NCBI GenBank assembly: GCA_021443565.1 | Contig: JABUTS010000054.1 | Span: 1-36,791, forward strand | Length of the DNA stretch: 36,791 nucleotides | Reading direction: 5' to 3' | Source: Bacteroidales bacterium | Lineage (GTDB): Bacteria > Bacteroidota > Bacteroidia > Bacteroidales > UBA932 | In this document: piece after piece, positions 1 through 36,791 of the stretch | Layout of the letters: each line of letters starts with the position of its first letter | How positions within the stretch are numbered: position 1 is the stretch's first letter | Notes under the pieces: generated by a model | Told to the model about the DNA's origin: nothing | What the model saw: only the letters and a program-made list of their open reading frames with translations | Databases searched by the model: none | Position numbers and translations under genes: made by a program

Positions 1-31
1 GAAATAACAATAAAAAAATACAAAATGCTGA

Positions 32-151
32 AAGCTTCTGTTCTTCCAGGACAGGGCGCGCATCGTCAGCTGGAACAAGAGCGCCGACCGCCGCCGCCTC
101 GCCTACCTGAACAACAAGATAGCGGAGCAGGTGCGGAGCGGCCAGACATAG
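32..151 (+). pseudogene. Possible C-terminal gene remnant
   Basis: A frame different from the listed ORF reads about 39 codons to a TAG at 149-151 and ends ...AYLNNKIAEQVRSGQT. The amphipathic, charged composition and GC-rich third positions look like a genuine protein C-terminus. An in-frame TGA at 29-31 blocks extension upstream, and the preceding bases are A-rich and noncoding in character. It could be the remains of a gene cut by a rearrangement just upstream, or a frameshifted tail. I do not recognise the family. The alternative is chance, since the stretch is very short. Confidence 0.25.
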
Positions 152-193
152 CCCCCGATGCGCCCCAAGAACCGCTGCCCGGCACCTGTCAAC

Positions 194-240
194 AAGGCGT
201 GACTATACGGTTAGGACATAAATTTTGACCTATACGCCTT
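194..240. repeat. Imperfect inverted repeat, 47 bp
   Basis: Outer arms AAGGCGT (194-200) and ACGCCTT (234-240) are perfect complements. Inside, TAGGACA pairs with TGACCTA at six of seven positions around an A/T-rich loop. It lies after the putative gene tail and before the promoter-like element. A terminator or a recombination site is possible. No T-tract decides for a terminator. Confidence 0.35.
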
Positions 241-301
241 AATTTTCGCCGTTTCCGCCAAAAATATTGCCGCAAGTAGTGCGTAATTCCAACATTTTAT
301 T

Positions 302-309
302 TACCTTTG
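302..309 (+). promoter_or_regulatory. Promoter-like -7 box TACCTTTG
   Basis: TACCTTTG fits the Bacteroidota -7 consensus TANNTTTG and sits in an A/T-rich stretch. It points into the 33-bp repeat array and the antisense side of the DUF3109 gene, with no clear coding frame downstream. No well-placed -33 TTTG was found. It may drive a short noncoding or antisense RNA, or be decayed. Confidence 0.35.
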
Positions 310-344
310 TAGCACAGTTTTGCATAGCGAGAGCCTACCAAAAA

Positions 345-424
345 CTTGGAAAAGTGTCAGAAATGATGCGAAAACACCTTGGAAAAGTGTCAGAAATGGC
401 TCGAAAACACCTTGGAAAAGTGTC
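345..424. repeat. 33-bp tandem repeat, about 2.4 copies
   Basis: Units run 345-377 and 378-410, then a partial 411-424, each starting CTTGGAAAAGTGTC. The first two units differ only at about three bases near ATGATG versus ATGGCT. The period is a multiple of three, so all plus frames stay open and give repeated peptides such as KHLGKVSEM. That explains the ORF-track entries at 267 and 320. The array lies just beyond the 3' end of the DUF3109 gene. Confidence 0.9.
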
Positions 425-440
425 GTCAGCCCCCTCGCGC

Positions 441-1025
441 TTACAGCCAGCCTTCCTTCTTCATGGCCTCGGCGGTCTCGAGGAGCTGGGCGTACCAGTC
501 CTTGCCGAAGCGGCGCGTGAGGGGACCCTCGAGGAAACGGTAGAGGGGCAGGCCGAGGTCGCGACCCTTACGGACGGCGGCATGGCATACCGTCCAGCGG
601 TTGTAGCTGAGGGCTGACATACCGTTGGAGAGCACCTTCTCCCTGATGGGGTATAGCGCGCAGGAGATGGGCTTGGAGCAGCTGGTCTTGCCCGCACGCT
701 GCGCCTTCTCGATGGCACAGAGGCAGCAGTCGCCGTCGTAGCAGGTGAAGACGCAGTCCTTGCCGCCCACGATGGACGTGACGAGGTCGCCATCCCTATC
801 CACATACGCCACGCCCTTTGTGTCGATGACGCTCTGCGCCTGTGCCGAGAGGTCGTGCCATACGCTGTCGAGGGCGTCCTCTATGGCGAGTATCTCTTCT
901 TGTGTCACTGGCGCGCCGGCATCGCCCTCTACGCAGCAGATGCCCTTGCACTGGGATATGTCGCAACAGAACTGCTCGGTGAAGATTTCCGTTGAGACGA
1001 GAACGTTTCCTATTTCTACTATCAT
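441..1025 (-). CDS. DUF3109 family cysteine-rich protein
   Basis: The 194-aa product matches the DUF3109 family as I recognise it: the N-terminus IGNVLVSTEIF is followed by a cysteine series (CCDISQCKGICC), a central CYDGDCCLCAIE segment, and CSKPISCALYPIR then CHAA further on. The spaced cysteines suggest metal or Fe-S binding, as in the related YkgJ-type zinc/iron cluster families. There is no signal peptide or membrane segment, so it should be cytoplasmic. The biochemical role of the family is not established. It stands alone, with repeats on both sides and no operon partner in the window. Length appears normal for the family. The start ATG at 1025 gives the canonical MIVEIGNVLV opening. 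Confidence 0.85.
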   Translation of the reverse strand: MIVEIGNVLVSTEIFTEQFCCDISQCKGICCVEGDAGAPVTQEEILAIEDALDSVWHDLSAQAQSVIDTKGVAYVDRDGDLVTSIVGGKDCVFTCYDGDCCLCAIEKAQRAGKTSCSKPISCALYPIREKVLSNGMSALSYNRWTVCHAAVRKGRDLGLPLYRFLEGPLTRRFGKDWYAQLLETAEAMKKEGWL

Positions 1026-1037
1026 GGAGTGGGGGAG

Positions 1038-1085
1038 TAAACGGGGATTATGCTAAACAGGGATTATGTTAAACAAAGATTATCG
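1038..1085. repeat. Three tandem 16-bp units
   Basis: TAAACGGGGATTATGC (1038-1053), TAAACAGGGATTATGT (1054-1069) and TAAACAAAGATTATCG (1070-1085) are consecutive imperfect copies of one 16-bp unit. They lie directly upstream of the DUF3109 start codon, whose coding begins at 1025, and merge into the left arm of the neighbouring inverted repeat. Confidence 0.85.
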
Positions 1086-1309
1086 CAGATGGGCGCAGAT
1101 TAAAACACGAGACTTCTTGTTTTTTTAACCGCAGATTCAACCAAATCAGCGCAGATGGGCGCAGATTTTTCTATCAACGAAAATCACAGAAAGCGCGAAA
1201 AATTCTGTGCCTTTTGCGTCTTTCGTTGATAAAAATCTGCGTAAATTTGGTTTAATCTGCGGTTTATATAAAAATACATCTGTGTTCATCTGCGCCAATC
1301 TTTGTTAAA
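1069..1309. repeat. Large nested inverted repeat (cruciform-capable)
   Basis: Three concentric stems are readable. The outermost pairs 1069-1101 with 1278-1309 imperfectly. Next, 1127-1146 (AACCGCAGATTCAACCAAAT) pairs with 1245-1264 at 19 of 20 bases. Inside, 1160-1182 pairs with 1221-1241 except for a two-base bulge, capped by CACAGAA/TTCTGTG (1185-1191 and 1203-1209). The repeated word GCAGAT occurs many times. This resembles dispersed intergenic palindromic repeats of Bacteroidota chromosomes. No ORF spans it, so it is not an insertion sequence. Confidence 0.85.
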
Positions 1310-1334
1310 GAGAAAAGTATCAGCGTATATCTGG

Positions 1335-1853
1335 TTAAGGCTTTAGCGATTCTGCTGTCAGCCGTACGCCTTCAGGCAGAAGCACTTGAGGCTGGTTCAC
1401 GATGGCGCGGGCAATCGCGATTCGTTGCTGCTGGCCGCCAGAAAGCGAGTTCACGTCACGGTTTTCGTAGTCGGACATGGACACTAGCTTGAGAACCCTG
1501 CTCACCCTTCTGTCAATCTCGTCCTGAGGCACCTTCTTGAGCTTGAGTCCGAAGGCGACATTGTCATACACGTCAAGGTGGGGAAAGAGGGCGTAACGCT
1601 GGAACACAGTGTTGAGCGGCCTCAGGTGAGGCGGTATCCCGGTGAGGTCCCTGCCTTCCATCACTATCGAGCCGGAATCTGGCTGAAGAAAGCCCGCTAT
1701 CTGGCGCAGAAGTGTTGTCTTTCCACAGCCCGAAGGTCCGAGGAAAGTTATGAATTCGCCCTTGCGTATATAGAGATTGATATCATCAAGCACCTTCTTC
1801 CCCGAAAAGGACTTGCTGAGATGCTCAATGTTGATAATGATGTCTTCAGCCAT
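1335..1853 (-). pseudogene. Truncated PotA-like ABC transporter ATPase
   Basis: The first about 155 residues are a typical importer ATPase of the spermidine/putrescine (PotA) type: Walker [10 protein letters not shown] near residue 40, a Q-loop in [10 protein letters not shown], and the signature LSGGQQQR followed by IAIARAI. The sequence then reads [18 protein letters not shown] and stops, where PotA proteins continue LLLDEP with Walker B, the D-loop, the H-loop and a C-terminal TOBE domain (about 350-460 aa in total). Without the Walker B Asp-Glu it should not hydrolyse ATP. No PotB, PotC or PotD permease or binding protein is nearby. The start overlaps the porin stop (TAATG, with AGGAGG just before), so the two were translationally coupled. 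The break lies 26 bp from the inverted repeat, suggesting a deletion or rearrangement there. Confidence 0.8.
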
Positions 1854-2980
1854 TACCTCCTGAAAAATTTCCTGAGATCTAAGAAATAAGTAGCTCCGAT
1901 ATTGAGCGAAAGGGACTTTGTCCAGTTGTTAATCGCCACAAGTCCATGAACCCTGAGATCCCGGTTGTCTTCAAGCGGATACCATGATGCCATCAGACCG
2001 CCGAAGCAGTAGCCTTTTCCCATGAGCGCGAGGCTTGCCGGTACGAAATAGTCCATCGGGTCCTCCTCGTCCAGAAGAGGATTCCAGCCTATCACGTCCT
2101 CCTCGGCGTTGCAGAATTCGTATCCGCCCTTCAAAACGAGACTGAACTTGTCGGAAGGGGACCAGCCCAGACTTCCGAGCACAGTGCCTTCGCTGTTGAA
2201 GATATTATCCCCGCCGTATGCCCTTGTGGAATAGTCGGCTTCCAACACGAAACTGTCGCCTATGGGGTATTTTAGACCCAGCGCCACATTGTTCACAAAA
2301 CTTCCTCTGTCATATTCCACCACATTGACGGAACCGAGAAGCCCGAGATTGCCGTACTCTCCGATGAGGTAAAGCGAATATGAGTATAGGGCTGGGTTGG
2401 TAGCAGTGCCGGAAAAAGGATGTTCACCGAAAGGTGACGAGGAGAAATGCGCGGCAAGATATGTTGATTCCCCCGGTGAAGTCCACCCCAGCTGAACGCC
2501 CCACTGATAGACGGATAAATTGTTCCATACGGTTGAGTTGAGTACGGAGTGAGAATCGAAATCGTACTCGTAATTCTCAAATGTTCCAATCGGGACAGGC
2601 ACCTTGCCGGCAGAGAGATCCAGACTTCCGAGGGTATAGGTGAGATAAGCCCAGTCTATGAAACTTGACTCCTGGCTACAGAAGGCATTGGTGTACAATG
2701 CACCCGGCTCATTGGCTCCCAGCCAGTGATCCCGCATCCAGTGACCTTCCATTGAATAGGAAAAATTGCTTCCTCCGAAATCGCCCTCGAACAAGGTATA
2801 GAGAGAAGTATTCCCGAAACAGAACCCGTTGGATGCTCCCTTGCCGACGGCAAAGGAAGGGTTCACTTCAAATTTCGGGATAACGAGGAACCGTGTTGCC
2901 GATTCCTCTTCCTCAGCCCCTTGTGCAAACGCAAGGGAGGAGCTGAGCATAACGCAGAGCAAAAGAACTGATTTTTTCAT
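1853..2980 (-). CDS. Outer-membrane porin-like beta-barrel protein
   Basis: This 375-aa protein begins with a clear signal peptide ([20 protein letters not shown]) followed by an acidic EEEES stretch. The rest alternates polar and hydrophobic residues with many aromatic strand ends, and it closes with a short strand [16 protein letters not shown]. This pattern is that of an outer-membrane beta-barrel, most like the phosphate-selective or carbohydrate porin-like families of Bacteroidota. I see no motif that fixes the substrate. It is the first gene of a two-gene unit with the truncated ABC ATPase, overlapping it by one base. A -7-like element lies at 3063-3070. It may once have been the outer-membrane partner of the lost ABC importer, or merely a neighbour of it. 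Confidence 0.6.
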
Positions 2981-3062
2981 TCTTCAGTACCATAAAAACA
3001 TTGTTTGGTTCCACATAGCCCGGGGTCTCCCCGTGGGTCTTGTTCCTGCATGTTTGCGGGTG

Positions 3063-3070
3063 CAAAATTA
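3063..3070 (-). promoter_or_regulatory. Promoter -7 element for porin gene
   Basis: Read on the minus strand, the bases are TAATTTTG, a match to TANNTTTG, about 83 bp upstream of the porin ATG at 2980. The region between is noncoding. No clear -33 TTTG was found at the expected distance. Confidence 0.45.
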
Positions 3071-3142
3071 GAATGAAAAATCAATTTCCGGCACAGTTGG
3101 AGCAATTTTTTGCAACATGCTTCCGCAAAGCCGACGCAAGCC

Positions 3143-3159
3143 CCGGGAAATGCTCCCGG
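3143..3159 (-). terminator. Weak hairpin after symporter gene
   Basis: CCGGGA (3143-3148) and TCCCGG (3154-3159) form a six-base stem with a five-base loop, about 30 bp beyond the stop codon of the symporter fusion. There is no good T-tract on the minus strand, so it may be a weak terminator or an RNA 3'-end stabiliser for the long sialic acid operon. Confidence 0.35.
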
Positions 3160-3188
3160 AGCCTACAGTCAAGTTGCTGAGAATCAGG

Positions 3189-5666
3189 CTAGCGGCCCTT
3201 ACCGTAGAGGAAGCTGCTGAGGTAGCCTATGGTGCAGCAGCTGACCAGGCCTATGGTGCCGTAGAGCAGGAAGGAGACGGTGCTGAGCCTGCTGGCCGCG
3301 ACTATGATGGCGATGCTCGCAAAGAAGCCGGTGAGAGCCGCCCTCGGGCCTATCCTCCTGAAGAAGATTCCCATCATGAAGAAACCTCCCAGACCGCTGG
3401 TGAGCAGTCCGAGGAAGAAATTGAACTGGTCCCAAAGCGAGGAGATGTCGAAGGTGGCGAGTATGACCGCCATGGTAACTCCGAGCACGCCTATCACCAC
3501 ACCCGAAACCTTCGCGAAGCGCATTCTGACTGCATCGCTCGCCCCTGGTCTGAACAGAGGCAGGAAGTCCTCAGTCATGACAGTGGAAGCCGAGTTGATG
3601 TTGGCCGAGAGAGTGGACATCGCCGCCGCGAACACTGCAGATATCAAAAGCCCCGCTATTCCAGCCGGAAAACGGCTCATGATATAGTGAGGAAAAATCG
3701 AGTCGGTATTGGTCATTCCAGCGGACAGCACCTCGGGATTCTGTTTGAAGAACACGAAGAGAGCCGTGCCTATACCGAAGAAGATGAAGGCTATTGGAAT
3801 GCTGAGCAGGGCGTTCAGCCATATACTCTTCTTTGCGGCGCCCGAATCCGCCGTGGTGATGTAGCGCTGTATGACTGACTGGTCGGAGGTATAGGTCAGC
3901 AACTGGTTCACGAAGCCGCCGACTATGACAACCCAGAACACAGGTCCGGTCAGATCGAAGGTGAAGTCGAACACGTGGAACTTGTCGTTCTCAATCGCAG
4001 TTGTCCAGAAAGTGTTCCAGCCTCCGTCAAGTCCGAAAATCAGGTAGCCGAGAGCGAAGAGCGCGCCTCCCACCAGTATGGCCCCCTGAATCACGTCACC
4101 CCAGACAACGGCCTCTATGCCGCCTTCCGTGCAGTAAATGATGGTGACTATGCCCATCAGGAGTATGCAGAGATAGACGTCCATGCCCGTCACGGCGTTG
4201 AGGGCGAGCGAAGGGAGGAAAAGGACTATTGCCACCCTCGCGAACATGAACAGGCAGTAGAAGAGCGAGGCCAGCAGCTTCACAAGCCTGCTGAATCGTT
4301 CCTCAAGATATTGATAGGCCGACGCAACCTTGAGCTTCCTGAAAAACGGCAGATAGAAGGCAATCACGACAGGCGCCACGAGAGGTATTGCCATGTTGAA
4401 CATGAACATGTTCCAGTCGGTTGCATAGGCCTTTGCCGGAATGGAAAGGAAGGTGATTGCGCTGAGGGCGGTCGCAAAGATGCTTATGCCTGCAGCCCAC
4501 CACGGAATCCTGCTGCCTCCCTTGAAGAACTGGTCGGTATTCTTCCGGGACCTCTTCGAGAACATGAAGCCTATCAGGAGCATCACACCCAGATATATGA
4601 CTATCACAAGATAGTTGACCCAGCCGAAGCTCACCTCATCCTTCACGGCCACTTCCAGAATATCGGTCGAGCGCACTCCCGGACTGCGTTCTCCTCCGGG
4701 AATGATGTACCTGTCGCCTATCCCTACCGCTCCCGAAACTGCCGGGAACTGGTATTCGCTTTCGCAAGGCAGGTCATAAAATTCGCGGGTGATGGTGTGA
4801 TATGCATAGACCTTCTTCCCGAAGCCCGGGTGTGAGAGAAAGGCGTCGACCAGCTCGTCCGAACCGGCCTTCGCCAGAGAATCGCGCTTCATGAATTCAA
4901 CCCCATCGTCACCGCCGAAAAGAATGATGTGCGAAGAACCATGACGGACTGCGGAAGAATACATAAGCCGGGGCATCTCCGCTTCAAGGCTCCATGTCTC
5001 CTTCCTCGGATCGAATTTCCAGACCTCGGTGCCTATGTGGTACTCGCCGTCCGTCATTCCCCTGCCTCCGAGCAGGAAGATGGACTGGGCTGAGCCGTCG
5101 TTCTGGCAGACCAGGCTGGAACCCTGAGAGAGCACGATCGTCGGACAGCCTTCCAGCTGTTTCCAGGCCTTGCCGTCAAAGCTGAAAAAGGCATTTGCAC
5201 CGTCTATGGTTCCGTGGATGTAGGCTATTCCAGCATACTCTGCAAGAGCTGCCGGAATGAACCCCTCGGGAAGGGTTCCCACCTTGGAAACGCTCTCGGA
5301 AGTCAGCAAAAGCACCTCCTGATTAGGGTTGGTGCCGTCAGTGCCGCCGAACAGATAAATACCATTGCCGTGAGACCAGCAGCAGCCGTCTCCCAGACCG
5401 GCAGGGAGCCTGAATGAAGGGTTTTCACATGAACCGTCCTTCCCTATTGCATAGACAGCGTCCAGATAGGTTTTCTTTCCCCCGGCCCACGGACCTTCTC
5501 CGAGGAAATTGGAACCGCCTATGACATAGACCTTGTCTCCTATATGTCCGATGAAGGCACCGGCCGTCCCCGCCGGGAGCGTGCCTATCTTCCTTACCGA
5601 CACTTCGGTGGCGCAAAGCCCCGCGCTGATTGCAAGGACCGCCAGGATTGCGAGAAAACGTTTCAT
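3189..5666 (-). CDS. Sialic acid mutarotase-Na+/solute symporter fusion
   Basis: This 825-aa protein has two parts. Residues 1-19 are a signal peptide. About 22-343 form a kelch-type beta-propeller with repeated GG turns (VIGGSN, LFGGTDG, LLGGRGM, LFGGDDG, IPGGERS), like the cyclically permuted N-acetylneuraminate mutarotase (NanM-type) family. From about 349 on comes a sodium:solute symporter with roughly 13 hydrophobic segments and the SSS-type stretch AAGISIFATALSAITFLS. The order places the propeller in the periplasm, where it would interconvert sialic acid anomers before Na+-coupled import through the inner membrane. This fusion architecture is known in Bacteroidota. It is the last gene of the sialic operon, 68 bp after the PKD/LamG gene. 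Sialic acid specificity is inferred from the propeller and from the neighbouring lyase and sialidases. Confidence 0.88.
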   Translation of the reverse strand: MKRFLAILAVLAISAGLCATEVSVRKIGTLPAGTAGAFIGHIGDKVYVIGGSNFLGEGPWAGGKKTYLDAVYAIGKDGSCENPSFRLPAGLGDGCCWSHGNGIYLFGGTDGTNPNQEVLLLTSESVSKVGTLPEGFIPAALAEYAGIAYIHGTIDGANAFFSFDGKAWKQLEGCPTIVLSQGSSLVCQNDGSAQSIFLLGGRGMTDGEYHIGTEVWKFDPRKETWSLEAEMPRLMYSSAVRHGSSHIILFGGDDGVEFMKRDSLAKAGSDELVDAFLSHPGFGKKVYAYHTITREFYDLPCESEYQFPAVSGAVGIGDRYIIPGGERSPGVRSTDILEVAVKDEVSFGWVNYLVIVIYLGVMLLIGFMFSKRSRKNTDQFFKGGSRIPWWAAGISIFATALSAITFLSIPAKAYATDWNMFMFNMAIPLVAPVVIAFYLPFFRKLKVASAYQYLEERFSRLVKLLASLFYCLFMFARVAIVLFLPSLALNAVTGMDVYLCILLMGIVTIIYCTEGGIEAVVWGDVIQGAILVGGALFALGYLIFGLDGGWNTFWTTAIENDKFHVFDFTFDLTGPVFWVVIVGGFVNQLLTYTSDQSVIQRYITTADSGAAKKSIWLNALLSIPIAFIFFGIGTALFVFFKQNPEVLSAGMTNTDSIFPHYIMSRFPAGIAGLLISAVFAAAMSTLSANINSASTVMTEDFLPLFRPGASDAVRMRFAKVSGVVIGVLGVTMAVILATFDISSLWDQFNFFLGLLTSGLGGFFMMGIFFRRIGPRAALTGFFASIAIIVAASRLSTVSFLLYGTIGLVSCCTIGYLSSFLYGKGR

Positions 5667-5686
5667 GAATTTTTTTTGAATGATAA

Positions 5687-5717
5687 GAGAGGCGCCACCA
5701 GGGCGGCAGCGCCTCTC
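5687..5717 (-). terminator. Intra-operon hairpin
   Basis: GAGAGGCGC (5687-5695) and GCGCCTCTC (5709-5717) form a perfect nine-base GC-rich stem with a 13-base loop in the gap between the PKD/LamG gene and the symporter. The following minus-strand bases are only modestly T-rich. It may be an attenuator or RNA-processing element that lowers symporter expression relative to the outer-membrane genes, or a partial terminator. Confidence 0.45.
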
Positions 5718-5734
5718 CGCAAATGTAAGTAATT

Positions 5735-7306
5735 TTAGAGATTTGCAAGCTGCTTTATCTGCTCGGCTGTAAGGCCGCTCTTGTAAAGCACGATGTCATC
5801 CATGCAGCCTCCGAACATGTTCTCAGGAGCCCATGCGCCGTTGGTGAGACGAAGATTCGCACCTATGCACAGAGGGATGGTCTTGGTGTCAAGGTTTGCG
5901 AACGATGCAGGGGCAATCGCCTGCTCACCATCAAGATATATGCACTCGGTGCGCTTGCCGTCGCTGCCCACATAGTAGGTGAAGGCTAGGTGGTGCCATG
6001 TTCCGTCAGTGAACTTGGCGTTGGAAGGCTGCAGAGTCTTGCCGGAACCCGAATTGGTCTTCTCGGAGGTCAGACGCAATACGTTGCCGGTCTGGAGACG
6101 AGCCCAGATCTGGTTGTTGATTCCTCCCGGATCCGCACCCGGGCAGTCGCCCTGGGCAAAGAATGCGTTGTTCGCGCTGACTGCTCCGATCTTGAACCAC
6201 ATGCAGAGAGTCATGTCGCTTCCCTGAGGGTATACTTTGTCAAGCTGCTCGTCAGCTGTCCAGAGGATGACGCTGTATGTCTTGCCCTTGGTGCCGCCAG
6301 GGAACTTCATACAGAAGCTCTGGTCGCCGTTGTGTCCTGCCTCGAACGAAGGCTCGTAACCGCCCATCGAATACTGCTGAGGGTTGATGCCGTTAGGGCC
6401 GAAATCCTTGTTGTTGCCGTCAAGAGGGAGAAGGAATACCATACTTCTGTTGAAGTCTGGAAGAACCGAGATGAGGTCCGCCTTCTCGCATATGTTCTCG
6501 TACTTGTCGTTGTAGGTCTTGAGAGTAACCTTGAACTTGCCCGAGCTGTTGTACTTGACCACAGGGTTGGCCTCGGTTGAAGTGGCAGGAGTGCCGCCTT
6601 CGAAGGTCCACTGGTAGCCGCCGACATTGCCGGTGGAAGTGGCTGTGAACTTCACGCTTCCGCCTTCATATGTAGTCGCGTTGGCTGCCTCGAATGATGA
6701 AAGGACTGCGTACTGGTCAAGTACGGTGAAGGCATCCTTCACTTCCTTCTCGTCTTTTGCGACAGGGTTGCTGACTTCAAGCTTTACGGAATATACGCCC
6801 GGGAGCAGTTTCATGACAGGATTTTCTTCGGTCGAAGTGACCGGAGACCCATTGTCAGGGGTGAAGGTCCATTTGATGCTGTTCGGGAAGCCCTTGCTGA
6901 GGTTGGTGAAGCTGATGGTCTCGCTGTCGAAGAGCTGGGTCTTGTCGAACGAGAAATCAGCGGTGACGCTGGAGTGGTAGTTGATGGTTATGAGGTCGCT
7001 CTTCACGATCTCGTCCTCTCCGTTCTTGTTGGCAACCTTGAGCGTTATAGTATATGTACCTGCCTCCATCCAGCGGATTTCAGGCCTGGTAAGAATGGAG
7101 GTTTCTGTCTCCGCGCCAGGGAAAGTCCAGTTCCAGCGTGTAGGAGCGCCGGTGGACACATCCGTGAAGGTCACAACCTCGCCTACGAGAGCCGTCTCGG
7201 TGTCGACGGTGAAATCGGCCTTGAGAGCCTCCTGCTCCTGTGCAGGTTCGCAGGAAATCATGACCGCGAGGGCTGCGATACAGTTGAGTATGTTAGTATG
7301 TTTCAT
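5735..7306 (-). CDS. PKD/LamG surface glycan-binding-like lipoprotein
   Basis: The 523-aa product starts with a lipoprotein signal (Cys near residue 19, VMISCEPAQ). Three PKD/Ig-like domains follow at about 29-108, 114-195 and 203-283, each with the W-x-F core (RWNWTFPG, IKWTFTP, YQWTFEGG). Residues about 290-523 form a LamG/concanavalin-like jelly-roll with the end typical of such domains (MDDIVLYKSGLTAEQIKQL). It lies after SusC, SusD and a sialidase, where SusE/F-like surface glycan-binding proteins are normally encoded. It therefore probably displays a carbohydrate-binding LamG head on a PKD stalk at the cell surface. No hydrolase motif is seen. The ligand is unknown, with a sialylated glycan inferred from context. 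Confidence 0.8.
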   Translation of the reverse strand: MKHTNILNCIAALAVMISCEPAQEQEALKADFTVDTETALVGEVVTFTDVSTGAPTRWNWTFPGAETETSILTRPEIRWMEAGTYTITLKVANKNGEDEIVKSDLITINYHSSVTADFSFDKTQLFDSETISFTNLSKGFPNSIKWTFTPDNGSPVTSTEENPVMKLLPGVYSVKLEVSNPVAKDEKEVKDAFTVLDQYAVLSSFEAANATTYEGGSVKFTATSTGNVGGYQWTFEGGTPATSTEANPVVKYNSSGKFKVTLKTYNDKYENICEKADLISVLPDFNRSMVFLLPLDGNNKDFGPNGINPQQYSMGGYEPSFEAGHNGDQSFCMKFPGGTKGKTYSVILWTADEQLDKVYPQGSDMTLCMWFKIGAVSANNAFFAQGDCPGADPGGINNQIWARLQTGNVLRLTSEKTNSGSGKTLQPSNAKFTDGTWHHLAFTYYVGSDGKRTECIYLDGEQAIAPASFANLDTKTIPLCIGANLRLTNGAWAPENMFGGCMDDIVLYKSGLTAEQIKQLANL

Positions 7307-7318
7307 AATGTTGCTGAT

Positions 7319-8473
7319 TTATTTCAATATGTAGCTGAGTGCTGCTTTTTCGAAGCTGATGCGCTCGTATGAGCCGGCATCGCCGTTTTCATAAAGAATA
7401 CCTATAATCTTGTCATCCAGCATAACCATGTCGGAGTAGGCTGTGTACCCTCCCCAGACAAGATAGCCTGACGACCATGATTTTCCTCCGTCCGCACTGG
7501 TCTTGATTGTCATCTTCGTCCTTCCCGATGCATTGCTGCAGTTTGAATGGAGAAGATATTCCCTGCCGTTGAAGACGGTTGAGAGCATGCTGCCCTGACA
7601 GGTAGGGTCCGGGAGAGCCGCCTCCTTCACCATGTCGACGAAGCTTTCACCGCTGTCGTGGCTCCAGGCAAGCAGGCGTTTCCCTCCCGAGGTGCGGCAG
7701 GTAAGCACGAGAGTGCCGTCCTCAAGTTCGGCCACGCTGCTTTCGTTTCCTCCCGAAACCATTCCGCCTATCTTCCAGTTAGCCCCGCTGTCATCGGAGT
7801 ATATCACGTGGGAGTAGCCCGCGCCTCCTATGGCATTGCAGTCACATGGAACGACTATCCTGCCGGCATGGGGACCTTTGCGGAGAATGATGGCATGGCA
7901 GGGGCCGGTGGCATACCAGCCGTAACCGTCAGGCTTGGCCTGCGAGGTTATCTCGCGGGCCTTGCTCCAGGTCAGTCCGTCATCGTCCGAGAAGGTGTAG
8001 AACACACGGCGGGTGTCAGTGGTCTTGCCGTTGTTGAAATCCCCGGCCGACTTGCCGTCTGTGCCGAGATTCCAGGTCATGAGCAGATGTATCCTGCCGG
8101 TTACGGGGTCCACCACCGGGCTCGGATTGCCGCAGGTGTTGTAGCCGTCGTCCCAGACCATGATCAGATGGCTCCAGATCTTGCCTCCGTCAGTCGAGCG
8201 CCTGAGCACAAGGTCTATGTCTCCGGTGTCCCCGCCGCCGTTCTTCCTGCCTTCACAGAAGGCCAGAAGCGTGCCCTTCTTCGTGATGGTGATTGCGGGA
8301 ATGCGGAAGGTGTGATAGCCGTCATGGTATTTCTCGAAAATGTATGGGGCTCTCACCGTCCCGACAAACTCATCACCATCAGACGGATTCACGGGAGTCG
8401 CCGGCTGCTTGCTAATGCACGAGCAGCCAACCATAAGCATGGCGAAAGCGAGGCCTTTGAGAACGGTATTCAT
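7319..8473 (-). CDS. Sialidase (GH33-like), lipoprotein
   Basis: This 384-aa exo-alpha-sialidase removes terminal sialic acids from glycoconjugates. It shows the FRIP motif (YHTFRIPAI) with the first Arg of the carboxylate-binding triad, the stretch GDTGDIDLVLRRS that usually carries the acid/base Asp, and Asp boxes STDGGKIW, SDDDGLTW, SDDSGANW and SADGGKSW. Near the C-terminus come TAYSDMV and LYENG, where the nucleophile Tyr of the family is expected. The N-terminus MNTVLKGLAFAMLMVGCSC is a lipoprotein signal, so the enzyme is membrane-anchored. It sits between SusD and the PKD/LamG gene (35 and 12 bp gaps), as expected of a surface PUL enzyme. It is one of three sialidases in the locus. 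Confidence 0.92.
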   Translation of the reverse strand: MNTVLKGLAFAMLMVGCSCISKQPATPVNPSDGDEFVGTVRAPYIFEKYHDGYHTFRIPAITITKKGTLLAFCEGRKNGGGDTGDIDLVLRRSTDGGKIWSHLIMVWDDGYNTCGNPSPVVDPVTGRIHLLMTWNLGTDGKSAGDFNNGKTTDTRRVFYTFSDDDGLTWSKAREITSQAKPDGYGWYATGPCHAIILRKGPHAGRIVVPCDCNAIGGAGYSHVIYSDDSGANWKIGGMVSGGNESSVAELEDGTLVLTCRTSGGKRLLAWSHDSGESFVDMVKEAALPDPTCQGSMLSTVFNGREYLLHSNCSNASGRTKMTIKTSADGGKSWSSGYLVWGGYTAYSDMVMLDDKIIGILYENGDAGSYERISFEKAALSYILK

Positions 8474-8508
8474 GGTATTCTTATGAAATTCGGAATTATG
8501 CCGTCTGA

Positions 8509-9969
8509 TCAGTCTTCGTAGCCCTCTGTCTGAACGAGATTATGGTTGAGGGAAAGTTCGGCGAGAGGAATCGCGTAGTAAAGGGGAACGACTATGCCCG
8601 CCTCCTTCCTCGCCTTGAGGTTAGGAACGGTTTCATAGATGTCAATCACGCCCTCGTGGTGGAAGCGCACGAGATCCGGCCAGCGCCTGTTCTCGAGCCA
8701 GAACTCCCTGAATCTCTCGTCGAGAATCTCGAGTTCTACTGACTTCTTGTCCGTTGCTCCGTCATACTTACCCAGACCGGCTCTCGCCCTGATGATGTCA
8801 AGCTGCTCGACAGCCTTTGTGGTTTCTCCCATGGCTGCGTAAGCCTCAGCCTTGAAGAGTATCATCTCGGCATGGCGGTAGAGGATGATGTCGTCGTCAT
8901 AAATGACATTGGTCTCGGTCTTGGTTCCCACCATCTTGTTCTGGGAGGTGAAGCCGGTATATACGCCGTTGGCATCCACCGCATCAATGTAGGCGCAGGC
9001 CTTGCGGGCGTCACCCTTGTATGCGGAGAATTTCTCCCTTGCTATGTCAGAAGGATAGTAGCTGCTGCGGGATCCGCTCTTCGCGTAAGGAATCTGGTCC
9101 TTGTTGGCAGCCTTCTCCACAAACACGTCGCGGAGAGTCATGAACTTGCCGTAGTGGTCGGTAATCTCAGGGTAGCCGAAATGTATTGACCATATCACTT
9201 CCTTGCCGTTGCGGTTGCCCACATTGTAGATGTTCCTCACATCCTCCTCAAGGGAAGTTCCGGCCATAGCGAGGTCGGCATACTTTATACATTCCTTAAG
9301 GTCGGCATCCCCGCCTCCGAGCACCTTTGCTCTCCAGAGGTAGATGTCGGCGAGAAGGGCATAGGTGCCAAGTTTTGATGCCAGGCTCTTGTTTCCTATC
9401 CACTTGTCGTCCGAGAAGAAGAAAACTGCAAGTTCGGCATCGGCGATGGCCCTGTTAACCACCTCAAGCTTCGGTGACCTTGAAGGGAGAGGCTTGGCAG
9501 AGCCGACGGTAGGTTCGGTCTCGATGCAGGCGTCACCCCATGCCCTCGCGAGGAAGAAATAGGTGTAGGCGCGCATTGCATAAACCTGGGCAAGCACGTC
9601 GTCCTTATCCTCCAGCTTCGTGTAAGTGACCTTATCAATGTTGTAGATGATCATGTTGCAGTGCTGGATCACACTGTAATAGTCAGCCCATGAAAGGCCG
9701 TTGAGGGAGGTAAGGTTCTGGGCCCACTGGTTGGAGCCGCTTCCCTCGGCGCCGCCGATGAAGCCGTCGCCTCTTGCCTCGAAGTATTCAAGAGAGTTGA
9801 ATGCGCTCCTGAACAGAGTGTATGTGCCGGTAAGGTAGCTGCTCACCTCGCCGGTGGTGCTCCAGTAGCCGGAGCCGTAGATAGCCGAAGGATTCTCGAC
9901 ATTCAGCAGGTTGCAGGACGCAAGCAGGCAAGCTGCAGCGCAGCAAAGTATATTTCTTATCTTTTTCAT
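8509..9969 (-). CDS. SusD/RagB family nutrient-binding lipoprotein
   Basis: The 486-aa protein is the lipoprotein lid that pairs with the SusC porin to capture glycans at the cell surface. A lipoprotein signal ends at LLASC (Cys19). The typical SusD features follow: TPR-like helices in the N-terminal half (YAMRAYTYFFLARAWGDAC) and the C-terminal block AEAYAAMGETTKAVEQLDIIRARAGL with ERFREFWLENRRWPDLVRF. It closes with IPLAELSLNHNLVQTEGY, the usual SusD end. It lies 12 bp after the SusC gene. Ligand specificity cannot be read from sequence, but the locus points to sialylated glycans or sialic acid itself. Confidence 0.95.
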   Translation of the reverse strand: MKKIRNILCCAAACLLASCNLLNVENPSAIYGSGYWSTTGEVSSYLTGTYTLFRSAFNSLEYFEARGDGFIGGAEGSGSNQWAQNLTSLNGLSWADYYSVIQHCNMIIYNIDKVTYTKLEDKDDVLAQVYAMRAYTYFFLARAWGDACIETEPTVGSAKPLPSRSPKLEVVNRAIADAELAVFFFSDDKWIGNKSLASKLGTYALLADIYLWRAKVLGGGDADLKECIKYADLAMAGTSLEEDVRNIYNVGNRNGKEVIWSIHFGYPEITDHYGKFMTLRDVFVEKAANKDQIPYAKSGSRSSYYPSDIAREKFSAYKGDARKACAYIDAVDANGVYTGFTSQNKMVGTKTETNVIYDDDIILYRHAEMILFKAEAYAAMGETTKAVEQLDIIRARAGLGKYDGATDKKSVELEILDERFREFWLENRRWPDLVRFHHEGVIDIYETVPNLKARKEAGIVVPLYYAIPLAELSLNHNLVQTEGYED

Positions 9970-9981
9970 ATTGCCTGTTCT

Positions 9982-12900
9982 TTAGAATGAAAGGTTAAGG
10001 CCGAAGCTGAACTCACGAGGTCTCGGGTAGAAGCCGTAGTCATAGCCGTTGTAGAGTTCAGGCACCATGCCGTCGTAAGCTGTGAGATAGCCGACGTTAT
10101 ATACGCCGCCGAATACCTGGAGGCCCTTGAGATGTATGGCCTTGACAGCCTTGTCCGGCAGATTGTATGAGAACGATATCTCTCGGAGGGCAAGGTAGTC
10201 GCCCTTGTGGTAGAACATCGAGGTGTTGGTCTGGCCGGACGTGCTTGCTCCGATGGATTCGCCCGAGCGGGTGAAGTTCCTCAAGCCGTAGTCGGAGTCC
10301 GACATAGGGGTGAAGCGAGGATACTTCGCATCAGGGTTTTCAGGAGTCCAGCAGTCGGTAAGGGCTGCACCGAAGGTATTGAAGTTGTTACGTATGCTGG
10401 CGAGGCCGTAGCCGAGATTGCCGTTGTTGATGACATGGCCCATTGCAAAGTCAGCTATCACCCTGACGGTAAGTCCCTTGTAACGGAACTCATTGGTAAT
10501 GCCGCCGAGCTTGTCAGGACGGATCCAGCCCATGAACACCATATCCTTGGCATTGATGTAGCCATCGTTGTTGCGGTCTTCCCAGATGGTGTCGCCCGCA
10601 TATTTCTTGCGGCCCTTTGCCTGCTCGTCGTAAGGGGCAAGGGCAGCCTCCTCGTCAGTCTGGTATACGCCTATGGCGTTGAAAGCCCAGCGTCCGCCGA
10701 ACCTTTCGCCCTCTGCGAAACCGCCGACCTTCACGTCCTCACCGGTGACAGGGTCGTAAACGTAGTTTCCGCCCGTACGGTTGAGAAGCTCGCCGTTTTC
10801 AGGCTGGGAGAGTATTATGGTGCGGTACCAGGTGAAGTTGAAGCCGAGATTCCACGAGAAGTTCCTTGTGCTGACAGGCACGGCATTCACCTCTACTTCT
10901 ATACCCTTCGTGCCCATTGAGCCGTAGTTGCACTTTATCGAAGAGTAACCGGTGGTCGAAGGCAGCTTGTTGTCGTAAAGTCTGTCGTATGTGATTTTGT
11001 TGTAACCATCAATAGCGAACTCAAGACGGCCGTTGAAGAAGCCGAGGTCGAGGCCGAGGTCATAGGACTCCGTGGTCTCCCAGAGCAGGTCGGCATTGCC
11101 GAGTGTGCTGTTGATGATGCCGACCTCACCGAGGTAGGTAGTGCCGGTGATGCCGTACTGGCCGTAGGTATTGGCGAGGGTGAGGCTGTTGTTGCCTGCC
11201 TGACCGTAGCTTGCGCGGAGCTTGAGTTTACTCATCGCCTTGCGGGCATTCTTGAAGAAGCCTTCCTTGTGGATGTTCCAGCCGGCGGATGCGCCTGGGA
11301 AGTAGCCCCACTTGTGGCCCTCGGAGAATCTTGACGAACCGTCGGCGCGGAGGCTTACGGAAGCCATGTACTTGCCGTCATAGTCATAGTTGACACGGCC
11401 GAAGTAGCTGAGCATGGCCTCGTTGGTTCTGGTTGAACTTGTCCTCTGGGTAGAGTCAGCCGTTGCGTTCAGGGTCGGAATGAGGTCAGTGGAAGCGCCG
11501 CTGCCGCTGCCTGAAAGCGCGAACTGATTGTCTGTGGTGTAGGTTGCGCCCGCAACCGCGCTGACATGGTTCTTCTTTATCTTCTTGTCGTATGAGAGAA
11601 TGGCGTCAGCCTGGATATGGCCGTTGTACTGGTGGGCCGCAGAAGCAGGACGGATTTCAGTACCCGTCGTTGCGTTAAGCGCCTCGAACGAACTGGTCAC
11701 ACCCTCTGAAGATGTATAGTAGATGGTAGGGGCAAACTTGAGACCGTCGATGATCTGCCACTCCGCACCCATCTGGAAACCAACCCTATACTGGGTGTTC
11801 ACGGTGTACTTGGTCTTGTAGTAGTTCTCGTACTCGCGAGGACGGAAAGAGCTCATTCCTTCACCCTCTGCCGGCATGCCGTTCTCGTAGTAGAGGCGGT
11901 AGGTAGGCGGCATGAGAATCGCTCTCTGGAGAGAATTCACGGCGTTCGACATCGTGTTGCGGTCGCCTATGTTGAGGTTGGCCTTCGAGAAGAACTTGAG
12001 GTTCCTGTTGACCTTGTACGAGCCGTTGAAGGTAGCCGAATAGTTCTTGTACCATGTTCCCCTGACTATACCGTCCTGGTTGAGGTGGTGGAGGCTGGCG
12101 TAATACGTAGCCTTGTCGTTGCCGCCGGACACGTCGAAGTTGTATTCGTGCTTGAGGGCGGTTTTATAGGTTGCATCCTGGAAGTCTGTGTCCATGAATA
12201 TGAGAGAGCGTCCTGTGACGGGGTCGATCATGGTCTCCCAGCCCTTGTTCTCGAGTAGGTCAGCCACGAACTCCTGGCCATACTTGGCAAGGAACACGTC
12301 AGTGAACTCGAGGGTGTTGGGAGAATCGAAGTCATTGCCCGTAGACATGCCGAAAGAGCCCTTGAGGAACTTGTCCTTGTCTGCCTGAGAGGCGCGAGGG
12401 TCTTCGTTGATGGCCTTGCGGGTGAGGTACACATACTCCCTCGCATTTAGAAGGTCGAGACGCTTGGGCTGCTGGTCAACGCCCAAGGTATAGCGGAAAT
12501 TGACCTTGACCTTGCCGGTCTGCCCCTGCTTTGTGGTCACGAGTATGATACCGTTGGCTGCGCGGGCACCGTAGATTGCGGTCGAAGCGGCATCCTTGAG
12601 CACTTCCATCGACTCGATGTCGGCAGGGTTGATGTCGGCAATGGACCGGGTTCCCTGTGAAACCACTCCGTCCACGATGATGAGAGGGGTGTCGGACGAC
12701 ACGCCGGTGGTCGTACCGCCACGGATGAACATTGCAGAAATCTCGCCCGGCTGGCCGGAAGTCGCCTGAACGGAAAGTCCCGGAACCTTGCCCTGAAGCT
12801 GTGCGAGCACGTCCTGCTGAGGAGAGTGGTCGAATTCGCTTGCGGAAACCTTGGTGATGGAGTTGGTGAGGAGAGCCCTCGACTGCGAGCCGTAACCGAT

Positions 12901-13254
12901 TGAAACGGCCTCTTCAAGAAGTTCAGCGTCATCCTTCAGAGTCACGTTGACGATTGCCGCATCACCCACCGTCACTTCCTCAGGAAGCATTCCCATGAAA
13001 GAGTAGAGGAGAACGTCTCCCTTCTTCGCATTGAGAGAGTACTTTCCGCCGGTATCTGACATGACACCCTTCGAAGTACCCTTGATCTGCACTGTTGCGC
13101 CAGGCAACGGAGCGCCTGTCTGGTCGAATACCGTACCGGAAACAGTATTTCCGCCAGTGTTCTGGGCAGAGGCGGAGTATACGTTCAGCAAGGTCAGACC
13201 CATGACAACCAGCACTGCGGACAGCATTGTCCCCAATTTAAAGTTGCATTTCAT
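9982..13254 (-). CDS. SusC/RagA TonB-linked outer-membrane transporter
   Basis: This 1090-aa protein is the TonB-dependent outer-membrane channel paired with the SusD-like protein. Domains in order are a signal peptide (residues 1-30, ending SASAQ), a carboxypeptidase-regulatory-like domain (VSGTVFDQTGAPLPGATVQIKGT), a TonB-box-like EEAVSIGYGSQSR near 110-125, and a plug with the SusC signatures MFIRGG, PLIIVDGV, IESMEVLKDAASTAIYGARAANGIILVTTK. A 22-strand-type barrel follows, ending FSFGLNLSF with a terminal Phe. The TonB box is VSIGYGSQ rather than the common VVVGYGTQ. There is no N-terminal STN domain, so signalling through an anti-sigma factor is not suggested. It starts 39 bp after the upstream sialidase and has no obvious promoter of its own. 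Confidence 0.96.
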   Translation of the reverse strand: MKCNFKLGTMLSAVLVVMGLTLLNVYSASAQNTGGNTVSGTVFDQTGAPLPGATVQIKGTSKGVMSDTGGKYSLNAKKGDVLLYSFMGMLPEEVTVGDAAIVNVTLKDDAELLEEAVSIGYGSQSRALLTNSITKVSASEFDHSPQQDVLAQLQGKVPGLSVQATSGQPGEISAMFIRGGTTTGVSSDTPLIIVDGVVSQGTRSIADINPADIESMEVLKDAASTAIYGARAANGIILVTTKQGQTGKVKVNFRYTLGVDQQPKRLDLLNAREYVYLTRKAINEDPRASQADKDKFLKGSFGMSTGNDFDSPNTLEFTDVFLAKYGQEFVADLLENKGWETMIDPVTGRSLIFMDTDFQDATYKTALKHEYNFDVSGGNDKATYYASLHHLNQDGIVRGTWYKNYSATFNGSYKVNRNLKFFSKANLNIGDRNTMSNAVNSLQRAILMPPTYRLYYENGMPAEGEGMSSFRPREYENYYKTKYTVNTQYRVGFQMGAEWQIIDGLKFAPTIYYTSSEGVTSSFEALNATTGTEIRPASAAHQYNGHIQADAILSYDKKIKKNHVSAVAGATYTTDNQFALSGSGSGASTDLIPTLNATADSTQRTSSTRTNEAMLSYFGRVNYDYDGKYMASVSLRADGSSRFSEGHKWGYFPGASAGWNIHKEGFFKNARKAMSKLKLRASYGQAGNNSLTLANTYGQYGITGTTYLGEVGIINSTLGNADLLWETTESYDLGLDLGFFNGRLEFAIDGYNKITYDRLYDNKLPSTTGYSSIKCNYGSMGTKGIEVEVNAVPVSTRNFSWNLGFNFTWYRTIILSQPENGELLNRTGGNYVYDPVTGEDVKVGGFAEGERFGGRWAFNAIGVYQTDEEAALAPYDEQAKGRKKYAGDTIWEDRNNDGYINAKDMVFMGWIRPDKLGGITNEFRYKGLTVRVIADFAMGHVINNGNLGYGLASIRNNFNTFGAALTDCWTPENPDAKYPRFTPMSDSDYGLRNFTRSGESIGASTSGQTNTSMFYHKGDYLALREISFSYNLPDKAVKAIHLKGLQVFGGVYNVGYLTAYDGMVPELYNGYDYGFYPRPREFSFGLNLSF

Positions 13255-13293
13255 AAAAGGTCAAAATTTGATATTGATGTATATTATGGTTCT

Positions 13294-14460
13294 CTAATAG
13301 GTATAGTCAGCCTTGATGTCGGTGAAGTGGATGGACGAGAAGACTATGCCTCCCGTATAGTTCTGGCCGGCCTCGAAGATTATTCCTATCGACTTGCCTT
13401 CGTTGAGCAGCACGAGGTCGGAATATGCCGAGTACATGCCGTCACCGGAATCAGCCGTATACCTGTATTGCTTCTTCCAGGTGAGACCACCGTCATAGCT
13501 TACCTTCACCGAGCCGAAGCGGCGGGAGGTTGCGTGGGTAGGGTTGGAGAAGAGGAGCACTGACTTGCCGTTGGACTCGTCCCTGAAGGTCAGCACAGCC
13601 CCTTGACAGCCCTTTGTAGGTTCAAGCAGGAGGCTGCTCTGGTCTACCGCAAAGGTCTTGCCTCCGTCCCTGCTGATGGCATCGTAACGGAAATAGTTCG
13701 TTCCGTCCTGCGGGCTCGAGTAGTTGCGGGCGTTGTAATAGATGTCACCATTGGCAAGTTCCGCCACGGTACCTTCGTTGCCCACCTTCATTGACGCTCC
13801 GTAACTCCAGTTGAAGCCTCCGTCGTCGGAATAGAGGCAATGGGCCGGACGTCCCGAGCACCTTGCCGGCACTATGAGCCTGCCCTTGTTGGGCTCGTGC
13901 TGCTTCTGGATGCCGTGCACAGGGCCGCAGAGCATGCTTTTAGCCTTAACCTGGGTTGTGATGTCGGTGTCTTTGGTCCAGGTCTGACCGTTGTCGTCGG
14001 AGAAGCACACGAGTATTTTCTCGGCCGAGGTGGCGTCCTTGCTGTTCCAGCACCACATGAGCATGATGCGTCCCGTATCCATGGTTATGGCTACAGGGTT
14101 GCAGCAGCGGCATTCTCCGTCGTCCCTCACAGCGACAAGCTTGGACCAGGTCTTTCCGTTGTCGGATGAGCGCTTCATCACTATGTCTATATTACCGAAA
14201 TCGGAAGAACCATTCACTCGTCCTTCGGCGAAACACAGTATGTCACCGTTCTTCGCCACTATGGCGACCGGTATGCGGAAGAACTCGTAGCCATCCTCCT
14301 TGCATGAGAAAATCCTTATCCTTTTATATAGAGGGAAATCATCCTCAACCTTCGGATCGTCGTCGGTTTTCCCTCCGCCTCCCGGATTATCCTCTTCGCA
14401 GGCGCTGCACAAAGCTATGGAAAGAAGCGACGCTGCAAGTGCTATGAAAATTCTCTTCAT
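13294..14460 (-). CDS. Sialidase (GH33-like), surface lipoprotein
   Basis: The start is set at 14460 (MKRIFIALAASLLSIALCSAC) rather than the listed 14547, because the extra 29 residues overlap the lyase gene and precede an evident lipoprotein signal. The protein is then 388 aa. The mature end CEEDNPGGGGKTDDD is acidic right after the Cys, resembling the lipoprotein export signal that sends proteins to the outer surface in Bacteroidota. It has the FFRIPVAI motif, DFGNIDIVMKRS, Asp boxes SSDNGKTW, SDDNGQTW, SDDGGFNW and SYDGGLTW, and the terminal YSAYSDLVLL with IIFEAG. The role is release of sialic acid outside the cell. It lies 4 bp after the lyase gene and 39 bp before SusC. Confidence 0.9.
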   Translation of the reverse strand: MKRIFIALAASLLSIALCSACEEDNPGGGGKTDDDPKVEDDFPLYKRIRIFSCKEDGYEFFRIPVAIVAKNGDILCFAEGRVNGSSDFGNIDIVMKRSSDNGKTWSKLVAVRDDGECRCCNPVAITMDTGRIMLMWCWNSKDATSAEKILVCFSDDNGQTWTKDTDITTQVKAKSMLCGPVHGIQKQHEPNKGRLIVPARCSGRPAHCLYSDDGGFNWSYGASMKVGNEGTVAELANGDIYYNARNYSSPQDGTNYFRYDAISRDGGKTFAVDQSSLLLEPTKGCQGAVLTFRDESNGKSVLLFSNPTHATSRRFGSVKVSYDGGLTWKKQYRYTADSGDGMYSAYSDLVLLNEGKSIGIIFEAGQNYTGGIVFSSIHFTDIKADYTY

Positions 14461-14464
14461 ATCC

Positions 14465-15373
14465 TTAATGTGTCTGGAAACCGATTTCGTCAAGCTCTGA
14501 CCTGAGGGTGTCGAGTTCATCCTTGCTGTATGGAGTGACAGGAACACGGCAGTTGCCGCAGTCTATGCCTATGAGTTTCATGATGGCCTTTCCGCCGCGG
14601 ATTCCGCCTCCGTGCCTGATTATGACGTTCACTATGTCTATGGATTTCTGCTGCCATACCCGTGCGCCCTCAATGTCGCCGGCAAGGAAGCAGTCCATAA
14701 TGCCAGTGTAGTATTCAAGGCAGTAGTTGTATGTACTGCCCACTCCGCCCTTTGCGCCTACTGCCATGCCGCAGAGCAGCATCTCGTCGAAGCCGTTGAG
14801 GATGTCGAACCTGCCGCCTTCACAGTTTATGCATTCCATCATCTCCATGAAGTTGTTGGAAGTGAACTTGATGCCGTTGAAGTTAGGAATCTCCTTGCCG
14901 GCAGCCTTCAGGAAAGGCACCTGCGGAAGGTTGATGCCCGACATGGAAGGAATGTGGTAGGCGTAGAGAGGAATAGGGGCTATGGCCTCGCCTATAGGCT
15001 TGTAGAAGTTGATGAGATCACCGGTGCATGAAGGCTTCGCATAATACGGGGCGATTGCACCTACCGCGTCAACTTTCAGGCTTGCCGCATGCTTCGCCAG
15101 TTCCACGCAGTCCGCGAGGCAGGTTCCGCCCACATGGGCGATGATCCTGCAGCGGCCGTCCACAGCCTTTACCCAGGTCTCAAGTATAGCCTTGCGCTCC
15201 TCCACTGTCATGGAAGCCGACTCACCCGTCGAACCGCACACGAATACGCCGAAGGCGCCCGCCTTTACGAGATGCTCGGCGTATGGATAAATCATATCGA
15301 AATTTACGCTTCCGTCCTCCTTGAAAGGAGTGAACACTGCGGGTACCAGACCCTCAATCTTGAATTTTTCCAT
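14465..15373 (-). CDS. nanA: N-acetylneuraminate lyase
   Basis: This 302-aa class I aldolase of the DapA/NanA superfamily should split N-acetylneuraminate into N-acetylmannosamine and pyruvate in the cytoplasm. The carboxylate-binding motif GSTGES is at 47-52. The catalytic Tyr is in YHIPSMSG (Tyr139), close to the NanA-type YNIPxxSG, and the Schiff-base Lys is in NFNGIKFTS (Lys169). The -KFTS context and the IPSMSG loop favour a sialic acid lyase over dihydrodipicolinate synthase, and three sialidases and the mutarotase/symporter in the same operon agree. Length is normal. It follows the esterase-like gene by 24 bp and is followed by a sialidase after 4 bp. NanE and NanK are not in the window. 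Confidence 0.9.
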   Translation of the reverse strand: MEKFKIEGLVPAVFTPFKEDGSVNFDMIYPYAEHLVKAGAFGVFVCGSTGESASMTVEERKAILETWVKAVDGRCRIIAHVGGTCLADCVELAKHAASLKVDAVGAIAPYYAKPSCTGDLINFYKPIGEAIAPIPLYAYHIPSMSGINLPQVPFLKAAGKEIPNFNGIKFTSNNFMEMMECINCEGGRFDILNGFDEMLLCGMAVGAKGGVGSTYNYCLEYYTGIMDCFLAGDIEGARVWQQKSIDIVNVIIRHGGGIRGGKAIMKLIGIDCGNCRVPVTPYSKDELDTLRSELDEIGFQTH

Positions 15374-15397
15374 ATAACTGACTGATATTTGATAATT

Positions 15398-16441
15398 TTA
15401 TTTCTTCACATTCTCAAGAAAGCATGAAAGGCACTCCATGAACAGAGGCCTGTAGTCAGGCCCTATGGCGTCCTTGCGCCCTCCCTTCTCCTCCTGCAGG
15501 AAGCCGTAGCCGTGGCCTCCCGTCGGGAAAATGTACATCTCCGGACATACGCCAGCCGCCTTCAGGGCATCAAAATAGTCCAGGCTGCTGCGTATCGCCA
15601 CCACCTTGTCGTTCTGGCTGAGAGCCATGAAAGTACGCGGGGTACGGGCGCTGACGCGGTGCTGCATCGAGTATTCCTCCCTCCTGGCAGCGTCTTCTCC
15701 GACAAGGCTGAGGCAGGTGCCTTCATGGTCACGAAGGTCTATGACCGGATATATGAGGACGGAGAAATCCGGCCTTGTGATTTCATCCACAAAAAGGTTG
15801 GAAGCCATTGCCGCAAGGTGGCCGCCGGCTGAAAAGCCCATGACTCCTATCTGGCTCACGCCCCAATCCTGCGCGTGTGCGCGACAATAACGGAAAGCGT
15901 TCTGGACGTCGGTCAGGGGAGCCTGCGTGCGGCCGTTCGGAAGCCTGTAGACCACCACGCACACGCTTATGCCCTTGCGGGTCATCCATTTTGCCACGTC
16001 ATAGCCCTCCTTTGTGGCACAGACCGTGGAATATCCGCCTCCGGGGCAGACAACCACCATCTGTCCGTTCGGATGCTCCGGGAAGAAAAGCTGGATTCTC
16101 GCCCTGTCCCCGACATGGCTCACGTTCCCCCACTCGTTGACCTCCTCGGGTTGGGTGAAGCCGTTCGAGCAACCCGGTCCCAAAGTCACGGCAGTGCCGT
16201 TCTCGACTATGCCCATGTCGACATCCTGCCCCTGCGGATAGAGCAGGATCTCACTGACTCCGGCAAAACTCTCGTTTCCCAGAGCGCAGGCGGGCACAAA
16301 GGTTCCGAGAGTGTCGGTCATGGGAACCGTATCCGTTGAATATGAATGGATTCCTGCTGTGAGAGACGCAGCGCTGCCCAGAAACGGCAGCACTGCAAAA
16401 GCAGCAGTCGCAAGTAATCTGGCAGGGTAGTTCAGTGTCAT
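15398..16441 (-). CDS. Alpha/beta hydrolase, acetylesterase-like, exported
   Basis: The 347-aa product has a signal peptide (residues 1-25) and an about 80-residue extra N-terminal segment. Then comes an alpha/beta-hydrolase fold of the bacterial acetyl-xylan-esterase-like type: oxyanion-loop CPGGGYS near 132-138, nucleophile elbow GFSAGGH (Ser204), acid Asp in SQNDKVV near 278, and catalytic His in TGGHGYG near 309. It is the first gene of the sialic operon, directly at the divergent regulatory region. Secretion to the periplasm fits removal of O-acetyl groups from sialic acids or host glycans before cleavage and import. That substrate is inferred from context; plant polysaccharide acetyl groups are the alternative. 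No similarity to the SGNH-type NanS esterase is visible. Confidence 0.75.
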   Translation of the reverse strand: MTLNYPARLLATAAFAVLPFLGSAASLTAGIHSYSTDTVPMTDTLGTFVPACALGNESFAGVSEILLYPQGQDVDMGIVENGTAVTLGPGCSNGFTQPEEVNEWGNVSHVGDRARIQLFFPEHPNGQMVVVCPGGGYSTVCATKEGYDVAKWMTRKGISVCVVVYRLPNGRTQAPLTDVQNAFRYCRAHAQDWGVSQIGVMGFSAGGHLAAMASNLFVDEITRPDFSVLIYPVIDLRDHEGTCLSLVGEDAARREEYSMQHRVSARTPRTFMALSQNDKVVAIRSSLDYFDALKAAGVCPEMYIFPTGGHGYGFLQEEKGGRKDAIGPDYRPLFMECLSCFLENVKK

Positions 16442-16460
16442 GTCGGTGTAATTTGTCTTA

Positions 16461-16473
16461 TTTGTCGGACAAA
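16461..16473. promoter_or_regulatory. FadR-type GntR operator TTTGTCGGACAAA
   Basis: TTTGTC-G-GACAAA is a perfect inverted repeat around one central base. Its core TTGTCGGACAA fits TNGTNNNACNA, the operator pattern of FadR-subfamily GntR regulators. A FadR-type regulator is encoded about 1.2 kb away in the same locus. The site overlaps the -7 element of the minus-strand operon, so binding should block it. A further half-site TTTGTC lies at 16452-16457. Confidence 0.75.
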
Positions 16474-16477
16474 TATA
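16470..16477 (-). promoter_or_regulatory. Promoter -7 element of sialic operon
   Basis: On the minus strand this reads TATATTTG, an exact TANNTTTG match. It lies about 29 bp upstream of the hydrolase start at 16441 and overlaps the right half of the GntR operator. It would start the eight-gene minus-strand transcript. Confidence 0.6.
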
Positions 16478-16499
16478 AAAAATATATCGGAAAAAATTC

Positions 16500-16507
16500 T
16501 ATTTTTG
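16500..16507 (+). promoter_or_regulatory. Promoter -7 element of sialidase-GntR unit
   Basis: TATTTTTG matches TANNTTTG and lies 33 bp before the chosen sialidase start at 16540. The operator at 16461-16473 is 27 bp upstream of the box, near the -33 position or just above, so it may also affect this promoter. Confidence 0.6.
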
Positions 16508-16539
16508 CAATTAATCGTCAACCCAATGAATTTTGTATC

Positions 16540-17658
16540 ATGAAAATATCCTCACTTGCCCCGCGTGCCCTTGCCGCAGCAGTTCTCATACTTGCTTCCC
16601 TCTCCGTGTCACGCGCTCAGGACGTCACAGTCTTCGAATGTGGAGAGAACGGCTTTGACACCTACCGCATACCGGCCATAGTCAAGGCTGCTGACGGCTC
16701 TTATCTGGCTTTTGCCGAGGCCAGAAAATTTTCCAGAAGCGACACCGGAGACATTGACCTGGTGCTCAAAAGGTCCTTCGACGGAGGAAAGACCTGGAGT
16801 GCTATCACCACAATCTGGGACGACGGCGAGAACGTATGCGGAAATCCATGTCCGGTGGTGCTTCCGGACGGGGAAATCATTCTCCTGAGCACATGGAACC
16901 GGGGCGACGACCATGAGAAGGACATCCAGGACTATAAAAGTAGGGACACCCGCAGGGTATTCATGCTCCGCTCACGGGACAACGGAGCGACATGGAGCAC
17001 TCCCGTGGAGATAACATCCATGGTAAAGAAGCCAGACTGGGGCTGGTACGCAACCGGGCCCTGCCATGCCGCAGTGATAAGTTCTGGACACCACAAGGGG
17101 CGCATAGTAGTGCCTTCGAACCACAGCGAACACGACAGCGAAGGCAAAGTAGTGGCACGCTCTCAGATAGTATGGTCCGACGACAGGGGCGAGAGCTGGC
17201 ACATAGGGGCCATTTCCGCCCGTGGAGGCAACGAAAGCACGGTCTGCGAGACCAAGGGCGGCGGCCTCATGCTCAACATGCGCAACTTCTATAAGCCCGA
17301 CACCCTCCGCATGGCGGGATTCAGCGCCGACGGAGGCGAGAGCTGGGAGCTCGAGACCATAGCCGGCGACCTCGTCGAACCACGCTGCCAGGGCACCATG
17401 ATAAATCTCTCTACGGGCAAGGCTGGCAAAAAACTCGCTTTCTGCAACCCACGCCACAATGTGAAAAGACGCAATCTCACCTTGAGCATATCGAAGGATA
17501 ACGGCAGGACGTGGCCGGAGCACATCTGTGTATTCGAAGGTCCCGCAGCCTATTCGGACATAGTCCTGACCGGACGCGGCAAGGTCGGAGTCCTGTATGA
17601 GAACGGTACCGACGAAAAACTTTATTCAAGAATTTCATTCAAGATATTGAAACTGTAG
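16540..17658 (+). CDS. Sialidase (GH33-like), periplasmic
   Basis: The start at 16540 is chosen over the listed 16435 because MKISSLAPRALAAAVLILASLSVSRAQ is a complete signal peptide and the promoter-like box lies between the two candidates. The protein is 372 aa with a type I signal and no lipoprotein Cys, so it should be soluble in the periplasm. Family features are TYRIPAI, RSDTGDIDLVLKRS, and five Asp boxes (SFDGGKTW, SRDNGATW, SDDRGESW, SADGGESW, SKDNGRTW). AAYSDIVLT, with the expected nucleophile Tyr, and VLYENG lie near the end. It resembles the minus-strand sialidase at 7319-8473 in stretches such as WGWYATGPCHA/GWYATGPCHA, suggesting duplication. It is co-transcribed with the GntR regulator (10-bp gap) and would work on oligosaccharides already imported by SusCD. 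Confidence 0.92.
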   Translation: MKISSLAPRALAAAVLILASLSVSRAQDVTVFECGENGFDTYRIPAIVKAADGSYLAFAEARKFSRSDTGDIDLVLKRSFDGGKTWSAITTIWDDGENVCGNPCPVVLPDGEIILLSTWNRGDDHEKDIQDYKSRDTRRVFMLRSRDNGATWSTPVEITSMVKKPDWGWYATGPCHAAVISSGHHKGRIVVPSNHSEHDSEGKVVARSQIVWSDDRGESWHIGAISARGGNESTVCETKGGGLMLNMRNFYKPDTLRMAGFSADGGESWELETIAGDLVEPRCQGTMINLSTGKAGKKLAFCNPRHNVKRRNLTLSISKDNGRTWPEHICVFEGPAAYSDIVLTGRGKVGVLYENGTDEKLYSRISFKILKL

Positions 17659-17668
17659 ATTACCGCCC

Positions 17669-18400
17669 ATGGTAGAACTCGAACTCAAAAATAATTCCCG
17701 GAGAAAGACCCTGGTGGACGGCGTGGAAGACGCCCTGCTGGAATACTTCAAGAACAACAACCTAAAGCCGGGTGACAGCATACCCAACGAAATGGAACTC
17801 GCAGAAAGTCTCGGCGTCGGACGCGCTGTGCTTCGCGAGGCGCTCAGCCGCCTTAAAGTGTCGGGCATGATAATCTCGCGCCCGCGCATAGGCATGATGC
17901 TAAGCGAGCCTTCACTCTTCGACGGCATGAGCAAGTGCATCAATCCACTGCTGATGAGCGAGAAGACTCTGCTGGAGATGCTGGAGCTCCGAATGGTGGT
18001 CGAGGAGGGTATATGTTCCAGCATCTTCCTCAACATTACAGACGAGGACATAGCCGAACTTGAGGAAATCGTCGGACTAAGCCAGATGACCGGCGCGTAC
18101 ACCTACACATCCATAGCCGAGCATCAGTTCCACACAAAGCTGTACCAGATAACGGGCAACAGCTCGATCATCAAGTTCCAGAGCATAATCTACCCCATCA
18201 TAGAATATGTAAAGTCGCGCTACAAGGACGCTTTCCGTCCCATAGAGCTGGAACTCATCAAAAGCGGCACCATGGTCACCCACGAGGAACTTCTCAACCA
18301 CATCAAGGCCGGCGACCTGGAAGGCTACCGCAAGGCCGTGGGAAACCACTTCGAAATCTACAGGACCTACATCAAGAAGGTCCGCTCCAAAAACAGGTAG
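17669..18400 (+). CDS. FadR-subfamily GntR transcriptional regulator
   Basis: The 243-aa protein has an N-terminal winged helix-turn-helix of the GntR family (residues about 12-80; PGDSIPNEMELAESLGVGRAVLREALSRLKVSGMI). A C-terminal all-helical FCD ligand domain carries the usual metal/ligand histidines (EHQFHTKLY, TMVTHEELLNHI, VGNHFEIY). FCD regulators commonly sense sugar acids or organic acids through a bound metal. Here sialic acid or a breakdown product is the natural guess. It lies 10 bp after the periplasmic sialidase, in one transcript with it, and the locus contains a matching operator at 16461-16473. It probably represses both arms and itself until the ligand is present. It is convergent with the sulfatase, with 9 bp between stops. 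Confidence 0.9.
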   Translation: MVELELKNNSRRKTLVDGVEDALLEYFKNNNLKPGDSIPNEMELAESLGVGRAVLREALSRLKVSGMIISRPRIGMMLSEPSLFDGMSKCINPLLMSEKTLLEMLELRMVVEEGICSSIFLNITDEDIAELEEIVGLSQMTGAYTYTSIAEHQFHTKLYQITGNSSIIKFQSIIYPIIEYVKSRYKDAFRPIELELIKSGTMVTHEELLNHIKAGDLEGYRKAVGNHFEIYRTYIKKVRSKNR

Positions 18401-18409
18401 GCCTGAAAG

Positions 18410-19846
18410 CTATTTCGTCGGAAGGAAGTCGAGCAGCGCAGACGAGAGCCTTTCCTCGTCAGCCTTGAACGCGCGCCTGCCGGAGAGGTTGCGGCTTTCT
18501 ACCGGGGACTTTCCGCGCAGCCTGTAAAGTTCGGTCGCGACCTGTTCTCCGGATGATGAATCGTACCACTCCACAAGGCGGAAGCGGCGGTCCCTGATCG
18601 CATAGCCCATCTGGCGTCGTGCCGATGCCCTGTGCAGGGCGGAATACGGCCTCGGGAACTGGCTTACGGCGTATTCCTTCCCACCCCTTTCACCTTCAAG
18701 AACATTGACGAAGGAAGATCCTGAAAGAGGCTGGAGCGAATTCATTCCGCACAGCTCCAGCAAGCTTGGATAAATGTCAACGCACTCCACCATGTCCCCC
18801 GCCTTCTTTCCCGCAGCTCCCCGGCCCGACAGGTATTTCTGCGGCACACGTACTATCAGCGGCACTCTGCACGCCGCCTCATAATTCGTTGACTTGCACC
18901 AGAGTGAACGCTCGCCCAGATGATAGCCGTGATCCCCCCAGAGCACTATGATGGTATTCTCGTACAAACCCCTGGCCTTCAATGCTTCCACCAGCCTTCC
19001 GACCTGGGCGTCAGTAAAGGACACGCAGGAATAATAGGCTCTGCGTAGTGCGGCCTCCTGAGCGTCAGTCATGGGGCCGGTCTCGGGTATGTCGGTATAT
19101 CCTCGAAGTTCGTCGCTGTTATGGTAAGAAATTGAAGGTGCGTCGATTATGGAATCCCTCTGCGCAGACGCAAGGCCGAAATCAGTCTTTTCATAAAGGT
19201 CAAAGAAGCGTTCCGGGGCGCAGAAGGGTAGGTGGGGCTTGAGGAAGCCGACGGCGAGGAAGAAGGGTTCGTCCCCCAGCCTTGAGAGGCTGTCTATCGC
19301 CGCGCTGGCGGTGCCATGGTCTATGTACAGGGAATCAGGTGCATCCGCGAATTCAAAGCTCACGCTCTTGCCGCCGGACTTGCGGTTGCCGGGCAGCATA
19401 TATTCGTTGTCGCGGTTGTATCTGTAGCGAGAGGGAGGGACTGACCATGAAAGCGAATCCGCACCGTTCACGTCACCGTGGAAGATTTTGCCTGTGCCCA
19501 CAGTCCTGTAGCCGTTTTCCCTGAAAGCCTGGGGCAGGGTCACCACGTCCGGATTTCTCTGGCGCATGGGCGTATTCAGTTCTGTCACACCCACTTCCTC
19601 CGGGCGGAGACCGGTGAACATCGAGGCTCTGGTCGGGCCGCTAAGCGCCTGCTGACAATATGCCCTGGTGAAGCAGGTTCCCTCAGATGCCAGTGCGTCG
19701 ATATTGGGGGTTATGGCGAGCCTGTCACCATAGCATCCAAGGGTGGGGCGAAGGTCGTCGACGGCTATGAAAAGCACGTTGGGACGCTCTCGGGCCTGGA
19801 GGCACGCGGGCGCAAGGGAGAGCAGGACGAGGGGAAGGGGTCGCAT
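18410..19846 (-). CDS. Sulfatase, serine-type, iduronate-2-sulfatase-like
   Basis: This 478-aa type I sulfatase of the alkaline phosphatase superfamily starts with a signal peptide. Metal-binding Asp residues are in NVLFIAVDDLRP. The formylglycine motif region is ALSGPTRASMFTGLRP, with Ser69 in the position oxidised to formylglycine, so a Ser-type radical-SAM maturase (anSME) is needed. The usual C/S-x-P-S-R is S-G-P-T-R here. Downstream, KPHLPFCAPERF and WGDHGYHLGE give the second metal and substrate residues typical of the iduronate-2-sulfatase-like group. Its ATG overlaps the aldolase stop by one base (TGATG), so the two are translationally coupled. The substrate is probably a sulfated host glycan sugar. 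It is the last gene of the A-T-TE operon. Confidence 0.9.
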   Translation of the reverse strand: MRPLPLVLLSLAPACLQARERPNVLFIAVDDLRPTLGCYGDRLAITPNIDALASEGTCFTRAYCQQALSGPTRASMFTGLRPEEVGVTELNTPMRQRNPDVVTLPQAFRENGYRTVGTGKIFHGDVNGADSLSWSVPPSRYRYNRDNEYMLPGNRKSGGKSVSFEFADAPDSLYIDHGTASAAIDSLSRLGDEPFFLAVGFLKPHLPFCAPERFFDLYEKTDFGLASAQRDSIIDAPSISYHNSDELRGYTDIPETGPMTDAQEAALRRAYYSCVSFTDAQVGRLVEALKARGLYENTIIVLWGDHGYHLGERSLWCKSTNYEAACRVPLIVRVPQKYLSGRGAAGKKAGDMVECVDIYPSLLELCGMNSLQPLSGSSFVNVLEGERGGKEYAVSQFPRPYSALHRASARRQMGYAIRDRRFRLVEWYDSSSGEQVATELYRLRGKSPVESRNLSGRRAFKADEERLSSALLDFLPTK

Positions 19847-20784
19847 CAGATGAAGAATTCCGGTATTATCTGCCTTGCCCTGGCGCGAACCGCCTCAGCG
19901 CATGAAAGCGGAATCGACTGATACGGCCAGCGCAGCTTGGGGCCCACGTCCGCCCATCCGCCGACAAGGGCCATGAAGCGGTCGCAGGCATGGTTGGGAT
20001 AGCCGTCTCGCACGATGAAAGGGTCTATGCACTCGCTCATGAACTTCTGTATCCTGCCCTCGGTTTCCATTGCTGCCTCCGGGTCCTTTCCTATGGTCTC
20101 GTACCACTGTTGGGCAGCACGAGGATTTATGCAGGAAACGTTCGAATACGCTCCGTCCGCCCCATGCAGGATGCCGAAGGCAAGGTGATGGCCCGGAATG
20201 AAAATCGAGAGCCCGCACTTCTTCGCCTCTCGCATCTGCGCATACCATTCCCCGCTGCGGTTGTCGTCGAACACCTTCAAGCCTATGACAGAGTCCACCT
20301 CTGACTTCAGCACTGCCCACTCGGCAGGCTTCATCACCCTCTTTGCATGAGGGGGGTTGTATATGACCATAGGTATGCCCCCGGCATTCTCCTCCATCAC
20401 CTTCAGGAAATCCACAGCCGCCGCGGTGCTCGAAGGGAACCAGTCCGGCAGTATGACCTGGACCGCCCCCGGGCGAAGGTCCCTTATCGCGAGCAGGCGC
20501 TCAAGCGATTCCCCGGCGCAGGGATGGCTCACCCCTATCTGGAAGGGCACCCCGGCAGCCTCACAGCGCGAAGCGAGAATCTCTGAAATCCTGCGGAATT
20601 CGTCCATGGTTTGGGAGTAGAATTCGCAGGCTGTCCCGTTTGAATATATGCCCGAAGGGTGGGCTGCGACAAGCGTCTCAACCTCGTCTTCGAGTCTTCC
20701 ATAGTCCAGCTTTCCTGCCTCGTCAGTGGTCAGGAGCAGTGTTGCCCAGTTGCCTTTGAGGCTGTCTGAAGTAAGTGATTTCAT
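19846..20784 (-). CDS. DapA/NanA-superfamily aldolase, divergent paralogue
   Basis: The 312-aa protein is a class I pyruvate-type aldolase or lyase of the dihydrodipicolinate synthase superfamily. The carboxylate-binding region reads SNGTACEFYSQT (usual GTTGE), the Tyr is in VIYNPPHA (Tyr142), and the Schiff-base Lys is in VIGLKVFDDN (Lys170). It differs strongly from the NanA at 14465-15373, lacking the YxIPxxSG loop, so it should act on another substrate, perhaps another keto-deoxy sugar acid. It is translationally coupled to the sulfatase downstream and follows the glycosyltransferase by 34 bp. A housekeeping DapA is unlikely given the divergent motifs and the neighbours. Confidence 0.82.
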   Translation of the reverse strand: MKSLTSDSLKGNWATLLLTTDEAGKLDYGRLEDEVETLVAAHPSGIYSNGTACEFYSQTMDEFRRISEILASRCEAAGVPFQIGVSHPCAGESLERLLAIRDLRPGAVQVILPDWFPSSTAAAVDFLKVMEENAGGIPMVIYNPPHAKRVMKPAEWAVLKSEVDSVIGLKVFDDNRSGEWYAQMREAKKCGLSIFIPGHHLAFGILHGADGAYSNVSCINPRAAQQWYETIGKDPEAAMETEGRIQKFMSECIDPFIVRDGYPNHACDRFMALVGGWADVGPKLRWPYQSIPLSCAEAVRARARQIIPEFFI

Positions 20785-20818
20785 AACTATCAGATATTAT
20801 CCGTTCAGAAGGGTATTG

Positions 20819-21928
20819 TCAGTTTTCATGGCAATGGACCAGGGCTTCGGCCATACGGCTCCAGCTATAGCGGGATTTGCCCGCCTTTATCCCATCCGAA
20901 AAGTCGGGTTTTTCAGTAAAGAACTCCACAAGCGCGCTGCAGATTGATTCGGGGTCAGGGTGAACGCAATAGCCGGCCTCACGGTCCGGAACAACATCCC
21001 TGAGGGCTCCCACATCTGTCACCAGCATAGGCAGTTCAAAATGATAGGCAATCTGGGTGACTCCGCTCTGGGTAGCCGAGCGGTACGGCAGGGCCACCAG
21101 GTCCGCCAGGCTGAAGAAATGGCGTACGGCATCATCGGGGATGAATTCCGCGAACCAGACGACACGGTCTGCAATGCCCAGACTTTCAACAAGGTCGTAA
21201 TATTTCCTCCCGTCACCATAGAACTCCCCAGCAACTATGAGCTTCTTATCCTTCAGTTTCTCATCGGTGAATGCTTCCAGCAGCCAGTCAAGTCCCTTGT
21301 AATCACGGATAAGGCCAAAAAACAGGGCATATTCCCCCGACGGGTCCAGCCCAAGGGCGGCGGCAGCCTCCTCCCGGCTCTCCTTTTTGCCGAAATGGTC
21401 ATATAGAGGATGCGGGCACACCGTCACAGGCTTCGAATCATCATACAGGCGTATGTCCTTGAGCACTTTGTCGCATAGGGCCACCATTCCGTCCAGAGTC
21501 TTCACGAAATAGCTGGGCAGAAGCTTGTCCATCAGGTTGGCTTCATGCGATATCATATTGTGAATCAGACCTATTTTCCTGACTTTCCTTCCGAGTATCC
21601 TTGAAATCGTGCCGAAACAGGGGGCAAAATAACTCATCCAGTAGGCGAAAACCACCATGTCGGGAGCATCGCGGCGGATACAGCGTCCGGCCCTGATCCA
21701 GTTGAACGGATTGCATGAATTGATGCAGCGCACTATATTCAGTCCTTCGGGGGCCGGGTCATCAGAATACTGGGTGGTACCGGGGAACAAGAAGCCAGGG
21801 TACTGCAGGGTGAAGGTATACAGCGTCACCTCATGTCCCTGCGAAACATACTCCTGCGCAAGGCGGACATTGAAGGCAGCGATACCCCCTCTATACGGGT
21901 ATGAAGGCCCTATGATTCCTATTTTCAT
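20819..21928 (-). CDS. Glycosyltransferase family 4 (GT-B fold)
   Basis: This 369-aa retaining GT-B glycosyltransferase transfers a sugar from a nucleotide donor. The N-terminal Rossmann half starts MKIGIIGPSYPYRGGIAAFNVRLAQEY, with the Gly-rich acceptor-side loop. The C-terminal donor half has ALFFGLIRDYKGLDWLLEAF and the donor-binding stretch LPYRSATQSGVTQIAYHFELPMLVTDVGAL, a Gln variant of the usual EX7E region seen in one GT4 subgroup. There are no membrane segments. It begins 6 bp after the A-T-TE gene stops, so the two are almost certainly co-translated. No capsule or O-antigen cluster surrounds it, so its acceptor may be the product of the A-T-TE enzyme. Confidence 0.85.
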   Translation of the reverse strand: MKIGIIGPSYPYRGGIAAFNVRLAQEYVSQGHEVTLYTFTLQYPGFLFPGTTQYSDDPAPEGLNIVRCINSCNPFNWIRAGRCIRRDAPDMVVFAYWMSYFAPCFGTISRILGRKVRKIGLIHNMISHEANLMDKLLPSYFVKTLDGMVALCDKVLKDIRLYDDSKPVTVCPHPLYDHFGKKESREEAAAALGLDPSGEYALFFGLIRDYKGLDWLLEAFTDEKLKDKKLIVAGEFYGDGRKYYDLVESLGIADRVVWFAEFIPDDAVRHFFSLADLVALPYRSATQSGVTQIAYHFELPMLVTDVGALRDVVPDREAGYCVHPDPESICSALVEFFTEKPDFSDGIKAGKSRYSWSRMAEALVHCHEN

Positions 21929-21934
21929 ACATCG

Positions 21935-24334
21935 TCAGAATTGGGCTGCGTTGACCACCTGGGCGATCCTCCTGACTATGCTTCGGGTGGTCACAATCTG
22001 GTCATGATCGCACGGCATCTCCATCACGGTGATGTCCTCTGCATATTGTGCGAATCCGTTGGCAGGAAGGTGATGGGCGAGGGACTTGGCCAGGTCTGTG
22101 TCGCGGACTTCCTCTGTGCGGAAGAAATTGATATGGGTTCTGACCTTGCCCGACGGAGTATAATTCGCCAGGTCTTCTATCACGCGTATGTTGTTGGTCA
22201 CGAGAGAATCAACGCCGTTTGAAGACCGTATGCCCTCAAAACATTCCTCAGTCTCGAAATATTTCTTCACATTAGGGTCGCAGCCCTGACGCTTGACCAG
22301 ATGGCTGTTGTGCGGTTCTACAAGTATAGGATCCAGCAGGGTAAGGTCCTCTATCACCTCCCCGGCCGCTTCAAGCTGGAGGGCCATCTCGAATGCGACC
22401 GATCCGCCGTAGCTCCACCCTCCAAGCCTGTAAGGCCCCACAGGCTGCACGCTCTTCATAAAATAGATATAGAGTTTTGCTATCTTCTCGACGGATATTA
22501 CAGGTATATCCCTATAATTGAGGTTATGGTTTTCGAAACTGTAGAATGAAATGTCCGGGTCAAGTTCCTCGGCCAGCATACGGTAGGCCTCGGAACCAGT
22601 ATTCGCCGAATGGGCGAAGAAAAGAGGTGTGCGAGGCTTTCTCCTGCCTTCTGTGTAGCAGAACAGGTCCTCTGTACCTATTCTCTTCTGGCTGATGACC
22701 TTGGCGAGTTCGCATATCACCGGATGGGCATATACGTCAAGGGCGGCGATGGCTCCGTACTGAGCCTCCGACACTGCCTGGGCGAGCTGCGTAGCTTGGA
22801 TGGAATCGCCTCCGAGGGCAAGGAAATCATCGTCAATGCCCACCTCGCCGCACTGCAGTATCTTCTGTGTCTGCGCCACAAGGAACTTCTCGGCATCAGT
22901 GACAGGCTTGCGTATCTTCCTGGCAGATTTCTGGTTCGATTCCGGCACAGGCAAAGCCTTGCGGTCGAGTTTGCCGTGGTCGTTTAAAGGCAGGGCGTCC
23001 ATCTTCATATAGGCGGCAGGTATCATGTACTCAGGCAATGAACGTTGCAGCCATGCACGCAGGCTCTCACGGGTTACTCCCTCGTCCGCCACATAATATG
23101 CGCACAGATAGACATGCCCGTTCTTTGAAGTTATATCCTTCACAGCAGCCGCCTTTATGCCCGGCATCTTGCGTATGGTCTCTTCTATCTCGCCCGGCTC
23201 CACGCGCTGACCGTTGATTTTCACCATCCAGTCCTTGCGGTTGATGAAGGTCACGACTCCCCTCTCGTCCATGACTCCGAGGTCACCTGTATGAACTATG
23301 GTTTCGCCGTCTTCGGTCACAGTGAAATGCTGCAGGCTTTCTTCCTCATGGTTCAGATACATGTGGGGGAACTTTCCCTTCGCACATATCTCTCCTTCGG
23401 TCCCGGCAGGCAGCAGGCTTCCCGCCTCGTCGCATATCATCACCTCGACATTATCCAGAGCGACACCTACCGGAGTGTTCTCATACGGCTTGTCCACCAT
23501 GAACTTCGTCAGAGGAAGGGCCTCGCTCTGGCCGTAAAGCACCATCACCTCGTATTCCTCGCTGAATATGTTCACGACGCGCTCGCTGGCAGTGAAGACA
23601 CGGCGCAGGGCCTTGTCGCTGTTCTTGTAGATAAAAAGCATGCGCGGACTGAGGAACATGGTGGTGAGAGAGTGCTTCTCCGCATAACGCGCGAGAGCCG
23701 TGATGTCGCGTCGGGTATCTTCAGCGATTATATGCACACAGCCTCCCGCCATGAGGGTTGCCACGAACTCCACCATCTTAGCCACGAAGGACATTGGAGC
23801 CGTACTGCCGAAGACTATCTCTCCTATCCCGTTGAAAAGTTGCTGCGAGTTGGCTCCCGCAAAATCAAAGTCCCGAACAGTGTAAACCACGCCCTTGGGC
23901 TTGCCAGTAGAGCCAGAAGTATAAATCAGCATGGCATGGTCGGTTTCCTTCATCGGCACCGTCTCTCCACGCTCGTACTGGTCTATATCGTCGAAAAATG
24001 AAAGTTCCACGATCATGCTTGCACTGCAGTCGTTGCGTATGTACTGGATGCGTTCCTCGGGATAGTCCGGTATCAGAGGCACTATGCTGCAGCCATACTT
24101 CAGCACTCCGATTTCTGCGGCGACGAACTCCATGCAGCGCGGCATCAGCACCGTAACATGGTCACCCGGCTTCACGCCCAGTTCCGCGAGTTTTGTCACG
24201 ACCTTGTCCGAAAGGGCATCCAGATCCCCGTAAGTGGTGGAACGCACACCGTTGTAGTCCACAATAGCGACAGCGGATGGCTTCGAAAGGGCATATTCCC
24301 TGAGTTTTTCCAGATATTTCATACTGCGAATCAC
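21935..24334 (-). CDS. Stand-alone NRPS-like enzyme, A-T-TE
   Basis: The 799-aa single-module synthetase lacks a condensation domain. The adenylation domain spans about 1-462, with A3 LIYTSGSTGKPKG (136-148), A5 YGQSEA, A7 TGDLG (349-353), A8 KINGQRVEPGEIE (372-384) and the catalytic Lys in NDHGKLDRKAL (A10). A thiolation domain follows with LGGDSI (Ser511 for phosphopantetheine), then a thioesterase with GWSYGG (Ser641) and His777 in PCDHDQIV. In A4 the residue that normally is Asp235, binding the alpha-amino group, is Val (SFVAKMVEF). Loss of this Asp is known from A domains that use alpha-keto or other non-amino acids, including A-T-TE enzymes that dimerise aryl-alpha-keto acids. The substrate is inferred only. 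M5 (24322) is an alternative start. It is first in an operon with GT4, an aldolase and a sulfatase. A phosphopantetheinyl transferase is not in the window. Confidence 0.88.
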   Translation of the reverse strand: MIRSMKYLEKLREYALSKPSAVAIVDYNGVRSTTYGDLDALSDKVVTKLAELGVKPGDHVTVLMPRCMEFVAAEIGVLKYGCSIVPLIPDYPEERIQYIRNDCSASMIVELSFFDDIDQYERGETVPMKETDHAMLIYTSGSTGKPKGVVYTVRDFDFAGANSQQLFNGIGEIVFGSTAPMSFVAKMVEFVATLMAGGCVHIIAEDTRRDITALARYAEKHSLTTMFLSPRMLFIYKNSDKALRRVFTASERVVNIFSEEYEVMVLYGQSEALPLTKFMVDKPYENTPVGVALDNVEVMICDEAGSLLPAGTEGEICAKGKFPHMYLNHEEESLQHFTVTEDGETIVHTGDLGVMDERGVVTFINRKDWMVKINGQRVEPGEIEETIRKMPGIKAAAVKDITSKNGHVYLCAYYVADEGVTRESLRAWLQRSLPEYMIPAAYMKMDALPLNDHGKLDRKALPVPESNQKSARKIRKPVTDAEKFLVAQTQKILQCGEVGIDDDFLALGGDSIQATQLAQAVSEAQYGAIAALDVYAHPVICELAKVISQKRIGTEDLFCYTEGRRKPRTPLFFAHSANTGSEAYRMLAEELDPDISFYSFENHNLNYRDIPVISVEKIAKLYIYFMKSVQPVGPYRLGGWSYGGSVAFEMALQLEAAGEVIEDLTLLDPILVEPHNSHLVKRQGCDPNVKKYFETEECFEGIRSSNGVDSLVTNNIRVIEDLANYTPSGKVRTHINFFRTEEVRDTDLAKSLAHHLPANGFAQYAEDITVMEMPCDHDQIVTTRSIVRRIAQVVNAAQF

Positions 24335-24420
24335 TTATATTGTCAGATATTTCATAAATAATCGCCTCCCCTGCCCGAAGGTTTCCGGGGCCGGGGGGCA
24401 TAAAGGTGGATTTCGAAAGT

Positions 24421-24428
24421 CAAAAATA
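24421..24428 (-). promoter_or_regulatory. Promoter -7 element of A-T-TE operon
   Basis: The minus-strand reading TATTTTTG matches TANNTTTG, about 87 bp upstream of the A-T-TE start. The leader between them contains a very G/C-rich patch (CCGGGGCCGGGGGGC, 24391-24405), which could form RNA structure. The region between the two divergent operons (24335-24536) holds no other gene. Confidence 0.5.
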
Positions 24429-24500
24429 ATGAATTTGTGCAGATGAGGACATCGTTTTATCTAAAAAAGGCTCTTTTTATACAAAATCAGTCAGAATAAG

Positions 24501-24508
24501 TATATTTG
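24501..24508 (+). promoter_or_regulatory. Promoter -7 element of redox/TonB operon
   Basis: TATATTTG matches TANNTTTG exactly and lies 28 bp before the ATG of the polyferredoxin gene at 24537. No clear -33 TTTG is present. It would start the six-gene plus-strand transcript. Confidence 0.6.
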
Positions 24509-24536
24509 TCGTTCTGTAACAACCGAACAACAAAAC

Positions 24537-26534
24537 ATGAAAAAAATCAGCAACTCGAATTGGCCGAAGAACATCCTCCAGTGGGGCATTCTGGCAGCCA
24601 TCATCCTTTTCATCTCAGGCCTGATTCCTTCGCAGGACGCCATAGACCCTGAAGCATACTGTCCTATGGGAGGCTTGGAGGCGCTTGCCACATACGGCGT
24701 AAGAGGCTCGCTTCCGTGCTCGATGTCTTCTCTCCAGATATTGATGGGCATAGCGCTGGCTGCCGCCGTAGTGCTCTTCAGCAAGCTTTTCTGCGGCTAC
24801 ATCTGCCCTCTCGGAACAATTGAGGATCTGCTGATGAAGCTACGTTCCGCATTGAAAATCAAGGCGGTCAGCATAAAGAACGGTTCTGTGGCCGACAAGG
24901 CGCTCAGAATTTTCAAGTACCTGTTGCTGTTCTATATCTTCTACACCACTACAGCCGCCAGCGAGCTGGTCTGCAAGGAGATGGATCCTTACTATGCGAT
25001 GGCCACCCTCTTCAAGGGAGAAATCGTGCTTTGGATGTCCCTCACCTCAGTCGCCTTGCTCTTCCTCGGTGGATTCATTGTTGACAGATTCTGGTGCCGC
25101 TACGTGTGCCCGCTCGGAGCCCTATCGAACACTCTCAAATACTGGATATGGGTACTTGCGGTCGCAGCGGCATGGCTGGGCCTCGGAGCCCTTGGAGTCA
25201 ACATCCCATGGTGGTGGCAGTTCGCGCTCGTATGCGCCGGAGGCTACGTTCTCGAGCTTGTTGCCAAGCCTCGACTTCATGTGCTTAACATCGTGAAGGA
25301 TGCTGAGAAGTGCGTGGATTGCGGACTCTGCGACAAAAAATGCCCTTACCACATCCCTGTTTCCGCAATGGCCGGCGGCAAGGTCTGCCATGTGGACTGC
25401 ACCCTTTGCCAGGAGTGTGTGACCGTATGCAGCAAGGATGCGCTCGCTGTTTCATGCAAGTCGGGAAGCAAAGGCCCCGGCCTTGTGTCCAAAACCGCCC
25501 CTGCAGTCATTGCAGTGCTGCTGATAATAGCCGGCATGCTGCTCGGCAGGAGCATAGAGCTTCCTACGATAAACGAGAAATGGGGTATGGAAAATGTCGA
25601 CCCTGCAAATCTCGAAACTCTCAAAGTGGAAGGACTCCGCTCGGTAAAGTGCTTCGGAAGCTCCATGGCATTCAAGGCCAAACTTGAAAAGATAGCAGGC
25701 ATCTACGGTGTCAAGACCTATGTGGGAACCCATACGGCCGACATCACCTACGACCCGTCTAAGATTACTCCGGAGAAGATTCAGGAAAGCATATTCACTC
25801 CTTCTGTATTCAGGGTGAACTCCCTTGACCCGAAGGCTCTCGACAAGCTCAAGATCTACACCATTCGCACCGAGAAGATGACCGACAAGCTTGACCTCAA
25901 CTACTTCGGACTACAGCTGAGGCTTACAGGGAAACGCATCTACGGCGTTGAAAGCGAATATGAATGTCCGCTCGTCGTAAGGGTGTTCGTCGACCCCGAG
26001 GAAGAACTCGACGAAGCATGGTTCAAGGAGGTTGTCGAGCTGAAGAGCCTCGACATGCCTGTTCACGGGGGAGGAGTGAAGTCAACCCCTGTGGACTTCG
26101 AGTTCGTCAGGATGGAAAAGGGCGTTTCATACATTGACACGCCTGAATATCTCCACAAGATGTTCTCGCCTTTCAAGGCCGAATTCAAGAGCCGTCTCGA
26201 AAAGCACGAAAACGACACTCAGATGCTCTACGAACTAGTGGACCAGAACTACGAAAAGCCTATCATCCTGCGCGGAATGCCTTTCGTAAGCAACCACCTT
26301 TCCGCCAACGAAGGAATCATAGGCGTATATCTCGACCTCAATTCGGAACTTCAGCCGGCAATAATGGTCCGCTATGCCGCCCCTATGACGGCGGAACGCA
26401 TCTGGGAACTCCTCACGATGAAGGAGTGGACAATCACATACAGTGCCGAAGACATACGTCAGGTTCCAGCCAAGATGACCTTCGAAGAGCCGGGACAGGC
26501 ACATGAATGGAAAGGCTCCCTCGAGGCAAAATAG
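24537..26534 (+). CDS. CcoG/NapH-like polyferredoxin membrane protein with HMA-like domain
   Basis: The 665-aa inner-membrane electron-transfer protein has several helices in residues 1-240. These carry CPMGG (42-46) and two CxxxCP motifs, CGYICP (86-91) and CRYVCP (187-192), as in the NapH/NosR/CcoG group. Two [4Fe-4S] ferredoxin clusters follow at about 259-298 (CVDCGLCDKKCP, CTLCQECVTVC) and a last helix at about 322-338. Residues about 361-425 look like a heavy-metal-associated domain whose usual CxxC is replaced by CFGSSM (Cys372, Met377), and the about 230-residue C-terminal part is unrecognised. CcoG-type proteins reduce copper for oxidase assembly, so metal reduction is a reasonable idea here. 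It is the first gene of the operon, with the peptidase 8 bp downstream. Confidence 0.8.
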   Translation: MKKISNSNWPKNILQWGILAAIILFISGLIPSQDAIDPEAYCPMGGLEALATYGVRGSLPCSMSSLQILMGIALAAAVVLFSKLFCGYICPLGTIEDLLMKLRSALKIKAVSIKNGSVADKALRIFKYLLLFYIFYTTTAASELVCKEMDPYYAMATLFKGEIVLWMSLTSVALLFLGGFIVDRFWCRYVCPLGALSNTLKYWIWVLAVAAAWLGLGALGVNIPWWWQFALVCAGGYVLELVAKPRLHVLNIVKDAEKCVDCGLCDKKCPYHIPVSAMAGGKVCHVDCTLCQECVTVCSKDALAVSCKSGSKGPGLVSKTAPAVIAVLLIIAGMLLGRSIELPTINEKWGMENVDPANLETLKVEGLRSVKCFGSSMAFKAKLEKIAGIYGVKTYVGTHTADITYDPSKITPEKIQESIFTPSVFRVNSLDPKALDKLKIYTIRTEKMTDKLDLNYFGLQLRLTGKRIYGVESEYECPLVVRVFVDPEEELDEAWFKEVVELKSLDMPVHGGGVKSTPVDFEFVRMEKGVSYIDTPEYLHKMFSPFKAEFKSRLEKHENDTQMLYELVDQNYEKPIILRGMPFVSNHLSANEGIIGVYLDLNSELQPAIMVRYAAPMTAERIWELLTMKEWTITYSAEDIRQVPAKMTFEEPGQAHEWKGSLEAK

Positions 26535-26542
26535 CAAACAAG

Positions 26543-28714
26543 ATGAAATCCGTCAGAATACTCACGGCGCTTCTTGCCGCAATGCTCACATTTTCTCCCC
26601 AGGTCCGGGCCGACGAGGGAATGTGGTTGGTCCACATGCTCGAGAAGGGGCTGATGAAGAACATGAAGCAGGCGGGACTGAAACTCCCTGCCAACGTGAT
26701 ATATGATGACTCGGCGGTCTCCATCAGCGATGCGGTCGTATCCCTCGACTTCGGTTGTACCGGAAGCATGATCTCTGACAAAGGCCTGCTCATCACCAAT
26801 CACCACTGCGCCTATTCGGACGTGCATTCCATCAGCACCCCGGAACACAATTACCTTGAGGATGGTTTCTGGGCCTTCTGTTCCGACCAGGAAGTGCCCA
26901 TCCCAGGGAAAAAGGCCTACTTCCTCAAGAGGGTGCTTGACGTTACCGAAGAGGTAGCCCATGTCTGCGACTCCGCTGCAACTACAGATCGTCCGGCAAT
27001 AGGCCGCAGGCTTTCCTTCCTGATGGAGAAACGCTACAGGGAACTGTACCCCGGCTGCGAGGTCAGCCTTGACGTGATGTGGCGCGGGGAGAAGTATTAT
27101 CTGTCTGTGTACAAGACATACAGCGACCTCAGGCTAGTGGCCGCACCGCCTGTCTGCATCGCTGCTTACGGCGGTGACGTCGACAACTGGGAGTGGCCGC
27201 AGCACAAGGGAGATTTCGCGATTTACCGCGTCTATACCGCACCTGACGGCAGCGATGCGGAATACAGCGTCGAAAACATCCCTCTGATACCTGACAATCA
27301 CCTGAAGATCAATGCCAAAGGCGTCAAAACCGGTGATTTCACGATGGTGATGGGATACCCCGGCAGGACCAACCGCTACAACTCATCCTTCGGAATCGAT
27401 TTCATCTGGAAAGACTCCAACCCTGTGACAGTCAAGGTGCAGGGAGACGTGCTCAATATCATGAACCGCCACATGGAGGCTGACCCCGCAGTCCGTCTGA
27501 TGTATGCCGACGACTATTTCGGAATCAGCAATGTCCAGGAACTGAGGGCCGGAGAAGTCATGACCTTCCGCCGCTACGGAGTGGCGGACATACGCAGGGA
27601 AAAGGAAAAGGAACTTCAGGAGTGGATTGATGCGGACCCTGACAGGAGGGAGAAATACGGAAGTTTGCTCCGCGACATGGCAAGGGCCTATGAAGCCGTG
27701 AGGGAGGAAGAGATTCAGACAATATGGTATAGGGAGACCTTGATACGCGGATGCGAAAGCACCACATCTGCCACGAAGGTCGACACATGGCTTACTTCCG
27801 TGCTTGGGAGGGATAACAGACATCCTGAGTCTATAGTCAAGACTATGGATGCCAAGGATGAGCAGCGGATTTACGGCAAGCGTGACGCGGAACTTGAAAA
27901 GGACCGCTTTGCATACGCGATAAGGGAAGCTGCGGTGCACATCAAGCCGGAAAACCGTGGAGAAGTGTTCAACAGCATGCTCGGGCAGTTCGGAGGGAAC
28001 GCCGATGCCCTCGCAGAATGGGCATGGGACAACACCTACCTCAACTCGAGGGATAATTTCCACGACTTTGTGAATAGGGAACATAGTCTGGCTGAATATG
28101 TAGGCGACCCGGCTTTCAAACTTCTGAGAGCGATGCAGGCTGTAGATTTCAACAAGAGGGTTTCTGCCATAGAAGAGTCTGTGGGCAAAATTCTCGACTA
28201 CGAGAAGTCCTACACCAATGCTTTCTACGAGATGTATCTGGACAAGGGCATACCTCAATATCCCGATGCCAATTCAACCATGCGCCTCACCTACGGCACC
28301 GTAGGTCCCGTAAGCCCGGCAGACGGCAAGTTCTTCTACGACAGGAGCACCACGGCGGGCATTCTGGAGAAATACGACCCGACGGATTATGAGTTCAACG
28401 TGAACCCGCGCCAGCTCCAACTGCTCAAAGGCGGAGATTGGGGAGAATGGGGTGACAAGGACGGCGCCATGCACGTCAACTTCATATCCAACAACGACAT
28501 AACCGGAGGAAATTCCGGCTCCCCGGTCATGAACGCAAGAGGCGAACTGGTGGGGCTGGCATTTGACGGAAACAAGGAGTCGCTCTGCGGTGACAGCTAC
28601 TTCCATCCCGAATACAACAAGTGCGTCAATGTGGACATACGCTACGTGCTGTGGATTCTTGACCGCTACGCCGGAATGAACTACATACTTAATGAAATGG
28701 AAATCATCAAATAA
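26543..28714 (+). CDS. S46 family dipeptidyl-peptidase, DPP7-type
   Basis: The start at 26543 (MKSVRILTALLAAMLTFSPQVRA, signal peptide) is preferred to the listed 26507, which overlaps the upstream gene. The 723-aa protein is the usual length for S46 exopeptidases that remove N-terminal dipeptides in the periplasm. The catalytic residues are His in LITNHHCAYSD (about 88), Asp in HKGDFAIYRVY, and Ser658 in TGGNSGSPVMN. The S1 pocket position, 18 residues after the Ser, is Gly676 (FDGNKES). Gly there is typical of DPP7-like enzymes with broad hydrophobic P1 preference, while the acidic-specific DPP11 has Arg. It lies between a redox protein and TonB uptake genes, so it may trim peptides imported by that system. 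Confidence 0.92.
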   Translation: MKSVRILTALLAAMLTFSPQVRADEGMWLVHMLEKGLMKNMKQAGLKLPANVIYDDSAVSISDAVVSLDFGCTGSMISDKGLLITNHHCAYSDVHSISTPEHNYLEDGFWAFCSDQEVPIPGKKAYFLKRVLDVTEEVAHVCDSAATTDRPAIGRRLSFLMEKRYRELYPGCEVSLDVMWRGEKYYLSVYKTYSDLRLVAAPPVCIAAYGGDVDNWEWPQHKGDFAIYRVYTAPDGSDAEYSVENIPLIPDNHLKINAKGVKTGDFTMVMGYPGRTNRYNSSFGIDFIWKDSNPVTVKVQGDVLNIMNRHMEADPAVRLMYADDYFGISNVQELRAGEVMTFRRYGVADIRREKEKELQEWIDADPDRREKYGSLLRDMARAYEAVREEEIQTIWYRETLIRGCESTTSATKVDTWLTSVLGRDNRHPESIVKTMDAKDEQRIYGKRDAELEKDRFAYAIREAAVHIKPENRGEVFNSMLGQFGGNADALAEWAWDNTYLNSRDNFHDFVNREHSLAEYVGDPAFKLLRAMQAVDFNKRVSAIEESVGKILDYEKSYTNAFYEMYLDKGIPQYPDANSTMRLTYGTVGPVSPADGKFFYDRSTTAGILEKYDPTDYEFNVNPRQLQLLKGGDWGEWGDKDGAMHVNFISNNDITGGNSGSPVMNARGELVGLAFDGNKESLCGDSYFHPEYNKCVNVDIRYVLWILDRYAGMNYILNEMEIIK

Positions 28715-28723
28715 ATTCAAATC

Positions 28724-30034
28724 ATGAAAAAGGTTTTATTTATCGCATCAGCAGCGCTTCTTCTCGCATCCTGCAACAAGGACGAGGTAAGCGTCAATCC
28801 CACCACCCTCTCTTTTGAGGAATTTGCAGCAACACAGCAGGTCTCCGTCGACGCAAATGTTCCTTGGACAGCGACCTCAAGCAGTGAATTCGTAACCGTT
28901 TCTCCGTCATCAGGTACGGGCATCATGCCTGTAAGTATTTCTGTAACTGACAACTACGGAGATGCCCGCACGGCACAGGTCACCTTCACCGCAGGAGATG
29001 CCACCGCCACCCTGGAAGTTTCACAGAATGCCGTGGTTCCGGGTTTCACCGCCTTCAAGCACGAGTATACCGAAAGTTATGAAGGTCTTGTCGGAACAGT
29101 GGTATTCACGACAAGGCAGACCTGGAGCATAGAATCTGACCCGGAAGTGACGTTCAGCCAGACCTCCGGTACCGGTGGAACCGACATAACCGTAACCTAT
29201 ACCACAGTACCGGGTAAGCCGGACGGAGAGTCAGTCTATCACGTGACTTTCAAGACTCCAAATGAGGCCAGGGAGGAACTGTTCATCGTTCCGAAAGCCT
29301 GTGAGACTCTGGGCGGATATGATTATCCGGTTGCAAAGATGCCTGACGGAAGCTGGTGGTTCGTGGAACCTTTGCACTATATTCCTTCAGGATACACCGT
29401 CAGCGACAACCCTGCAGACAACAATAGCCACATCTGGTACCCATACACAACCGACGGTACCACCACAACGGCTAAAAAAGATGAGGCGACCATCAACAAG
29501 AACGGCTACCTCTATGACATGTACGCAGTCCTCAACGTTTCCAAAATCGACGGATCCAATGCCGCTTCATTTGAGGGTGCGCAGGGCATCTGCCCTGAAG
29601 GATGGCATGTACCTACCCGTGCCGACTATCTCGCACTCTGTGGAAACAGCAACAAGAGCACGACCGAAAGCACTGCTCCGGTTGACGAGAATGCTGTCTT
29701 CTTCGACAAAAACATGAATTCAGGAAGCATCGCCAAGTTCAATGCTGGCGGATGGAATTTCGTAGCTTCGGGCAATCGCCAGAAGACAGGCTTCACCGCA
29801 ACGGGAATATACGCAAAGAACGCTGTTGCTGCCGCCAATACCGAAATCGCATCTTTCGCAGGCCAGCCGGCGCTCACCTATGTCGCAACCTCCACATACT
29901 ACAAGGAGAATAGTACCAACCTGCAGTTCTTTGCCCTGATGTCCACCTTTACGACTTCATACAAGGGCAAGCTTTCTCTCGCCTACATGCATTGCGAGAA
30001 CGGAGCACAGCTTCGTTGCGTGAAAAATAAATGA
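28724..30034 (+). CDS. BACON/FISUMP domain lipoprotein
   Basis: The 436-aa protein begins with a lipoprotein signal (MKKVLFIASAALLLASC). Residues about 25-105 form a BACON-type beta-sandwich (VSVDANVPWTATSSSEFVTVSPSSGTG), followed by a second similar domain to about 190 (TRQTWSIESDPEVTFSQTSGTGGTDITVTY). From about 195 on comes a FISUMP (Fibrobacter succinogenes major paralogous) domain with GICPEGWHVPTRADYLAL and the ending GAQLRCVKNK. Both domain types are common on surface lipoproteins of Bacteroidota, but a precise function is not known. It precedes the TonB receptor and overlaps its start by four bases, so it is probably a surface-exposed accessory or ligand-binding protein of that transporter. 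Confidence 0.85.
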   Translation: MKKVLFIASAALLLASCNKDEVSVNPTTLSFEEFAATQQVSVDANVPWTATSSSEFVTVSPSSGTGIMPVSISVTDNYGDARTAQVTFTAGDATATLEVSQNAVVPGFTAFKHEYTESYEGLVGTVVFTTRQTWSIESDPEVTFSQTSGTGGTDITVTYTTVPGKPDGESVYHVTFKTPNEAREELFIVPKACETLGGYDYPVAKMPDGSWWFVEPLHYIPSGYTVSDNPADNNSHIWYPYTTDGTTTTAKKDEATINKNGYLYDMYAVLNVSKIDGSNAASFEGAQGICPEGWHVPTRADYLALCGNSNKSTTESTAPVDENAVFFDKNMNSGSIAKFNAGGWNFVASGNRQKTGFTATGIYAKNAVAAANTEIASFAGQPALTYVATSTYYKENSTNLQFFALMSTFTTSYKGKLSLAYMHCENGAQLRCVKNK

Positions 30035-32919
30035 GGCTCAGCAGACTTATAATGACTTTCATCCTTGCCGTATGCTCTTTGGCAGCATACGGCAAGGATT
30101 TCAGATTGTCCGGAACCGTCATTGACAAGGCAGGGGGGGCTCCCGTCGCCATGTCCACCATACTCCTGCGCGAGAACGGACTGTGGGCGCTCAGTGACGA
30201 CAAGGGGCACTTCGAGATAGCAGGCATACCGGCCGGAGAATATACAGTCGAAATTTCCGAGCTGGGGTATGTGCCTTATACTAGGAAAATTGAAATAAGG
30301 AAGGATATTGCAGGACTGGTCATAAGCCTGGAGCAGGCCAGCCTCTCCCTTGACGAGGTCGTGGTGACCGCAAAGGAGGGGGGCGGGCTTACGTCGGCAT
30401 CCCGCATTTCCAAACAGGCTCTCGAGCACATACAGCCGTCGAGCCTGAAAGACGTGATGCAGCTCCTGCCGGGAAGCATCACCCAGAACCCCGATATGAC
30501 CACGGCCGCCGCACTCTCCATACGCGACATAGGCTCAAACTCCGCGAACGCGCTGGGAACGGCGCTCATCGTGGACGGCGCCACCCTTTCCAATGACGCC
30601 AACATGCAGGTGTTCGCCTCTGGCACAAACACCAACTCAGGTTCCAGCAACGCCGTTTCGTCGGCTGGAGGAGGTGTGGACGCCCGCCAGCTCTCCACCG
30701 ACAACATAGAATCAATACAGGTAATACGAGGCATCCCTTCCGTGGTCTATGGCGACATGACCAGCGGTGCGGTGGTGGTCAAGACCAAGGCCGGAGTCAG
30801 CCCTTGGGAGGTAAGGCTCAAGGCAGACCCCCAGCTCAAGCAGGTCTCTGCGGGGAAAGGCTTCTCGCTCGGGCAGAAGGCCGGCATGATGAATTTCGAC
30901 CTGGACTATGCAAGGGCGTTTTCTGACGTGCGCACCCCGTCATCCGCCTACAGCCGTGCAAATTTCCAGATAGGATATTTCAACAATTTCGCCAGGAAAC
31001 TCACATTCAACGCCAAGTTGCGCGGGAACTGGTCCAATGCCACGAACGCATCGGATCCGGACCTTTTCCTCGATGAGTTGTCGCAGGAAAGGGAAAAAGG
31101 GCTGAGACTAAACATAAACGGCCGCTGGCTGGTCAACAGGAAATGGCTCACAAACGTGGAGTACCTGGTCAGCGGGAGCATAATGGAGCAGTATTCCAGG
31201 CAGCGCGACTATCAGGGCTCTGCCGGCTATACAGCCACCACCACAGAACTTCAGGACACTGAAAACATGGGCTTCTTCACCAAGCCCCAATACTACTCGG
31301 ACGTTCAGGTATTCGGTATGCCTGTCGATGCCCAGGCAAGAATCAGCGCCCACCAGACAGGTAACTACGGACACGTCCGCAACAAAGTCCTTGCCGGTGC
31401 GGAATGGAAGATGGACGGCAACTCGGGGAGGGGAAAAGTATTCGACCCTTACTGCCCTCCACAGCCGGGCTCAGCCCAGGCTTTCCGCGAAAGGTCATAC
31501 AGGGACATTCCCTACATGCACCGCATCACGGCATTCGCTGAGGACAACCTGCTGGTACCCATAGGGAAAACCTCCGTCGAACTTCAGGCTGGCGCCCGCT
31601 TCAGCACCGTGAGGGCTGACGGGATCAACACCTCCGCATTCAACTGTATGGAACCCCGCTTCAACGGCAAATACATGTTCGTCAGCAACAAGCCCAAGAT
31701 CAAGGAGCTGAGCGCCAGGGCGGGATGGGGTCTTGCCTACAAGATGCCGTCGATGGTATATCTCTACCCCGAGCCGGCATACAAGGACATGGTATCGTTC
31801 TCATACAACGACTTCGACGCCAACAACAAGGGTCTCAACATATTGACCACGAAGAAGATGGACACCGTCAACCCGGGATTGAGACCACAGAGGTCGGCCA
31901 ATTTCGAGGCTGCCGTCGAATTTGATACCAGGTGGGTGAGCGGTTCGGTCGTCTATTATGACGAGAACATGACCGACGGATATACCTTCATGACCAGCTA
32001 TGTTCCTATGGAATACCGCCGTTACGGCTACAGCTGGTCCGGCGGGAACGTGGTCCAGACCGTGCTCCCGAGCGGAAAGGATCCCAAATATGACCATTCC
32101 GCAAGCAGGGTGACGGTGGACGGGAAGCCTCTCTCTTCCATAGTCGACACAACATTCATGTCCCTCTCCATGCCGGCAAACGGAGTCTCCAACCACAAGA
32201 AGGGCGTCGAGTTCACCCTGGATTTCCCTCAAATTAAGCCGCTGGCAACTTCAGTCAGCGTTAGCGGAGCGTACATGAACATGAGCACCCTCCAGAGCAT
32301 ACCGGTCCACAGGCTGTATTCCGGAAGCGTCGGCGGGCGCACCTATCCTTACATAGGGATATATGCCGGCAGCACGACCTCTTCAAACGCCTCAGTGCGC
32401 GAGCGCTTCTCCACGAACTTCCGCTTCATCACCCATATCCCGAGAATCGCGATGGTGGTGACCATGACAGCCCAGATGGTATTCATGGACAGGACGCGCC
32501 ACTCTGCCGTATATAATGGCCTGTCTCTGCCGTATTTCTACGACGAGAACGGGACAAGAATCTCCGGGGAAGAGGCTATGGCAGACACCCGCCACACGAA
32601 ATTCATCAACCCGCTCTACGTCATGGACAGAAGCGGCAGGATATATGATTTCACTCAGGAGATGGAACTTGACAGCAAATACCGCAATCTGCTGATTACC
32701 ACCAACACGACGACCTACTACCTGCGCGGCGGCTATCCTTTCTACGCGATGCTCAACCTGCGCCTCACCAAAGAGATAGGCAAGGTGGCCACCGTATCCT
32801 TCTATGCGAACAATTTCCTGAACATGCGCGGCCGCGTCAACCACTCCGTGACTGGCTACCCCAACGACCGCAACACAGCCATATATTTCGGCGCCGAGGC
32901 CAAGTTCAGCATAAGATAG
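30031..32919 (+). CDS. TonB-dependent receptor, non-SusC type
   Basis: The 962-aa outer-membrane transporter has a signal peptide (to about 21), a carboxypeptidase-regulatory-like domain (about 25-110, LSGTVIDKAGGAPVAMSTILLRENG), and a TonB-box-like LDEVVVTAKE. A plug follows with LSIRDIGSNSANALGTALIVDGATLS and IESIQVIRGIPSVVYGDMTSGAVVVKTK, then a long barrel ending KFSIR. It lacks a SusD partner and the SusC signature VLKDAAS-type motif, so it belongs with small-molecule, peptide or metal-complex receptors rather than PUL porins. The start overlaps the upstream lipoprotein stop (ATGA), and the DUF4876 gene begins 2 bp after its stop. The cargo cannot be read from sequence. Confidence 0.93.
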   Translation: MRLSRLIMTFILAVCSLAAYGKDFRLSGTVIDKAGGAPVAMSTILLRENGLWALSDDKGHFEIAGIPAGEYTVEISELGYVPYTRKIEIRKDIAGLVISLEQASLSLDEVVVTAKEGGGLTSASRISKQALEHIQPSSLKDVMQLLPGSITQNPDMTTAAALSIRDIGSNSANALGTALIVDGATLSNDANMQVFASGTNTNSGSSNAVSSAGGGVDARQLSTDNIESIQVIRGIPSVVYGDMTSGAVVVKTKAGVSPWEVRLKADPQLKQVSAGKGFSLGQKAGMMNFDLDYARAFSDVRTPSSAYSRANFQIGYFNNFARKLTFNAKLRGNWSNATNASDPDLFLDELSQEREKGLRLNINGRWLVNRKWLTNVEYLVSGSIMEQYSRQRDYQGSAGYTATTTELQDTENMGFFTKPQYYSDVQVFGMPVDAQARISAHQTGNYGHVRNKVLAGAEWKMDGNSGRGKVFDPYCPPQPGSAQAFRERSYRDIPYMHRITAFAEDNLLVPIGKTSVELQAGARFSTVRADGINTSAFNCMEPRFNGKYMFVSNKPKIKELSARAGWGLAYKMPSMVYLYPEPAYKDMVSFSYNDFDANNKGLNILTTKKMDTVNPGLRPQRSANFEAAVEFDTRWVSGSVVYYDENMTDGYTFMTSYVPMEYRRYGYSWSGGNVVQTVLPSGKDPKYDHSASRVTVDGKPLSSIVDTTFMSLSMPANGVSNHKKGVEFTLDFPQIKPLATSVSVSGAYMNMSTLQSIPVHRLYSGSVGGRTYPYIGIYAGSTTSSNASVRERFSTNFRFITHIPRIAMVVTMTAQMVFMDRTRHSAVYNGLSLPYFYDENGTRISGEEAMADTRHTKFINPLYVMDRSGRIYDFTQEMELDSKYRNLLITTNTTTYYLRGGYPFYAMLNLRLTKEIGKVATVSFYANNFLNMRGRVNHSVTGYPNDRNTAIYFGAEAKFSIR

Positions 32920-32921
32920 AC

Positions 32922-34145
32922 ATGAAAGCAAGACTTCACATATTCCAAACCATTGCAGTTGCGACTATTGCCGCGGCTTTCCTGCTTGGAGCCTGCGAGA
33001 TGGTTCCGAAGGGGAGTTTGTGGACCGAGGTTGAAATTGCGCTGGAGCTTCCTCAGGAGCTTGATGTCGACCTTGACCTCAGCCAGGTCGAAATCAGGCT
33101 GCAGGCAAAAGCGTCTCCCGTGGCCTATGTCACCAATCCCGACGGACAGGGGAAGGCTAGAATACGCGTCCAGCCAGGTCGCTATGACCTTCTGGCATCA
33201 GCCTATTACAAAGCCACAAGGATAGCGGTGAACGCCAACTGTCCGGAATTTCTGCTGACCGAGAAGGGCATAGTTGGGGACGACGGGGGACTCCTGCCGT
33301 CAATCATAACCCTCAACCTCGAGGTTGCAATACCTAACGAGCTGGTTTTCCGTGAGATATATTATCACGGTTCAAGCACCCTCGAAGGGGCTTCATATAC
33401 CAAGGACCGCTATCTTGAAATCTACAACAACGCCGGTCCCGGGGGGAGAACGGTAACCCTCGACTCCCTGTGCGTATCGACAATCTACCCTTACAACTCC
33501 ACAACAGGCAACAATCCATGGAAAGGGCTTGACACCCTGGCACTTGCGCAGATGTTCTGGATGTTCCCGAAAGGCGGCTACACCCTCGCACCGGGCGAAA
33601 GCTGCGTGGTCGCTCTTGTTTCCGCAGTGGACCATAGCAGCAGGGCAACCAGCGGACTTCAGCTTAACAAGGCGCATTTCGGGGCATACGCTGACCATCT
33701 TTCAGGCCACGAAATATCCGCCGGTGTAACACCTATGGTGTGCTATATGGCCGGACAGGGCAACACCTGGGCAGTATCCATACACTCCCCTGCCGTAGTC
33801 CTCTTCAAACCTGAAATGGGAGTCGACGCCTACAGGGCGGACGAGACCACATGGGAGCGTTATGAGCCGGGCAAGACCTCCGGCACAAAATACTGGCACA
33901 TAGCCAAGGGCTGGATAATCGACGGAGTGGAGTGCGCAGACTCCCCGGAGCAGTCAATCAAGCGTCTGCCTGCCTCGGTCGACGCCTCGTACGTCTACAT
34001 GCGCAGCCCCCACTACTCGGGGAAGTGCATCACCAGAGTCCTCGAGGACACAATAGACGGCATCAGGATATATAAGGACACCAATAACTCGGCGGCAGAC
34101 TTCACGCCTGACGCCACCCCGTCTCCAAATCTGAAACGGCCATGA
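32922..34145 (+). CDS. DUF4876 family lipoprotein
   Basis: The 407-aa product has a lipoprotein signal ending AFLLGAC (Cys about 25). I recognise the DUF4876 pattern: an N-terminal beta-sandwich (about 35-140) that resembles a carboxypeptidase-regulatory fold (VQPGRYDLLASAYYKATR), and then VFREIYYHGSS...YTKDRYLEIYNNAG, as in a lamin-tail-like domain. It ends with a repeatable KDTNNSAADF motif. DUF4876 genes commonly follow this kind of TonB receptor, and the protein is probably its surface lipoprotein partner, taking the place of SusD. No enzyme motif is seen. It is packed tightly, 2 bp after the receptor and overlapping the next gene by four bases. Confidence 0.8.
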   Translation: MKARLHIFQTIAVATIAAAFLLGACEMVPKGSLWTEVEIALELPQELDVDLDLSQVEIRLQAKASPVAYVTNPDGQGKARIRVQPGRYDLLASAYYKATRIAVNANCPEFLLTEKGIVGDDGGLLPSIITLNLEVAIPNELVFREIYYHGSSTLEGASYTKDRYLEIYNNAGPGGRTVTLDSLCVSTIYPYNSTTGNNPWKGLDTLALAQMFWMFPKGGYTLAPGESCVVALVSAVDHSSRATSGLQLNKAHFGAYADHLSGHEISAGVTPMVCYMAGQGNTWAVSIHSPAVVLFKPEMGVDAYRADETTWERYEPGKTSGTKYWHIAKGWIIDGVECADSPEQSIKRLPASVDASYVYMRSPHYSGKCITRVLEDTIDGIRIYKDTNNSAADFTPDATPSPNLKRP

Positions 34146-35731
34146 GAAGAAGAATCCACAAGCTGTCCGGAAGCATTTTGATGGTGCTGGTTTCGGCATT
34201 CATACCTGCAGGTGCCCAGACATTCGGAATAGGGAACGGGGCTCGGACCGAACAGTACCTGAACTGGCAAAACGCATGGTTCGGCTCGGCCAATCCCGCT
34301 GCCATCTCACTTTTCAGCACCGCTTCAGTCTCTGCGCAGATGGGCGAAGCAGTAGCGGGCGGGGACTGCTCATTCGGCAAATTCCGCACCCCTTATGAGC
34401 CTGCGTCCCGATTCGGGGCAAACCTTTCCACGCTATCCTACATAAAACTCTGGAAAGCCGTCGCAAAGGGACGTTTCGGATACGGATATGACCTTTCGAA
34501 AGGAAGTACCTGGAGAGGCCTCGCCGACCCGCACGAAACACCTTTCATGCTGGCAGACTCCATACCCGGCAACCTTTCAAAAGAGACCTACTCCATGGAG
34601 GCTGCAGTTGCCATGCCGGTCGGCAGCCATCTGTCCCTGGGCCTTGAGGCTGCCTACGACGTGGCTCTGATGGCAAAACATGTGGACCTCCGCAACAAAA
34701 ACACCGGGATGGACTTCCACATCTCCCCCGGCATACGCTACGATTCCAGACATTTCTCCGCCGGCCTGTCTGCAAGATACCACCGCTCAACCGAAAAGAT
34801 AGAATATCTTCAGGTGGACGAATCCACTGAAAAGTACCTCTTCGAGTTCATGGGGGCATGGAATTTCCGCAGCCTGGGCTTTTCGAGCGCGGAGACATCC
34901 AGGATGAAAATAGGGAACGCATTCGGAGGCTCGCTCCAGACGGAATACAAGTCAGGCGGCAAGTTCAGAATCTTCAACGAGTTCTCGGCCGATTACCTTA
35001 CCACTTCGCAGGGCGAGACAGGATACAACGGACTGCGTCATGGTGACAGCAGGTCTCTGGTCATCGCAGACAATATCAGTTTTGTCATCAGTCCACGCAG
35101 AAGAATAACGGCGTATTGGAAATCCGCTCCTATGGTCGGCTACCGTTTCATACAGCGTCAGGAACTCGACCCTGCATCGGGAATCAGGCGCTATGTCACA
35201 TACGGTTCCCCCGTGCCATGCTTCGACAGGATGGAATATGAAGGCGGGCTCTATTATGACGCTCCCGAGACCTGTGTCGACAATGACAGGACATTTACCA
35301 TCCGCCTTGCCTGCGGCCTTGAATTCGGCCACATGGAAGAATACTACTCGGAAGGCATAGTAAGGCAAAGCGGGGTCGCTTACAACTACATGGGCCCGGC
35401 CCTGAAGATTCTGGCAGGCTGGCAGTCACAGGACGGACGCAACAAAATCGACATGGGAATCCAGGCCAACTCCAATTTCCGCATCCCTATGAAAAAGGCA
35501 GATCTGGTGTACTATGACGAAATGTCGATGATCCAATTCACAGGAAACCACTACGACGGTGAACTCGCAGACCGGCAGGCTGCTGTCATGAACGGACTGG
35601 CCTTCAGGGCCTATGCCCAATGGACGCACCAGCGCCTTGCCCTCCGTCTCAACGGCCGTCTCCGCGCCCCATTCAAAGCCGCACAGGGCACATACACCAC
35701 ACTCTCCCTCACCGCCGCCTGGAGTTTCTGA
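34142..35731 (+). CDS. DUF6850-like outer-membrane beta-barrel protein
   Basis: This 529-aa protein has a signal peptide (MRRRIHKLSGSILMVLVSAFIPAGAQ) followed by sequence dominated by alternating amphipathic strands with many Tyr and Phe. It ends YTTLSLTAAWSF, whose terminal Phe is the usual outer-membrane barrel assembly signal. The DUF6850 assignment comes from its length and its place beside a TonB receptor and DUF4876; I cannot verify it by search. It starts inside the DUF4876 stop codon (ATGA overlap) and ends the operon. It could be a second channel or a cell-surface assembly partner for the receptor. It has no catalytic motif. Confidence 0.7.
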   Translation: MRRRIHKLSGSILMVLVSAFIPAGAQTFGIGNGARTEQYLNWQNAWFGSANPAAISLFSTASVSAQMGEAVAGGDCSFGKFRTPYEPASRFGANLSTLSYIKLWKAVAKGRFGYGYDLSKGSTWRGLADPHETPFMLADSIPGNLSKETYSMEAAVAMPVGSHLSLGLEAAYDVALMAKHVDLRNKNTGMDFHISPGIRYDSRHFSAGLSARYHRSTEKIEYLQVDESTEKYLFEFMGAWNFRSLGFSSAETSRMKIGNAFGGSLQTEYKSGGKFRIFNEFSADYLTTSQGETGYNGLRHGDSRSLVIADNISFVISPRRRITAYWKSAPMVGYRFIQRQELDPASGIRRYVTYGSPVPCFDRMEYEGGLYYDAPETCVDNDRTFTIRLACGLEFGHMEEYYSEGIVRQSGVAYNYMGPALKILAGWQSQDGRNKIDMGIQANSNFRIPMKKADLVYYDEMSMIQFTGNHYDGELADRQAAVMNGLAFRAYAQWTHQRLALRLNGRLRAPFKAAQGTYTTLSLTAAWSF

Positions 35732-35781
35732 CACTCGAGAAGCAGAGCGTCCCGCACCTGCGTGAACGTGGCGGTTCTCTC

Positions 35782-35799
35782 CCTCAGCACCGCCTGAGG
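35782..35799. terminator. Hairpin between convergent operon end and prfA
   Basis: CCTCAG (35782-35787) and CTGAGG (35794-35799) form a perfect stem with loop CACCGC. An alternative pairing GGCGGT (35770-35775) with ACCGCC (35789-35794) competes with it. It lies in the 156-bp gap between the DUF6850 stop and the prfA stop and may terminate both transcripts. The T-tract is weak on both strands. Confidence 0.4.
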
Positions 35800-35887
35800 T
35801 TGCTTATCAGGAGGCGCGTGTCATCCTGTGCCCGCGGGAGAAAGGTGTTCTCACTTGGACGCGGACGACTATGGACATGATGGCAGA

Positions 35888-36791
35888 TTATTCGCCGGCC
35901 TCCTTGAGTCTTTCGGCGTTCTCTGCAATCTGGAGCTGGTCTATTACCTCCTGAATCTGACCATCCATGAAGACAGGAAGATTGTACATCGTATAATTGA
36001 TGCGGTGGTCGGTCATTCGGCTCTGAGGATAATTGTATGTCCTGATCTTGGCAGAACGGTCGCCCGTGGAGACCATGGTCTTGCGCTTTGAAGAAATTGC
36101 GTCGAGATATTTCTGATACTCGAGATTATACAGACGGGTGCGGAGCTCGGCCAGAGCCTTGTCGAAGTTCTTCAGCTGGGACTTCTCATCCTGACACTGA
36201 ACGACTATGCCGGAAGGTATGTGGGTGAGACGGATTGCGGAGTAGGTAGTGTTGACCGACTGTCCACCCGGACCTGAAGAGCAGAAGGTGTCCTTGCGTA
36301 TATCGTTCATGTTCAGTTCTATATCGAACTCCTCGGCCTCCGGGAGCACAGCAACCGAAGCCGCTGAAGTGTGCACTCGGCCTTGGGTCTCGGTCTGAGG
36401 CACGCGCTGGACGCGATGGACGCCGGACTCATACTTCAGCACGCCGTATACGCCTTCTCCGCTGACCTTGCAGACTATTTCCTTGAAGCCGCCGGCAGCA
36501 CCTTCAGAAGTATTGGTGACTTCAAGTTTCCATCCCTTGGTCTCGACATACTTGGAATACATCCTGAAAAGGTCTCCCGCGAAAATAGCAGCCTCGTCGC
36601 CGCCTGCACCGCCGCGGATTTCAAGGATGGCGTTCTTGCCGTCCTCAGGATCTGCAGGTATTAGCAGAAGCTTGATCTCCTGCTCCATATCCGGAAGTTT
36701 CGGCTCTATCTCCGCAATCTCCTCCTTCGCAAGCTCCCTGAGATCCTCGTCCTTCTCATTTTCAATTATATCCTTCGCGGCCTCATAATCC
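35888..36791 (-). CDS. prfA: Peptide chain release factor 1 (5' end beyond window)
   Basis: This gene runs off the window: the frame stays open upstream of the listed ATG at 36688 for another 34 codons (ending ...[10 protein letters not shown] before MEQE), matching the coiled N-terminal domain of RF1. About 301 residues of the usual about 355 are visible. The GGQ motif is in [12 protein letters not shown], which triggers peptidyl-tRNA hydrolysis. The codon-reading PxT tripeptide is PQT in [16 protein letters not shown], and that context marks RF1 (UAA/UAG) rather than RF2. [11 protein letters not shown] is the usual RF start of domain 2. It is convergent with the six-gene plus-strand operon. 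Confidence 0.96.

Follow-up and report, generated by a model that had tools for sequence, protein, structure and literature searches.

Operators of the FadR type, described for the GntR superfamily, share the consensus TNGTNNNACNA. Among the closest characterized systems to the locus studied here is Escherichia coli NanR (PMC8012715; PDB 6on4, 6wfq), likewise a GntR/FCD regulator of sialic acid catabolism, which occupies its operator as three dimers and uses a 32-residue N-terminal extension for cooperative binding. Within Bacteroidales, control of sialic acid catabolism has been attributed to BT0433 of Bacteroides thetaiotaomicron, a NanR of the ROK type proposed from comparative genomics (PMC3878776), and deletion of nanR in B. 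fragilis resulted in constitutive aldolase expression and activity (PMC3969230). The mechanism of the sialic acid response in Bacteroidota has nevertheless been called unclear (PMC3969230).

We analyzed a 36,791-nucleotide stretch of a Bacteroidales genome (the window), which carries a divergent sialic acid locus whose minus unit extends from 16441 down to 3189 with gaps of at most 68 nt (Table 1). The SusC/SusD pairs of the stretch, the type of its promoters and the nearest relatives that were found likewise place it in Bacteroidota. As for E. coli NanR, the regulator gene is linked to nan genes, both here (NanA-like lyase, sialidases, NanU-like SusD and NanM-symporter) and in relatives. The locus shares the control of sialic acid catabolism in Bacteroidales with BT0433 and the nanR of B. 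fragilis, but its regulator is a GntR/FCD protein (Pfam finds only GntR and FCD), whereas BT0433 belongs to the ROK family. We consider it very probable that a palindrome between the two units is the operator of the adjacent FCD-type GntR regulator, which would act as a NanR-like local repressor of this Bacteroidota sialic acid locus.

The last gene in the minus operon joins a NanM-like domain to a symporter, and the recurrence of fusions of similar length in relatives (L052, L165 and L194) suggests a coupled epimerase-transporter. Downstream of the regulator gene, a minus-strand run (18410-24334) encodes a sulfatase, a second NanA/DapA-like protein, a glycosyltransferase and an AMP-binding/carrier/thioesterase protein that resembles a one-module nonribosomal synthetase.

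Table 1. Positions of predicted genes and regulatory elements of the sialic acid locus in the window
Feature	Position	Strand	Basis or remark
NanM-like kelch domain fused to sodium:solute symporter, last operon gene, 825 aa	3189-5666	-	Pfam SSF 5.5e-43, NANM 1.8e-9
PKD and LamG-domain protein	5735-7306	-	Pfam
BNR sialidase-like protein, second BNR protein of minus unit	7319-8473	-	Pfam BNR_2 1.6e-34
SusD-type protein, nearest to sialic acid binder NanU	8509-9969	-	NCBIfam NanU 2.8e-41, under cut-off
SusC-type outer-membrane transporter	9982-13254	-	NCBIfam OMP_RagA_SusC 793 bits, above cut-off
BNR sialidase-like protein	13294-14547	-	Pfam BNR_2; real start probably downstream of listed GTG
NanA-like N-acetylneuraminate lyase	14465-15373	-	Pfam DHDPS 7.3e-61; NCBIfam N-acetylneuraminate lyase best, under cut-off
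Alpha/beta-hydrolase esterase, first minus-operon gene	15398-16441	-	Pfam Abhydrolase_3, BD-FAE
Third half-site, perfect	16451-16457		minus strand GACAAAT (plus strand ATTTGTC); direct repeat of palindrome arm, 9-bp period, one base beyond palindrome
Candidate operator, perfect 17-bp palindrome TATTTGTC-G-GACAAATA	16459-16475		8-bp arms around one base; read from sequence, predicted binding site
Predicted minus-strand -7 box TATATTTG	16477-16470	-	matches TAnnTTTG; overlaps palindrome arm
Alternative minus-strand -7 box TATATTTT	16486-16479	-	TTG at 16510-16508, spacer 21 nt; predicted from sequence
Predicted plus-strand -7 box TATTTTTG	16500-16507	+	matches TAnnTTTG; 24 nt after palindrome end
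BNR sialidase, first plus-unit gene	16541-17658	+	Pfam BNR_2 2.3e-37; 10 nt before regulator
GntR/FCD regulator, 243 aa, NanR-like, second plus-unit gene	17669-18400	+	Pfam GntR 1.5e-15 (57 bits), FCD 1.6e-13 (51.6 bits), both above cut-off

The regulator and its resemblance to NanR

A preliminary description of this DNA had placed a FadR/FCD GntR gene in the plus transcript, and the second gene of that unit indeed carries an N-terminal GntR winged helix-turn-helix and a C-terminal FCD domain, the layout that defines the FadR/FCD subfamily. Its product is the only FCD protein above the cut-off in the genome; another GntR-type gene was observed on contig C101. The best NCBIfam match was NanR (PRK03837), with 94.7 bits and thus below the family cut-off of 260. 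The AlphaFold model of the regulator (mean pLDDT, 91.5) was matched best by Foldseek to PDB structures of a streptococcal GntR protein (6az6) and of E. coli NanR (6on4, third-ranked, and 6wfq), at modest TM-scores (~0.5) that reflect domain orientation. FadR structures were also among its fold matches.

Alignment with E. coli NanR placed the metal-site residues E151, H155, H205 and H227 and the carboxylate-binding R108 opposite Asp172, His176, His222, His244 and Arg128, respectively, the one substitution being Glu for Asp172. The three metal-site histidines and the carboxylate arginine were kept in 21 of 21 aligned homologues, which have either Glu or Asp at the Asp172 position, and the DNA-contact residues E41, R52 and R56 were equally invariant (21/21); the two regulators therefore have the metal-site histidines, R128 and the DNA contacts R69, R73 and E58 (E. 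coli numbering) in common. The other Neu5Ac contacts of NanR (Asn165, Arg203, His214, Asn215, Ser218 and Gln221) were mostly unmatched, in a loop region where the alignment is poor, and the N-terminal extension of E. coli NanR was absent from the regulator alignment. The regulator is predicted to work like NanR, though it stands outside the NCBIfam NanR family.

The palindrome and the two promoters

The candidate operator reads TATTTGTCGGACAAATA over 16459-16475. Within it, the 13-mer TTTGTCGGACAAA (16461-16473) had been singled out as a palindrome fitting TNGTNNNACNA exactly; this is correct, and the site is in fact longer, at 17 bp. Its core TTGTCGGACAA (16462-16472) combines an exact fit to TNGTNNNACNA with a position near the regulator gene and conservation at orthologous loci. 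The short consensus is uninformative alone (6 matches in the window vs 5.1 expected). The perfect palindrome with 8-bp arms and a 1-bp gap occurs at no other place in the window, and when the 99-bp intergenic region was shuffled by dinucleotides, 0.8% of the shuffles produced a palindrome of this kind. A genome scan, which the preliminary description had proposed, returned TATTTGTNNNACAAATA as a single exact copy in the 2.2-Mb genome (88.6% complete), but near-matches were no commoner than those of the reversed control, both for the 13-mer with one mismatch (7 vs 6) and for the 17-mer with three mismatches (70 vs 73). In the scan of its own genome, the exact site alone is informative. A second exact copy of TTTGTCGGACAAA was observed on contig C126 (805-821; L083). 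It lies ~300 bp ahead of genes for a SusC/SusD pair with a weakly NanU-like SusD. We saw no third half-site beside it, and this copy may be a second target or a product of chance.

The third half-site next to the palindrome, which the preliminary description had not mentioned, matches at 7 of 7 positions in the window, and at least 5 of 7 positions match in 17 of 22 aligned sites, compared with a shuffle maximum of 4. The operator of E. coli NanR differs in consisting of three direct GGTATA repeats, (GGTATA)3, whereas here a palindrome is joined by one half-site. Successive E. coli repeats begin at intervals of 8 and 9 bp, and the third half-site here stands in a 9-bp register; we hypothesize, by analogy, that the like spacing reflects a shared recruitment of a second dimer. 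Compared with FadR-type operators, the core consensus is common to both, while the site described here spans 17 bp, has a third half-site and in many relatives includes a -7 element.

The described promoter consensus has TAnnTTTG as its -7 element and TTTG near -33 (PMC7366714). When the 22 sites were aligned toward the downstream gene, a TTG was found 19-21 nt before NNTATTTG in 14 (shuffle mean, 1.4; maximum, 6), and TA precedes TATTTG in 10. Because this -33 TTG precedes the left arm at the proper distance in 14 of the 22 sites, the arm probably doubles as a -7 element. In the window, the minus-strand box TATATTTG (16477-16470) overlaps the palindrome, as had been claimed, but the minus promoter that had been built on it is only partly borne out: the nearest TTG lies 30 nt upstream of this box, not 19-21 nt, so that the minus start may instead use TATATTTT (TTG-N21-TATATTTT, 16510-16479). 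With either minus -7 box, the predicted start region of the minus operon is covered by the operator. The predicted minus leader of ~23 nt is in keeping with the length most often seen for leaders in B. thetaiotaomicron (PMC7366714).

On the opposite strand, the palindrome lies just upstream of the box TATTTTTG, as the preliminary description had it, with 24 nt in between. No TTG was found at 19-21 nt from this box and no -33 element was seen, and the plus box is weak because the TTG is missing at the usual spacing. A TAnnTTTG on both strands was found in 1% of shuffles of the intergenic region.

These arrangements bear differently on the two transcripts. Repression of the 13-kb minus operon is well supported, with repression, rather than activation, the probable sense of the control. 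The case for control of the plus promoter, on which autoregulation depends, is plausible but less strong. The self-control that had been claimed gains from the relatives, in which the operator-embedded promoter usually drives the regulator gene, and loses from the orientation in the window, where the embedded -7 box and the third half-site face the 13-kb minus operon. An alternative that we regard as possible, if rather doubtful, is that the regulator acts differently on the two promoters, repressing the minus operon while activating the sialidase-regulator transcript or leaving it untouched, in which case there would be no simple autorepression. Such a division would suit a palindrome that stands some 40-55 bp before the predicted start of the plus transcript, has its embedded -7 box and third half-site turned toward the minus operon and is followed by a plus promoter with no TTG at the usual spacing; it is opposed by the relatives, where the position of the operator within the regulator's own promoter points to autorepression as the ancestral state.

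Conservation of the candidate operator and its co-divergence with the regulator

Relatives were collected with a DNA-pattern search and a six-frame genome search; a protein-based search of the named genome collection returned zero loci. Close relatives of the regulator are few within its own genus, but clear ones exist in other families. Among those in or near sialic acid genes, the three of highest identity (51, 46 and 45%) have the same palindrome just before their start codons, differing by one base in the third. In two of the three, NanA, SusC and SusD stand alongside together with a sialidase or a NanM-symporter fusion, whereas the short contig of the third carries a NanM-like gene. Two other close homologues, at 48% identity (L053 and L055), have neither the palindrome nor sialic acid genes and may have changed their role; both (L053, 9296-10039, minus strand; L055, 9429-10136, minus strand) were observed to adjoin an aminotransferase-like gene. 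No clear site was seen at two further homologues in sialic acid loci (L056 and L107), and the families of genomes G322 and G181, each with too few genomes, added no close orthologues.

More distant homologues across Bacteroidia are mostly found in sialic acid clusters, accompanied by a sister palindrome, TATGTNNNACATA. In L109, L110 and L116, TATGTNNNACATA was observed at three places in each locus, in front of genes that include nanA, susC and the regulator gene, which indicates multi-site regulons. Over 31 homologue loci, the pattern T.TGT...ACA.A was found 33 times in noncoding DNA (reversed pattern, 2) and 11 times in coding DNA (reversed pattern, 7).

From the DNA side, a search of 393 genomes of the order gave 7 exact copies of TATTTGTCNGACAAATA in 6 genomes, with 3 of the 7 at orthologues of the regulator; the reversed control was found in 5 genomes. 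Of the 4 copies elsewhere, 3 fall within coding sequence, including those in G251 and G349. A scan of the named genome collection with the DNA motif only yielded at least 119 stretches. In at least 17 Bacteroidota loci among them, the palindrome stood no more than 150 bp ahead of a regulator orthologue (40-56% identity), and in at least 3 further loci it was directly upstream of nanA or a sialidase gene. Species with the site include Bacteroides xylanisolvens (XB1A), B. congonensis, B. neonati, Parabacteroides gordonii and Hoylesella buccalis. Among the matches listed, at least about 11 sites belong to other phyla and lie near distant FCD genes (26-29% identity), which is expected if the half-site is of a general FCD type. 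Loci of other phyla with the same 17-bp palindrome near distant FCD genes were L172, L176, L222, L223, L224 (Thiodiazotropha), L154, L158 and others, so that unrelated FCD regulators have the half-site in common.

A tree of 42 regulator rows separated the operator class TTTGT (18 rows) from TATGT (16 rows) by one change with support of 100/99, and none of 500 label shuffles reached as few changes, although the clustering of TTTGT is inflated because 14 of its 18 rows were collected by the motif; the 4 rows that came from protein search group with them. Of the computational signs that the palindrome is read by this regulator, the match between operator class and tree is the strongest. In the recognition helix, no clean covariation of residue with base was seen. 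Taken with phylogenetic footprinting, the co-divergence strongly supports the earlier proposal that the site is the operator of a local regulator controlling the sialic acid operon.

The same evidence bears on binding by another factor, e.g., a Bacteroides Crp-like sugar regulator or another GntR protein, which we judge very improbable. The Crp-like motif TATGTTnTAnAACATA (PMC3878776) does have TATGT/ACATA arms in common with the sister operator class, and the genome does hold the second GntR-type gene on C101. However, TGT and ACA are 6 nt apart in the Crp-like motif and 3 nt apart here, a spacing on which a Crp-like site was ruled out, and that motif has been described for numerous sugar operons, while the palindrome in its exact form clusters at one regulator and its class follows the regulator tree. 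Origin of the palindrome by chance, in intergenic DNA rich in AT, is scarcely credible: the short TNGTNNNACNA does occur at chance frequency and genome near-matches do not exceed the reversed control, but so rare a palindrome among shuffles speaks against it and independent conservation at orthologous loci makes it untenable.

Proposed mechanism and biological meaning

In the mechanism that we propose, with the palindrome as the operator of the FCD-type regulator, a regulator dimer would bind TATTTGTCNGACAAATA, and the third half-site at its 9-bp spacing may help a second dimer or strengthen binding. Bound there, the regulator would obstruct the promoter start region of the minus operon, with which the operator overlaps, and so keep the 13 kb of uptake and catabolism genes from being transcribed; a sialic acid or an early catabolite, bound by the FCD domain, would release the repressor.

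A broader reading, for which we see an even chance, extends this pair to a Bacteroidota-wide FCD-type sialic acid regulon apart from the ROK NanR. Its operator would be composite, joining a FadR-like palindrome, one arm of which serves as the -7 element, to a third half-site. The latter, at 9-bp spacing, would recruit a second dimer in a way that resembles the spacing of the repeats in the E. coli NanR operator. Along the regulator tree, operator specificity would have divided into two classes. No description of an FCD regulon or of this operator was found in the open-access literature searched, and the novelty of the regulon is provisional because the search was confined to open-access papers.

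Sialic acid use shapes the life of gut and oral Bacteroidota on mucus and the feeding of other bacteria. Our analysis offers an exact candidate regulator-operator pair, present also in Bacteroides xylanisolvens XB1A, Parabacteroides gordonii and Hoylesella buccalis, that can be put to the test, and the two classes of operator, each tied to a clade of regulators, may provide a natural set for the study of specificity change in GntR regulators.
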